Source of the DNA: Acidobacteriota bacterium
GTDB lineage: Bacteria; Acidobacteriota; Terriglobia; Bryobacterales; Bryobacteraceae
DNA: 64,000 nt
Reading direction: 5' to 3'
Assembly: GCA_026393985.1 (NCBI GenBank)
Contig: JAPKZB010000046.1
Span: forward strand, 1 to 64,000
Of this stretch, positions 1 through 64,000 are shown piece by piece. The notes beneath the pieces were generated by a model that saw only the letters and a list, made by a program, of their open reading frames with translations, searched no databases and was not told the DNA's origin. The translations under genes were made by a program, and so were the position numbers. Within the stretch, counting starts at the first letter, position 1. Every line of letters begins with the position of its first letter.

Positions 1-78
1 GCACAGGCCGCGCAGGCCCGGCACCAACAAGCGAGGAACTCGCTCCTCCTGCCGGGCCGGAGCGAGTCCGTTGTGCGC
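1..78. repeat. Dispersed structured repeat, copy at window edge
   Basis: This is the same element as the tandem copies near 31.4-31.7 kb, cut by the window edge at its left end. It starts with GCACAGGCCGCGCAGGC and ends with GAGTCCGTTGTGCGC, so its ends form the inverted repeat seen in the other copies. The internal hairpin here is GCGAG-GAA-CTCGC, whereas the other copies have GGGCGA/TCGCCC. It lies just past the stop codon of the first TonB receptor gene. Confidence 0.75.
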
Positions 79-85
79 GGGTTCC

Positions 86-3000
86 TTAAAACAGCACCTT
101 CATCACCAGCACCACCTGCCGCGTCGCGTTGTTCTGCGCCGGATTCAGTTGGCCGAAGCGGGGGTCGGTCACGTTGCTCGCCACAATCTGCCCAAAGTAG
201 GCGTAATCGAGCGCGTTCTGCATATCCACCCGGATCTGCCAGCGCACCCGCTCAAAGAACCGGAACTCCTTATAAGCCGAAATCTCCCAGCGCGCCGGGT
301 GCGGGCGCCGTACATCCGGGAACCGCGTCGGGAAGTCCCGCAAGGTAAACGGCGCCTGCGCCGTCCGCGGGAACAGCGACACATCGTAGTACTTGTCAAA
401 GAACGGGTTGAACTCCGACCGGCCGGCCGTCTTCGCCGCCGCCTCCCGCTGCTCATTCGTCCACCGCGCACTCCGCGCCGCCGTCGGACCAGCGTTCGGG
501 AAGTCAAACGGCACCCCGCTCCGCGTCATATACTGCACGTTCAGGTTCCACCCGCCGAACATCGCATTCCCCGCCCCGTTCAAGCTGTTCAGGAAACGCT
601 TGCCTTTGCCAAACGGCAGTTCGTAGGTCACCAGCGCCGAAAACGTATGCGGAATATCCCACTGCTGCAGCCGCTGCTCCAGCCCGGAGTTGAGCAGATT
701 CCCCACCGTCACATCCTGCGGGTTCAACGGCGCTACCCTCTCAAGCGTCTTCGACCAGGTGTAGGAGAACTGCCCCGAAAAACCGTTCGCAAACCGCCGC
801 GACGCCTTGGCCTGCAGCGAGTGATAGGACTGGCTGCCGATCGGCACGTTGGTCAGCGTCACCTGGCTGAAGTGGGGGTAGGCGTTCAACAATACCTGCC
901 GAGGCACATTGGCGCCGTTGATGCCCGAACCCGGCAGCAAACCAGCCATCGGATTCGGAACCTGCGTGTTGAAGAAAGCCGCCCGCTCCGCTACCGGCAG
1001 ACGGCTCAGCTCACCCAGCGGGATAAAGTTCGTATTCAGGTTGATCGGCAGCTTCGAGGTCAAGTTGCCGGAGTAGCTGACATCGGCCAGCCAGGTATTG
1101 GCAATCGTCCGCTGGAAGCCGGCCGAGAACTGCTGCGAGTACGGCAGCGGCCGGTTGAGAAACTGCGCCGAAACCGCCTGCCCCAGATTCGTCGACAGCC
1201 CCTGGCTCGAACCGATCGGCTGCAGCAGTCCGTTCGGATAAAGGTTGCCCGGGAACGGGTCGTTCAGGAAACTGGCCGGCGTCAGATTGTTGTCCGTGCT
1301 CGCAATCACGTCCGTCGGCCGGCTGAAGCCCGTCGCCGCTCCGGATGCGTTCTGGCCCAGATAGCTCAACCCGTAGCCGCTGCGGAAGACCCACTTGGGC
1401 GCAAACTGCCACGCCACGCCCACGCGCGGCTGCCAGTTGTTCCGGTCCCGGTTGAAGGCCTCCCGCGCCACGCCCGAAGCACCGGCGAACAGAATACCCC
1501 CGTTCAACTGCAATCCCTGCACCCGGCTCTGCAGCGGGCTCGCCTGGTCGAGCGCAAAGCCGCGTACCTGCCGGTTATAGCGCTCTACAATCGGCCCCTC
1601 GTAATCCCAACGCACCCCCAGATTGATGGTCAGCGTCCGCGAAACCTTCCAGTCATCCTGGAAAAAGAAGGCGCCGTAGGTGTTCTGGTAGGCGGGCCAC
1701 ACGTTCTTTTCCACGTTGCCCGAAGTAATTGTCCCCACCAGGAAGGTCGCCAGCTCATTGCCCGACAGCGCATCGGCCTGCTGCGGATTGCGCTGCGTCC
1801 AGTTCCGGCCGAAGTTATAGGTGCCGGAAGAGGCCCCGGGGTTGTGGTTGTTCGAGTTGTACAGCCGCAGTTCAGCGCCCATCTTCCAGGTCTGCCGCCC
1901 GCGGATCACCGTCAGGTTCGGCTGCACGGAGTAGGTATCCTGTGTCTCGTAATTTGCCGTCCGCGTCGAACCGAGCGAGGAGATGTTGTTGCCCGTGAAA
2001 TTGAAGCGCGGGAACTGCCGAACGTCAAACTGGCTGACCAGGCGCTCGGAGAAGCCCAACTCCGTCGGATTGAAATCGCGGCCAAACACGTTGCCGGAGA
2101 AGCCTTCATAGCGAGCCAGCCCGCCGCGCAGGTTGAACACCATCGAAGGGCTCAGCGTATACGTCCAGTCGGCGCCCCAGTTGCGCGAAATCCGCGTCGA
2201 AGGGGCCTCCGTCGAAGGCTCCGCCGCGTTGGTGCCCCACTGCACCCGTGCGAAGTTGAACCACGGCGTCTGCCCGTAGCGCCAGTTTACCCGGCTCTTG
2301 TCCGACGCCACCCAGTCCATCTTGCCCAGCCACTGGTCATAGTCATTCCGCGAGCTGTTCACAAACAGGTAGTTGTTCTGCCCGTCCAGGCTTTCGCTGG
2401 CGCGGTTCGGCGCCGGAAAGAAGCTGATCGTCCGCGCCGCCACGGGGTTAATCCGGTTGCGCGGAATCACATTGCCCGCAAAGGGCTGCCGGGGTGAGGT
2501 GAGCGGGTCGAAGATCAGAATCGGCTGGTTGGCGTTCGTCACCAGCTTCGAAAAATCGCCGTTGCGCTGGTCGGCCGTCGGCACCGTCCAGAGCTGCGTC
2601 TGCGGGTTGCGTTCGCGCAGGCCTTCGAGCGACACCATCCAGAACAGCTTATTCTTGCCGTTCAACAGCTTCGGAATCAGCACGGGGCCATCGAAGCGGA
2701 AGCCGTAGGTGTTGTTGCGATAGGGCGGCTTGCGCACGCCGGCCGAGTTGCGCGAATAGCCATTGGAAATCAGCTTGTCGTTTTTCAGAAATTCAAACAG
2801 CTCCCCGTGGAATTGATTGGTCCCGCTCCGCAGGTTGATCGACGTCGTGCCGCCCCCAACGCGCCCGTACTGCGCATCGTAGGTGTTGGTAATAATGTTC
2901 ACCTCTTCAATGGCCTGCAGCGCGGGCGCAAACGACGCGCTGCGGCTGCCGCGGGTCGAGGTGATGCCGTCGAGCAGAATCTCGTTCTCGCCACTGCGGC

Positions 3001-3544
3001 CGCCGTTGATCGATACGCCATTGATGTTGCCGAAAGCGTAAAGCTCAAAGTTGCCCCAATAATTACTCGTCTTGGTCACCCCAGGCAGCGAGTATTGGAA
3101 CTGAAACAGGTTACGGCCCGAGGTCGGAATATCCGCGATCAGCTTGGTGCCGATGGTTCCGCTCCGCACCGCCGTCTCCGTCTGCAGCAGCGGCTGCTCG
3201 GCCGTCACGGTAACCCGCTCGCTCAGCGAGCCCACCTGCATCTGCACGCTCAGGTTCAGCCGGTCCACCGCCGTCAACTGCAACCCTTCGCGAAACAGCG
3301 GCTTGAAGCCGTCCTTCTCAAAGCGGATCGTGTAGGCGCCCGGCGGCAGAAACGGCGTCACATACCGCCCTGTGTCGTTGGTTACCGCCGAGTAATCCAC
3401 GCGCCGGTCCAGATTCTGCGCAACCACGCGCACGCCCGGAATCGACGCTCCGGTGGCGTCACTCACCTCACCGGAGATGACCGCCCGAAAATCCTGAGCG
3501 AAAACCGCTCCACAGAACACAGCTGCACCCAGCAACAGTCGCAT
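86..3544 (-). CDS. Oar-like TonB-dependent outer-membrane receptor with carboxypeptidase-regulatory domain
   Basis: This outer-membrane receptor probably takes up a large carbohydrate or peptide substrate. I chose the ATG at 3544 (MRLLLGAAVFCGAVFAQDF), which opens a clean signal peptide; an in-frame start 24 bases upstream would add eight uncharacteristic residues. After the signal comes a carboxypeptidase-regulatory (Ig-like) domain (GEVSDATGASIPGV), then a plug-like region (about residues 120-250, with NGGRSGENEILLDG and INLRSGTNQFHGE), then a long barrel ending in VVLVMKVLF with a terminal aromatic residue. At 1,152 residues it has the usual length for the acidobacterial Oar-like family. 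It is monocistronic here and diverges from the lipoprotein-like gene at 3720. The substrate cannot be deduced from sequence. Confidence 0.93.
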   Translation of the reverse strand: MRLLLGAAVFCGAVFAQDFRAVISGEVSDATGASIPGVRVVAQNLDRRVDYSAVTNDTGRYVTPFLPPGAYTIRFEKDGFKPLFREGLQLTAVDRLNLSVQMQVGSLSERVTVTAEQPLLQTETAVRSGTIGTKLIADIPTSGRNLFQFQYSLPGVTKTSNYWGNFELYAFGNINGVSINGGRSGENEILLDGITSTRGSRSASFAPALQAIEEVNIITNTYDAQYGRVGGGTTSINLRSGTNQFHGELFEFLKNDKLISNGYSRNSAGVRKPPYRNNTYGFRFDGPVLIPKLLNGKNKLFWMVSLEGLRERNPQTQLWTVPTADQRNGDFSKLVTNANQPILIFDPLTSPRQPFAGNVIPRNRINPVAARTISFFPAPNRASESLDGQNNYLFVNSSRNDYDQWLGKMDWVASDKSRVNWRYGQTPWFNFARVQWGTNAAEPSTEAPSTRISRNWGADWTYTLSPSMVFNLRGGLARYEGFSGNVFGRDFNPTELGFSERLVSQFDVRQFPRFNFTGNNISSLGSTRTANYETQDTYSVQPNLTVIRGRQTWKMGAELRLYNSNNHNPGASSGTYNFGRNWTQRNPQQADALSGNELATFLVGTITSGNVEKNVWPAYQNTYGAFFFQDDWKVSRTLTINLGVRWDYEGPIVERYNRQVRGFALDQASPLQSRVQGLQLNGGILFAGASGVAREAFNRDRNNWQPRVGVAWQFAPKWVFRSGYGLSYLGQNASGAATGFSRPTDVIASTDNNLTPASFLNDPFPGNLYPNGLLQPIGSSQGLSTNLGQAVSAQFLNRPLPYSQQFSAGFQRTIANTWLADVSYSGNLTSKLPINLNTNFIPLGELSRLPVAERAAFFNTQVPNPMAGLLPGSGINGANVPRQVLLNAYPHFSQVTLTNVPIGSQSYHSLQAKASRRFANGFSGQFSYTWSKTLERVAPLNPQDVTVGNLLNSGLEQRLQQWDIPHTFSALVTYELPFGKGKRFLNSLNGAGNAMFGGWNLNVQYMTRSGVPFDFPNAGPTAARSARWTNEQREAAAKTAGRSEFNPFFDKYYDVSLFPRTAQAPFTLRDFPTRFPDVRRPHPARWEISAYKEFRFFERVRWQIRVDMQNALDYAYFGQIVASNVTDPRFGQLNPAQNNATRQVVLVMKVLF

Positions 3545-3719
3545 GGGCGAATGATAACACCAAATCATGACTCCTGAATTACAACGGTAAGAACGAATTC
3601 CCCCGCGCCCACGCCCGCTTTCTGCGACCCTGGAACAAGCAGCTCCCCCGCCCGAAAACTTGGCGCCCGAAAATTAAGGAACAGTTCCGGCTGCCACCAA
3701 CGTCAGCATATATAGACAC

Positions 3720-4649
3720 ATGCAGCGATTCCACCTGCTCCCCATCCTCCTGCTGGCCACCGCCTGCCCCTCCCCGCGCACCTCCGTCATGCTCGACCCG
3801 GCCCTCCTCCCCCTCATCCCCGCCGATACGGTCAGCCTCGGCGGCGTCCGCGTGGACGCCCTACAAAAGACCGAAACCTGGAAACGGCTCGCCGCCTCCC
3901 CCCAATGGACCCGGCTCATGGATAACTTCACCAAAGAGGTCGGCTTTGATCCCAGGAAAGACCTACTGGAAATCCTCTGGGCCTCCAATGGAAAAGAGTC
4001 GCTCTTCTTCATCAGAAACCGCTTCTCGCAAATGAACATCGAGCCCCTGGTCCGCCGCGAGGGCTACCAGCGGTTGGCCTATAAGGGTTACCCCCTGCTG
4101 GGCGACGAGGAGTTCGCCGCTCTATTCATGAATGCTTCAACGGCCATCGTGGGCCGGACCGCCCGCCTGCGGCAGATCATCGATCAACGCGATGCCGGTC
4201 CAGCCAATCTGGCCAAAGACCTGCTCGCCAAAACGGAGACCATCCCCGCCTCCTCCCATCTCTGGGTGGTGGCCAACCCGTCGGCGCTCCCGCTCCTCGA
4301 TACCGCGGCGCAGTCGCCAAACCTGGCCGCCAATCTACCCCGGCTCCTGCAGGGGGTCAACTTTCTGACAGTCGCCCTCGACCTCACCAACGGCCTGCAG
4401 ACCCAGGCCGCCGTCGACTGCAAAGACGACCCCAGCGCCCGGCAATGGCAGAACTCCATCAAGGGTTTGGCCGGCATCGCCCGCCTCACCCTGCCCGAGG
4501 CTCAGCGCAACGCCATGCTACCGTTGCTCGATTCGATCGAAGTACAACTGCAGGGCAACACCGCCACCACCCGGTTCGGACTCGACCTGGCAACCCTCGA
4601 CCGGCTCCAGTCTACTTTTTCGGCAGGGGAATCGCCGCGCCCAAATTGA
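3720..4649 (+). CDS. Putative secreted lipoprotein of unknown function
   Basis: I do not recognise the family. The 309-residue product starts MQRFHLLPILLLATAC, a hydrophobic signal with a cysteine in a near-lipobox context (the -3 position is Ala rather than Leu), so it may be a lipoprotein. The body is soluble and contains GFDPRKDLLEILWASNG and a C-terminal stretch that looks like a repeated alpha/beta fold. Codon use matches its neighbours. Its 3' end overlaps the convergent ferredoxin gene by 38 bases. No enzymatic motif was seen, so it is left as hypothetical. Confidence 0.75.
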   Translation: MQRFHLLPILLLATACPSPRTSVMLDPALLPLIPADTVSLGGVRVDALQKTETWKRLAASPQWTRLMDNFTKEVGFDPRKDLLEILWASNGKESLFFIRNRFSQMNIEPLVRREGYQRLAYKGYPLLGDEEFAALFMNASTAIVGRTARLRQIIDQRDAGPANLAKDLLAKTETIPASSHLWVVANPSALPLLDTAAQSPNLAANLPRLLQGVNFLTVALDLTNGLQTQAAVDCKDDPSARQWQNSIKGLAGIARLTLPEAQRNAMLPLLDSIEVQLQGNTATTRFGLDLATLDRLQSTFSAGESPRPN

Positions 4650-5001
4650 TCGAACCGCCCCCCTCGCTCACGTAATTCCGGTTCCAATCCGGAATCAGCA
4701 CCGTCACATCCCCCCGCACCACACACTGGCAACCCAGCCGGGAGTGTAGCGTCAGGCCGGCGGCTGTCTCCACGCGGTCCGCTTCGTCGTCCTCCATCTC
4801 GGACAGGTTCTGGTCGCCCGCCTTCACAATCACGTGGCACGTCGTGCACGCGCAACTGCCTCCGCAGGCATGTTCCAGGTGAACACCGTGGTTCAAAGCG
4901 ATATCGAGCAATGATCCCTGCAATCCGTGGTCGGAGTACGGCATCGTGGCCGGATCATAATCGATCGTGATGTTTTCGGGCAGGAAGGTAACCTTGGGCA
5001 C
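4612..5001 (-). CDS. fdx: ISC-type [2Fe-2S] ferredoxin
   Basis: This is a small electron carrier of the adrenodoxin/ISC ferredoxin class, normally supplying electrons for iron-sulfur cluster assembly. The diagnostic ligand block is HACGGSCACTTCHVIV (C-x5-C-x2-C), followed by the fourth cysteine in LGCQCVVRGD and the family C-terminal PDWNRNYV. The frame is open upstream to 5100, but homology begins at VPKVTFLPENI. I therefore place the start at the GTG at 5001 (129 residues, close to the family's usual 110-115); GTG 5007 is an alternative. No isc or suf genes are visible nearby. The upstream region is shared with the divergent membrane-protein gene at 5089. Confidence 0.9.
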   Translation of the reverse strand: MPKVTFLPENITIDYDPATMPYSDHGLQGSLLDIALNHGVHLEHACGGSCACTTCHVIVKAGDQNLSEMEDDEADRVETAAGLTLHSRLGCQCVVRGDVTVLIPDWNRNYVSEGGGSINLGAAIPLPKK

Positions 5002-5088
5002 GAACACCAGTCTAGCGTTGGCGCAACCCTTCCCGCAAAGCACAGGGGAATGTGGATAAACCCTATCGGCTTTGGTATGATTTCCCGC

Positions 5089-5310
5089 ATGGACTCTCAT
5101 TCTCGGAGTATCGCCAAAGCTGTCAGCTACCGGGTTCTCGGCTCTTTAGCCACCGCCGGTATCGTCTACCTCTTCAGCGGCGACATGCGCGCTTCGGCCG
5201 GCGCTGGTCTGATCGACTCGGTGGTAAAGATCGGGCTCTACTTTTTGCACGAGCGGATCTGGAACTACATCCCCTTAGGGCGGCCTAAGCCGCCGGAATA
5301 CGAAATTTAA
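5089..5310 (+). CDS. DUF2061 family small membrane protein
   Basis: This is a 73-residue predicted inner-membrane protein. It matches the DUF2061 pattern: an N-terminal AKAVSYRVLGSLATAGIVYL helix, then DSVVKIGLYFLHERIWNYI. The function of the family is unknown, although it is sometimes found fused or next to sulfur and nucleotide metabolism genes. The start is the ATG of MDSHSRSIAKA at 5089; the open frame extends upstream over the divergent ferredoxin gene, which cannot be coding for both. Confidence 0.85.
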   Translation: MDSHSRSIAKAVSYRVLGSLATAGIVYLFSGDMRASAGAGLIDSVVKIGLYFLHERIWNYIPLGRPKPPEYEI

Positions 5311-5500
5311 CTGATTTTGCAGAGTTGGTCCTGGTCCGTCCTTCCCCCTGTTCGTTGGCTCCCCCCGTCTATCTTCAGTACCACTTCCCACATTTTCCCT
5401 CAAGATCCTGAGCAAATACGGGTACTGCTTCCTAGGACCGCCGCTGCGAAACCCGCTCGCCGTCCGCCAAGTCAGATAGTGGCCTAGGACTTCCGATCCA

Positions 5501-5529
5501 TTGAGCCTTACTGGATGGCCTTTTATTCT
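5501..5529 (+). promoter_or_regulatory. Putative sigma-70-type promoter of the first PEP-CTERM gene
   Basis: TTGAGC at 5501-5506 and TATTCT at 5524-5529 are separated by exactly 17 bases. The same -35 hexamer and spacing occur before the gene at 6990. The two genes also share the leader end CTAACTCGGAG (5564-5574 here), which carries the ribosome-binding site 7 bases before ATG. Confidence 0.45.
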
Positions 5530-5581
5530 CTGAAGTGTGACCGGCAAGTTTCTAGACCGCCGGCTAACTCGGAGCACATAA

Positions 5582-6238
5582 ATGAAACTTCAACACATGA
5601 TTCTCGCTGGTTTCGTCTCCTTGACGATGACCTCTTCGCTTTCCGCCACCGTCCTCAACCCTGGTAGCGGTGATCTCGCCGCGGACAACTTTGGCGCCTT
5701 TTCCTTGTTGCCAGCTAACCTCAAGGCTTCCCAAACGCTGACCTGGACCTCTGGAAGCAACACTCTGACACTCCGGAACGCCGTTTACCAGGGCGCTTCC
5801 GGTCTCGACTTCTACTACCAGCTCGTGAACAACGCCGGTACCATGGATATCAACCGGATCACCACCGTTCTCTTCCCTTCCTGGAATACGGTCAACTCTG
5901 GTTACACCAATACGGATGTCGACGGTGCCGCCTTCTTCGCTGGGTCTACAGGACTCCAGAATCCGGCCACCACGGACCGGTCTGCCAACCCTAACGGAGG
6001 CACCATTGGCTTCAAGTTCGTTAGCCCACTGACGATCTCCCCCGGCGAAAGCAGCAGCATTCTGGTCCTCAGAACCAACGCTCAAACTTACAACACGGGC
6101 AGCTCCTTTGCCATTAATGGCAATGTTGCCACGTTCGCCAACACCTATGCCCCGACGAATGTTCCCGAACCCGGCACTTACGCTCTGATGGGGGCCGGTC
6201 TGCTCGCCCTCGGTGTGATTCGCCGCAAGCGTCAGTAG
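5582..6238 (+). CDS. PEP-CTERM sorted exported protein
   Basis: This 218-residue exported protein has a signal peptide (MKLQHMILAGFVSLTMTSSLSA) and a typical C-terminal sorting tail: VPEPGTYALMGAGLLALG followed by the basic end RRKRQ. Proteins of this class are processed by an exosortase and displayed or released with exopolysaccharide. The mature domain is rich in Asn, Thr and Ser and contains FYYQLVNNAGTMDINRI, also present in the two paralogues at 6990 and 9917, though this copy is shorter and lacks their N-terminal cysteine-containing segment. It has its own promoter and terminator, so it is likely monocistronic. No exosortase gene lies in the window. Confidence 0.92.
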   Translation: MKLQHMILAGFVSLTMTSSLSATVLNPGSGDLAADNFGAFSLLPANLKASQTLTWTSGSNTLTLRNAVYQGASGLDFYYQLVNNAGTMDINRITTVLFPSWNTVNSGYTNTDVDGAAFFAGSTGLQNPATTDRSANPNGGTIGFKFVSPLTISPGESSSILVLRTNAQTYNTGSSFAINGNVATFANTYAPTNVPEPGTYALMGAGLLALGVIRRKRQ

Positions 6239-6268
6239 GAGTCGGAAACAGAAACCCGTGAGGTAACC

Positions 6269-6307
6269 AGAGGGGAGTTCTCGCAAGAGATTCCCCTCTT
6301 CCTTTTT
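6269..6307 (+). terminator. Rho-independent terminator after the first PEP-CTERM gene
   Basis: AGAGGGGA at 6269-6276 pairs with TCCCCTCT at 6292-6299 and is followed by a T-rich run (TTCCTTTTT). Confidence 0.75.
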
Positions 6308-6908
6308 GCCAAGCACAGGCTCTATGCCTTGTACAGGGCTTTGTCTCAGGCCCAGGGCGAATCGATCCCGCCCGGCCCGCCTTCTCCCCTGCCCCGGCCT
6401 CAAGAACCCGGTCGCTGCATTATCAATGCCACCGGGCGGCAGCGACCATCGATAGGCCCATCAAGCATGCTGGCATCCCCCAGCTCCGCTCCCGTCCCTG
6501 CGCCCAGAGCACAGGCACGGGTAAGAGGATGGAGTTAGCCCCACTCCACCCCGGCCAGTTGTTCTCCCTTCGCGACCCCGTAATCACACAGAAAACAGTA
6601 GCCTGCTCTTGGGGATTCGGTCGCGATCCGGTCAAATACCCCAGTCCAGCCGTACGGTAATCTACCGATGCACCCCTGGAAAAGGTCTGTGGTGGAAAAA
6701 TTGTCGGGATACAGAAAAATTTTTTTTCAAGAACCGTACTGGTTCCTTACTCCCATTCCAGTTATCCTCAGCCTACCCCTCTCGTGCTGCGCCTCTAACC
6801 GAGACCGTTAGAAACAAAGGAAAACAGAGTACTGGCCCTTAGTACGTTGGCCGCTGAGCCGCCAATCCAGTCAGCCGAGCGCGACGATTTCCCAGTACAT
6901 CAGTCCAA
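6308..6908. other. Gene-free stretch between PEP-CTERM genes
   Basis: No convincing gene was found. Short open frames on both strands lack ribosome-binding sites and family resemblance. An A5T8 tract lies near 6714-6728, and base composition turns more AT-rich toward the promoter of the next gene. Confidence 0.5.
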
Positions 6909-6937
6909 TTGAGCGATTTCACTTGGTTCTCTACACT
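6909..6937 (+). promoter_or_regulatory. Putative promoter of the second PEP-CTERM gene
   Basis: TTGAGC at 6909-6914 and TACACT at 6932-6937 have a 17-base spacer. The -35 hexamer is identical to that of the gene at 5582, and the leader again ends in CTAACTCGGAG (6972-6982), 7 bases before ATG. Confidence 0.45.
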
Positions 6938-6989
6938 TCAAATTGTCGCCGGAACATTCGCAGCCTGGCGACTAACTCGGAGAAATTAA

Positions 6990-7712
6990 ATGAAAAACAA
7001 CACGCTTCTTTCCGTCCTCTTCGGAGCGGTCTCGCTCTCGGCCACGCTCTCTGCCGGGACGATCTCATTAGGTCAGTGCGCCGGCCCCTCGCCGTGCGTT
7101 GCGACGCTCGATAACTGGGCCAGCATCTCTAACTTGGGTACCTTCGTGGACGGCATTACTCACAGCGTCACCGGCCTGAACGCCGAAAACCAAGTGCTGT
7201 ACACCGGAACCCTGCGGTCCGCGGTTTATCGCAACAGCTTGAATAATCAACTGGACTTCTACTACCAGTTCGTCAACAACGCGTCGTCCGTCGACTCGAT
7301 CTCACGAATCACGATGACCAACTTCGGTACTTTCACCACCAACGTGGGTTTCACCTCGCAGGACATCGACGGAACCACCGGTGGTGGCACCCCGGTCAAA
7401 ACGAACTTCGTTCAAGATGCGACTTTGATGCAGGCGCCTTCGCTCGCTAACCGCCCGAGCCAAGGCACCCTTGGCTTCAACTTCGGCGACGGAGTGATTA
7501 CGGCCGACATGATCAATCCCGGCGAGACATCGCGCATTCTGGTCATCCGGACTAACGCCACCAACTACAACAACGGCTCGACGAGCACCATCAACGGAGC
7601 AATTGCGACCTACCAGACGTTTGCCCCCACGGCGATTCCCGAACCGGGTACCTACGCTCTCATGGGCGCTGGTCTGATCGCGCTTGGCCTCGTGCGCCGC
7701 AAACAGCAGTAA
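6990..7712 (+). CDS. PEP-CTERM sorted exported protein (240-residue paralogue A)
   Basis: This is an exported protein with a signal peptide (MKNNTLLSVLFGAVSLSATLSA) and the sorting tail IPEPGTYALMGAGLIALG plus basic RRKQQ. The mature part begins with a segment containing two cysteines (GQCAGPSPCVA), probably a disulfide, then LGTFVDGITHSVTG, and carries YYQFVNN and QDIDGTTGGG. It is a close paralogue of the 240-residue protein at 9917. A strong hairpin terminator follows. A structural role at the cell surface or in the matrix is likely by family, but nothing enzymatic is visible. Confidence 0.93.
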   Translation: MKNNTLLSVLFGAVSLSATLSAGTISLGQCAGPSPCVATLDNWASISNLGTFVDGITHSVTGLNAENQVLYTGTLRSAVYRNSLNNQLDFYYQFVNNASSVDSISRITMTNFGTFTTNVGFTSQDIDGTTGGGTPVKTNFVQDATLMQAPSLANRPSQGTLGFNFGDGVITADMINPGETSRILVIRTNATNYNNGSTSTINGAIATYQTFAPTAIPEPGTYALMGAGLIALGLVRRKQQ

Positions 7713-7745
7713 CGCTTCGAAGCGGCCGCCGCTCACCCTCCCCTT

Positions 7746-7800
7746 GCCGACCGCCCGGCGGGACGTTTGCAGAAACGTCCCGCCGGGCGGTCGGCTTTTT
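7746..7800 (+). terminator. Strong rho-independent terminator, perfect 23-bp stem
   Basis: The left arm 7746-7768 pairs perfectly with 7773-7795 around a four-base loop (GCAG) and is followed by TTTTT. The core CCCGGCGGGACGT recurs in the terminator of the paralogous gene ending at 10639. Confidence 0.9.
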
Positions 7801-8124
7801 GGCGACGCTACACTTCTTTTCGAAAGCACTTGGTCGCAACCGTCTCGGCGCATCTCCTAACCCGCCACGGACGCTCGCCCCCATTAGCGCAAAAATAGCC
7901 GCGCCAAGCCTCCTGCGACGACCTTGCCCCTCTCGTGGCAGTTCCACTCCCCCGCGGACGCGCAGATATTGGGCTAAAACGGTGCGAGGCCTTGCCGGTG
8001 TTGCCGAGGCGCTGCCAGCCAAAGAGTCACCCATTTGGTGAAGTCGGAGCAAGGGCCAACCAGCGCGAACAGCGCGGAGCGGGCTCGCGGGGAACGGCCG
8101 CGGGAGCCCAATACAATCGGTGCC
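7801..8124. other. Gene-free stretch before the transposase remnant
   Basis: No gene, RNA or clear repeat was recognised. The open frames that cross it are short and have no family resemblance. Confidence 0.4.
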
Positions 8125-9167
8125 TCGGCAAAGTATAGTTTCACAGCCAGGAATCTAACGGCCTACGGAGGACTGCTGCCGGTGGCGGCGATGCTCGAGA
8201 AGTTGGAGTTCCGCGAACTCGTTGGCGAGTCCGTCACTCTGGAGTCGCAGCGGATGCCAAGGGCCATAAAGTCCAGCGAGTTTCTTCTCGGCATGAATTT
8301 GAGCGTGGAACGGCAGTTGGCGCGGCTGAACGCCCGCCTGCGGGAACGGGTCTGGCCCGCCGCCAATGTACGGCTGAAAGAGGTAACGCTCGACACCGAC
8401 ACGACAGTACACAAGCTGTCGGAAGACCAGCTGGGCGGCCGGGTGAGCTATAACCGCAAGAACAGAGGCAGCCCCAGTTGGCAGCCGATTTAACTATTAT
8501 CGCCGAGACGCGGGCCTGTACTGGTGGGAGGCGGTGAAAGCCTACGCGGACTGGCAGCCTTCGCCCGAGACGGACGCGGATTTTGATTGCCAGTTCAGCT
8601 ATCGGCCGGAGGATTGGGATCGGGAATACCGGTTCGTGAGCCTGCGCTATGCTGAGCCGGAGCCAGACGCGGACAATCCGGATCAGATTGGACTACTCGA
8701 TGACTTGGCTTGCTGCTACCGCGTGTTTGTGACCAGTATGAGCACCAGGAAATGGAGTCCGGCCGAGGTGGTAGCGTTTTATAACAAGCGCGCGGCGGTC
8801 GAGAATCCGATCAAAGAGACCAACAACGACATTGGATTGACGGCGCATCCATCCGGGCATTGGGCGACGAACGCGAATCACTGTCAGCTCAGCATGATGG
8901 CCTACAACTTGAACTGCTGCTGGAGTTGTTCGAGCGCGAGGAGTCTGTGACGGTGCCACAACTGCGGCACCGGACCATGGCCACGACGCGTTTGCGGTTG
9001 CTGTATCTGGCCGCCAGGATCACGCGCCATGGCGGGCAGACGAAATTCATTTCGGCGCGCCGTACCAGGAAAAGGCCCACCTCGACCGGTTGATGGCCCG
9101 TCTGCGGTTAATTAAAAGGAACCTCGATGGTTTCGTGCCCATGGTCAACCCGCCGCTGCGTGCATAG
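8125..9167 (+). pseudogene. IS1380-type transposase, decayed
   Basis: Pieces of one transposase lie in three reading frames. The N-terminal piece (to 8493) has LTAYGGLLPVAAMLEKLEF and then LDTDTTVHKL (first catalytic Asp region) and GGRVSYNRKNRG. It breaks off at QPI-stop. A second frame resumes at about 8495 with RRDAGLYWWEAVKAY and continues to FYNKRAAVENPIKETNNDIG, the C-terminal catalytic Glu region. The frame then changes twice more, ending with LDRLMARLRLIKRNLDGF and a stop at 9165-9167. Compared with a normal product of about 450 residues, a block inside the N-terminal piece and the segment before GLYWWEAV are missing. It cannot encode an active enzyme. Terminal inverted repeats were not identified. 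Confidence 0.85.
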
Positions 9168-9835
9168 AAGGTTATGCACGGCGCCTCCACCCGGCGCGAA
9201 AGAGGGCGTATCGAAGGCCGAAACAAGTGCCCAAATAGCGATTTCTCCCCACCCAGGCGTTGCTTCTACTGCGCGGGACGCTCAAGCTGCGCTGGCTGTG
9301 CATAATCCAGGTGGTACAACCAGGCACGACTCGGGATCCCGTCGACGAGCTACCCGAGATGGACCGCGCCGCCTTTGCTGCCCTCCGGCCATCTGCATCC
9401 GGTGGTCCACGTCCCCTTCGTGCGAAACCAATCAGACCCCAGCGCCAAGGCAGCCATCGGCAAGGCGACCAGAGTCCTGGCTCCCCCCTCCTGTGCCCCC
9501 TCATTGGGCGATCACCTGTTTCCCTGTCAGAATGCACGCCCCCGAGCGTCCGTGCCGCTGCGTCAGGACGCTGGCCGGCCGAAATCCGGTAGAGCGCTCG
9601 TGCCCATATTGGCCCAAACGAGGCCGGATTCCCGTCGCTGCGAAAAATACTTGACGCACCTGGACCAGTTCCTTCGTTTCCCGTCAAGTTGCCGCGACTT
9701 CTACTCTCCGTACCACCAGCGGAGCTGCTGCCCGTTGAGAACTTACGACATCTAAGTAGTAAACCGCAGTACCGCGTCCCGGAGAACACCCAGAATTTCA
9801 TCGGAGCCTGTCACTTGCTTAGTACTTCGGTACAA
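9168..9835. other. Gene-free stretch after the transposase remnant
   Basis: Overlapping short open frames exist on both strands but none has a credible start or family resemblance. The last 100 bases turn AT-rich toward the promoter of the third PEP-CTERM gene. Confidence 0.4.
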
Positions 9836-9864
9836 TTGTTCGATTCAAATTGCGTAAGTAAAAT
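9836..9864 (+). promoter_or_regulatory. Putative promoter of the third PEP-CTERM gene
   Basis: TTGTTC at 9836-9841 and TAAAAT at 9859-9864 are 17 bases apart in an AT-rich patch, 53 bases before the GTG start at 9917. It does not share the TTGAGC box or CTAACTCGGAG leader of the other two PEP-CTERM genes. Confidence 0.4.
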
Positions 9865-9916
9865 CATACGGGGAACCGTACTACTCATACAAAAGCGGCT
9901 TACCCGGATAACTTCA

Positions 9917-10639
9917 GTGAACATAAAACAAACTCTATTCTTCCTAGTGGGCACGTTTGCACTCTCGGCCCCGCTGTCTGCCGGCCTAATCGCAACAGGG
10001 CAGTGCGCTGGCGTCTCCCCGTGTACAGCCGTACTTGACAATTGGGCCACAATCGCCAACCTCGGCACGTTCCTCGACGGTGTTACCCACAGCGTCACGG
10101 GACAAGACTCCTTAGGTCAAATCCTCTACACCGGTACTCTGCGGTCGGCAGTTTACCGCAACAGCCTGAACAACCAACTGGACTTCTACTACCAGTTTGT
10201 GAACAACCCGACTTCCCTCGATGCGATCTCCCGGATTACAATGACCAGCTTCGGCGCCTTCACGACCGACGTGGGTTACACAACCCAGGACATCGACGGA
10301 ACCAGCGGTGGTGGCTCCCCGGTCAAATCGAACTTCGTTCAAAATGCGACTTTGATGCAGGCTCCTTCGCTTGCGAATCGTCCGAGCCAAGGCACCGTTG
10401 GCTTCAACTTTGGCAGTGGTTCGGCTCCGGCCGACGCGATTGACCCCGGCGAAACGACGCGCATCCTGGTGATCCGGACCAACGCCCTCGCCTACACCAC
10501 TGGCGCTACCAGCACCCTCAACGGAGCGGTCGCCACCTACCAGACCTTTGCACCCACCAACATTCCCGAACCCGGCACCTACGCTCTCATGGGTGCTGGC
10601 CTGGTGGCCCTCGGCCTCGCGCACCGGAAACAACGGTAA
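9917..10639 (+). CDS. PEP-CTERM sorted exported protein (240-residue paralogue B)
   Basis: The frame is open from 9689, but the GTG at 9917 gives VNIKQTLFFLVGTFALSAPLSAG, a signal peptide, and exactly the 240-residue length of paralogue A. The same landmarks follow: GQCAGVSPC, LGTFLDGVTHSVTG, YYQFVNN, QDIDGTSGGG, then the tail IPEPGTYALMGAGLVALG with the basic end HRKQR. It is a clear duplicate of the gene at 6990, with the IS1380 remnant between them. A homologous terminator follows. Confidence 0.9.
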   Translation: MNIKQTLFFLVGTFALSAPLSAGLIATGQCAGVSPCTAVLDNWATIANLGTFLDGVTHSVTGQDSLGQILYTGTLRSAVYRNSLNNQLDFYYQFVNNPTSLDAISRITMTSFGAFTTDVGYTTQDIDGTSGGGSPVKSNFVQNATLMQAPSLANRPSQGTVGFNFGSGSAPADAIDPGETTRILVIRTNALAYTTGATSTLNGAVATYQTFAPTNIPEPGTYALMGAGLVALGLAHRKQR

Positions 10640-10679
10640 CGGCCGCGGGAGCCCTCCGCTGCGTTTCCCTTACCCGACT

Positions 10680-10727
10680 GCCCGGCGGGACGTTTACCAG
10701 GACGTCCCGCCGGGCATCCGTCTTTTT
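10680..10727 (+). terminator. Rho-independent terminator after PEP-CTERM paralogue B
   Basis: A 14-bp stem (10680-10693 with 10702-10715; core CCCGGCGGGACGT) is followed by a CTTTTT tract at 10722-10727. Its core is shared with the terminator at 7746. Confidence 0.8.
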
Positions 10728-10755
10728 GGGCGGAACCGGACTCGATTGCTATACT
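10726..10755 (+). promoter_or_regulatory. Putative argS promoter
   Basis: TTGGGC at 10726-10731 and TATACT at 10750-10755 have an 18-base spacer. Transcription would start near 10762, almost at the GTG start at 10764, so the mRNA may be nearly leaderless. This fits the lack of a Shine-Dalgarno sequence there. Confidence 0.35.
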
Positions 10756-10763
10756 TACAAATA

Positions 10764-12680
10764 GTGCTTCTTCACCTGGAAAGCCGCATTGTCGCGGCCG
10801 TCTCGCAGCATGTTCTGATCCGCTACGGGTTGTCGATCCCGATTACGGTAGAACAGCCCCGCCAAGCCTCGTTTGGCGAGTTTGCTCTCCCCACGGCCTT
10901 CCAACTGGCCCGCGACCTCAAAAAGGCCCCGCGAGCCATTGCGCAGGAACTGGTTGCCGAACTTCCTGAAATCCCCGGCATCCAGTCGCTCGAGGTCGCC
11001 GGCAACGGCTACATCAATCTGCGGCTCGACCGCGAAGCCTTTGCCGCCGCCATCGCGCTCCCCCCGCCGCCCCCCCCGCCGGCGGGCCGCGTCCTCATTG
11101 AACACACGAGCATCAATCCGAACAAAGCAGCGCACATCGGCCACCTTCGGAATGCCATCCTTGGCGATACCTTCGTGCGGATGCTCCGCGCCGGCGGACG
11201 GCAGGTCAACGTCCAGAACTACATCGACAACACCGGCGTCCAGGTGGCCGACGTTGTGGTCGGCTTCCACTTCCTCGAAGGCCGGTCGCTCGCTGACCTG
11301 CGTACCCTGGTCGAAACGCCGCGCTTCGACTACCTCTGCTGGGACCTCTACGCCAAAGTCTCGCAAACCTATGCAACCGACGAGGCGCTCAAGGCCCGGC
11401 GCGCGGAAACCCTCCACGCCATCGAGGCCGGCCACGGCGAACTCGCCGAAATGGGCGCCCTGGTCGCGGACAAAATCGTCGGCTACCACCTCGACACCAT
11501 GCTGCGGCTTGGCATCGTCTACGACGCCCTGCCCCGCGAATCCGAGATCCTCCACCTCCACTTCTGGGCCGCCGCCTTCGAACTGCTCAAGGAACGCAAG
11601 GCCATCTACCTCGAATCCGAAGGCAAAAACCGCGGCTGTTGGGTTATGCCCGGGTCGGCCTTCTCCGAACATCGCGAAGACGAGGATTCCAAGGTCATCG
11701 TCCGCTCAAACGGCATCGTCACCTACGTTGGCAAGGACATCGCCTACCAGATGTGGAAGTTCGGACTCCTGGGCCGCGACTTTTACTACCGCCACCTCAG
11801 AACCTACCCGGACGGCCACCCGCTCTACGTCACGGCCTCGACGCCCGAAGGCGCCACCCCCGGCATCTCCTTCTCCGGCAACGAACGTGTTTATAACGTC
11901 ATCGACTCCCGCCAAAGCTACCTCCAGGACGTCGTCCAAGCCGGCCTCCGCGCCCTCGGCCACCCCCAGGAAGCGGCCAACTCCATCCACTTCTCTTACG
12001 AGATGGTCGCCCTCACGCCCCGCACCTGCGGCGAACTCGGCATCGAACTCACCGACGAAGACCGCGCCCGGCCCTACGTCGAAGTCTCCGGACGCAAAGG
12101 CCTCGGCGTCAAGGCCGACGACCTGATCGACAAACTGATCGCCGCCGCCCAGCGCGAAGTCGACTCCCGCAACGAACACGAACCGGCCGAAGTCCGCCGC
12201 CAGGTCGCCGAGACCATTGCCATAGGCGCCCTGCGTTACTTCATGTTGAAGTTCACCCGGCCCACCGTCATCGCCTTCGACTTCCAGGAGGCCCTCAGCT
12301 TTACCGGCGAAACGGGTCCCTACATTCAATACGCCGCGGTCCGCGCCGGCAAGATTCTGGCAAAGGCCGACTCCACTCCGGCTCTCCCCGCCGATCTTGG
12401 CCCGGTTCTCGCCGACGAAGAGCTATGGCAGTCGCTACTGGCCGCCTTCCGGACCGACTCGGCGCTGGCCATGGCCATCCAGGCCGACGAACCGGCCCAC
12501 ATGGCCCGCTACGCCTTCCAACTCGCCCAGGCCTTCAGCAACTTCTACCAGAAGTTCCCGGTTCTCACCGAAACCAACCCCACCAAGCGGGATTTCCTGC
12601 TCTGGCTCACCGCCGCCTACCGCGCCGAACTGGTCCGGACCCTCAACCTGCTCGGCATCGCCGTGCCCGTATTCATGTAA
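10764..12680 (+). CDS. argS: Arginine--tRNA ligase
   Basis: This cytoplasmic class I aminoacyl-tRNA synthetase charges tRNA-Arg. The signature region is [17 protein letters not shown] (HIGH motif). The KMSKS-equivalent region is [15 protein letters not shown], as in many bacterial ArgS. The N-terminal Add-1 domain ([20 protein letters not shown]) and the C-terminal DALR anticodon-binding domain ([22 protein letters not shown]) are both present. The frame is open upstream into the preceding PEP-CTERM gene; I chose the GTG at 10764 ([15 protein letters not shown]) because homology begins here, giving 638 residues. It is followed after 25 bases by acnA on the same strand. Confidence 0.94.
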
Positions 12681-12705
12681 TTTAATAAAAGGTTACTTCC
12701 TCATC

Positions 12706-15333
<2,628 letters not shown>

Positions 15334-15357
15334 CCCTTCGCCGCCCCCGGCGGCCGC

Positions 15358-15978
15358 TTACTTCTTCACGCTGATCTCTTTAAAGTACACCGTATCCCGG
15401 GTGCCGTGATTTTGGATGCCAATGTATCCTTTCCGCGCCCGGGGTCCCCGCACCGGTTCAAACCACATCTTCCGCTCCGGTACCGTCTGATCCCCCCGGA
15501 ACTCGTTCACCAGCTTCCCGTTCAGCTTCACCCGCGTCACGTCCCCCTTCAGTTCCACCTCCATCGTGTTCCACTCGCCCACCGGCTTCATGTTCCGCGC
15601 CGTCACCTTGCTCAAAGAGTAGAGCGCCCCCGTGCAGTGCCAGTCGTCGCCGGTAGCGTCAATCTGCACCTCGTAGCCGTTGTGCACCCCGTACCAGGCG
15701 TCCCGCGGCTTCTCCGGCATGCGGATGTAGAGCCCGGAGTTGGCGCCCTTCTCGGTTGGAGTCTTGAACACCACGCGCACCGTGGCATTCTCAAACGCCT
15801 CGTTCTCGAAGTAGAGCAGGCCCATGCCGCCGGTCGTTTTCAACATCCCCTCTTCGATGACGAACTTGCCCCAGCCCACTTGCTTCCAGCCCGTCAGGTC
15901 CTTGCCGTTCCACAGCTTCTGCCAGCCGGCCGCCGGCAGCATCGCCGCGGCCCATACAAACACGAGTAAGGTTCTCAC
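15358..15978 (-). CDS. Secreted DUF1080 (3-keto-disaccharide hydrolase-like) protein
   Basis: The 206-residue product has a signal peptide (MRTLLVFVWAAAMLPAAG) followed by one concanavalin-like DUF1080 domain: WQKLWNGKDLTGWKQ, ANSGLYIRMP, and GYIGIQNHGTRDTVYFKEI at the C-terminus. Members of this family occur beside sugar catabolism genes in Planctomycetes, Bacteroidetes and Acidobacteria, and some hydrolyse 3-keto-glycosides. It is the last gene of the minus-strand run, 9 bases after the APC permease, and converges on acnA with 24 bases between. Confidence 0.9.
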   Translation of the reverse strand: MRTLLVFVWAAAMLPAAGWQKLWNGKDLTGWKQVGWGKFVIEEGMLKTTGGMGLLYFENEAFENATVRVVFKTPTEKGANSGLYIRMPEKPRDAWYGVHNGYEVQIDATGDDWHCTGALYSLSKVTARNMKPVGEWNTMEVELKGDVTRVKLNGKLVNEFRGDQTVPERKMWFEPVRGPRARKGYIGIQNHGTRDTVYFKEISVKK

Positions 15979-15987
15979 GAACCTATG

Positions 15988-17244
15988 TTACCCTCTCCGC
16001 CGCCAGGCTACCAACGCCCCAACCGCCGCCCACGCCGTCCCCATCACAAGCGCCGTCCAGCCCAGATTGGCCCACATGAAGAAACAGATGGCCAGGCCGG
16101 CCGCCGGCGGCGCCATCCCCCGCAGCGTCCGCTCGCTCCGCCGCAGACACGCCAGGTTCACCCCCATGAAGCCAATAAACGCCCCGTAGTTCAGCAGCAG
16201 CGCTCCGGTCTCGTAGGAGATGCTTAACGCGCCCAGCAGCGTCAGCGCGCCAATCAACAGGACATTCTTCACCGGCACGCCGGTGGAGTCCTGAATGCTC
16301 GCAAAGAACCCGCGCGGCAGCGCCCCATCGCGCCCCATGCCAAACAATAGCCGCGCCCCGGCCATCTGCCCGCCCGCGCCGCTGCCGATGCTGGCCACCA
16401 GCAGCGTCAGATTGATCGTCTGAAACAGCCACTCGCCCCCGGCGCGGCCCGCGGCATAGACATAGGCCGTATCGACGTCGGGAAACGCCTGCCCGTGCGG
16501 CCATACCAACTGCGCGGCATAGATTTCGATCGCGCTCAGCGCCCCGATCAGCAGGCAGACCAGCACCGTCGCTCGGGGCACGTTGCGTTCGGCGTCCACC
16601 GTCTCCTCCGATAGCGTCGAAATAGCGTCAAAGCCGATGTAAGTCAGCACCGCGAGCGACGTCCCCGCCGATAACTTCCCCCAACTGAAGGTTACCGGAT
16701 CATAGAACGGCTTCAGTAAGTCGACGCCCGGGTTGCCCACCGCAAACCGCACCGTGGCCGCCACCATCCAGGCCACCACCCCGAGCATCACGATGGCGAG
16801 CCACTTGTTCGTATTCGCCGTCGCCGCCACGGCGCGCAGATTCAGCCCCGTAAACAGCAGCGCAAACAGCACCACCGCCGCCGGATACGGCAGCCCCGGA
16901 AAGATGTTCAGCAGCGCCTTGCTGCACCAGATGGTGCAGATCATCGGGTTGATGACGTAGTCGAGCAGCATGCCCCAACCGGTCAGAAATCCGGCGGTGG
17001 GGTGCACCTCCCGGCCCACGTAGGTATAGGCGGACCCGGCGCTCGGATAGAGCCGCGCCATCCGCCCATAGGAGATGGCCGTAAAGAGCATCCCCACCAG
17101 AGCAAGCAGGATGGCCGAAACCACATGGCCACCCGCCAGGTTGCTGACCACGCCAAACAGAGGCATCGGCGCGGTGGGCTGAATCAGGATCAGCCCCATG
17201 AAGACCAGATCACTCAGGCGCAGGGTCTTTTTCAGTCCACTCAT
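15988..17244 (-). CDS. APC-superfamily amino acid permease
   Basis: This is a polytopic inner-membrane transporter of 418 residues with about 12 hydrophobic segments. The N-terminal SDLVFMGLILIQPTAPMPLFGVV and the YPSAGSAYTYVGREVHPTAGFLTGW block are typical of the APC family, as is LTYIGFDAISTLSEETVDAERNVPRA. It probably imports an amino acid or related compound by cation symport; substrate specificity cannot be read from sequence. It follows the TonB receptor after 49 bases and precedes DUF1080 by 9 bases, so it is probably co-expressed with both. Confidence 0.93.
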   Translation of the reverse strand: MSGLKKTLRLSDLVFMGLILIQPTAPMPLFGVVSNLAGGHVVSAILLALVGMLFTAISYGRMARLYPSAGSAYTYVGREVHPTAGFLTGWGMLLDYVINPMICTIWCSKALLNIFPGLPYPAAVVLFALLFTGLNLRAVAATANTNKWLAIVMLGVVAWMVAATVRFAVGNPGVDLLKPFYDPVTFSWGKLSAGTSLAVLTYIGFDAISTLSEETVDAERNVPRATVLVCLLIGALSAIEIYAAQLVWPHGQAFPDVDTAYVYAAGRAGGEWLFQTINLTLLVASIGSGAGGQMAGARLLFGMGRDGALPRGFFASIQDSTGVPVKNVLLIGALTLLGALSISYETGALLLNYGAFIGFMGVNLACLRRSERTLRGMAPPAAGLAICFFMWANLGWTALVMGTAWAAVGALVAWRRRG

Positions 17245-17293
17245 GAATTCCTCAATTGTGGCACTGCCGGACCCGCCCCGTCAGGCGAACCGG

Positions 17294-20200
17294 CTAGAAA
17301 AACAGCTTCAGCGCGAGACGGAACTGCCGCTCGGTAGCCTGGGCGCTGGTGATCTCCGTCCAACCGTTCAAAGCCGTAATCTGCCCCGCCGCGTTCCGGG
17401 TGGCGCCGGAGACGGTAGCCCCCGGAGTGTTGAAGGCCGGCGTGTTCGACAGGTTAAACACCTCGGCGCGGAACTGCATCCGCAGCCGTTCGGTGACGTT
17501 GAAATTACGGAACAGACTGCCGTCGAGGTTGATCACCCCCGGCCCGCGCAGAATGTTACGGCCCGAGTTACCGAACCGGACGTCGATGACCGGCATGAAG
17601 GCCATCGGATCAAAGTAGCTGGCGCCGCGGCCGATGCCGCCGAGGATGCGGACCTTATCCACCACCTGATCCGCCGTCTGGCTGTTGCCGGGCGAGTTCA
17701 CCGACGTCCCCGCCGACGAGACCGTAAACGGCGAACCGCTGAAGGCGCTGAAGATGCCGTTCAACTGCCAACCGCCGAGCACGGCGCCGGCCAAGCCGCT
17801 GGTGGCGTACTTCTGCCCCTTGCCGAAGGGCAGTTCGTAGACGCCGAAGATCTGCAGGTTCTGCGGCCGGTCGAAGCTGGCCACGGCGCGGTTCCGGCGC
17901 CACAGCGCGGGGGCTTGCCAGGTCAGGCCGCTGTCGTTGTTATCGGCCCAGCTGATCGCCTTCGACCAGGTGTAGGACAAACCCAGCTGCGAGGACTGGC
18001 TCATCCGCTTGGTGAGCTGCATCTGCAGGGCGTTGTAGTTGGAGGTATTGAACGGGGTCAGCTGGTTGATGTTGCCGATCAGGCCAAACTGGGCAAACAG
18101 GGCGCGGTTATTGTTGCCGCCGCCGGCGCCGGTGTTGGTGTTGATGTTCAGCACCGCCGTCTGGCGAATGGCCCGCGTCCCGACGTAGGAGAGCTGCAGC
18201 GTAGTGTCCTTCATCAGCTCCCGCTGAATGGTCGCGTTGAAGCTCTGGATGTAGCCGCGGTTAAAGCGCTGCGGGAAGGTGACGGTACCGACGGCGGCCG
18301 GCAGTGGAATCGAGCCGGAGCTGACATCGGGCGGGACGACAGCCGGAATGCCGGTGCGCAGCGTACCGGCGGCAATGAAGCTGGTGGCGCCGGAGAACTG
18401 CGTCGAGATGGTGGCCGGGTAGGCGTCGCGCATGCTCCGGAAGGAGTTCGGGTCGATGCTGATGCCGTAGCCGAGGCGCAGCACCGTCTTTTCGGTGGCG
18501 CGGTAGGCGATGCCGAGACGCGGGGCGATCTGCCCCCAACCGACGTCGACACCGGTATCGCGGGGCGTGCTGCCCAAACCGCCGATCAGAACGCGGTTCA
18601 GCGTGGCGTCGTAGCGCTCGCCGCCTCGGTGGTCGCGCGTGGCAAACGGATAGTATTCGTAGCGCATACCGTAGTTCAGGGTCAGCTTCCGGTTGACCTG
18701 CCACTGGTCGCGCGCGTAGAAGCCGTAGGAGGGCATGCGCACCGCCGCGGGGTTGATGTTCTGCACGTCCTTGCCCATGCCCTGGGCCTGGCCAAGCAGG
18801 AAGTCGGCAAACCCGTTGTACTGGTTCGGGGCCGCGCCGCCGTTGAGCGCCGTCAGACCGCCGGTGAAATTGAAGCCGCCACGGGGCCCGAAGGCGGCCT
18901 GGGGCTGGAAGTGGTTGATGGTGTAGTAGGCGTACTCGGCGCCAAAGCGGAGCGAGTGGGAGCCCTTGAACCAACCGACGTTGCCGACCGCGACGTACTG
19001 GTTATCGCGGAACAGGAAGGGATTGGAGACGTTCGGGTTTCCGAGGGCGGAAAAGCCGCTGATGTTGAAGCGCGGATAGCCGCCCTGCAGCCGGTCTCCG
19101 CCGTTGGTGCCGGGAATCTTCAGATCTTCGAGGCCATAGTTGCGGCCGATGTCGACGTTCTCGGCGCTCAGGCGGAGCCGGGTAAAGCCCACGTTGGCGT
19201 CGATGAGGACCCGCGGGGAGACGGTATAGGTGCCACCGATGGCGGCGCTCTGGATCAGGCCGGGCGCGCGGCCGGGCTGCCCGCCGTTCAAGGCGTCGCC
19301 GCCTGCCGCGCCGAGCGACGGCGGATCAAAAATCAGGCTGGGCGAGAAGCTGTAGCGGCCAAAGACAGAGGACTTTTCCGTCGGGTTGTAGTTCACCTTG
19401 AAGTCGGCGTTATCGCGATTGAACTCATAAGTTCCGCTGGCGAAGTGATTGTTCTGAATCTGGTTGGAACCAGCCGGCAGGCCAACGTAGTTGGGGGCGA
19501 TCAGCAGGCCGAGCATGGTGGCGGCGGCGGGGTCGATGCGGCTGGCCGGGATGCGCAGTCCAGGGAACAGAAGCCGGCCGGTCCCGCTGGCGGCGCCGGT
19601 GGCGGGGTCGAAGATGTTGGTCCCAAAGTCGCTGAAGTCGCCGCCGCGGAGCGGAGCGTTGGGCAGAGTGCGGAAGGCCGAAGCGTTCTGGCGGCGGACG
19701 GTGCGTTCCCAATCGGCGAAGAAGAAGAGCTTGTTCTTTTTGATCGGGCCGCCGAAGGTGCCGCCAAACTGATTCAGGATGTTCTTCGGCAGGTTGCCAC
19801 CGTAGTAGAAGAAGTTGCGGGCGCGCATGGCGCTGTTGGTGTGGAACTCGTGGGCCGAGCCGTGGAACTCATTGGTCCCGCTCTTGATGGTGACGTTCAT
19901 CGCCGCGCCGCCCGCCATGCCCTGCTCCGCGTCAAAGCTGTTGGAGACGACGTTGACGGTTTCAATGGCATCCTGGGGCGGCACGTACGCCACGATGTGG
20001 GGCAGCCAGGGGTAGCTCACGGTGGCGCCGTCTATGCGCGTGTTGTTGTTCGAGTAACTGGCGCCGTTGACGTTGGTGCCCATGGCCCGCTGCGGATTGC
20101 CCGCGTCGGAGTGCAGTTCGGTGGGGGGCGAGAAGCCCGGGATGATCTTATACAACGATTGGAAATTCCGTCCCGCGCCAATTGGCAGGTTGGTGATCTG

Positions 20201-20614
20201 GCTCTTGGAGATCTGCGTGTTGAGGTCGGCGCGGTCGGTCTGCAGCGTGGCGGCCGAACCTTCGACGACGATGCTCTCGGTCACGCTGGCCACCTGCAGA
20301 CGCGCGTCGATACGGCGCACCGTGTTGGCGTCAATCGATACGCCGTTCTGCACCACGGCGCGGAAGGAGGGCGACGAGATGGAAACCTTATAAGTCCCGG
20401 GCTGCAGGTCGTTGAACAGAAACGTGCCGCGCTCGTCGGTGGTTCCCTGCCGGGTGACCCCGGTGGCGGTATTGGCCGCTTCGACCTTGGCCCCGGCCAC
20501 GGCCGCATCGGCCGCATCGGTCACGTTACCCGTTAACGACCCGTATAAGACCTGCGCCGGTGCGGACACCGCACTCAGCCAAACTCCCAGCAACAAGGCT
20601 CCCAATTTCTGCAT
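17294..20614 (-). CDS. Oar-like TonB-dependent receptor in a sigma-factor operon
   Basis: The 1,106-residue outer-membrane receptor starts MQKLGALLLGVWLSAVSAPAQ (signal peptide), then a carboxypeptidase-regulatory domain (GSLTGNVTDAADAAVAGAKVEA), a plug (NGASYSNNNTRIDGATVSYPW, MNVTIKSGTNEFHGSAHEF) and a barrel ending in RQFRLALKLFF. The frame is open far upstream, but that part overlaps the membrane-protein gene at 20632. The ATG at 20614 lies 17 bases after that gene's stop. It follows a sigma factor, a small unknown protein and a membrane protein, suggesting dedicated transcriptional control of this receptor. Confidence 0.93.
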   Translation of the reverse strand: MQKLGALLLGVWLSAVSAPAQVLYGSLTGNVTDAADAAVAGAKVEAANTATGVTRQGTTDERGTFLFNDLQPGTYKVSISSPSFRAVVQNGVSIDANTVRRIDARLQVASVTESIVVEGSAATLQTDRADLNTQISKSQITNLPIGAGRNFQSLYKIIPGFSPPTELHSDAGNPQRAMGTNVNGASYSNNNTRIDGATVSYPWLPHIVAYVPPQDAIETVNVVSNSFDAEQGMAGGAAMNVTIKSGTNEFHGSAHEFHTNSAMRARNFFYYGGNLPKNILNQFGGTFGGPIKKNKLFFFADWERTVRRQNASAFRTLPNAPLRGGDFSDFGTNIFDPATGAASGTGRLLFPGLRIPASRIDPAAATMLGLLIAPNYVGLPAGSNQIQNNHFASGTYEFNRDNADFKVNYNPTEKSSVFGRYSFSPSLIFDPPSLGAAGGDALNGGQPGRAPGLIQSAAIGGTYTVSPRVLIDANVGFTRLRLSAENVDIGRNYGLEDLKIPGTNGGDRLQGGYPRFNISGFSALGNPNVSNPFLFRDNQYVAVGNVGWFKGSHSLRFGAEYAYYTINHFQPQAAFGPRGGFNFTGGLTALNGGAAPNQYNGFADFLLGQAQGMGKDVQNINPAAVRMPSYGFYARDQWQVNRKLTLNYGMRYEYYPFATRDHRGGERYDATLNRVLIGGLGSTPRDTGVDVGWGQIAPRLGIAYRATEKTVLRLGYGISIDPNSFRSMRDAYPATISTQFSGATSFIAAGTLRTGIPAVVPPDVSSGSIPLPAAVGTVTFPQRFNRGYIQSFNATIQRELMKDTTLQLSYVGTRAIRQTAVLNINTNTGAGGGNNNRALFAQFGLIGNINQLTPFNTSNYNALQMQLTKRMSQSSQLGLSYTWSKAISWADNNDSGLTWQAPALWRRNRAVASFDRPQNLQIFGVYELPFGKGQKYATSGLAGAVLGGWQLNGIFSAFSGSPFTVSSAGTSVNSPGNSQTADQVVDKVRILGGIGRGASYFDPMAFMPVIDVRFGNSGRNILRGPGVINLDGSLFRNFNVTERLRMQFRAEVFNLSNTPAFNTPGATVSGATRNAAGQITALNGWTEITSAQATERQFRLALKLFF

Positions 20615-20631
20615 GCATAAGGGATGCGATT

Positions 20632-21354
20632 TTATGCCGGTTTGTTGGCGCCCAAAAAAATTTGCTGCCGCATGCGGACAGCGGCCCGCGTCACGCTCCA
20701 GCGCTCCATCGCCGCCATCGTAAACAGCCAGGGCGCCGCAACATTGGACCACTGCATCCAATCGCCCGTTATCGCTAGTGCGGTGCCTAAATACAAGTTC
20801 CCAAGACGCACCAGCAGAAACGCCACCATCCAGCGTAGCGCCACCGCCCAGCGCCCTCCGGCCATCGACCGGCTGATGCGATGTAACCCGAGCGCGACAA
20901 TAACCGGCACGGCGAGAAGCACGGAGCTCAAGGACTGCAGATAGCGCATCGCCGCAATACCGCTCGCCGAATCGCCCATCCGCTCGCGGTGAATCACCAC
21001 CGGGACCGCCAGGCAGGCAATCAACAGAAGCCAAACCCAGTCCACCCGCCGCCAGCGCGGGGCCATGCCCGCGTCGCGAAAAGCCCGCCCCAACTCCAGC
21101 AAGCCACCCGTGAGTGCCAGCAGCGAGGCGACAATCACCACCTGCCGCCAGCTGCGAGTGGTCAACTCCCAATTGCCCAATTCCGCTACGGCCTCGTAGC
21201 TGTGCCGCACCATGGACAACAGAGCGCTGAGTCCCATCAGCGTCCAGGCCCGCCACATCGGGGAGTGGGGCGCGGAGTCACCCCGTATGCGCCAGCAGTA
21301 AGGCAGGGCTACCGCATAGGCGGCAACTTTCAGGATCTCCTGCCAGAGATACAT
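20632..21354 (-). CDS. Polytopic membrane protein of unknown function in the sigma/TonB operon
   Basis: I do not recognise the family. The 240-residue protein has about six to seven hydrophobic segments: near residues 38-55, 75-92, 104-122, 135-160, 168-192 and 202-215. Charged loops lie between them, and no enzymatic or transporter signature is visible. Its ATG directly abuts the stop of the 115-residue gene (TAG then ATG), which indicates translational coupling, and the TonB receptor starts 17 bases after its stop. By position it could be a membrane sensor or anti-sigma-like regulator controlling the upstream sigma factor, but this is inference. Confidence 0.8.
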   Translation of the reverse strand: MYLWQEILKVAAYAVALPYCWRIRGDSAPHSPMWRAWTLMGLSALLSMVRHSYEAVAELGNWELTTRSWRQVVIVASLLALTGGLLELGRAFRDAGMAPRWRRVDWVWLLLIACLAVPVVIHRERMGDSASGIAAMRYLQSLSSVLLAVPVIVALGLHRISRSMAGGRWAVALRWMVAFLLVRLGNLYLGTALAITGDWMQWSNVAAPWLFTMAAMERWSVTRAAVRMRQQIFLGANKPA

Positions 21355-21702
21355 CTAGGCGACCTCGAGCGAATGGCCGGCCTGCCCGACCAACTGTCCG
21401 GCGGCCAGGCCGCAAAACGAACCGATCAGTTCACTTAAGGAAGTTACAAACCGCGGCCAGGTCCGGCGCGAGACCCCGCCGCACTGCCGCGCGGCCGTCG
21501 CCATCGCCGACGCGGCTCCGCTGCTTCCGCACAGCGGCTCCAGCAGATGCCCTAGCAGCGCCAAGGCCTCTTCGGCCCGCAGACCGCTGCCGCCGAGCCG
21601 CGCCATGGTGCCGCGCAACAGACGCTCCACGTCCTGGGCGCCGGCCGACGAAGCCGCTCGCCACCGCGCGCCCTCCTGCTGCAATGCCATCTCCCAGTTC
21701 AT
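21355..21702 (-). CDS. Small soluble protein of unknown function, coupled to ECF sigma factor
   Basis: The 115-residue product starts at MNWEMALQQEGARW; its ATG overlaps the sigma-factor stop as ATGA (21699-21702), so translation is coupled. A longer open frame upstream lies inside the sigma gene and is not used. The protein looks mostly alpha-helical, with no transmembrane helix, no zinc-finger anti-sigma motif (HxxxCxxC) and two cysteines in separate helices. By position it is the candidate partner of the sigma factor, possibly an unrecognised anti-sigma factor, but no family was identified. Confidence 0.75.
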   Translation of the reverse strand: MNWEMALQQEGARWRAASSAGAQDVERLLRGTMARLGGSGLRAEEALALLGHLLEPLCGSSGAASAMATAARQCGGVSRRTWPRFVTSLSELIGSFCGLAAGQLVGQAGHSLEVA

Positions 21703-22226
21703 CGAAAATGTTCCGCCAACTTCTTTTTTAACTGAAAAACGCGCCACTGTACCGTGCCCATCGGCATCTCCAGCAGCTCGGCGATCTCATGATGCGTGAA
21801 TCCGTCCACATAACGCAGCAGGAGCAACTCCCGGTCCGCTTCCGGCAGACACGCGAGCCACTCGCCCAACGCCAGGCCGGCGAACGGATTCCAGGCCGCG
21901 CCCTCCAGCCGATCGGCCAGGGCCACCGTCTCCACTCGCTGTCCCTGTTTGCGCAGGTGCTGCAGCAGAGCGTTCTTGGCAATGCGGAACAGCCACGGCC
22001 GGAACAGGTCGCGGTCCCGCAGCCCGTCCACCTTCCGGAACAGGGTCAGCATCACCTCCTGCGTCAGGTCCTCCGCCACCCCGGTCTCGCAACCACGGGC
22101 CCGAAAATAGACCAGCAGTTGCGGAGCCAGCAGCCGGAACAGGACCGCAAACCGCTCCTCATCCGGGCAGGCGACGAATGACTCCAAAGCCGCTTCGAGT
22201 TGCTCGGCGGTAAAAGTAACCGACAT
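21699..22226 (-). CDS. ECF-type RNA polymerase sigma factor
   Basis: This is an extracytoplasmic-function sigma factor of about 175 residues. Region 2 is ETGVAEDLTQEVMLTLFRKV followed by RPWLFRIAKNALLQHLRK. Region 4 is LPEADRELLLLRYVDGFTHHEIAELLEMPMGTVQWRVFQLKKKL, a helix-turn-helix that reads the -35 element. The ATG at 22226 is 13 bases past the DUF1501 stop; a GTG two codons upstream is an alternative. It sits between a PSCyt1/DUF1501 pair and a TonB receptor, so it may control its own operon. Confidence 0.92.
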   Translation of the reverse strand: MSVTFTAEQLEAALESFVACPDEERFAVLFRLLAPQLLVYFRARGCETGVAEDLTQEVMLTLFRKVDGLRDRDLFRPWLFRIAKNALLQHLRKQGQRVETVALADRLEGAAWNPFAGLALGEWLACLPEADRELLLLRYVDGFTHHEIAELLEMPMGTVQWRVFQLKKKLAEHFR

Positions 22227-22239
22227 CGGCACGGCGAGC

Positions 22240-23634
22240 CTAGGCCAAAACGTCGTTCATCACCTGACCGGCCACATCGGTCAAGCGAAAGAACCGGCCG
22301 CTGTAGGGATAGGTGAGGCGCGTATGATCGATTCCCATCAGATGCAGAATCGTCGCGTGTAGGTCGTGCACGTGCGCCCGCTTCTCCACCGCCCGGCCGC
22401 CAAACTCATCCGTCGCGCCGTAAACGGTACCGCCCTTCACCCCCGCCCCGGCCAGCAGATAGGTGAACCCTTCGTTGTTATGATCCCGCCCGTTCTGCAC
22501 GTTGATCCGCCCGTTGGTCTCAATCCATGGACGCCGTCCGAACTCGCCGCCAATCACCACCAGCGTCTCTTTCAGCAGCCCCGACGCCTTCAGATCTTTG
22601 AGCAGCGCCGCAATCGGCTGGTCGGCCTGCTGGGCCAGCTTCCGGTGCACCAGAATGTTGTGGTGACTGTCCCACGGCTTATCGTTGCCGAAGTAGACCT
22701 GCACGGCGCGGACGCCGCGCTCCACCAGACGGCGAGCCACCAGGCACCCCCGCGCAAAGTCGCCGTCCCGCGTCGCCGACTTGATCTTCATCTCGGCTTC
22801 GTCCGGATTGCGCGTCACCCCGTAGGCCGCGTGCACCTTCGCCGGCTCCTTCGAGATGTCAAAGGCATCCATCGCCTCGGCCTGCATCCGGTAGGCCACC
22901 TCCATCGATTGGATGCGGCCCTCAAGCAGCGGGTCCGCCCCGCGCTTGGCCAGTTCGAGACCATTCAGCTTGTTCAGAAAATCGAGCGTCTTGCGCTGTT
23001 CAGCCAGCGAGGTGGTCGCGTTGCGCAGATGCTGAATCATCTTCTCCGGGTCCGCCTCGTCGTTGGGCACGTAGGTCCCCTGGTAAACCGACGGCAGAAA
23101 TGCATTCCCCCAAAGGTTCGCGCCCACGTCCGGCACCCCGGCGCACAGCGCCACAAAGCCCGGCAGATTCTTGTTCTCGCTGCCCAGGCCGTACGTCAGC
23201 CACGAACCCCAGGAAGGAAAGCCCGGAATGATCCGGCCAATGTTCATCTGCAGCATCGCCTGCGGATGCGCCGGCAGGTCGCAGTACATCGACCGGACAA
23301 CGCAAATGTCGTCAATGCACTCGCCCACCTGCCGGAAAATCTCGGAGACCTCAATCCCCGATTGCCCGTACTTCTGGAACGAAAACGGCGAACGCATCAG
23401 CGTTCCCTGCCCCATCTTCGTCTGCCCCGGCGGCAGCGTGCCGTGGAACTTGTCGAGCGCCGGCTTCGGGTCAAACGTATCGACCTGCGACGGCCCTCCG
23501 TTGAAAAACAGGAAGATGACCGATTTGGCTTTCGGCGTAAAGTGCGGGCCGGTGGCAGCGGCAATGTTATTTGCCAGGCCGATCATGCCGAAGCCGGTTC
23601 CGAGGGTCTTGAGTGCGTCGCGGCGGTTCATCAT
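22240..23634 (-). CDS. Tat-exported DUF1501 (sulfatase-like fold) protein, copy 1
   Basis: The 464-residue protein carries a twin-arginine leader (MMNRRDALKTLGTGFGMIG) and the DUF1501 pattern: FLFFNGGPSQVDTFDPKP, RSMYCDLPAHPQ, LVARRLVERGVRAVQVYFG, VIGGEFGRRPWIE and GRDHNNEGFTYLLAGAGVKGG. The family belongs to the alkaline-phosphatase superfamily but has no established substrate. It is almost always paired with a PSCyt1/DUF1549/DUF1553 gene, as here with 8 bases between. An AAGGA ribosome-binding site precedes the ATG. Confidence 0.93.
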   Translation of the reverse strand: MMNRRDALKTLGTGFGMIGLANNIAAATGPHFTPKAKSVIFLFFNGGPSQVDTFDPKPALDKFHGTLPPGQTKMGQGTLMRSPFSFQKYGQSGIEVSEIFRQVGECIDDICVVRSMYCDLPAHPQAMLQMNIGRIIPGFPSWGSWLTYGLGSENKNLPGFVALCAGVPDVGANLWGNAFLPSVYQGTYVPNDEADPEKMIQHLRNATTSLAEQRKTLDFLNKLNGLELAKRGADPLLEGRIQSMEVAYRMQAEAMDAFDISKEPAKVHAAYGVTRNPDEAEMKIKSATRDGDFARGCLVARRLVERGVRAVQVYFGNDKPWDSHHNILVHRKLAQQADQPIAALLKDLKASGLLKETLVVIGGEFGRRPWIETNGRINVQNGRDHNNEGFTYLLAGAGVKGGTVYGATDEFGGRAVEKRAHVHDLHATILHLMGIDHTRLTYPYSGRFFRLTDVAGQVMNDVLA

Positions 23635-23642
23635 GGGTGTCC

Positions 23643-26261
23643 TTAATTAACAAACAGGAATTCGTTCGAGCTGAGCAGCGCCTTGGCCAGTTGCGTCCAC
23701 GGGTCCTTGGCCGCCTGCGTGAATTCCATACTCAGCTTACGCTCCTCCGGCTCGGGGTTGCGGGAGAAGACGGCGCGGTAGAGGAAGCCCACCCGGTCGG
23801 TGGCCTTCGCCGCATCCGCCGCCAGCTTCCGCGCCCGGGCGTCTACAAAGTCGCTGTTCAGGAAGAACAGCTGCTGCAGGGCCGTGGCCGTCACGTTGCG
23901 CTGCTCGCCCGTCGCGTTCGGGTTCGGGAAGTCGAACAGGGCCAGCGTACCGTCCAGCTTCCGGCGCGATACGAGCCCGTAAATGGTCCGCTTCCGCGTC
24001 TCGTTGGCCGCCAGGTCGGCCGGCTCGGCGCCCGGCGTCACGTCGAGCTCCGCCGAAGCCTCGAGCAGCGCGTCGCGCAGACTCTCGGCGTCCAGGCGCT
24101 GCCGGTTGGCCCGCCACAACAGCCGGTTCGCCGGGTCCTTCTCCACACCGGCCGGCGTGTTCGCCGCCGAAAGCTGATAGGTGGCCGAAAGCAGGATCTC
24201 GCGGTGCAGCTTCTTGAGCGACCAACCGTTGTTGACAAAACTCGCCGCCAGATAGTCCAGTAACTCCTGATTGCTCGGTTTCCCGCCCATGCGACCGAAG
24301 TTACTCACCGTCGGCACAATTCCCTCGCCAAAGTGATGCGCCCATACCCGGTTCACCATCACCCGCGGCGTCAGCGCATTCTCGGGCGCCACCATGGCGT
24401 TGGCCAGTTCCAGACGTCCGCTGCCCGTCGTAAACGGCTTCTCGTTGAGAACCGATAAAAAGCCCCGCGGAACCTCCGGCCCCAAATTGTCCGGCTGCCC
24501 GTTGATGTGAATCCGTTGGTTCTTCGGGTTGGGCAGATCCTCAATCACGTGGGCATAGGCATACTGCGCCGGCAGCGCCGCCTTCCGCTCCTTCAGTTCG
24601 GCCCGCAGCGCCTTCAGGTGCTCCGCCCAGGGACCGGTCAGAAACCGCTCAATCGTCCCGTCCGAGGTCAGATACCCGCGGTTCGGGCCAAAATACAGAA
24701 TCCCGTCCTCCTCCTGCTTGAACTCCTTGCCGTAGAAGTCCGAGAAGTAAAGGTCGCGCCACAGGAAGAAATCCTCCGTCTTCAGCGACACCGTCACATA
24801 ACCATCCACGTTCTTGGCGCCCTTGGCGTTCGCTTTGCGGACCAGGTTCTCTTCGTCCACGCGGTCCCGCTCGGCCAACACCCGGAAACACTGGTCGCGG
24901 AAGGCATTGGCGTCGAACGACTCGCTCTGCCAACCCTTCAGATACTGGTTATCCTCGGGCCCGGTCTTCAGATACCGCACCCAGTTCTTGAGCACCCCCA
25001 GGTCCAGATGGTCCGCCGCGGCCGCCGCCTCCACCGTCACCGGATTCGGACCCACCAGCACCCGCCGCGCCGCCGCCAGATACTGCGGCGACTGCATCGT
25101 CAGAATCTTCGCCATGCTCGTCGCCTGCTCGTGCAGAAACGTCTGAATCCGGGCTTCAAGCTCCTTCACCTTCGCTTCCTTGCGCTTGTACTCGGCCACC
25201 TCCGCGGTCGGCGCCAGCGGCAACTCGCTCCGCTTGGTCGAGGAGAACACGCCCTGCAGCGCGTAAAAGTCGCGCGTCGGAATCGGGTCGAACTTATGGT
25301 CGTGACACTGTGCGCACGCCGCCGTCATCGCGAGAAAGCCGCGCGTGGTGGCGTCCACCCGGTCGTCTACCAGTTCGGGACTCAGCCCGTAGAAACCCAA
25401 CCCTACCGCCAGGTCCGGGTGCTGCTCGTGTTTCGGCAGCAAATCACCGGCAATCTGCGCCTTCACAAACAGGTCATAGGGCATGTCCCGGTTCATCGCC
25501 GCAATCACCCAATTCCGGTAGCGGAACGAGTTCGGATACGGATCAAACACGTCGTTCGACAGCTTATCGTCGGCGTACCGGGCAATATCCAGCCAGTAAC
25601 GGCCCCACCGCTCACCGTAGCGCGGCGAAGCCAGTAGCTGATCCACCACCTTCGCAAACGCCTCCGGCGACCGGTCGGCCAGAAACGCATCAACCGCCGC
25701 CGCCGAAGGCGGCAGCCCCGTCAGATCAAAATAAGCCCGGCGAATCAAATCCCGCTTTGCCGCCGGCGGGTTCTGCGCGAGCCCCTTGGCCGTAAGGCGC
25801 GCCCGCACCAGACTATCAATCGACGCACCCGCGGCCGGCTTCGCCAGCGGGGCAAACGCCCAGTAACTCCGCTGCTCGGCCGTAATCACCATCGGCGCAT
25901 TCGACTTCTGCGAAACCGCCGCCTCCGGCCACGGCGCACCCGCGCTGATCCAACTCGCCAGATCCGCAATCTCCGCCGCCGATAGCTTCGGTTGATTGAA
26001 CGGCATCTGCAGCTTCGGGTCGCCATGGCGCACCGCCGTCAATAACAGGCTCTCGTCCGGCTTACCCGGCACCACCGCCGGACCACGCTGCCCACCCTTT
26101 AAAAGCGCGGCGCGGGAATTCACCGCCAGCCCGGACTGCGGCGTCAACGCATGGCAGGAGTAACAACGATTCGCCAAAACCGGACGGACCTTGGACTCAA
26201 AAAACTCCGCCGGATCAGCGGCGAATAACGGCAGAGCGAAAGCAGCGAGCAACAAGCGCAT
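23643..26261 (-). CDS. Secreted PSCyt1/DUF1549/DUF1553 protein, copy 1
   Basis: The 872-residue exported protein starts with a signal peptide (MRLLLAAFALPLFAADPAEFF). It has a cytochrome-c-like PSCyt1 domain with haem motif CYSCH near residue 33 and a distal Met candidate (QMPFNQPKL). DUF1549 follows (LIRRAYFDLTGLPPS, SPRYGERWGRYWLDIARYADD), with a second CxxCH in CAQCHDHKFDPIP. DUF1553 at the C-terminus contains NALTPRVMVNRVWAHHFGEGIV and LHREILLSATYQLS. Such proteins are abundant in Planctomycetes and Acidobacteria and are thought to act in polysaccharide degradation, but the reaction is unproven. It is the first gene of the minus-strand run; a TATATT -10-like box lies at about 26301-26306. 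Confidence 0.93.
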   Translation of the reverse strand: MRLLLAAFALPLFAADPAEFFESKVRPVLANRCYSCHALTPQSGLAVNSRAALLKGGQRGPAVVPGKPDESLLLTAVRHGDPKLQMPFNQPKLSAAEIADLASWISAGAPWPEAAVSQKSNAPMVITAEQRSYWAFAPLAKPAAGASIDSLVRARLTAKGLAQNPPAAKRDLIRRAYFDLTGLPPSAAAVDAFLADRSPEAFAKVVDQLLASPRYGERWGRYWLDIARYADDKLSNDVFDPYPNSFRYRNWVIAAMNRDMPYDLFVKAQIAGDLLPKHEQHPDLAVGLGFYGLSPELVDDRVDATTRGFLAMTAACAQCHDHKFDPIPTRDFYALQGVFSSTKRSELPLAPTAEVAEYKRKEAKVKELEARIQTFLHEQATSMAKILTMQSPQYLAAARRVLVGPNPVTVEAAAAADHLDLGVLKNWVRYLKTGPEDNQYLKGWQSESFDANAFRDQCFRVLAERDRVDEENLVRKANAKGAKNVDGYVTVSLKTEDFFLWRDLYFSDFYGKEFKQEEDGILYFGPNRGYLTSDGTIERFLTGPWAEHLKALRAELKERKAALPAQYAYAHVIEDLPNPKNQRIHINGQPDNLGPEVPRGFLSVLNEKPFTTGSGRLELANAMVAPENALTPRVMVNRVWAHHFGEGIVPTVSNFGRMGGKPSNQELLDYLAASFVNNGWSLKKLHREILLSATYQLSAANTPAGVEKDPANRLLWRANRQRLDAESLRDALLEASAELDVTPGAEPADLAANETRKRTIYGLVSRRKLDGTLALFDFPNPNATGEQRNVTATALQQLFFLNSDFVDARARKLAADAAKATDRVGFLYRAVFSRNPEPEERKLSMEFTQAAKDPWTQLAKALLSSNEFLFVN

Positions 26262-26343
26262 CGGCGAGACTCCTAAGCGGTTTGGCGAACGGACGCTATT
26301 AATATACCTGTTTCCGCAGTGGAGAAAAAGGGGGAGGGAGCAC

Positions 26344-26372
26344 TTGTTTCTTCAGCAACGTTATGAGATAAC
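26344..26372 (+). promoter_or_regulatory. Promoter with dyad operator of the RES toxin-antitoxin pair
   Basis: TTGTTT (26344-26349) and GATAAC (26367-26372) are 17 bases apart. A perfect short dyad, GTTAT-GAG-ATAAC (26360-26372), covers the -10 box, as expected for autorepression by the antitoxin. The ribosome-binding site AGGAG lies at 26379-26383, 9 bases before ATG. Confidence 0.5.
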
Positions 26373-26392
26373 ACTTTCAGGAGCAATCTTTC

Positions 26393-26788
26393 ATGGCGCG
26401 TGCGAAACAGGCCTTGGCGCAGGAGGGGACGCGGTCGGAAACCGCGCGGCAGGTGCTCACCGAAGCCGTGCTGCGCGCGGCCGCCATCCTCAACGTCTCC
26501 CAGGCCGACTTAGCCCGCATCCTCGGCATCTCCCCCGCCAGCGTCTCCCGCATGGCCGCCGGCCGCTATCTCCTCGACCCCGCCGGTAAGGAGTGGCAGC
26601 TGGCCGCCCTCTTCGTCCGCCTGTTCCGCAGCCTCGATTCCATCACCGGCGGCAGCGAAGAACACGCCCGCCGCTGGCTGCACAGCGCCAACTCCGGCCT
26701 CGCCGGTACCCCGGCCGCCATGCTGCACGAAATCGACTCCTTCGTCCGCGTCGTCCACTACCTCGATGCCTCCCGCGCTCGCATCTGA
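26393..26788 (+). CDS. MbcA/ParS/Xre-type antitoxin (DUF2384)
   Basis: The 131-residue protein has an N-terminal helix-turn-helix (AAAILNVSQADLARILGISPASVSRMAAGRYLL) and a C-terminal antitoxin domain (SLDSITGGSEEHARRWLHSAN, AMLHEIDSFVRVVHYLD). Members of the family bind DNA and block a RES-domain toxin. Its stop lies 23 bases inside the next gene, the usual overlap of such operons. The operator-like dyad in its promoter supports autoregulation. Confidence 0.92.
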   Translation: MARAKQALAQEGTRSETARQVLTEAVLRAAAILNVSQADLARILGISPASVSRMAAGRYLLDPAGKEWQLAALFVRLFRSLDSITGGSEEHARRWLHSANSGLAGTPAAMLHEIDSFVRVVHYLDASRARI

Positions 26789-27479
26789 ACCCCTCGCCGC
26801 CGCCCTGCTCCCCGGCCGGTGGAAAGCCTGGCGCGCCGTCGAAGGCCAGCACGTCGTCTCCACCCTCCGCCTCGCCGCCGGCGATCCCCGCCGCCAGGAC
26901 CTGCTCGAACGCATCCTCGAAGAGAGCAAGCCCCCGCTGCCGGAGGGCGCCGACGGCCTGCACTACCTCCTCAGCACCCCCTTCCGCTATCCCCCCGCCG
27001 GCGCCGGCTCCCGCTTCCGCGGCTGGGGCGACCCCGGGGTCCTCTACGGCGCCGCCCACCGCCGCACCGCCTGCGCCGAGGTCGGCTACTGGCGCTGGCG
27101 CTTTGTCGCCGAGAGCGAGGGGCTCGGCCACCTCCCCGCCGCCGCCCAAACCCTCTTCCGGTTCGGCGCCGCCGGCCGCGGCGTCGATCTCGAAAAGCCC
27201 CCGCTCAGCGCCGACGCCGCCCACTGGACCCACCCGGCCGACTACACCGCCACGCAGGAACTCGGCCGCCTCGCCCGCGCGGTCGGCGCCGAGTGGATCG
27301 CCTACCGCTCGGTCCGCGACCCCGCACCCGGCCGCTGCTACGCCGTCCTTACCGGCCGCGCCATCCGCCCCCGCGACCCGCTCGAACGCGAAACCTGGTG
27401 GCTCACCGTCGGCCCCACCGGCGCCGTCTGGCAGCGCGAAGGCGGTGAACGCTTCGTCTTCCGCTACACCACCCCCTAA
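26766..27479 (+). CDS. RES-domain toxin (NAD+ phosphorylase type)
   Basis: The 237-residue protein carries the RES fold. Arg83 in SRFRG, Tyr94 in VLYGA and Glu105 in TACAEVGYW match the conserved Arg, Tyr and Glu of the family, and a conserved serine lies in YRSVRD. Characterised relatives such as MbcT degrade NAD+ and arrest growth when free of antitoxin. The start chosen overlaps the antitoxin gene by 23 bases. At 237 residues it is somewhat longer than the simplest RES proteins. It converges on meaB with a 4-base overlap. Confidence 0.9.
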   Translation: MPPALASEPLAAALLPGRWKAWRAVEGQHVVSTLRLAAGDPRRQDLLERILEESKPPLPEGADGLHYLLSTPFRYPPAGAGSRFRGWGDPGVLYGAAHRRTACAEVGYWRWRFVAESEGLGHLPAAAQTLFRFGAAGRGVDLEKPPLSADAAHWTHPADYTATQELGRLARAVGAEWIAYRSVRDPAPGRCYAVLTGRAIRPRDPLERETWWLTVGPTGAVWQREGGERFVFRYTTP

Positions 27480-28386
27480 CCCAGCAGCCGCGCCACCGCC
27501 TCCGGCGCCGTCATCCGCCCCTCCCGCAGCGCCGCCTCCAACTCCACCCGCCGCGCCGCCACCTCCCCATCGGCGTGGAACCGCTGCCACAACCGCTCCC
27601 GCAGCAACTCGTCAAACCACGCCATCACCTGCCCCGGGCGCCGCCCCGGATCCGCCTGCGCCCGCACCGCCTGCCACAACGCCGCCACCCCCTCCCCCGT
27701 GCGCGCCGAACATGTCAGCACCGGCGGCGCCGCCGCCGCAAACAGATGCAGCGCCGCCGCGTAGGCCCGCTGCGTCTGCCGCGCCCGCGCCGCATTCTCC
27801 CCGTCCGCCTTGTTCACCGCCACCACATCGGTCAACTCCAAAATCCCGCGCTTCATCCCCTGCACCTCATCCCCCGCCCCGGGCAACAGCAAAAGCAAAA
27901 AGCAGTCGGTCATTTGACGCACCGCCGTCTCGGACTGCCCCACCCCCACCGTCTCGACGAAAATCACCTCAAACCCCGCCGCCTCGCACAACAAAATACT
28001 CTCCCGCGTTCTCCCCGCCACGCCCCCCAAATGTCCCCGCGCCGGACTCGGCCGGATGAACGCATCCGGGCTCCGCCCCAGCCGCTCCATCCGCGTCTTG
28101 TCCCCCAAAATCGACCCGCCCGTCGCCGGCGACGAAGGGTCCACCGAAAGCACCGCCAACGGCCGCCCAATCTCCCCGCCCAGCGCCTCAATCAGCGTCG
28201 ACTTCCCCGCCCCGGGAACCCCCGTGATCCCTAACCGCAGCGACCGCCCCGTATGCGGCAGCACCGCCGCCAACACCTCCCGCGCCAGCGGCTCATCAGC
28301 CGGCAGCTCGGATTCGATCAGCGTCAGCGCGCGAGCCAGCACGGCGCGGTCGCGCGCCAGAATCCCATCGCGATATTGGAGCGGCG

Positions 28387-28408
<22 letters not shown>
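27476..28408 (-). CDS. meaB: Methylmalonyl-CoA mutase-associated GTPase MeaB
   Basis: This G-protein chaperone protects and reloads the B12-dependent mutase. Walker A is GVPGAGKST (residues 63-71). Switch and metal regions include [21 protein letters not shown] and [11 protein letters not shown], and the base-specificity motif is NKAD. The length of 310 residues is normal. The gene overlaps the 3' end of the mutase gene by 22 bases, so the two are translationally linked. Confidence 0.95.
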
Positions 28409-30827
<2,419 letters not shown>

Positions 30828-30831
<4 letters not shown>

Positions 30832-31286
30832 CGGGCGGGGTCCTGAACGATTTCGAGAAGGTAGCCCAGCGGCGCTTCCGCCGGAGACTTCGGATGCACA
30901 AAAAACACGGTAGTGCCATGCGAGCCTGGCCGCGGCCCCGCGTCGAGCAACTGATAGCCCTGCGCCTGCAGATACTCGAAGGCGGCGTGGATATCGGCCA
31001 CTGCCAGCGCCAGATGCGCAAACGCCGGCCGCGGCTTATCCAGCTGCCGGGCCACCGGGCTCTCCGGCGAAAGCGGGCAAAGCAGTTGCACCAACGGCGG
31101 CCCGGCCGGCGGCCGCAGCAGAACCTCACGCACCTGGTCCGTCCCCAGGACGTCCTCGCGATGAACAATCGCAAAGCCCAGCGCCTGATAGGCGTCGAGT
31201 TGCGCGTCGAGTTGGCCGGCAGGAACGGCCAGGGCGAAATGATGGATGCCGAGCAGTCCGGGAAGCGTGGGAAGCACTGTACCCAT
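30828..31286 (-). CDS. mce: Methylmalonyl-CoA epimerase (VOC superfamily)
   Basis: The 152-residue glyoxalase/VOC-fold enzyme has two beta-alpha-beta-beta-beta modules: [26 protein letters not shown] and [27 protein letters not shown]. His and Glu metal ligands are visible (IHH, FAHL, LLEIV). It converts (S)- to (R)-methylmalonyl-CoA upstream of the mutase. It is the first gene of a three-gene operon with the mutase and MeaB, with overlapping junctions. Another VOC activity is possible in principle, but the context is strong. Confidence 0.9.
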
Positions 31287-31407
31287 CGTCGCGCAAAATA
31301 CTGGGTCCTGTGCCCCAGGGCTGCGTGGCCAGCCACCGCCCGGTATATGGAAACCATTGATTTATCTCACCATCCGCCTTGGCGCGGCACTTGCAATTGT
31401 AAAAGGA

Positions 31408-31487
31408 GCGCACAGGCCGCGCAGGCACGGCAACAACGGGCGACCAACTCGCCCCTACGGCCGGGCCGAAGCGAGTCCGTTGTGCGC
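31408..31487. repeat. Structured repeat, tandem copy 1 (full, 80 bp)
   Basis: The terminal inverted repeat GCGCACA/TGTGCGC bounds an 80-bp unit with an internal hairpin GGGCGA-CCAAC-TCGCCC. The right half carries CCGGGCCGAAGCGAGTCCGT. It is followed by a GGTTCCAAAAAAGGA linker that leads into copy 2. Confidence 0.85.
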
Positions 31488-31502
31488 GGTTCCAAAAAAG
31501 GA

Positions 31503-31566
31503 GCGCACAGGCCGCGCAGGCACTAACTCGCCCCTACGGCCGGGCCGAAGCGAGTCCGTTGTGCGC
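31503..31566. repeat. Structured repeat, tandem copy 2 (internally deleted, 64 bp)
   Basis: This copy has the same ends and right half as copy 1, but 16 bases including the left arm of the internal hairpin are missing. It is followed by the same linker. Confidence 0.85.
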
Positions 31567-31581
31567 GGTTCCAAAAAAGGA

Positions 31582-31661
31582 GCGCACAGGCCGCGCAGGC
31601 ACGGCAACAACGGGCGACTAACTCGCCCCTACGGCCGGGCTGAAGCGAGTCCGTTGTGCGC
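31582..31661. repeat. Structured repeat, tandem copy 3 (full, 80 bp)
   Basis: It is nearly identical to copy 1; the loop of the internal hairpin is CTAAC and one position in CCGGGC-T-GAAGCG differs. It ends 28 bases before the dihaem cytochrome gene and may lie in its leader. Confidence 0.85.
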
Positions 31662-31689
31662 GTTTCACAAAAAGCCGAGGTGGACTTCT

Positions 31690-32478
31690 ATGCGAATTAC
31701 CCTGAGTATTAGCGCGCTCCTGCTGACGGGTTTCCTCCACGCGCAACCCCCTATCAAACACACGCCCATCCCGATGACCCGCGCCAATGATGGCGCCGAA
31801 ATGTACCGCGCCTACTGCGCCAGCTGCCATGGAATGGACGGAAAAGGATTCGGCCCCGCTACGGCCGCACTCCACGGGCCGCTGCCCGATCTCACCAAAC
31901 TGGCGCAGGCCAACGAAGGCGCCTTCCCCTCCGCATCCGTACTGATGACCCTCGGCCGCGTCCGCGGCTCCGGCGCCCACGGTAGCGAAGAGATGCCCAT
32001 CTGGGGCGACGTTTTCCGCGCCAGCAGCGGCGGAACGGACGAACTGGAAGTACAAATGCGCCTCTATAACCTCATGCGCTACCTCGACGGCATCCAGGAT
32101 CCGCCCTCCGTCAAGGTCACCAAGGCCAAGACTCCCCTGAAGCCCCGCATCACCGATATCCATGCCGCCTCCGGCGCCGCCATGTTCAGCGCCTACTGCT
32201 CCAGTTGCCACGGCACCCAGGGCCTCGGCGACGGACCCGCCGCAGTCGGACTCAAAAAGCACCCCACCGACCTCACCCAACTCTCGGCCAACCATCGCGG
32301 CGCCTTCCCTACGGAGAAAATCACCGAGATCCTCGACCGCTCCCCGGGCACCGCCGCCCACGGTTCGAAAGACATGCCCATTTGGGGCGATGCCTTCCGC
32401 GCCACCGGCGAATCCGCCGCTCTCGCCCAACTCCGCATCCACAACATCGTCACCTACCTCCGGTCCCTCCAACGCTAG
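31690..32478 (+). CDS. Periplasmic dihaem cytochrome c
   Basis: The 262-residue exported protein has a signal peptide (MRITLSISALLLTGFLHAQ) and two tandem class I cytochrome c domains, with haem motifs C43-A-S-C-H47 and C170-S-S-C-H174. Each is followed by a candidate axial Met in a matching MPIWGD segment, so the protein is an internal duplication. It likely shuttles electrons in the periplasm. The start is the ATG at 31690; the open frame upstream crosses the repeat array and is not coding. The phosphoribosyltransferase gene follows after 12 bases. Confidence 0.93.
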   Translation: MRITLSISALLLTGFLHAQPPIKHTPIPMTRANDGAEMYRAYCASCHGMDGKGFGPATAALHGPLPDLTKLAQANEGAFPSASVLMTLGRVRGSGAHGSEEMPIWGDVFRASSGGTDELEVQMRLYNLMRYLDGIQDPPSVKVTKAKTPLKPRITDIHAASGAAMFSAYCSSCHGTQGLGDGPAAVGLKKHPTDLTQLSANHRGAFPTEKITEILDRSPGTAAHGSKDMPIWGDAFRATGESAALAQLRIHNIVTYLRSLQR

Positions 32479-32490
32479 GAGCCAGCTGCC

Positions 32491-33174
32491 ATGCACCGCT
32501 TCACCGACCGCTCCGACGCCGGCCGTCAACTGGCCGCCGAACTCCGCGGCTATCGCGGCACCCCCGGCGGCATCGTGCTCGCTCTCCCGCGCGGCGGCGT
32601 TGTACTCGGCGCCGCCGTCGCGCGGGAGCTGCATCTCCCCTTCGACGTCTGCCTCGTGCGCAAGCTCGGCGTCCCCTGGCAGCCGGAACTCGCCATGGGC
32701 GCCCTCGCCATCGGCGAAGTCGTCGTACTCGACGACGAGCTCCTGCAAAAGCTCCAGATTCCCCAACTCGAAGTCGAACACGAAATCGCCCTCGAGCGCC
32801 TCGAACTGAGCCGCCGCGAACGCCTCTACCGTCGCGGCCGCGGCCCCCTCCAGCTCTCCGGCCGCACCGTCTTTCTCATCGACGATGGCATCGCCACCGG
32901 CGCCACCATGAGCGCCGCCATCGCCGCCATGCGCAAGCTGGGCGCCGCCAAAATCATCGTCGGCGTGGGCGTGGCGCCCGCCGATACCCTACAACGCCTC
33001 ACCCGCGAGGCCGATGCCGTCGTCTCCGTCCTCGAACCATCCCATTTGGGAGCCGTCGGCGAGTGGTTCGAAGACTTCCCGTCCGTCGAAGATGCCACCG
33101 TGCTCGCCTTGCTCCACCCGGCGTCCGCACCCAACCCCCAACCAGCCCAGGAGGCCATTTGTGAAAGTCGGTGA
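32491..33174 (+). CDS. Phosphoribosyltransferase-family protein
   Basis: This 227-residue cytoplasmic protein has a type I PRTase fold. The PRPP-binding loop is VFLIDDGIATGATM (Asp131, Asp132), and an N-terminal PRGGVVLGAAVA segment and KLGVPWQPELAMGA are typical of the ComF-like/predicted PRTases often found beside dienelactone hydrolase or CBS genes. The substrate base is unknown. AGGAG just after the preceding stop serves as ribosome-binding site. Its last 14 bases overlap the CBS gene. Confidence 0.9.
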   Translation: MHRFTDRSDAGRQLAAELRGYRGTPGGIVLALPRGGVVLGAAVARELHLPFDVCLVRKLGVPWQPELAMGALAIGEVVVLDDELLQKLQIPQLEVEHEIALERLELSRRERLYRRGRGPLQLSGRTVFLIDDGIATGATMSAAIAAMRKLGAAKIIVGVGVAPADTLQRLTREADAVVSVLEPSHLGAVGEWFEDFPSVEDATVLALLHPASAPNPQPAQEAICESR

Positions 33175-33619
33175 GTTTGCAACAACCGGAGTCATTACCG
33201 CGGACAGCTCCCACACGGTAGCCCAGGCCGCCAAGCTGATGCGAGACCATCATGTCGGCGACCTCGTCCTGCACGAGCCCGGCGACCGCACCGCCCAACC
33301 CATCGGCATCGTCACCGACCGCGACCTCGTCGTCGGCGTCATCGGCCTCGGGCTTGATCCCTCCGTCTTCACCCTCGGAGACATCCTCCAAACGCCGCTG
33401 CATACCGCCGCCGAAGACGAGGACGTCGACGTCGTCATCTCCCGCATGCGGGTGCTCGGTATCCGCCGGGTTCCCGTCGTCGATGCGCACGGTCAACTCA
33501 CCGGCATCTTCACCATGGACGACTACCTGCGCTACCTGGGCCGCCAACTGCAAAGCCTGACGGATCTCGTGCAGAACGAGCGGACACGCGAACAGGACTC
33601 CCGCGTCGTGATTACCTAG
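33161..33619 (+). CDS. Tandem CBS-domain protein
   Basis: The 152-residue protein consists of two CBS motifs (VGEFATTGVITADSSHTVAQ; DILQTPLHTAAEDEDVDVVI), which together form a Bateman module that usually binds adenine nucleotides. I use the GTG at 33161, preceded by a perfect AGGAGG (33149-33154); the longer open frame lies inside the PRTase gene. It overlaps the PRTase by 14 bases and converges on the kinase gene with 8 bases of overlap. It may sense energy charge, but the partner is unknown. Confidence 0.9.
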   Translation: MKVGEFATTGVITADSSHTVAQAAKLMRDHHVGDLVLHEPGDRTAQPIGIVTDRDLVVGVIGLGLDPSVFTLGDILQTPLHTAAEDEDVDVVISRMRVLGIRRVPVVDAHGQLTGIFTMDDYLRYLGRQLQSLTDLVQNERTREQDSRVVIT

Positions 33620-35501
33620 CCGCCGCCAGCGGCGCCGTAACTTCGATGCGCGTCCCGCTCCCCCGCGCCGATTGAATGGCAAAAGTGCCCCCCAGTTCGC
33701 GCGTGCGCTCCTCCATACTCAGCAAACCAAGCCCGCCGGACCGCTGGGCCTCCTCCACCACAAAGCCGCAACCATCATCAATCACGACCAGATGGACGTG
33801 CCCGTCCTGCGTATTCACATGCACCGAAACATTCTCTGCCGCGGCACTCTTCAGCGCATTGTGCAGAGCCTCCTGAGCGATCCGGTAGAACGCCGTCGCC
33901 ACGCCCTGAGGGATCGAGTCCGGCAACTGACCAATCACCAGATGCACCCGGGGCTTCTCCAGCTTCTCCGTCTCGTTCACCAGGCTTTCCAGCGCCGGCA
34001 CCAAACCCGAGTACTCGAGAGTAGTCGGATGTAGCCGGTGCGAAACATCCCGCACCTCTTCATGGATCAGATCAACCTGGTGACGAGCCTCCTCAAGGCC
34101 GGCCCGCACGGCCGCCTGGTTGCCCTCCACCTCCCGCGCCAGAAACCCCAGCTTCATTCCCAGCAGCGAAATCGTCTGCGTCAAGTAGTCATGAATGTCC
34201 CGGGCTATCCGGCGGCGCTCCTCCTCCTGCGCCTTCAGCAGCTTGCCGGCCAACGCCTGCAGGTGCTCCCGGTGTTGAATCCGTTCCGTGATGTCCAGGA
34301 TGAAAGCGACTGCCACCTCACCCTCCGCCGTGCTGATCGTACTCAAACTGATCTCCAGCGGCACTTCGCTGCCATCCCGCCGCCGGCCCACAAAAAAAGA
34401 CCCGGAAAACGCCTTCCGCGGCCTGGGTTGATCAAAATAGCTCTGCAGGTGATCGGGGTGCGCCGCCCGGAACCGCTCCGGCAGCAGGCGGGTTAACTCC
34501 CACGAAAGTAACTCCTCCAGCGTGTACCCGAACAGCCGCGCCGCCGACGGGTTGGCAATCACAATCTTACCCACCGGATCTACGCCCAGAATGGCCTCGG
34601 CCGCGCTCTCAATCACCGCGCGGAACTTGGCTTCGCTGGCAGACAGAAACTGCTCGGCCAGATAGCGCGATGTTACCTCGATACCCGTTGCAATCACGTA
34701 GCGCACGCCATCAGGCTGCCGCATGGTGGTGTTCGACCACGCGATCCGCCTCCGGTTCCCACCCCGCACCAGCCAGTCGCTTTCGTGGGTACTCGTGGGT
34801 GTCTCCTCGAGAAGCTTGGCGAAGATCCCCCGCCACTCGGCAAGCTGTTCCGGAGGAATAAAATCCCAGAACAGAAGAGCGCCAGCTTCGCCCTGCGGCC
34901 CTCCGCTCGCTACCCCGCAGGCCCGATTGAACTCAACAACCCGTCCCTCCGGATCGAGAACCAGAATCAGCGCGCCCACCGTATCGAGCACCGCCGCCAT
35001 AAACTGGTAGCGCGCCCGCAGCTCGTTCTGGCTCTTCTCGAGCGCCGCCTGCGCCCGGCGAATCTCCTGATTGGCGTTCACCAGTTCGTTGACGGTAGCG
35101 CGCAACTCCTCATTGGTAGCCTCCAACTCCACCGCCAGCTCCTCGGCGGTACTCCCGGAGTGGGCCATAGCGGAAGCCTTGGACGCCCGTCCGTGGGTGT
35201 GTAACTCGATACGACAGAGGCCACCAGGCTCCGGCGTCACGCTCAGGTCCGCGCTCCGGCGAACCCCCAATTCGTAGTACGACACCCCGCCAACCGCCAC
35301 TGCCCGCAGCGTCTCCCGGGCCTGGTCCACCGCTTCGAGCACGGCCGGACGGAGCGAATCCGTCAGCAACCGGGCCAGGTCCAACGTCGCCGCGCCCGGC
35401 GACAGACGGATCAACGGTGAGGTGTGGCCGATAAACTCCACCACCCGTAACTCGGAATCAACCACAAATCCTATCGGAGACTGCATGGTACGGCGGCTCA
35501 T
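33612..35501 (-). CDS. PAS-containing NarL-type sensor histidine kinase
   Basis: This 629-residue cytoplasmic kinase has no transmembrane helix. A PAS-like N-terminus is followed by a coiled coil (ELEATNEELRATVNELVNAN), two PAS/PAC domains (about residues 150-265 and 280-400), HisKA_3 dimerisation and phosphoacceptor region (EEERRRIARDIHDYLTQ) and an HATPase_c domain (DDGCGF, GGLGLLSMEERTRELGG). The family pairs with LuxR/NarL regulators; one is encoded at 40901. The start at 35501 is one base past the stop of the CheB-CheR gene (TAG-C-ATG), so the two are coupled. Confidence 0.93.
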   Translation of the reverse strand: MSRRTMQSPIGFVVDSELRVVEFIGHTSPLIRLSPGAATLDLARLLTDSLRPAVLEAVDQARETLRAVAVGGVSYYELGVRRSADLSVTPEPGGLCRIELHTHGRASKASAMAHSGSTAEELAVELEATNEELRATVNELVNANQEIRRAQAALEKSQNELRARYQFMAAVLDTVGALILVLDPEGRVVEFNRACGVASGGPQGEAGALLFWDFIPPEQLAEWRGIFAKLLEETPTSTHESDWLVRGGNRRRIAWSNTTMRQPDGVRYVIATGIEVTSRYLAEQFLSASEAKFRAVIESAAEAILGVDPVGKIVIANPSAARLFGYTLEELLSWELTRLLPERFRAAHPDHLQSYFDQPRPRKAFSGSFFVGRRRDGSEVPLEISLSTISTAEGEVAVAFILDITERIQHREHLQALAGKLLKAQEEERRRIARDIHDYLTQTISLLGMKLGFLAREVEGNQAAVRAGLEEARHQVDLIHEEVRDVSHRLHPTTLEYSGLVPALESLVNETEKLEKPRVHLVIGQLPDSIPQGVATAFYRIAQEALHNALKSAAAENVSVHVNTQDGHVHLVVIDDGCGFVVEEAQRSGGLGLLSMEERTRELGGTFAIQSARGSGTRIEVTAPLAAAR

Positions 35502-35502
35502 G

Positions 35503-38403
35503 CTATCCGACCCTTTCGGTGCGAATAGCCAACGCCACAATTCTATCCTCACTCCGAATCGGGGTGACCCGCGTACGGCAAGCCGGTGTCCCTTTCGCTC
35601 CGCCAGAGGTAAACTCCATCGGTTGGCCGGAAGCCAGCACCCCGGTCAGCACCCGCCGCATCTTCGTCCGGTCCGCCCGGCCCAGGGCCTCAAACAGGCT
35701 GCCGGCCACCGCCGCCTCGGGCGCCAGACTCACCACGGTGCGATTCAAAAACAGGATCCGGCCGCTGGTATCGGCAGCCACCAGAAAATCCGGGGCTTGC
35801 TCCACGGTCTCCCGCCACGCCTGCTCGGAGGCGGCCAGTCGCACCCGGGTGCTCTTCCAATCGTGTATGTCGAGCACCGTGAGCACGGCGCCCTCCATCC
35901 GGTTCTCCGCCACACGATACGGACAGGCTCGCAGCAGATACCAACGGCCATCTTCGGCGCAAACCTCCCGCTCCTCCAACTGCCGCGTCTCGATGCACCG
36001 CAGAATCAACTGCTCCGGACGAGCCGTATCGAGGCGCGTCTTGATGCCGGTCAACAAACGACCCAGGTCGGCCGGAACCAGCCCCAAAATCTGCTGCGCC
36101 CGCAGATTCGAACGGCGGATCGCCAGATCGGGGCCTACCATCACCACCCCGGCCTCCACCGCATCGAAGACGTTCAGCAAATCGTCATTGGCCACGTTGA
36201 ACGCGGTATGCCGGGTGCGCATCTCCTCGTTCACCGTCGAGAGCTCCTCATTGGTCGCCTGCAGCTCCTCTTTGGCTGTCTCGAGCTCCTCATTCGTGCT
36301 TTTCAGCTCTTCGTTGCTCGACAGGATCTCTTCGTTGGCAGACTGCAACTGCTCGTTGTTCGCCTCCAGTTCGGCAATAATCGACCGCAGGTCCTCTTGC
36401 GTAGCCAGCAGTTCGCGCTGCAGCAAAACCATTTTCCGGTCACCGCGGCCCGGCGCCTTCTTTCCGCCCGCCGCCTCCGCCGGGCCGGCCAGCGCCGTCG
36501 GCGGCGGCTCCCGGAACACAATCAGCTCATAGTGGCCCGGTAAGGAGCGGCGCAGCGGAATCACGTCCACATCCACCTGCCGGTAGCCGCTATCGTGCAG
36601 AAACCGTAGTCCCGCTCGCGTCACCGGCGCATGCGTCTTCCGCGCCTTTTGAATCGCCGCGCGCAGATCAATCGCCAATCCCTCGCGACTCATCTTCGGC
36701 AGGTTCAGCGTCGCCGGGCCGGGCGCGGGCTCCAGGTAACGCCCCGTCGAACCGCGAAACTGCAAAATTTCCATCGACGGGCCAATAATCACGCTCGGCG
36801 GAACGTACTGCGACACCAGGATCCGGTCTGCCTCGGCCGAAATCTCGTCCGCCTGGTTCGGGGTGGTGTGAGGGACCGCAAGCGTCTCTACCCTCGCCCG
36901 GCGGGTATCCACGCCCCGGACGTAGAAGGAGAGATCCTTGACGACATTGAGCCGCTCATATACATGTTGCGCGTGATCGATCTGCCGGAAAAGCTCAGAG
37001 GGATTTGCCCCGGTCGACTCCGCCGTGCCCAGAATCAGCACCCCCGAAGGATTCAGCGCGTAGTGGAACGTGGCCAGCACCTTCTGCTGCACCTCGGGCT
37101 TGAGATAGATCAGCAGGTTGCGGCAGCTCACCACGTCCATCTTTGAAAACGGAGGATCGGCCGTCACGTCCTGCACCGCGAACACACAAACATCCCGCAC
37201 CTGCCGCGTCACCCGAAATCCGCCCTCCACCGGGGTGAAATAGCGCCCCAGCAGCTCGGCGGGAACCTGCTGCGCCACCGAGGCCGGATAAACAGCCTCC
37301 CGCGCCGCCCGTACCGAAGCCGGGCTAACATCGGTGGCGAAGATCTGAATCGGCGGCGCCGGCTGCCCCGGGCCGAAACTCTCCATCAAAGAAATCGCCA
37401 GCGAGTAAGCCTCCTCCCCGCTCGCACAGGCCGGAACCCACACCCGGATCGGACGATTCGCCGAAGCCTTACCCACCAAACCGGCAAACACCTGGCTCCG
37501 CAAATAGGCAAACACCTCCGGATCGCGGAAAAACTCGGTCACGTTGATGAGCAAATCAGCGCTCAAAGCCTCCACTTCACGCGGATCCTCCTCGAGACGG
37601 TGGGAATACTCTTCCACCTTCTCGATATTCAGCAGCGCCAGCCGCCGCGCCAGCCGCCGGTGGATCGTGCTCGGCTTGTACAGCGAAAAATCCGGCCCCC
37701 CCGCCTGCCGGATGAGTGCAAAAATCCGCTCCAAACCCGGCAGCGCGCGCACGGCGGCCTCCCCCTCCCCCGCTTTCGCCGGCGCCGCCACGTACGGATG
37801 CACCGCCAGCCGGTGCAACTCCTCCGCCATCGCCCGCGGCGACAGCACCCGGTCGGCCGCCCCCGCCGCCGCCGCCGGCAGCTCCGGCACCTCGGCGCTA
37901 TGGCGGTCCTGCACGAACGTCAGTCCCCCCTCGGCCTGCAGTGCCGCCAGACCGGCGCAACCATCGCTGCCGCTGCCGGACAGAATAATCCCAATCGCCG
38001 GATTGCCCCGGTCTGCCGCCAGCGAACGCAACAACGTGTCAATCACCGTCGGGGGGAAATGGTGGGCCGGGTCCATGGGGCGCGAGACCAGCCGTCTGCC
38101 GCTCACCGTCAACTCGCAGTCCGGCGGGCGCACGTAAACATGGTTCCGCTGCAACTGCACCGTGCCGGAAACCTCCTGCACCGGCATCGCCGTCATGCCG
38201 GTTATCAGTTTGGTCAGCGCGCTCTTCTGACCCTGGCCCAAGTGGGTGACCACCACAAACGCCATCCCCGTATCCGGCCGGAGCGCCTCGAAAAACTCCC
38301 GAATCGCCGCCAAGCCCCCGGCCGATGCGCCAATAGCGACTACCGAAATCCTTGCCGAGCGGGCCACGGACTCTTTCTGAGATACATCTTGTTTAGAAAC
38401 CAT
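35503..38403 (-). CDS. CheB-CheR fusion with coiled coil and PAS domains
   Basis: This 966-residue signalling protein begins with a CheB methylesterase domain (catalytic Ser in GASAGG, His in VVTHLGQG, Asp in SGSGSDGCAGL). A CheR methyltransferase domain follows (LLINVTEFFRDPEVF, VWVPACASGEEAYSLA, CRNLLIYL). Next come a long coiled coil built on NEELxxxNEELETAKEEL repeats and two PAS domains. It lacks a kinase domain of its own. The downstream kinase at 33612, which it is coupled to, may supply that role. No chemoreceptor gene lies nearby, so it may act outside classical chemotaxis. Confidence 0.94.
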   Translation of the reverse strand: MVSKQDVSQKESVARSARISVVAIGASAGGLAAIREFFEALRPDTGMAFVVVTHLGQGQKSALTKLITGMTAMPVQEVSGTVQLQRNHVYVRPPDCELTVSGRRLVSRPMDPAHHFPPTVIDTLLRSLAADRGNPAIGIILSGSGSDGCAGLAALQAEGGLTFVQDRHSAEVPELPAAAAGAADRVLSPRAMAEELHRLAVHPYVAAPAKAGEGEAAVRALPGLERIFALIRQAGGPDFSLYKPSTIHRRLARRLALLNIEKVEEYSHRLEEDPREVEALSADLLINVTEFFRDPEVFAYLRSQVFAGLVGKASANRPIRVWVPACASGEEAYSLAISLMESFGPGQPAPPIQIFATDVSPASVRAAREAVYPASVAQQVPAELLGRYFTPVEGGFRVTRQVRDVCVFAVQDVTADPPFSKMDVVSCRNLLIYLKPEVQQKVLATFHYALNPSGVLILGTAESTGANPSELFRQIDHAQHVYERLNVVKDLSFYVRGVDTRRARVETLAVPHTTPNQADEISAEADRILVSQYVPPSVIIGPSMEILQFRGSTGRYLEPAPGPATLNLPKMSREGLAIDLRAAIQKARKTHAPVTRAGLRFLHDSGYRQVDVDVIPLRRSLPGHYELIVFREPPPTALAGPAEAAGGKKAPGRGDRKMVLLQRELLATQEDLRSIIAELEANNEQLQSANEEILSSNEELKSTNEELETAKEELQATNEELSTVNEEMRTRHTAFNVANDDLLNVFDAVEAGVVMVGPDLAIRRSNLRAQQILGLVPADLGRLLTGIKTRLDTARPEQLILRCIETRQLEEREVCAEDGRWYLLRACPYRVAENRMEGAVLTVLDIHDWKSTRVRLAASEQAWRETVEQAPDFLVAADTSGRILFLNRTVVSLAPEAAVAGSLFEALGRADRTKMRRVLTGVLASGQPMEFTSGGAKGTPACRTRVTPIRSEDRIVALAIRTERVG

Positions 38404-38511
38404 GGAGGGGAAGGGCCACTTTCCGGATCTTGTGACCCGGATCTGGTGGCTATGGGTGGCTGCTCGGGCACGGAAGGCAGCCCAAATTTAAGACTCCCTA
38501 GAATAGCAACA

Positions 38512-39081
38512 TCACGCCGGAACCCGAAATGCCGCGCCCTGCGCCCGCAGCGCCTGCAGGGGCGGCGCCGAAACCGCCTCCACCGCCGCCTCATCCACCT
38601 CTACGGAAACCGACCGCTCCAGCAACGTTACCGAAAGAACCAACCGGTGACCCTTCTTGGCCTCCGTCAAAATCCCTTCCACCCCGTTCAACGGACCGTA
38701 CCCAACCCGCACCCGTTGGCCGATCTTCAAGTACGGCGCCGGCTCACACGCTACCCCCGCCCGCACCGCCTGCTGCAAAGCCAGAATCTCCCCATCATCC
38801 ACCGGCATTAATTGGTTCCCAAACCCCACAATCCGCACCACCCCAAACGCCGACAGCACCGCCCCCCGCTGCTGCGACGTAAACCGGCAAAACAGATAGC
38901 CGGGAAACAGGGGAAACTCAATCATCTTCAGCCGATCCGCCCACTGGCGGCGCGCCACGTAGCAGGGCAGAAAAGCCTCCAGGCCCTTCTCCGCCAGTTG
39001 CCTCTCCACGGTCCGCTCATGGCGAACCCGCACATACAGCGCGAACCAGCGCAGCTCGGGCGGCGAATACGAATCAAACAT
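38512..39081 (-). CDS. NusG-like transcription antitermination factor (UpxY/RfaH type)
   Basis: The 189-residue protein has the NGN domain signature (RWFALYVRVRHERTVERQLAEKGLEAFLP, FPLFPGYLFCRF) and a C-terminal KOW motif (LKIGQRVRVGYGPLNGVEGIL). It is a specialised NusG paralogue rather than housekeeping NusG, which is normally next to secE and rplK. Relatives antiterminate long polysaccharide operons; here it sits among two-component genes. The ribosome-binding site CGAGGATC precedes the ATG. Confidence 0.9.
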   Translation of the reverse strand: MFDSYSPPELRWFALYVRVRHERTVERQLAEKGLEAFLPCYVARRQWADRLKMIEFPLFPGYLFCRFTSQQRGAVLSAFGVVRIVGFGNQLMPVDDGEILALQQAVRAGVACEPAPYLKIGQRVRVGYGPLNGVEGILTEAKKGHRLVLSVTLLERSVSVEVDEAAVEAVSAPPLQALRAQGAAFRVPA

Positions 39082-39105
39082 ATTAAAGATCCTCGTTTTT
39101 ATTTC

Positions 39106-39513
39106 TTACGCCGCATGGGAGGCATTCAAAGCAGCCTCCATACGCTTGTGCTGGGCCGCAACTGCATCCACAAACCCAAGAGCATGAAGAAACTCGGCCG
39201 CCCGCAGCGGACGATGCAAAAAGTGAAACGCGCCACACCGCTCCAGTTCCGCCCACGGCAGCGTCGAACTGAACCGGCTGCAGGCAATCCAGAGAATCTG
39301 CGGAAACAACCGCCGCGCCTGCCGCAACTGCGCGCCGCCATCCAGCGACGTATCAATCAGTCCGGCCGCACACGGCAACCCACCCTCCAGCGACAACGAT
39401 TCCAGACCCGGCACCCGCTCGAGACGCCAGCCAAACTCCGCGCACAGCCCCCCAAAATCGACTCGTTCCGCCGAAAAGTCGCCAACCACCAAGAACACGG
39501 GACGATTATCCAT
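39106..39513 (-). CDS. Degenerate response-regulator receiver protein
   Basis: The 135-residue stand-alone protein resembles a receiver domain. It begins MDNRPVFLVVGDFSAERV; a phosphoacceptor-like Asp is in AGLIDTSLDGG. The acidic pocket is reduced to one Asp, and the conserved Lys-Pro is replaced by HRP (FLHRPLRAAEF), so normal phosphorylation is doubtful. Two start codons (39528 and 39513) each have their own GGAGG box because of a 15-base duplication; I use the second. Its start lies just before the sigma-54 activator stop. Confidence 0.7.
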   Translation of the reverse strand: MDNRPVFLVVGDFSAERVDFGGLCAEFGWRLERVPGLESLSLEGGLPCAAGLIDTSLDGGAQLRQARRLFPQILWIACSRFSSTLPWAELERCGAFHFLHRPLRAAEFLHALGFVDAVAAQHKRMEAALNASHAA

Positions 39514-40597
39514 ACAAAACCTCCCCATACAAAACCTCCGATGAGGTGAACTGTTCTTTAGCCAACTGGTACTTCTTCATCCGGTAGCGCAACCGGTCCC
39601 GCGTCGTCCCCAACGCCTGCGCCGCCTTCGTCTGGTTCCACCCCGCCCGGTGCAGTGCCTGCCGCAAAATCCGCGCCTCGCACGCTTCGAGCGTGTTCAT
39701 CGCCACCCCCGCCGGAGCCTCCTCCGCCACCGAAACACCACCCGCCGCCACCCCCAAACCCGGCCGGTCCAGCGGCGCCAGCAGATACGAGGGCAAATCC
39801 TCCACCTCCACCGTATCTCCCTGGCACATCATGCACGCGTAGCCCAGAACATTCTCCAGCTCCCGTACATTCCCCGGCCACTCGTGCAGCGTAAACACCT
39901 GCGCCGCCTCGGCCGAAAGCTCCGCCACCGGCTTGCTGTACCGCCCTGCCCACTGCCGCAGAAAGTAACTCGCCAGCAGCGGCCAGTCCCCCGCCCGTTC
40001 CCGCAGCGCGGGCAGGTGGATCTCCACCATCGCCAGGCGAAAGTACAAATCCTCCCGAAACTGATGCTCCCGCACCGCGCGCCTTAAATCCTTGTTCGTC
40101 GCCGCCACCACCCGCAGGTCCAGCTTCCGCGAACTCAAAGACCCCACCCGCTGCACCTCCCGGTTTTGCAGCACCCGCAGTAGCTTCGCCTGCGTCGCCA
40201 GCGGCATATCCCCAATCTCGTCCAGAAACAACGTGCCCCCGTCGGCAAACTCGCACTGTCCGACCTTATCCTGCAACGCCCCCGTAAACGCTCCCCGCAC
40301 ATGCCCAAACAGCTCGCTCTCAAAAAGAGTCTCCACCACCGCCGAACAGTTCAACGTCACCAGCCGCCCCGTCGCCGGGCTCAACTCATGCAGCGCCCGC
40401 GATACCAGTTCCTTGCCCGTGCCCGTCTCCCCCGTCACTAAAACTGTCCGAAAGTGCGGCGCCACCCGGCGGATCCGATCAAACACCACCTGCATCTGCG
40501 AACTGTGGGCAATCGCCCCAGGAATATCCCAGGAAACCACGCCAGCCTCCCCAGGAATCGGCCGATACTCTCCAACTGGCAACACAGTTGCACTCAT
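39506..40597 (-). CDS. Sigma-54-dependent transcriptional activator
   Basis: The 363-residue AAA+ activator has Walker A GETGTGKE, the sigma-54-contacting loop GAFTGA, Walker B GGTLFLDEIGD and sensor II/arginine region (REDLYFRLAMVEIHLPALRER). A Fis-type helix-turn-helix is at the C-terminus (ILRQALHRAGWNQTKAAQALGTTRDRLRYRMKKY). The N-terminal region is very short, without a receiver or GAF domain, so activity is probably controlled by another protein or by expression. The ATG at 40597 is used; the ribosome-binding site AGGAG lies about 8 bases upstream. The last residues repeat EVLYG twice because of a 15-base duplication. Confidence 0.94.
   Translation of the reverse strand: MSATVLPVGEYRPIPGEAGVVSWDIPGAIAHSSQMQVVFDRIRRVAPHFRTVLVTGETGTGKELVSRALHELSPATGRLVTLNCSAVVETLFESELFGHVRGAFTGALQDKVGQCEFADGGTLFLDEIGDMPLATQAKLLRVLQNREVQRVGSLSSRKLDLRVVAATNKDLRRAVREHQFREDLYFRLAMVEIHLPALRERAGDWPLLASYFLRQWAGRYSKPVAELSAEAAQVFTLHEWPGNVRELENVLGYACMMCQGDTVEVEDLPSYLLAPLDRPGLGVAAGGVSVAEEAPAGVAMNTLEACEARILRQALHRAGWNQTKAAQALGTTRDRLRYRMKKYQLAKEQFTSSEVLYGEVLYG
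39508..39540. repeat. 15-base tandem duplication duplicating a ribosome-binding site and start codon
   Basis: On the minus strand GGAGGTTTTGTATGG occurs twice in a row. Each copy supplies a Shine-Dalgarno sequence and an ATG in the same frame for the receiver gene, and adds five codons (EVLYG) to the overlapping sigma-54 activator. Confidence 0.9.
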
Positions 40598-40630
40598 AAA
40601 GATCACTCCTATGCCACTTACTAATGCACC

Positions 40631-40690
40631 TGCAAGGCCGGCCGTGGTACTTACTCATCCGGGGTACCATCTATTTGGCCGGCCTTTGCA
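40631..40690. promoter_or_regulatory. Large imperfect dyad in the divergent intergenic region
   Basis: TGCAAGGCCGGCC (40631-40643) is the inverted match of GGCCGGCCTTTGCA (40677-40690, one extra T). Inside it GTGGTAC faces GTACCAT. It lies between the sigma-54 activator and the NarL-type regulator, a likely shared operator. No correctly spaced sigma-54 promoter was found here. Confidence 0.4.
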
Positions 40691-40900
40691 ACCGCCGCCT
40701 CCGATCTACTTGGCCAGTATAGATCCCGCCGCAGAAGTACTATACTCGTAGTGTCCCTAGGTTGGAGACCTATTCCTACGAGGGATGCACCCGGCAGTTT
40801 TTTTCGGTATCTAAGGCGCTCCCCCTAGAGTGATCCCTGTAACGATGCCGCCCCCAATTTCACGACTACGCATCGGAGCCGGAGTTCGCCCTGCTACCAA

Positions 40901-41548
40901 ATGACACCGAATACCATCCTCCTGGCTGACGACCACGCCCTCGTCCTCGAAGGCCTGCAGCGAATCCTCGAGAATCAGTACACCCTCCTCGGCACCGTCA
41001 GCGATGGCCGCCAACTTGTGCAGGCCGTCGAACGCTTGCGCCCCGATCTCGTCGTCTGCGATATCTCCATGCCCGAATTAAATGGCTTGGAAGCCCTCAG
41101 CCAGTGCCGCGCCAAGGGGTTGCGCACCCGCTTCATCTTCGTCACCGGCAGCCTCGACGCCACTCTCGCCACCCGCGCCTTCCGCCTTGGCGCCGAAGGA
41201 TACGTCCTCAAACACGCCGCCACCGACGAACTCCTCAACGCCATTCATGAGGTGCTCCAGGGTCGCACCTACGTCACCCCCCGCATTGCCGACAAGGTCC
41301 TCCGCAACCTCATGGTCTCGCCGGAAGATCGCAGCGCCGCCGGAACCGAACTAAGTCAGCGCGAGCGCGAAGTCCTGCTATTGATCGCCGAAGGCAAAAC
41401 CATGAAAGAGGCCGCCACTGTCCTTGATGTCTCCCCCCGCACCGTTGAGTTCCACAAAAAGAACATCATGGACAAGACCGGCCTCCGCACCACCGCCGAA
41501 CTCTCCCGCTACGCCGTCCGCCAAGGCATCAGCGTCGAGCCCGAATAG
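40901..41548 (+). CDS. NarL/FixJ-type response regulator
   Basis: The 215-residue DNA-binding regulator has a receiver domain (ILLADDHALVLEGLQRIL; phosphoacceptor Asp in VVCDISMPELNG; FVTG; Lys in GYVLKHA) and a C-terminal LuxR helix-turn-helix (LSQREREVLLLIAEGKTMKEAATVLDVSPRTVEFHKKNIM). It is the probable partner of the HisKA_3 kinase at 33612, which belongs to the family that phosphorylates such regulators. It is transcribed divergently from the sigma-54 activator. Confidence 0.94.
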   Translation: MTPNTILLADDHALVLEGLQRILENQYTLLGTVSDGRQLVQAVERLRPDLVVCDISMPELNGLEALSQCRAKGLRTRFIFVTGSLDATLATRAFRLGAEGYVLKHAATDELLNAIHEVLQGRTYVTPRIADKVLRNLMVSPEDRSAAGTELSQREREVLLLIAEGKTMKEAATVLDVSPRTVEFHKKNIMDKTGLRTTAELSRYAVRQGISVEPE

Positions 41549-41568
41549 CCCCAGCCCCCCCAGCCTGC

Positions 41569-42006
41569 TCAGGCCGCCGCCCGCTGCTGACCGCGCAAAG
41601 CCTGAATCGTCTCGACGATCTCCCCGCGCGAACGCTTGTCGCCGCGCACGGCCACGTCAGACAGCGTCACGATGCCGGCCAGCCCACCCTCCCGATCCAC
41701 CACCGGCAGCCGCCGCACCCGCGCCCGCCGCATCAATTCGAGCACATGGTGCAGGCTGTCTTCGAGCGTACACGTAGTCACCTGCGTCGTCTCCACGTCC
41801 CGCACCGTCACCTCATGCGCCGGCAGGTCCCGCGTCCCCAGCGCAATGCAGATATCCCGGTCTGTAATCATGCCTACCAGGCGGCCGTCTTCCAACACCG
41901 GCAGCGCGCCACAATCATAGTTCCACATCAGCGCGGCCGCGGCCGCCAGGTTCATCTCCGGGTGGCAGCTCTGCACCGGGTGGGTCATCACGTCTTGAGC
42001 AGTCAT
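41569..42006 (-). CDS. Tandem CBS-domain protein, second copy
   Basis: The 145-residue protein is again just a Bateman pair: MTAQDVMTHPVQSCHPEMNL with LVGMITDRDICIA, and VRDVETTQVTTCTLEDSL with LAGIVTLSDVAV. I use the ATG at 42006 with ribosome-binding site GAGAGGA upstream; the open frame extends further but has no homology. It converges on the NarL-type regulator with 20 bases between. The function is unknown; nucleotide sensing is likely by family. Confidence 0.9.
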   Translation of the reverse strand: MTAQDVMTHPVQSCHPEMNLAAAAALMWNYDCGALPVLEDGRLVGMITDRDICIALGTRDLPAHEVTVRDVETTQVTTCTLEDSLHHVLELMRRARVRRLPVVDREGGLAGIVTLSDVAVRGDKRSRGEIVETIQALRGQQRAAA

Positions 42007-42162
42007 AGGGGTTCCTCTCGCCCAGACCTTGCATCTCAAGTGCCAATGCCCTCCAGGCCCGGTTTCGCCTCCGAGTAGGGGCTTGACCACCCATCCCGCT
42101 GCGCGATTTCCCCCAACCCGTCCGCATTAGCCGAGCAGGTATAGTAGTGTGATCGAAAACTT

Positions 42163-42840
42163 ATGAAACCCATACTGTTCTCCCTCAGCCTGACCCTCGC
42201 GTCGCTGTCCGCCCTCGCCCAGCAGACCGCCCCCGCCAAGCCCGCCCCGGCCCCCATGACCTTCTTCGTCACCAGCGTCGGCATCGGCGATGGCGCCAAC
42301 CTCGGTGGCCTCGCCGGCGCTGACGCCCACTGCCAGAAGCTCGCTGCCGCCGCCGGCTCCCAGTTCACCAACTGGAAAGCGTATCTGAGCATCTCCGCCG
42401 AAGCCGGTAAACCCGCCGTCAACGCCCGCGACCGCATCGGCAACGGCCCCTGGCACAACGCCAAAGGCACCGCCATCGCCCGCGACCAGGCCCACCTCCA
42501 CGGCGATACCGTCGAACTCGCCCGCGTCGGCAACCTCATCACCCGCAACAACGCCCTCAACGAAAAAGGCGAACAGGTCAATGGCGTCGGCGCCCAGCCC
42601 AACCAGCACGACGTCCTCACCGGCACCCAACCCGACGGCCGCGCCTACACCGACGGCGCCGACCACACCTGTAAAAACTGGACCAGCAACGCCGAAGGCA
42701 TCGCTCAGGTCGGCCACCACGACCGCAACGGCGGTGGCATCTCCTGGAACTCCACCCACCCCTCCCGCGGCTGCAGCCAGGCCAACCTCGTCGGCACCGG
42801 CGGCGCCGGCCTGTTCTACTGCTTCGTCCCGGTCCAGTAA
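42163..42840 (+). CDS. Secreted DUF1554-type protein
   Basis: The 225-residue protein has a signal peptide (MKPILFSLSLTLASLSALAQ), a Pro/Ala linker and one domain of the DUF1554 type: FFVTSVGIGDGANLGGLAGADAHCQKLA, then WKAYLSISAE, DHTCKNW and a C-terminal GLFYCFVPVQ. Three or four cysteines are placed as in C-type-lectin-like folds. No catalytic residues were seen. It may be a surface-binding protein. The sulfatase stub follows directly after its stop codon. Confidence 0.8.
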   Translation: MKPILFSLSLTLASLSALAQQTAPAKPAPAPMTFFVTSVGIGDGANLGGLAGADAHCQKLAAAAGSQFTNWKAYLSISAEAGKPAVNARDRIGNGPWHNAKGTAIARDQAHLHGDTVELARVGNLITRNNALNEKGEQVNGVGAQPNQHDVLTGTQPDGRAYTDGADHTCKNWTSNAEGIAQVGHHDRNGGGISWNSTHPSRGCSQANLVGTGGAGLFYCFVPVQ

Positions 42841-42981
42841 AGGCTCTCCCGGCGCACCTTCCTGGCGGCCCTCGCCGCCGCCAGGAAGCCCAACCTCATC
42901 CTGATCCTCGCCGACGACATGGGCTACGGTGACATCGGCTGCTATGGCTCGCAGAACGCACCTGCCGCGCTACCTGGTTAA
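42841..42981 (+). pseudogene. Sulfatase N-terminal stub
   Basis: Right after the preceding stop an open frame of 46 codons reads [17 protein letters not shown] then [21 protein letters not shown], a Tat leader joined to the first metal-binding motif of type I sulfatases (LADDMGYGD). It has no start codon and stops at 42979-42981, where the opposite-strand gene ends. The rest of the enzyme (normally 450-550 residues) is absent. Confidence 0.8.
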
Positions 42982-42982
42982 C

Positions 42983-44086
42983 TCACCGCCTCCCCGTCCG
43001 CCCCGGTATCGCCCACACCGCCTCCAGCACCCCGTCCCGCAGCACGCACATCTCATCGTGCAGACACACCGTGCTGTCCGTATACCCCGGCACGAACGTC
43101 ACCAGATCCCCCACCCGGTGCACCGTATCCGGCTCTTCCAATTCAATGTTGCCGTGCTCGGCCGATAGCACCAGACTCTTCACCGCCCCCACCCCCAGCG
43201 GCCGCGGCGCCCCGTGCTGCGTCGACATGGTCTTGAATCCCCCGTCCACCAGAATCCGCGTCGCGCTCGGCCGGCTCACCACTCGCGTCACCACCGTCAG
43301 CGCAAACTCATGGTCGGCCAATCCCCACTTCTCGTAGTTCAAATCGGAGAACACGCCCCCGCCCGCCTGCACCTCGGTGATCCCCCCCAGCGGCGCCGAC
43401 ATCCGAAACGTCCCGCTCCCGCTCGCCGACACAATCTCCACCGCAATCCCCGCCGCCCGGCACCGCGCCGCCGTCTCCACCAGCGCCCCGATCGCCCCCC
43501 CGACCCGCTCCCGCTTCTCCCCCTCCTCGTAGGCCAGCACGTGCCCCTCCCAGCCCATCAGCCCCGCCAGCCGCAGCCCCGGCATCGCCCCAATCGCCCG
43601 CGCCAGCTCCACCGTCGCCTCCCCCGGAGCCACGCCGCAGCGGTTCATCCCCAGGTCCAGCTCCACCAGCACCGGAATCACCACCCCCGCCTCCCGCCCC
43701 GCCCGGTCCATCATCGCCGCGTGCGCCGCGCTGTCGGTCGCCGCCATCACCGGCGTCCGCCGCTGCAGCCGCGCCAGCCGCGCCAGCTTCCGCTCCCCCA
43801 CCACCTGGTTGGCCACCAGCACCCCGGTCACCCCGGCCTCCACCATCGTCTCGGCCTCGTACACCGTCGCGCACGTCACCCCCACCGCCCCGGCCCGCCG
43901 CGCCGCCAGCGCCAGCTCCGGAGCCTTCTGCCCCTTCATGTGCGGCCGCCACGCCAGCCCGTGCCGCCGGATGATGTACTCCGCCATCCGCTCCACGTTG
44001 CGCTCATACGCCCGCGCATCAAGACACAGCGCCGGCGTCTCCAGCGCCGCCAGCGGCAACCCAATCGCTTCCCGATTCGCACTCAT
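42983..44086 (-). CDS. D-threonine aldolase/D-serine dehydratase-like PLP enzyme
   Basis: This 367-residue cytoplasmic enzyme has the alanine-racemase-like fold III barrel. ETPALCLDARAYERN opens the domain, the PLP lysine is K51 in RPHMKGQK, and GSGTFRMSA is the phosphate-binding region. The C-terminal HDEMC supplies the His and Cys zinc ligands of the DSD1/D-threonine aldolase family. It probably cleaves or dehydrates a D-beta-hydroxy amino acid. The start ATG overlaps the sialidase stop (TAATG), so the two genes are coupled; GGAGGAGGA lies upstream. Confidence 0.88.
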   Translation of the reverse strand: MSANREAIGLPLAALETPALCLDARAYERNVERMAEYIIRRHGLAWRPHMKGQKAPELALAARRAGAVGVTCATVYEAETMVEAGVTGVLVANQVVGERKLARLARLQRRTPVMAATDSAAHAAMMDRAGREAGVVIPVLVELDLGMNRCGVAPGEATVELARAIGAMPGLRLAGLMGWEGHVLAYEEGEKRERVGGAIGALVETAARCRAAGIAVEIVSASGSGTFRMSAPLGGITEVQAGGGVFSDLNYEKWGLADHEFALTVVTRVVSRPSATRILVDGGFKTMSTQHGAPRPLGVGAVKSLVLSAEHGNIELEEPDTVHRVGDLVTFVPGYTDSTVCLHDEMCVLRDGVLEAVWAIPGRTGRR

Positions 44087-45177
44087 TACCGTCCTCCTCC
44101 GTGCAGCCACTCCCGGCTGAACTTCCCGTAGCGGATATCCCGCCCACCCTTCCCATCATCCTCCTGCCACACCGCCACCAACTCACCCCCCGCCAACTGC
44201 GTCAGCCCCGGATAGCTCACCTGCCGCCCCGGGTTCGCCAGCACCCTTGGGCTCGACCACGTCCGCCCCCGGTCCCGCGACAGCGCCGCCACCAGCGGCC
44301 ACCGGTGCAGCGGATTGCTGTTCCATACCGCCACCACCTCCTCCGGCTGCTTCCGGTTCGCCCACAGCGCCGTCGGCGTGTTCGCCCCCACCAGCGCACT
44401 CATCACCGGCTTCGACCACGTATGCCCCCCGTCCCGGCTCCGCGCCTCGTAGTGCCGCGGCCCCCCGCTGCGCAAAATCATCAGCATCTCCCCGTCCGGA
44501 AACTCCACCATCGACGGCTCGCCCAGCCCGTTCGTAAACCCCGGCCGCACCTTGTCCGGCGTCTGCGCATAAATCTCCCCGTGCAGCGTCCACCGCTCCC
44601 CGTCCGCCGACAGCAGCACCCCGGATGCCAGGTCCATCTCCCCCTCCGTCCGCGCGTTCATCCCCTTCTCCGCCCACCGGTCCCACGAAATCCCCATCGC
44701 GTACGTCCCGTCCCGCAGCTTGATGCCGTTGTGCTGCTTACCCGGCGTGTACTGCCGCGGCACAAACACCTCCCCCGCCTTCGACCACGTCGCGCCGTTG
44801 TCCGTGCTCTTCACCACCGTTGTCCAGGCCTTCTGGATGTCGTTCGGAATCCGCACCCGCGTCCCGAACACCCACACCGTGTTGCCGTCCACCAGCAGGT
44901 TCGGGTCGCCGTCGTGGAACTGCGGGTCGTCAATCAGCAGCCGCGGAGCGCTCCAACTCCTCCCCTCGTCCCGCGAAAAGCTCCCGTAGATCCTCCCGTT
45001 CCCGTCTCCCTTGGCCCGCGCCCCCCATACCACCATCAGGCTCCCGTCCCCCAGCGTCCCCACCTGCGGAATCGTATTCTGCAGAAACGCCCCGCCGTCG
45101 GACCGCACCACCGCCCCCGTCTCCCACTGCCCCAGCGCCAACCCCGCGCCGGCCAAAATCCAAGCCGCAACTCTCAT
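44086..45177 (-). CDS. Secreted sialidase-like (BNR/Asp-box) glycosidase
   Basis: The 363-residue protein has a signal peptide (MRVAAWILAGAGLALGQ) and a six-bladed propeller with four clear Asp boxes: SRDEGRSWS, STDNGATWS, SRDGGHTWS and SRDRGRTWS. A sialidase-type Arg triad is plausible but could not be assigned with certainty, so another exo-glycosidase activity is possible. It is coupled to the downstream PLP enzyme by a one-base stop/start overlap. Confidence 0.85.
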   Translation of the reverse strand: MRVAAWILAGAGLALGQWETGAVVRSDGGAFLQNTIPQVGTLGDGSLMVVWGARAKGDGNGRIYGSFSRDEGRSWSAPRLLIDDPQFHDGDPNLLVDGNTVWVFGTRVRIPNDIQKAWTTVVKSTDNGATWSKAGEVFVPRQYTPGKQHNGIKLRDGTYAMGISWDRWAEKGMNARTEGEMDLASGVLLSADGERWTLHGEIYAQTPDKVRPGFTNGLGEPSMVEFPDGEMLMILRSGGPRHYEARSRDGGHTWSKPVMSALVGANTPTALWANRKQPEEVVAVWNSNPLHRWPLVAALSRDRGRTWSSPRVLANPGRQVSYPGLTQLAGGELVAVWQEDDGKGGRDIRYGKFSREWLHGGGR

Positions 45178-45223
45178 CTACACGAGTATGCCCGAACTCG
45201 TGTCATCCTGACTGAGCAACGCC

Positions 45224-45600
45224 ATGCACAATCAGGTCACCCTCACCTGAGCCGTCCTCCACGGCGCCCGCGATCTCCGCCTCGAACAGGAGACCTACTC
45301 ACTCGACTCCCTCGGCGAGCACCAGATCTTTGTCGAAACCGAACTCTCCGCCCTCTCCACCGGCACCGACCTCGGCAAGGTCGTCGAGGTGATCCTCGAG
45401 GTCGGCGACGAGCCGCTCACCAACCTCGGCGTCGCCGGCATGCGCCAGTTGGGCTACCAGGCGGGCGAGCGCGTCACGGTGGTGGGCTTGGGGGTCATCG
45501 GCCTCTGCACGGTAGCGGTAGCGCAGGCCACCCTGCCGGGCCGAAGCGAGTCCGTTGCGCGCGTTCCCTGGAAGTCGCCACCGCCTGCGGTCTAAAGCAC
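45224..45600 (+). pseudogene. Zinc-dependent alcohol dehydrogenase-like remnant
   Basis: From the ATG at 45224 the frame reads AVLHGARDLRLEQETYSL, ELSALSTGTDLG and then GERVTVVGLGVIGLCTVAVAQA, the N-terminal and Rossmann parts of a zinc-type dehydrogenase. An in-frame TGA follows MHNQVTLT, the segment between TDLG and the Rossmann fold is mostly missing, and the 3' end runs into a partial copy of the structured repeat at 45521. A frame-shifted LEVATACGLKHW continues past the repeat. Confidence 0.75.
45521..45567. repeat. Partial copy of the dispersed structured repeat
   Basis: The right half (CCGGGCCGAAGCGAGTCCGT then TGCGCGCGTTCC) matches the copies at 31.4-31.7 kb almost exactly; the left half is reduced to GCGCAGGC. 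It interrupts the dehydrogenase remnant. Confidence 0.7.
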
Positions 45601-45968
45601 TGGCGCGAAAAGAAAAAGCCCCTCGTCGGCCGCCCGCAGGACCCCCAAGCCCTGACGAGCACCCCGACCCTCGAGCCTGCAAGCCTCGATTCTTAGGGCT
45701 AAAGCAAGGTAGCGGCCAGTCGGCAAACAGCAACGCAACCAACCCCAGCTTCCGACCAGCAATCTGGTCGACACACAGTTCCTCGCCCTCTTGGCCACCG
45801 CGGCCACCGGACAAATTCCCGCGCCGCCTCCTACCCGCGATCCGCCCAGCCCCGGCCACGCCAAAGCCAAAGAACTCGCCAACGGCGCGCCCCCGTCACC
45901 CAGGCCAAGCTCATCGATCGCACAGGGTCGATTCCTTCGGCCAATACCCCCGAACCGGCCGGCACCTG
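45601..45968. other. Gene-free stretch
   Basis: No gene recognised. Several overlapping short frames exist on both strands. It may hold unrecognisable remains, as it lies between a pseudogene and the hicB gene. Confidence 0.4.
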
Positions 45969-46328
45969 CTAGGAAGCTCGCCGCTTGCCAAGCCCCTCTG
46001 CGATCATTGCAGTCACAAGAGTGTTCAGACTGACGCCTTCCTGCCTCGCCCGCGCGACCAGGCGAGCGTGCAGGCTTCTTGGAACACGCTGCCGCCACTG
46101 CCCGCTCGCCTCGCTCGGCTTCGGAATCGGATCACCATGTCTAGCGCAACTGAGCAGATACGATTTCACGGCATCGCTCCCATTCTGGATTGCTTCCTCC
46201 GGCGTGTTTCCATCCGAAATGCAGCCAGGTAGATCCGGATACTCAATCGCGAAGCCACCACCGTCCTCTTCTGACAGTGGGCGAATGGTGAACGGGTAGG
46301 AGTTGAGGAGCGTCTTGTCAATCTTCAT
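45969..46328 (-). CDS. hicB: HicB-family antitoxin
   Basis: The 119-residue protein has the HicB fold (YPFTIRPLSEEDGGGFAIEYPDLPGCISDGNTPEEAIQNGSDAVKSYL) and a C-terminal ribbon-helix-helix DNA-binding segment (RVPRSLHARLVARARQEGVSLNTLVTAMIAEGL). I chose the ATG at 46328 (MKIDKTLLNSYPF). Its start overlaps the end of the upstream hicA frame by 11 bases, as in normal hicAB operons. The partner toxin is interrupted, so this may be an orphan antitoxin. Confidence 0.9.
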   Translation of the reverse strand: MKIDKTLLNSYPFTIRPLSEEDGGGFAIEYPDLPGCISDGNTPEEAIQNGSDAVKSYLLSCARHGDPIPKPSEASGQWRQRVPRSLHARLVARARQEGVSLNTLVTAMIAEGLGKRRAS

Positions 46329-46563
46329 TGTTATCGCCTGTTCGGTCAACTAAGTCCACAAACAGCCGCACGCACACCGGCTTAATGGGACGATGGGCCG
46401 GGACGGAGAGCCGTCCCGAGCTGACATGCCCGAATACGACATGGCTGGTCCCATGCTGATCGTGATCGATGCCCAGACTGTCCGCGCTGACCTGGAGGTC
46501 CTCAATTCGCCAGTCGCGTCAATTGAAGCGCATTTTGGCGATGAGTTTTCTCGCGTTCGACAC
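46318..46563 (-). pseudogene. hicA: HicA-family toxin with premature stop
   Basis: A frame beginning at GTG 46563 reads VSNARKLIAKMRFN, then TGA (46519-46521), then RDWRIEDLQVSADSLGIDHDQHGTSHVVF and IKPVCVRLFVDLVD to a stop at 46318. This is HicA throughout, including the catalytic His in GTSHVVF. The stop at codon 15 truncates the toxin; no good downstream restart is visible. The opposite strand also carries an open frame here, but it shows no family resemblance. Confidence 0.75.
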
Positions 46564-46739
46564 ACCTTCATGGTACCACCCGCGATACCAACCAGGCACG
46601 GATGGCTGCCGGCCACAAGCTCGAATTCTCGGCACGATAGCGGGCCCTGCTATCGCTCGAAAACGGTGGCGGGTGTGGTCTACAAACCCGATCAGAATCG
46701 CGTAGTGGTGACTTGGCAGAAGGATCCCGAGTGATGCGC

Positions 46740-47072
46740 TCAGCGGGGCGGATTGATCCCAATGCGCATCACGTGCCGAGGCTGAATGGTCTCCAACGCC
46801 GCGAGACATTCGGGCAGCAGCGGAAGCAGGTCGGCAAGACGATTCGAGTAGGCAGCAACGATCAGCACCGCGATTCGTACTGAGTCCAGATTCTGCTGAT
46901 AGGGAAGGTTCTTATCGAGCGTCAGGAGAACATCGAACAGCGGATCAGCCACGGCAAGCAGGTCACCGTTTTTCTTCCCGGACCAGCCGCATGACACGAC
47001 CGTGCGGCATTCGTGTGCGTCGAGATGGGCGACGAGTTTGCGCGGCAGGTTCTCGTCGATGAGAATCTTCAT
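46740..47072 (-). CDS. DUF5615 PIN-like toxin
   Basis: The 110-residue protein matches the DUF5615 pattern: MKILIDENLPRKLVAHLDAH with the acidic DEN, then GKKNGDLLAVADPLFDVLLTLDKNLPYQQNL. The family is PIN-like and is generally regarded as the toxin (probable RNase) partner of DUF433 proteins. Its ATG overlaps the DUF433 stop (ATGA), so the two are coupled. Length is normal and the acidic residues are intact. Confidence 0.9.
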   Translation of the reverse strand: MKILIDENLPRKLVAHLDAHECRTVVSCGWSGKKNGDLLAVADPLFDVLLTLDKNLPYQQNLDSVRIAVLIVAAYSNRLADLLPLLPECLAALETIQPRHVMRIGINPPR

Positions 47073-47281
47073 CGCGGGCTGGTGAGGAGGGTCTTGGCTT
47101 CTTCCAGTGCGGCGATGGCAGCGTCCCGGGTCACGGAGGGGAAGTTGTCCAGGAATTCATCCAGCGTGTCACCGCCTTCGAGGTAGTCGATCAAGGAATC
47201 GACAGGGACCCGAGTCCCGCGGAAGCACGGCGTACCTCCCAGGATTTCCGGATCGCTTACGATGACAGATTCGCGCTCCAT
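47069..47281 (-). CDS. DUF433 antitoxin
   Basis: The 70-residue protein begins MERESVIVSDPEILGGTPCFRGTRVPVDSLIDYLEGG, the standard DUF433 (VapB45-like) sequence with its helix-turn-helix. The open frame extends upstream to 47467, but homology starts at the ATG 47281. It is the antitoxin partner of the overlapping DUF5615 gene. Confidence 0.9.
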   Translation of the reverse strand: MERESVIVSDPEILGGTPCFRGTRVPVDSLIDYLEGGDTLDEFLDNFPSVTRDAAIAALEEAKTLLTSPR

Positions 47282-47512
47282 AGAGGACCTTTCCGTCTGT
47301 AGTCTATCAGGAACGCGAATCTCCAGGTGGTTCGAAACCAACAGATGGGGACCTCCTGCGGGGCGCTGCGCAACCGGGTCAACTCCTACCGTCCGCATCG
47401 CTCCCCATCGCTCCGTGCAAGTGCAGGAGCCGCAGGCAGTGGCATTGCTCCCACAGTACGACTCCATCTCGCGTTTAGGTCAAGACAATTCCAGGACGTA
47501 ACACTGGCCCGG

Positions 47513-49441
47513 CTACCGGATCGTCAGCGTCGCCCCGGACTGGCTCGTTTCTGTGCCCACTTTGATCACCACAGGGACGTTTCCCAACGGCGCATCCGCC
47601 GGAATACGGACATTGATCTGGATCACGCCCGCCACCAGGTCCGGCGCCGCCCCCGCATACAGCACTTCCGCATCCCTACCGCCTACCTGGGCCGTCACAT
47701 TCGCCACCGGCTTCGGGTACACGCCCACCGCAAGTTTTCCGTCCGAGCCCGAGGGCGTGGTTGGGCCTTCGCCTGTGCCAAACAGCATCACGATCGAACC
47801 GCGCGCCGCCGGTCTCGACGCGCCGTTCAAGCTGTAATCCGAATTCAACGCCGCCACCTGGTTTCTCCCGGTCTGGTCGAGCGTAAATAGGCCGGGCACC
47901 GAAGCCGACACCGGAATCGTCAGGATGTTGCCCTTCTCGCCTTTGAACTCGGCCTGCACCCGCGTCGTCTGGCGGCCGGTGACCGAATAAGGCACAATGC
48001 AGCTCAACTGGCCCGAAGCGCTGTAGAGCATCGGTGCTGGGACATCGTCGAAATACACGCGCGTTTCACCCGCCGACGTCGTGAAGGCACCGTTTGAAAT
48101 CGTGTAGCCCGCCACCTGGTCCGGCCCGAAATCCGTCCCGTACACCACCAGGATCTCTCCCGCTGAAACCTTGCCCGCAACATAGTTGGCGGCGTTGCCC
48201 ACGCCTTCGATAGTGACCTGCGGCGGCGCTGTCAGCACCAGAGACATCTCATCCGCATAGGCGAACATGTCGTCCACCACCGTCGAACGCTTGGTCAGCA
48301 CAATCTCCACCAGGACACGACGCGTCCCCGCCGGCAGTGCCGCCGCGCCGCCGCCAACGCCAACAAAACGCAGCGCTGGCGCGCCGGACTGCCCTTTCAG
48401 CGTCGCCGTCTCCACGGCGCCAATCATGCCGGCAGGCGTCCTGCCGTCCTGGAACACAAGCCGCATCTTGATCTCGTCTTCAACACCCTCCGCCACGCCG
48501 AGCCACCCTTCCAGGCGGTAGCGCATCTGGCCCGCATCGATCACCGCCTGGTATGGGCTGCGCGTCACCTCGATCGTCTGCCAGATCTGTTTCTGGATGC
48601 CCGCATCCCCCCCCACGTCAAAGGACATATAGTTCTTACCCCGCGCCGCGGGTCCCGGAGAGGCGGTGACCAAGTCCCATCTGCTGGTCGGGTTGGAGTA
48701 ATCCTTCACCTTCAGACTGTCCATGGGCCCGTTCCACCCCCGCACCGGGGACGTCGCGGGAGAAGCCTCCAGATTTCCATTGTTCAGAATGTTCACGCCG
48801 GTCAAGCGGTCCCGGGTCAGCACCAGTTCGATGTTGTCGGCGACAAGGGAACTCCCGTTCGTTTCATTCAGCGCGGTCAACTCAATTATCACCTTCACCT
48901 GGGTCACGTTGGGCAGCAGGTAGCCTGAGATCGAGCGCGGCTGCAACCCGCCTGGAATGCCGTAGTCCACCGCAGTATCCGGGCCATTGATCGTCGTTTC
49001 CTGAATCGTCTGGCCTCTGTCGTCCTGAAACGTTGCCGTCAGCTTCACGTCCTTCGGATTCTGGTTGCCGTAGTTCTTACCCATAAAGGCGGTCATGTGG
49101 AATTTCGCTCCCGGAGCCATGCCGTTCAGGGCGATCACCTGCTCGGCATAGGAGCGGCCGGCATTTCTGCCGCCGATGAAAAGTTGCTTTCCGCGATCCG
49201 CCGGCCCATCGTCCCCCATGGTGATCCCGTCCGGATTGTAAGTAGTCACGGTGAAGCCACCGTACGCCCTCCATCCGGGCAGGTTCGAGACGGACTGTTC
49301 CGGGCTGGGGACCGCGGGTCCGGCCTCCGCCCCACCATTTACGACCAGGTTCCGGTCATACAGATCCTGTGCCTCCGCCGGCAACACGGCGGCGCAGACC
49401 AGCAGAGTGAGCATCTTCAAGGCAAACTTGCAACCAGGCAT
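47513..49441 (-). CDS. Secreted protein with C-terminal TIGR03437 (Solibacter-type) domain
   Basis: The 642-residue protein has a signal peptide (MPGCKFALKMLTLLVCAAVLPAEAQ), then two carbohydrate-binding-like jelly-roll repeats: NLVVNGGAEAGPAVPSPEQ with LPGWRAYGGF near residues 30-210, and NILNNGNLEASPATSP with VRGWNGPMD near 220-400. The C-terminal 220 residues match TIGR03437: NAANYVAGKVSAGEILVVYGTDFGP, SGQLSCIVPYSV, MLFGTGEGPTTPSGSDG and AGVIQINVRIPADAPLG. The domain is strongly expanded in Solibacter-related bacteria; its function is unknown. An AGGGA ribosome-binding site precedes the ATG. Confidence 0.9.
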   Translation of the reverse strand: MPGCKFALKMLTLLVCAAVLPAEAQDLYDRNLVVNGGAEAGPAVPSPEQSVSNLPGWRAYGGFTVTTYNPDGITMGDDGPADRGKQLFIGGRNAGRSYAEQVIALNGMAPGAKFHMTAFMGKNYGNQNPKDVKLTATFQDDRGQTIQETTINGPDTAVDYGIPGGLQPRSISGYLLPNVTQVKVIIELTALNETNGSSLVADNIELVLTRDRLTGVNILNNGNLEASPATSPVRGWNGPMDSLKVKDYSNPTSRWDLVTASPGPAARGKNYMSFDVGGDAGIQKQIWQTIEVTRSPYQAVIDAGQMRYRLEGWLGVAEGVEDEIKMRLVFQDGRTPAGMIGAVETATLKGQSGAPALRFVGVGGGAAALPAGTRRVLVEIVLTKRSTVVDDMFAYADEMSLVLTAPPQVTIEGVGNAANYVAGKVSAGEILVVYGTDFGPDQVAGYTISNGAFTTSAGETRVYFDDVPAPMLYSASGQLSCIVPYSVTGRQTTRVQAEFKGEKGNILTIPVSASVPGLFTLDQTGRNQVAALNSDYSLNGASRPAARGSIVMLFGTGEGPTTPSGSDGKLAVGVYPKPVANVTAQVGGRDAEVLYAGAAPDLVAGVIQINVRIPADAPLGNVPVVIKVGTETSQSGATLTIR

Positions 49442-49530
49442 AGCGGGTCCCTGATTTTATTAATAGATTTCCGGATCCGAAAATCTGATTTTAGAATACT
49501 CGAATTCGCCCGTGTTCATGCAAAACTTTT

Positions 49531-50193
49531 TTGAGCCATCGCTTCTATCCCGCCGCCGTCTCACCAGCGTGCCGCGAGAGCCGCGTAGGCGTCAACCTGC
49601 GGTGGGCCCAGAGCAATCTCGGGAAATCCACGGCTTTGGAAAACGCGTCGCGCGGCGTGTGGGCACTCATTGCCAAGGGTAGGCGACTCCAGGAATCCGA
49701 CAGCAAGGAAGTCCTCGCAGCAGTCCATCAGACGAGCATAATGACGCGTCAACCCGGTGATGGAACCGTCGCGGCTGAGGTTGTAGAGAACCGTGCCGCC
49801 GGATGGAAGGACGACCTCATCGGCGTGATGCAGGGAGTGACCGCCGAAAGGATTTGAGCGACTCTGCCAGCGTATCCTCCGGGAGTCAGGCTTCCTGAAA
49901 GTGGAGGTGACTGGCCGAAGCGGCGATGGAGGTATCGACGGCGTCGGCGTCCGACGGGTCGCGCTGCTCTCGTTCCAAGTTTGCTTTCAATGCAAAAAGT
50001 GGCAGGGCAAAGTGCCCGCGAAGGACATCCGGGACTTCCGCGGCGCCATGGTTGGTCGGACGGACAAGGGCTGTTCATGCCCACCGGCGAGTCCGTCGCC
50101 GCACGGCGAGAGCGCCGTGGATTTCGTAAACAGTCGCAGGCACGAGTTGTGCCCCGTCCGGCCTCAGGCCGGACATCCGCGCCGGGCCGTTAA
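49531..50193 (+). pseudogene. Mrr-like type IV restriction endonuclease, frameshifted
   Basis: One frame gives the winged-helix N-terminal part (LRWAQSNLGKSTALENASRGVWALIAKGRRL) and ends near GVTAERI at about 49857. A second frame from about 49850 continues as FERLCQRILRESGF, VEVTGRSGDGGIDGVGV and FQCKKWQGKVPAKDIRDFRGAMVG, the Mrr catalytic core with its Asp and QxK motif. A third frame carries the end as GLFMPTGESVAARRE to a stop at 50193. At least two frameshifts disrupt it, so it is not functional as read. Confidence 0.75.
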
Positions 50194-50845
50194 CCAATTC
50201 CTGGTCTGGGCATGGAGACGGCGAGAAACGGCCTCCGGCAAACGCCGCCGGGGCGCGCACCCGGCGCCTCAGCCGCCACGCCAACTGCAGTCGAGCATTG
50301 AGTGGACTCAACTCTTGGCGCCAACCCCGATCTCGCTAAAGCGCCCGCCCACTATTCGTCAAGCCAAAGACAGCCTAAGCTCGAGGATACGGTCCCCCGA
50401 TTTCCGTGAAATCAGTCGGAAGCGCATGCCGCAGAGCTTCTCTTGAAATTCATCATCCGCGCACAGGAAACCGGGCTGGGACGCGATAACGGGCGGAGGG
50501 AGAACAGAAGAACTGGTCCGTTGGCGGGGCGTCTGTGCCCCCGGAGTTTACTCCTGAGCGTTTTGCTGAGAAGTTGTCCCCCGTGGGCCCGCCCCCATGC
50601 ACACTCGACATTCCCCCGCCAGCGGCGCCCCGGGGCCTCGAGCCCCGGGCCACCGCCCTACCCCCCAAAACCGCCGTCACAGCTCAGTCAAATATTTTTT
50701 CAACTGACAACCCTCCCGTTATCAATCACTTCCAAACACCCCCACCGCGCCCGCGTTCCGGTTGCCGCTCCCCCTCCCCTACCGTGGAATCAGGGAACTC
50801 ACCACGGCCCAACCGCCAGAAAGTTCCCGGCAAGAGGCAACCGTC
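50194..50845. other. Gene-free stretch with a GC hairpin
   Basis: No gene recognised. CCCGGGGC-CTCGA-GCCCCGGG (50629-50649) forms an 8-bp hairpin without a T tract. Open frames here lack ribosome-binding sites and family resemblance. Confidence 0.4.
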
Positions 50846-51577
50846 ATGAAGAAAATCCTCACCGAGGAACAAAAACAAAAACGCGCCGAAACCGCGCGCC
50901 AAAACGGCAGCAAAAGCAAAGGCCCCGTCACCGTCGAAGGCAAAAATCGCAGCTCCATGAACGCCATCACCGTCGGCAAATACGTCGACGTCCACGACGA
51001 AGACCTGCCGGCCTTCGCTACCCTGCTCTCGGTCGACGACCGCAAAGCCTATGTCCGGCTCCATCAGGCCAACTTACGCAAATTCCGGCCCGATTCCGAG
51101 CAGGAACACCAGTTACTCCGGCACATGCTCCAGTTTCAGGTCGAGCACGACAAACTCCTCCGCGAATGGCCCGAAGTGCCCGACGAACACTTCAGCTACT
51201 ACGCCGTGCAACGGGCCGCCGACGACGACAAAGTCTATCGGTTCCTCGCCCGGAAAAAGAAGGAGCATCTGGCCGCCTGGATCAAACTGCAGCGCCTCTT
51301 CGCCCAAAACCGCAAAGACTTTCCCGTAAATCCGCCCGAGCCGGTCGACATCACCGCCGACTCAGGGCTCATCAACCAACCGGATCCGCCGCCCTATGTC
51401 ATCGAAGAACTGCTCAAAATCGCCGACCAGGCCAAAAAGGAACCCACGGCGGTCTTACCCTGCTTCGTCATTGAACTGATTCACGAAAAAGAACTTATGC
51501 GCAAATACGCTCCCGATTACGACTACGCCGATCTGCGCGAGCGCTATCCCCTGCCGAAGCCAAGGCTGGCCGCGTAA
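50846..51577 (+). CDS. Hypothetical protein with basic N-terminal motif
   Basis: The 243-residue protein starts MKKILTEEQKQKRAETARQN followed by GSKSKGPVTVEGKNRSSMNA. A very similar basic opening is common in hypothetical proteins of Solibacter-type genomes, but no function is known. The rest is highly charged and helical (HQLLRHMLQFQVEHDKLLREW, RKKKEHLAAWIKLQRLF), perhaps a nucleic-acid-binding protein. AGAGG precedes the ATG at 50846; the longer open frame upstream has no homology. Confidence 0.75.
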   Translation: MKKILTEEQKQKRAETARQNGSKSKGPVTVEGKNRSSMNAITVGKYVDVHDEDLPAFATLLSVDDRKAYVRLHQANLRKFRPDSEQEHQLLRHMLQFQVEHDKLLREWPEVPDEHFSYYAVQRAADDDKVYRFLARKKKEHLAAWIKLQRLFAQNRKDFPVNPPEPVDITADSGLINQPDPPPYVIEELLKIADQAKKEPTAVLPCFVIELIHEKELMRKYAPDYDYADLRERYPLPKPRLAA

Positions 51578-51652
51578 TCACCCCGAAAAACCCGTCGAAT
51601 CAGACAGCCGCAGCCTTACTCGGCGCTAATTTCCCGTACAATCAGGATAGTT

Positions 51653-54343
51653 ATGCGCCTCGTCCTCCTGCTGGGTCTGGCCAGCCTCGCCTTCGCCGAC
51701 GCTCCCGCTATCCTCGCGCGGCGCTGCCTGTCCTGCCATAACAACTCGACGCGCCTCGGCAACCTCTCGCTCGAGTCCCGCGCCACCGCCGCCGCCGTCC
51801 TCCCCGCCAAACTCCTCGCCCGCGTCGAACGCGGCGAAATGCCCCCCGGCGGCGGTCTCCCCCCCGCCGAACGCACCGTCATCCAGCAGTGGATCGCCGC
51901 CGGCGCCCCCTGGGAACAACCCCTCACCCTCCGGCCCCGCGCCACCGCCTCCTTCTGGTCCCTCCAACCCCTCGCCAACCCCGGCGGCTCCATCGACTCC
52001 CACCTCCTCACCGGCCTCCGCCAAAAAGGCCTCGCCTTCTCCCCGCCCGCCGACCGCCGCACCCTCATCCGCCGCGCCACCTTCGACCTCACCGGCCTCC
52101 CCCCCACCCCCGCCGAAATCGAAGCCTTCCTCCAGGACCCCGCCCCCAACGCCTACGAAAACCTCATCGATCGCCTCCTCGCCTCCCCCGCCTACGGCGA
52201 ACGCTGGGGCCGCCACTGGCTCGACGTCATCCGCTACGGCGAGTCCCACGGCTACGAACAGAACCACATCCGCCCCCACGCCTGGCGCTTCCGCGACTAC
52301 GTCATCCGCGCCTTCAACCAGGACCTCCCCTTCCACCGCTTCATGATGGAACAGGTCGCCGGCGACCTCCTCGCCCCCGGCGACCCCAACGTCGAAGTCG
52401 CCACCGGCTTCCTCGTCGCCGGACCCCACGACACCGTCGGCAACTCCAACCTCGCCGCCAAACGCCAGCAGCGCGCCGACGACCTCGACGACATCGTCAA
52501 CGCCACCGCCTCCTCCTTCCTCGGCCTCACCGTCAACTGCGCCCGCTGCCACGACCACAAGTTCGACCCCATCCAACAACTCGACTACTACCGCCTCGCC
52601 GCCATCTTCAACGGCGTTACCCATGCCGACCGCCCCGTCGCCACCCCCGCCGCCCGCGCTGCTCACCAAGCCCTCCTCACCCCCCTCGAGCAACAGGCCA
52701 AAACCGCCCGCGAAACCCTCGCCCGCCTCACCGAATCCACCAAAGCCCAACGCGCCCCGGCCGAAGCCGCCCTCCGCGCCCGCCATCGGCCGCCCGTCTC
52801 CCCCTTCGGCGCCGAAGAGTCCTGGCCCATCGCCCGCGCCCGCTACGTTCGCTTCTCCGCCCCCCAGGGCTTCCCCGGCGGCCTCGACGAACTCGAACTC
52901 TTCTCCCCCTCCGGCCAAAACCTCGCCCCCGGCGCTACCCTCTCCGTCTCTTCCACCCGCGTCGCCGAAGGCAACCCCGACGCCTACCACCCCCGCCACC
53001 TCAACGACGCTGCCTTCGACAAACGCTGGTTCCCCCTCGGCACCGGCCCCGCTTCCATCACCCTCGCCCTGCCCGCCCCGGCCCTCGTCCAGAAACTCGC
53101 CTGGTCCACCGATCGCCTCCGCGCCTTCCAAGGGCGCTTCCAACAGAACACCGTCTCCCAGTACCAGATCGAACTCTCCCTCGACGGCCAATCCTGGACC
53201 CCCGTCGCCTCCCACGACAACCGTCTCCCCCTCCGCCAACCCGACCTCGATCGCCTCATCACCCTCGAAGCCCTCAACCCCGCCGACCGCGCCGCCTTCG
53301 AAGCCGCCGAAGCCCAGCTCGAGGCCGCCGAAACCCAGCGCAAGCAGATCGCGCCCCTCCCCCTAGCCTACGCCGGCCTCTTCCAGCCGCCCGCCGAACC
53401 CGTCTATCTCCTCAAAGGCGGCAGCGTCATGCAGCGCGGCGACCCCGTCGCCCCCGCCAGCCTCTCCACGCTCTCCCACGCCAACTTCACCCTCCCCCTC
53501 GACGCCCCCGAAGGCGAAGCCCGTCTCCAGTTCGCCCGCTGGCTCGCCGACAACCGCAACCCGCTCACCCCCCGCGTCATCGCCAACCGCCTCTGGCACT
53601 ACCACTTCGGCCGTGGCCTCGTCGCCACCCCCTCCGACTTCGGCTACAACGGCGAACGCCCCTCCCATCCGGAACTCCTCGACTACCTCGCCCAACGCCT
53701 CCTCGCCCACGGTTGGCGACTCAAGCCTCTCCACCGGGAGATCCTCCTCTCCGCCGCCTACCAGCAGTCCAGCGCCTTTCAGCCCGCCGCCGCCCGCCTC
53801 GATGCCGCCTCCCGCCTCCTCTGGCGCTTCCCGCCCCAACGCCTCAGCGCCGAAGCCGTCCGCGACTCCCTCCTCCATGTCGCCGGCGTCCTCAACCCCG
53901 AACGCGGCGGCCCCAGCTTCCGCCTCTATAAGTACACCGTCGATAACGTCGCCACCTACTTCCCCCTCGACCAGTTCGGCCCGGAAACCTACCGCCGCTC
54001 CGCCTACGCCGAATCCGCCCGCTCCATCTCCACCGAACTCCTCACCGTCTTCGACTGCCCGGACTCCTCCCTGCCCGAACCTCGCCGCGTCTCCACCACC
54101 TCACCCCTGCAATCGCTCTCCCTGCTCAACCACAGCTTCACCATCGACATGGCCCGCGCCCTCGAACGGCGCCTCGCCCATCTCCCGCCCGGCGAACAGA
54201 TCCGCCAGGCCTTCCTCCTCGCCTACGGCCGCCCCCCGGAAACGGCCGAACTCGACCAATCCCTGCAACTCCTCGCCCAGCATGGCTTCCTCCCCTTCGC
54301 CCGCGCCCTGTTCAACACCAACGAGTTCCTCTATGTCTTCTAA
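51653..54343 (+). CDS. Secreted PSCyt1/DUF1549/DUF1553 protein with embedded discoidin-like domain, copy 2
   Basis: The 896-residue protein has a signal peptide (MRLVLLLGLASLAFADAP), a reduced PSCyt1 domain with CLSCH near residue 26, then DUF1549 (LIRRATFDLTGLPPTPAEIEAFL, YGERWGRHWLDVIRYGESHGYEQNH) and a second CxxCH in CARCHDHKFDPI. Unlike copy 1 it has an insertion near residues 395-540 that looks like a discoidin/F5-8C fold (YVRFSAPQGFPGGLDELELF, YQIELSLDGQSWTPVASHDN), a probable carbohydrate-binding module. DUF1553 ends the protein. AGGA lies before the ATG. The DUF1501 gene overlaps its 3' end by 11 bases. Confidence 0.93.
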   Translation: MRLVLLLGLASLAFADAPAILARRCLSCHNNSTRLGNLSLESRATAAAVLPAKLLARVERGEMPPGGGLPPAERTVIQQWIAAGAPWEQPLTLRPRATASFWSLQPLANPGGSIDSHLLTGLRQKGLAFSPPADRRTLIRRATFDLTGLPPTPAEIEAFLQDPAPNAYENLIDRLLASPAYGERWGRHWLDVIRYGESHGYEQNHIRPHAWRFRDYVIRAFNQDLPFHRFMMEQVAGDLLAPGDPNVEVATGFLVAGPHDTVGNSNLAAKRQQRADDLDDIVNATASSFLGLTVNCARCHDHKFDPIQQLDYYRLAAIFNGVTHADRPVATPAARAAHQALLTPLEQQAKTARETLARLTESTKAQRAPAEAALRARHRPPVSPFGAEESWPIARARYVRFSAPQGFPGGLDELELFSPSGQNLAPGATLSVSSTRVAEGNPDAYHPRHLNDAAFDKRWFPLGTGPASITLALPAPALVQKLAWSTDRLRAFQGRFQQNTVSQYQIELSLDGQSWTPVASHDNRLPLRQPDLDRLITLEALNPADRAAFEAAEAQLEAAETQRKQIAPLPLAYAGLFQPPAEPVYLLKGGSVMQRGDPVAPASLSTLSHANFTLPLDAPEGEARLQFARWLADNRNPLTPRVIANRLWHYHFGRGLVATPSDFGYNGERPSHPELLDYLAQRLLAHGWRLKPLHREILLSAAYQQSSAFQPAAARLDAASRLLWRFPPQRLSAEAVRDSLLHVAGVLNPERGGPSFRLYKYTVDNVATYFPLDQFGPETYRRSAYAESARSISTELLTVFDCPDSSLPEPRRVSTTSPLQSLSLLNHSFTIDMARALERRLAHLPPGEQIRQAFLLAYGRPPETAELDQSLQLLAQHGFLPFARALFNTNEFLYVF

Positions 54344-55724
54344 CAGCCACGCCCTCCACCGCCGCGGCTTCCTCACCGGCCTCGGTGCCATCGCCGCCGC
54401 CGAACTTCTTTCCGGCGCCGCCCGCCAACCCCACTTCGCCCCCAAAGCCAAACGCGTCATCCAGATCTTCTGCCCCGGCGGCGTCTCCCACCTCGATACC
54501 TTCGACTACAAACCCGAACTCGAACGCCGCAGCGGCCAACCCCTGCCCGGCGGCGACAAAGACGTCACCTTCCAGGGCGCCAACGGCAACCTCATGCGCA
54601 GCCCCTGGGCCTTCGCTCCCGCCGGCCAGTCCGGCAAACTCGTCACCACCAAACTGCCTCATCTCGCCCGCCACATCGACCGCATGGCGTTCCTCCACTC
54701 CATGAGTTCGCGCTCCAACACCCACGGCCCCGCCTGCGTCGCCATGAACACCGGCTTTGTCTTTGAAGGCTTCCCCTCCGCCGGCGCCTGGCTCAGCTAC
54801 GCCCTCGGCGCCGAAAGCGACAACCTCCCCGCCTACGTCGCCATCCCCGACGTCCGCGGTATCCCGCCCTCCGGCCCCGCCAACTGGACCTCCGGCTTCC
54901 TCCCGGCCGAACACCAGGGCGTCGCCTTCAACGCCGCCAGCCCCATCCGCAATCTCAATCGCCCCACCGGCGTCTCCCCCGCTGCCGATCAGGCCACCCT
55001 CGACCACGCCCGCTTCCTCAACGCCCGCCACGCCGCCCGCCACCCCGGCGAATCCGAACTCGAAGCCCGCATCGCCTCCTACTCCCTCGCCGCCCGCATG
55101 CAGCTCTCGGCCCCGGAAGTCGCCGACCTCACCAGCGAATCGAAGGCCACGCTCGACCTCTACGGCGCCAACCACGCCAATCCCCTGCTCGCCGCCTACG
55201 CCCGCAACTGCCTGCTCGCCCGCCGGCTCGTCGAACGCGGCGTCCGCTACGTCCAACTCTACTGTGCCTCCCGCGCCTCCGGCGTCGACGGACTGCTCAA
55301 CTGGGACGCCCACAAGACCCTCCAGGCCGACTACGATCGCCACCTCCCAATCCTCGACCAACCCACCGCCGGCCTCATCGCCGACCTCGACGCCCGCGGT
55401 CTTCTCGCCGATACGCTCGTGCTCTGGACCACCGAGTTCGGCCGCATGCCGACGCATCAGGAAGGCACCCTTGGCCGCGATCACAACCCCGACGCCTACA
55501 CCGTCTGGATGCTCGGCGCCGGCGTCAAGCCCGCCTCCTCCTGGGGCGCCACCGACGACTTCGGCCGCCGCGTCGCCGAGAATCCCACCACGGTCTACGA
55601 CTTCTGGGCCACCGTCCTCCACCTGCTCGGCCTCAACCACGAAAAACTCACCTGGTATCACAACGGCCTCAACCGCCGCCTCACCGACGTCCACGGCCAC
55701 GTCCTCCACTCTCTGCTCGCCTGA
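54333..55724 (+). CDS. Tat-exported DUF1501 protein, copy 2
   Basis: The 463-residue partner of the preceding gene has a Tat-like leader (LHRRGFLTGLGAIAAAELLSG), IQIFCPGGVSHLDTFDYKPEL, HSMSSRSNTHGPACVAMNTG, LLARRLVERGVRYVQLYCAS, TTEFGRMPTHQEGTLGRDHN and MLGAGVKPASSWGATDDFG. The ATG at 54333 overlaps the upstream gene by 11 bases. The long open frame that precedes it is a shadow of the PSCyt1 gene. Confidence 0.92.
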   Translation: MSSNSHALHRRGFLTGLGAIAAAELLSGAARQPHFAPKAKRVIQIFCPGGVSHLDTFDYKPELERRSGQPLPGGDKDVTFQGANGNLMRSPWAFAPAGQSGKLVTTKLPHLARHIDRMAFLHSMSSRSNTHGPACVAMNTGFVFEGFPSAGAWLSYALGAESDNLPAYVAIPDVRGIPPSGPANWTSGFLPAEHQGVAFNAASPIRNLNRPTGVSPAADQATLDHARFLNARHAARHPGESELEARIASYSLAARMQLSAPEVADLTSESKATLDLYGANHANPLLAAYARNCLLARRLVERGVRYVQLYCASRASGVDGLLNWDAHKTLQADYDRHLPILDQPTAGLIADLDARGLLADTLVLWTTEFGRMPTHQEGTLGRDHNPDAYTVWMLGAGVKPASSWGATDDFGRRVAENPTTVYDFWATVLHLLGLNHEKLTWYHNGLNRRLTDVHGHVLHSLLA

Positions 55725-55787
55725 CCCATCGCAGCGCGACCCCATCAGCGACCCCACAAACGACCCCACAAACGATAAGATGCTGTC

Positions 55788-56954
55788 ATGCTCCAGCGCC
55801 GTTGGTTCTTCCCCCTTCTATCCTCCCTAGGCCTAGCCGCCCCCAAACCCCGGAACCCGTACGCCGAACTCGGCCTCCGCCCCGTCCTCAACTTCCAGGG
55901 CCCTGTCACCACCGTCGGCGCCTCCCGCATGTGGCCCGAAATCCAGTCCATCATGGCCGAAGCCGCCAAAGACTTCGCCGTCCTCGCCGAAGTCAAGGAC
56001 GCCGTCGGCACCCGCCTGGCCAAACTCTGCGGCACCGAAGCCGCTCTCCCCACCTCCGGCACCGCCGGCGCCATCGCCCTCGCCACCTACGCCTGCCTCA
56101 CCGGCAGCGACACCGCCAAAGTCCGCCGCCTCCCCGACCTCACCGGCATGAAAACCGAGGTCCTCATCCAAAAACCCCACCGCAACGGCTACGACCACGC
56201 CGTCCGCAGCGCCGGCGTCCGCATCGTCGAAACCGACTCCCGCGATGCCTTCGTCAACGCCCTCACCCCCAATGTCGCCATGATCTACTACCTCGGCGGC
56301 ACCCGCGGCGACTGGGCCTGGGAAACGCCCGTCCCCCTCGCCGAGTGCCTCGCCCTCGCCCGCAAAGCCGGCATCCCCGTCTTCGTCGACGCCGCCAATC
56401 TCCTGCCCAGCTGGGACAACATCCCTCGCCTCGCCGCCACCGGCGTAGACCTGCTCGCCTTCAGCGGCGGCAAACACGTCCGCGGCCCCCAAAGCACCGG
56501 CGTCCTCGCCGGCCGCAAAGACCTCATCGACGCCGCCTGGCTCAACTCAAGCCCACACTCCGACTCCCAGGGCCGCGGCATGAAGGTCAACAAAGAGGAG
56601 ATGATCGGCCTCCTCGCCGCGCTCGAAAAGTACTCGAAACTCGACTTCGCCGCCCTTGACCGCGAGTACGAACGACAGGCCGCCTACGTCATGGACGAAC
56701 TCCGCAAAGCCAAGCTCGAAGTCGCCAAGTCCCCCTTCGAACGCGGCCGTCGCGTCCACCGCGTCATCGCCAACTGGGACGAATCCGCGCGCGCCCTCTC
56801 CTCGGCCGAAGTCCTCCGCCGCCTCCTCGACGGCGAACCCCGCATCGCCGCCCTCCCCGGCCCCGGCGGCCGCGGCCTCGAACTGACGTTTCTCATGAAC
56901 GATCCCGGCGAAGAGCGCCTCGTCGCCCGCCGCCTCCGCGAGATCTTCGCCTAA
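55788..56954 (+). CDS. SelA-like PLP-dependent protein with export signal
   Basis: The 388-residue protein has the fold of L-seryl-tRNA selenium transferase/cysteine-desulfurase-type PLP enzymes: LPTSGTAGAIALATYACLTGS, VFVDAANLLPSWDNIPRLAATGVDLLAFSGGKHVRGPQSTG. K229 in SGGKH is the PLP lysine. It lacks the extra domains of true SelA and is shorter. The N-terminus MLQRRWFFPLLSSLGLAAPK looks like a short export signal with Arg-Arg, unusual for a PLP enzyme. It follows the DUF1501 gene after 63 bases, which include a short tandem repeat of CGACCCCACAAA. Confidence 0.85.
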   Translation: MLQRRWFFPLLSSLGLAAPKPRNPYAELGLRPVLNFQGPVTTVGASRMWPEIQSIMAEAAKDFAVLAEVKDAVGTRLAKLCGTEAALPTSGTAGAIALATYACLTGSDTAKVRRLPDLTGMKTEVLIQKPHRNGYDHAVRSAGVRIVETDSRDAFVNALTPNVAMIYYLGGTRGDWAWETPVPLAECLALARKAGIPVFVDAANLLPSWDNIPRLAATGVDLLAFSGGKHVRGPQSTGVLAGRKDLIDAAWLNSSPHSDSQGRGMKVNKEEMIGLLAALEKYSKLDFAALDREYERQAAYVMDELRKAKLEVAKSPFERGRRVHRVIANWDESARALSSAEVLRRLLDGEPRIAALPGPGGRGLELTFLMNDPGEERLVARRLREIFA

Positions 56955-56971
56955 CCGGCTCTCTGCAAAGC

Positions 56972-57001
56972 ACAACGGCCAGGCAGACGCCTGGCCGTTG
57001 T
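56972..57001. terminator. Hairpin between convergent genes (bidirectional terminator candidate)
   Basis: A perfect 13-bp stem (56972-56984 with 56989-57001; core ACGGCCAGGC) around AGAC lies between the SelA-like gene and the end of rpoC. No long T tract follows on either strand; a second short dyad CGTTTCG-AA-CGAAACG is at 57002-57017. Confidence 0.6.
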
Positions 57002-57022
57002 CGTTTCGAACGAAACGGAGCG

Positions 57023-61258
<4,236 letters not shown>

Positions 61259-61275
61259 GGCTTAGTCTCCTTACA

Positions 61276-64000
<2,725 letters not shown>

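What the first reader, a model, noticed from the sequence alone, without database searches (positions are those of the whole stretch)
20614..22226. Sigma factor, unknown small protein and unknown membrane protein translationally coupled ahead of a TonB receptor
The ECF sigma stop overlaps the next start (ATGA), that gene's stop abuts the next ATG, and the TonB receptor follows 17 bases later. The 115-residue protein has no anti-sigma zinc motif and the 240-residue membrane protein has no recognised family. Classical TonB signalling uses a single-span FecR-type anti-sigma factor and a receptor with an N-terminal signalling extension. Here the receptor instead has a carboxypeptidase-regulatory domain, and a polytopic protein replaces FecR. 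This may be a distinct receptor-control module.
Basis: partly seen in the sequence, partly recalled or inferred. Interest (0 to 1): 0.75.

Follow-up and report, generated by a model that had tools for sequence, protein, structure and literature searches.

The report
Sigma factor with seven-helix membrane partner
Next to a gene switch (a sigma factor), this bacterium carries a small helical protein and a seven-helix membrane protein that recur together with such switches in related bacteria and look like an undescribed way of passing a signal from the inner membrane to the switch.

Summary
The arrangement is real and exact (minus strand): sigma 21699-22226, X (115 aa) 21355-21702, TM (240 aa) 20632-21354, receptor 17294-20614. 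X and TM match no Pfam or NCBIfam family but have relatives. Profile searches found an ECF sigma gene with the same kind of polytopic protein at 21 loci in 18 acidobacterial genomes of two families; an X protein between them could be read at 19. In 11 of these 19, X carries a zinc anti-sigma motif (H-x3-C-x2-C) ahead of the X domain; the window's clade lacks it. TM is predicted as a seven-helix bundle. X-7TM pairs without sigma occur at 7 further loci.

Reading: X is a shortened anti-sigma/adaptor protein and the 7TM protein is the membrane sensor that holds it. The receptor is the next gene in only 4 of 13 lineages, and such receptors make up about 2% of this genome's genes, so it is more likely an output than a defining part. 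The mechanism is untested. New variant of a known kind.

The parts
21699..22226 (-). ECF sigma factor, 175 aa (P0003)
   Evidence: Sigma70_r2 E 1.1e-12, Sigma70_r4_2 E 1.1e-12; clusters with the other module sigma factors of its group, apart from 22 background sigma factors (no support values printed)
21355..21702 (-). X, 115 aa (P0001): predicted cytoplasmic helical anti-sigma/adaptor protein without the zinc part
   Evidence: Homologous to the part behind the zinc finger in L053/L054 (31 and 35% identity); found by an X-domain HMM built without its clade, zinc parts trimmed, E 7.8e-11; five-helix model, pLDDT 88.4
20632..21354 (-). TM, 240 aa (P0002): predicted seven-helix inner-membrane protein, putative sensor
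   Evidence: Model with seven long helices, pLDDT 82.7; found by a 7TM HMM built without its clade, E 2.1e-29
17294..20614 (-). Outer-membrane receptor, 1106 aa (P0004), OMP_b-brl_4 with CarboxypepD_reg; probable output, not a defining part
   Evidence: Pfam; next gene in 4 of 13 sigma-linked lineages

Best explanation
A three-gene ECF sigma signalling module: sigma factor, a cytoplasmic anti-sigma/adaptor protein (X, often with an N-terminal zinc anti-sigma domain) and a seven-helix inner-membrane sensor. Proposed working: the 7TM protein holds X at the membrane through its conserved cytoplasmic loops; X binds and silences sigma; a stimulus perceived by the 7TM protein (unknown) changes the 7TM-X contact and frees sigma, which transcribes its operon and the output gene, here the receptor. 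In the window's clade the zinc three-helix part is gone; what is left aligns just behind it, where helix 4, the sigma-2-binding element of class I anti-sigma domains, would lie, so silencing would rest on half of the usual double interface plus the 7TM partner. Shown here: gene order, homology, zinc motif in relatives, purifying selection, predicted folds. Inferred: binding, topology, direction of control, signal, and the helix-4 assignment.
For: 21 loci in 18 genomes join an ECF sigma gene to this 7TM family, with X readable between them at 19. H-x3-C-x2-C in 11 of those 19 X proteins; in 2567 ORFs of the fetched loci the motif occurs in 14, of which 12 are X proteins and the other 2 look like further zinc anti-sigma proteins. 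Leave-one-clade-out HMMs recover the 7TM protein in 17 of 17 clades (E 1.2e-17 or better) and X in 15 of 16 (E 3.6e-05 or better; G779 0.046); with the zinc part trimmed the X domain alone is recovered in 13 of 16 clades at E<=0.004, the window's at 7.8e-11. Module sigma factors form two groups apart from 22 background ones. W, D, R and G invariant in 16 aligned 7TM proteins lie by the model in or near loops after helices 1, 3 and 5. Positive charges per side in the own protein: 13 K+R on the loops after helices 1, 3, 5 and the C-terminus, 5 on the others.
Against: No interaction, expression or phenotype data. The window's X lacks the zinc helices, so it may not bind sigma at all. X-domain homology is not significant for G731 (0.16), G779 (2.5) and G637 (3.4) once the zinc part is trimmed, and the fused N-terminus of G011 is not recognised as X (0.32-0.98). 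X-7TM pairs stand without sigma at 7 loci, so the pair is not only a sigma regulator. The 7TM model rests on 10 sequences and one protein; Foldseek found nothing at E<=0.001.
Confidence: 0.6

Rival explanations
1. Receptor-driven cell-surface signalling: the outer-membrane receptor senses a substrate and signals through the 7TM protein to X and sigma, as FecA-FecR-FecI does.
For: Receptor directly downstream in the window's clade, L053/L054, G133 and G231; 4 of 13 lineages against 2% of genes, P 1e-4 at p=0.02 or 1.4e-3 at p=0.04, though some of these lineages are neighbours in the sigma tree and so not independent. In G011 the nearest relative of the receptor (68%) lies divergently beside sigma.
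Against: No STN domain; no receptor as next gene in 9 of 13 lineages; the receptors of the two modules in G010 are only 38% identical, while receptors elsewhere in the same genomes are 44-46% identical to P0004, so no receptor type tracks the module.
Confidence: 0.15
2. Relaxed or altered control in the window's clade: with the zinc helices gone, X no longer inhibits sigma and has another role (for example stabilising the 7TM protein); sigma is controlled by transcription alone or directly by the 7TM protein.
For: Zinc part missing in all 7 loci of the clade; sigma lies 13 nt behind DUF1501 and so may be transcribed with it; G006 has a disrupted sigma frame; polytopic anti-sigma proteins without a helper are known (NrsF, PMC3511200, passages).
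Against: X is kept under purifying selection with unchanged junctions; zinc-free class I anti-sigma domains are common (about 44%, PMC7406223, passages).
Confidence: 0.2
3. X-7TM is a transport or enzyme unit that happens to be co-transcribed with sigma factors as one of their targets.
For: No known domain in either; the pair also stands without a sigma gene beside unrelated genes.
Against: X is fused to a zinc anti-sigma motif in 11 of 19 readable sigma-linked loci; no transporter or enzyme match.
Confidence: 0.05

Closest known systems
sigma-M / YhdL / YhdK of Bacillus subtilis (PMC6827917, abstract and passages)
   Same: ECF sigma gene in an operon with two regulators that act together as anti-sigma complex; the second, a membrane protein, is needed for full inhibition.
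   Different: YhdL is itself a transmembrane protein; in the modules here the first regulator is predicted soluble, often with a zinc motif, and the second is a seven-helix protein. Sequences were not compared here.
SigX / CfrX / CmpX / OprF of Pseudomonas aeruginosa, ECF102 (PMC8999054, section 4 read)
   Same: Sigma factor, small soluble putative anti-sigma protein, inner-membrane protein (there an ion channel), outer-membrane protein.
   Different: No Pfam channel family hits TM; CfrX is not described there as zinc-bearing. Sequences were not compared here.
NrsF-type polytopic anti-sigma proteins, sigma-F of Caulobacter (PMC3511200, passages)
   Same: A polytopic membrane protein encoded after the ECF sigma gene; the authors themselves considered a third component that binds both.
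   Different: Six predicted segments against seven here; DUF1109 is not among the hits of TM at E<=1; here a separate soluble protein lies between.
Class I zinc anti-sigma factors (ZAS; ChrR, RshA, RsiW; PMC7406223 and PMC8999054, passages and section 4)
   Same: Most ZAS-X relatives of X have H-x3-C-x2-C and lie right after an ECF sigma gene.
   Different: The window's own X has no zinc motif; the X domain behind the motif matches no Pfam family.
FecI / FecR / FecA signalling (recalled)
   Same: Sigma gene, membrane regulator and outer-membrane receptor in one operon.
   Different: No FecR-type regulator, no STN domain on the receptor, a seven-helix protein instead.

Membership tests
Class I zinc anti-sigma factor (ZAS) | H-x3-C-x2-C zinc motif | tested here: not met
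   Absent in the window's X and its 6 close relatives; present in 11 of the other 12 readable sigma-linked X proteins, G231 being the exception
Class I zinc anti-sigma factor (ZAS) | Homology to ZAS-bearing proteins encoded after an ECF sigma gene | tested here: met
   31 and 35% identity to the part behind the zinc finger of L053/L054; HMM without its clade, zinc parts trimmed, E 7.8e-11
Class I zinc anti-sigma factor (ZAS) | Binds and inhibits the cognate sigma factor | not testable with these tools
   No co-folding or binding assay available
FecI-FecR-FecA system | FecR-type single-span anti-sigma factor | tested here: not met
   No FecR hit for X or TM in Pfam or NCBIfam at E<=1
FecI-FecR-FecA system | STN signalling domain on the receptor | tested here: not met
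   Not among the 11 Pfam hits of P0004 at E<=1
NrsF (DUF1109) | DUF1109 profile match | tested here: not met
   0 Pfam families for TM at E<=1; the family name is recalled and in PMC3511200
Microbial rhodopsin / GPCR-like 7TM | Seven-helix bundle | tested here: met
   Seven long helices in one model; best Foldseek hits rhodopsins and GPCRs, E 0.014, TM 0.49, none at E<=0.001
Microbial rhodopsin / GPCR-like 7TM | Retinal-binding lysine in the last helix (recalled feature) | tested here: not met
   No lysine in residues 198-236 of P0002
Microbial rhodopsin / GPCR-like 7TM | Sequence homology to solved members | tested here: not met
   PDB search with the 16-row 7TM profile: no rhodopsin or GPCR at E<=1
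Numbered ECF groups (Casas-Pastor 2021) | Match to a group model | not tested
   Group models not available; ECF270 is ZAS-controlled with an acidobacterial example

The most novel reading that the evidence does not exclude
X-7TM is a portable sensor cassette of Acidobacteriota: a seven-helix receptor with a dedicated cytoplasmic adaptor domain (X), in logic like a GPCR with its cytoplasmic partner. Fused to a zinc anti-sigma domain it drives ECF sigma factors with varied outputs (outer-membrane receptors, Tad-type genes, phosphatase or kinase circuits); alone it serves other outputs. In the window's clade the adaptor has replaced most of the anti-sigma domain.
Probability: 0.4. Interest if true: 0.82.

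Novelty: new variant of a known kind. Interest (0 to 1): 0.64.

Why it matters
ECF sigma factors are a main bacterial route from envelope to genes, and most described membrane regulators of them are anti-sigma proteins with one or a few spans (general knowledge). A recurrent seven-helix partner with its own adaptor domain would add a sensor class, would give a function to two protein families absent from Pfam and NCBIfam, and makes testable predictions for a phylum that is abundant in soil and hard to culture. The zinc-free variant would test how small an anti-sigma element can be.

Tried and rejected
Single-sequence searches made X and TM look confined to one genus (7 and 8 of 61 genomes); profiles were needed. 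The first phylum search with A2 gave one weak hit besides the own genome (G279, E 4.3e-4; 2 of 396 genomes); I kept it because an X-like gene overlaps its start, and that opened the rest. X against the sigma-less X proteins by hhalign was weak (E 0.0042, probability 8); leave-one-out HMMs replaced it. In one search ORFs labelled non-family ranked above held-out proteins (1-3 for 7TM, 0-3 for X); one search shows most to be relatives: second 7TM copies (L074, L075), a partial 7TM (L118), a nested start of the L117 X; for X, two zinc-motif proteins (L126, L053) score about 3e-4 with the full X model, so the zinc part alone can give that much, which is why I trimmed it. There 3 of 16 clades failed (G731, G779, G637). 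A Kyte-Doolittle helix count gave 5-13 helices for 7TM proteins and 0-2 for X proteins; it is too crude and is not used. The loose loop pattern R-x4-[MLI]-x2-G-x2-[ASGT] is in 28 of 30 7TM proteins, but for G231 and G027 the first match lies elsewhere, and no shuffled control was run. PDB sequence searches gave nothing. No promoter comparison was made beyond printing two intergenic stretches.

Of the 22 of 299 genomes, 17 have matches at E<=2e-16 and 5 are weak (G634, G774, G647, G718, G732). Contexts were fetched for 14 regions of 12 genomes, not for G774, G647 and G732; G718 (L127) showed no 7TM hit in the model search; G634 holds a decayed copy. G261, G267 were not looked at. The tools scored only 6-8 candidates per genome, so these tallies are lower bounds. 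The 22 background sigma factors were chosen by similarity to the window's sigma factor, so the apartness of the second group is less well tested. Tad genes are named by Pfam in L114 and L121 only, by eye in L119, L123, L124. Paper searches bearing on novelty: (open-access library only); none listed a paper describing a seven-helix partner of an ECF anti-sigma factor; I judged this from listings. Subscription papers and the ECF group tables were not seen.
Full report
OBSERVATION. The finding is exact. On the minus strand lie an ECF sigma factor (21699-22226), a 115-residue protein X whose ATG overlaps the sigma stop, a 240-residue membrane protein starting right after the X stop and, 17 nt on, a 1106-residue outer-membrane receptor. 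Pfam and NCBIfam name only the first and the last. X and TM show dN/dS of 0.11-0.24 and 0.06-0.12 against three relatives (dS is high, so these are rough).

CLOSE RELATIVES. The same order stands in six other genomes of the genus: G010, G016, G001, G017, G009, G006 (in G010 the contig ends within the receptor). G017's contig has the length and match position of a record titled Candidatus Sulfopaludibacter sp. SbA3, so the window's genome is placed in that record's genus. In G006 the sigma frame is disrupted in region 4. 11 of the 19 genomes of the genus searched have no X by E<=0.001 plus G011 none (7 of 19 positive).

THE KEY PARALOGUE. G010 and G016 carry a second module (L053, L054). There the middle protein is 175 aa: an N-terminal zf-HC2 zinc finger (E 3.9e-08 and 8.6e-09) and then a stretch homologous to X (31 and 35% identity). 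So X is a relative of zinc anti-sigma proteins that lacks the zinc part. In G011 sigma is followed directly by one 335-aa ORF that ends in the 7TM domain; its N-terminus looks X-like by eye, but the X models do not recognise it (E 0.98 and 0.32). The nearest relative of the window's receptor (68%) lies divergently beside it.

WIDER FAMILY. A phylum search with the 7TM profile gave one weak hit with an overlapping X-like gene upstream (G279). Following it found X-7TM pairs without sigma in G456 (two), G463, G460, G069 and G399: 7 such loci with G279, and no sigma-model hit in the 3.6-11 kb fetched around them. It also found complete four-gene modules in another family: G133 (sigma, zinc + X, 7TM, receptor) and G231 (sigma, zinc-free X, 7TM, receptor). 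A mixed profile then hit 22 of 299 genomes of the class at E<=0.01, adding sigma-linked loci in G723, G612 (two), G027, G685, G731, G637, G623 and G706. The last phylum search hit 9 of 396. In all 21 sigma-linked loci in 18 genomes; X readable at 19 (G011 has no separate X, G623's is masked by N); in G612b sigma is cut by the contig end; G612c and G779 are cut before sigma, G618 is partial. H-x3-C-x2-C is present in 11 of the 19 and absent in 8, the window's 7 and G231. Pfam zf-HC2 is over its cut-off in L053, L054, L083, L114, L120, below it in L116, L123, L125, and not reported in L115, L117, L119, L121, L122.

HOMOLOGY TEST. Leaving out one clade at a time and searching 2567 ORFs plus the held-out protein: 7TM found in 17 of 17 clades, E 1.2e-17 to 1.1e-65; X in 15 of 16 at E<=3.6e-05, G779 at 0.046. 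The window's clade: 2.1e-29 (7TM), 4.3e-11 (X). With zinc parts trimmed from all rows, X is found in 13 of 16 clades at E<=0.004 (window 7.8e-11; sigma-less groups 9.5e-11 and 2.3e-05) and not in G731, G779 and G637; best unrelated ORFs there are at 0.0047-0.4. Profile comparison of the two 7TM groups: probability 95.7, E 1e-08. A sigma tree puts the module sigma factors into two groups, each without any of 22 background sigma factors; no support values were printed.

STRUCTURE. TM: seven long helices, pLDDT 82.7 from 10 sequences. Foldseek's first hits are microbial rhodopsins and GPCRs, weakly (E 0.014, TM 0.49; none at E<=0.001). No lysine in residues 198-236, so hardly a retinal protein. 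K+R: 13 on the loops after helices 1, 3, 5 and the C-terminus, 5 on the other side, which favours a cytoplasmic C-terminus. Besides the start methionine, W, D, R and G are invariant in 16 aligned sequences. X: five helices, pLDDT 88.4, no fold match. Other members were not modelled.

MECHANISM. Published coevolution work gives class I anti-sigma domains two contacts: helix 1 with sigma 4, helix 4 with sigma 2 (PMC7406223, passages). In the alignments the window's X starts just behind the zinc helices and keeps the segment where helix 4 would lie. Hence the proposal: a reduced anti-sigma element plus an X domain held by the 7TM sensor. Signal, direction of control, topology and the helix-4 assignment are inferred.

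THE RECEPTOR. 150 of 159 matches were listed and merge into 117 loci, about 2% of genes if one gene per kb is assumed. Of 36 sigma region-4 hits over the cut-off in the own genome, only this one has this arrangement; three other neighbourhoods (C83, C59, C16) were read and hold no 7TM or X hit. The receptor follows the module in 4 of 13 lineages (window's clade, L053/L054, G133, G231), more than chance though these are not all independent; a receptor also lies upstream in G612a. Elsewhere the trio adjoins Tad-type genes (L114, L119, L121, L123, L124), a SpoIIE phosphatase gene (L115) or a PAS/histidine kinase gene (L120). It is best seen as an output.

KNOWN SYSTEMS. It works like sigma-M/YhdL/YhdK (PMC6827917, abstract and passages), SigX/CfrX/CmpX/OprF (PMC8999054, section 4) and NrsF (PMC3511200, passages); by the tests made it is a member of none of the families it was tested against, and sequences of the first two were not compared. 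ECF270 is listed as ZAS-controlled with an acidobacterial example; membership there was not tested.

VERDICT. Real, conserved, and not described in what the open-access searches listed. New variant of a known kind.

Noticed in passing
L061 (G006) 10688-11496: The sigma frame is disrupted in region 4 and runs on out of frame over the start of X; natural deletion or assembly error, not told apart.
   Followed up: partly
L074 3620-5915, L075 3485-5657: Two 7TM genes in tandem behind one X-like gene, without a sigma gene in the fetched DNA.
   Followed up: no
L115 (G612), minus strand: Trio followed by a SpoIIE-type phosphatase (Pfam) and, by eye, an RsbW-like kinase and a STAS protein; a receptor and a DUF1080-like gene lie upstream.
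   Followed up: partly
L082 (G081) 3149-4907: A truncated 7TM relative (E 1.6e-11) next to what looks by eye like a GAF/histidine kinase gene.
   Followed up: no
L126 (G634) 4875-8623: Sigma and a zinc-motif protein, then over 2 kb later a 7TM relative split over several frames: a decayed module.
   Followed up: partly
L114, L119, L121, L123, L124: Tad/TadE-G-like genes next to the trio in five loci of the second sigma group (Pfam in L114 and L121, by eye in the rest).
   Followed up: partly
window 15361-26261: The module is framed by DUF1549/DUF1553 and DUF1501 genes upstream and by an amino acid permease and a 3-keto-disaccharide hydrolase gene downstream; much of this frame is kept in close relatives.
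   Followed up: partly
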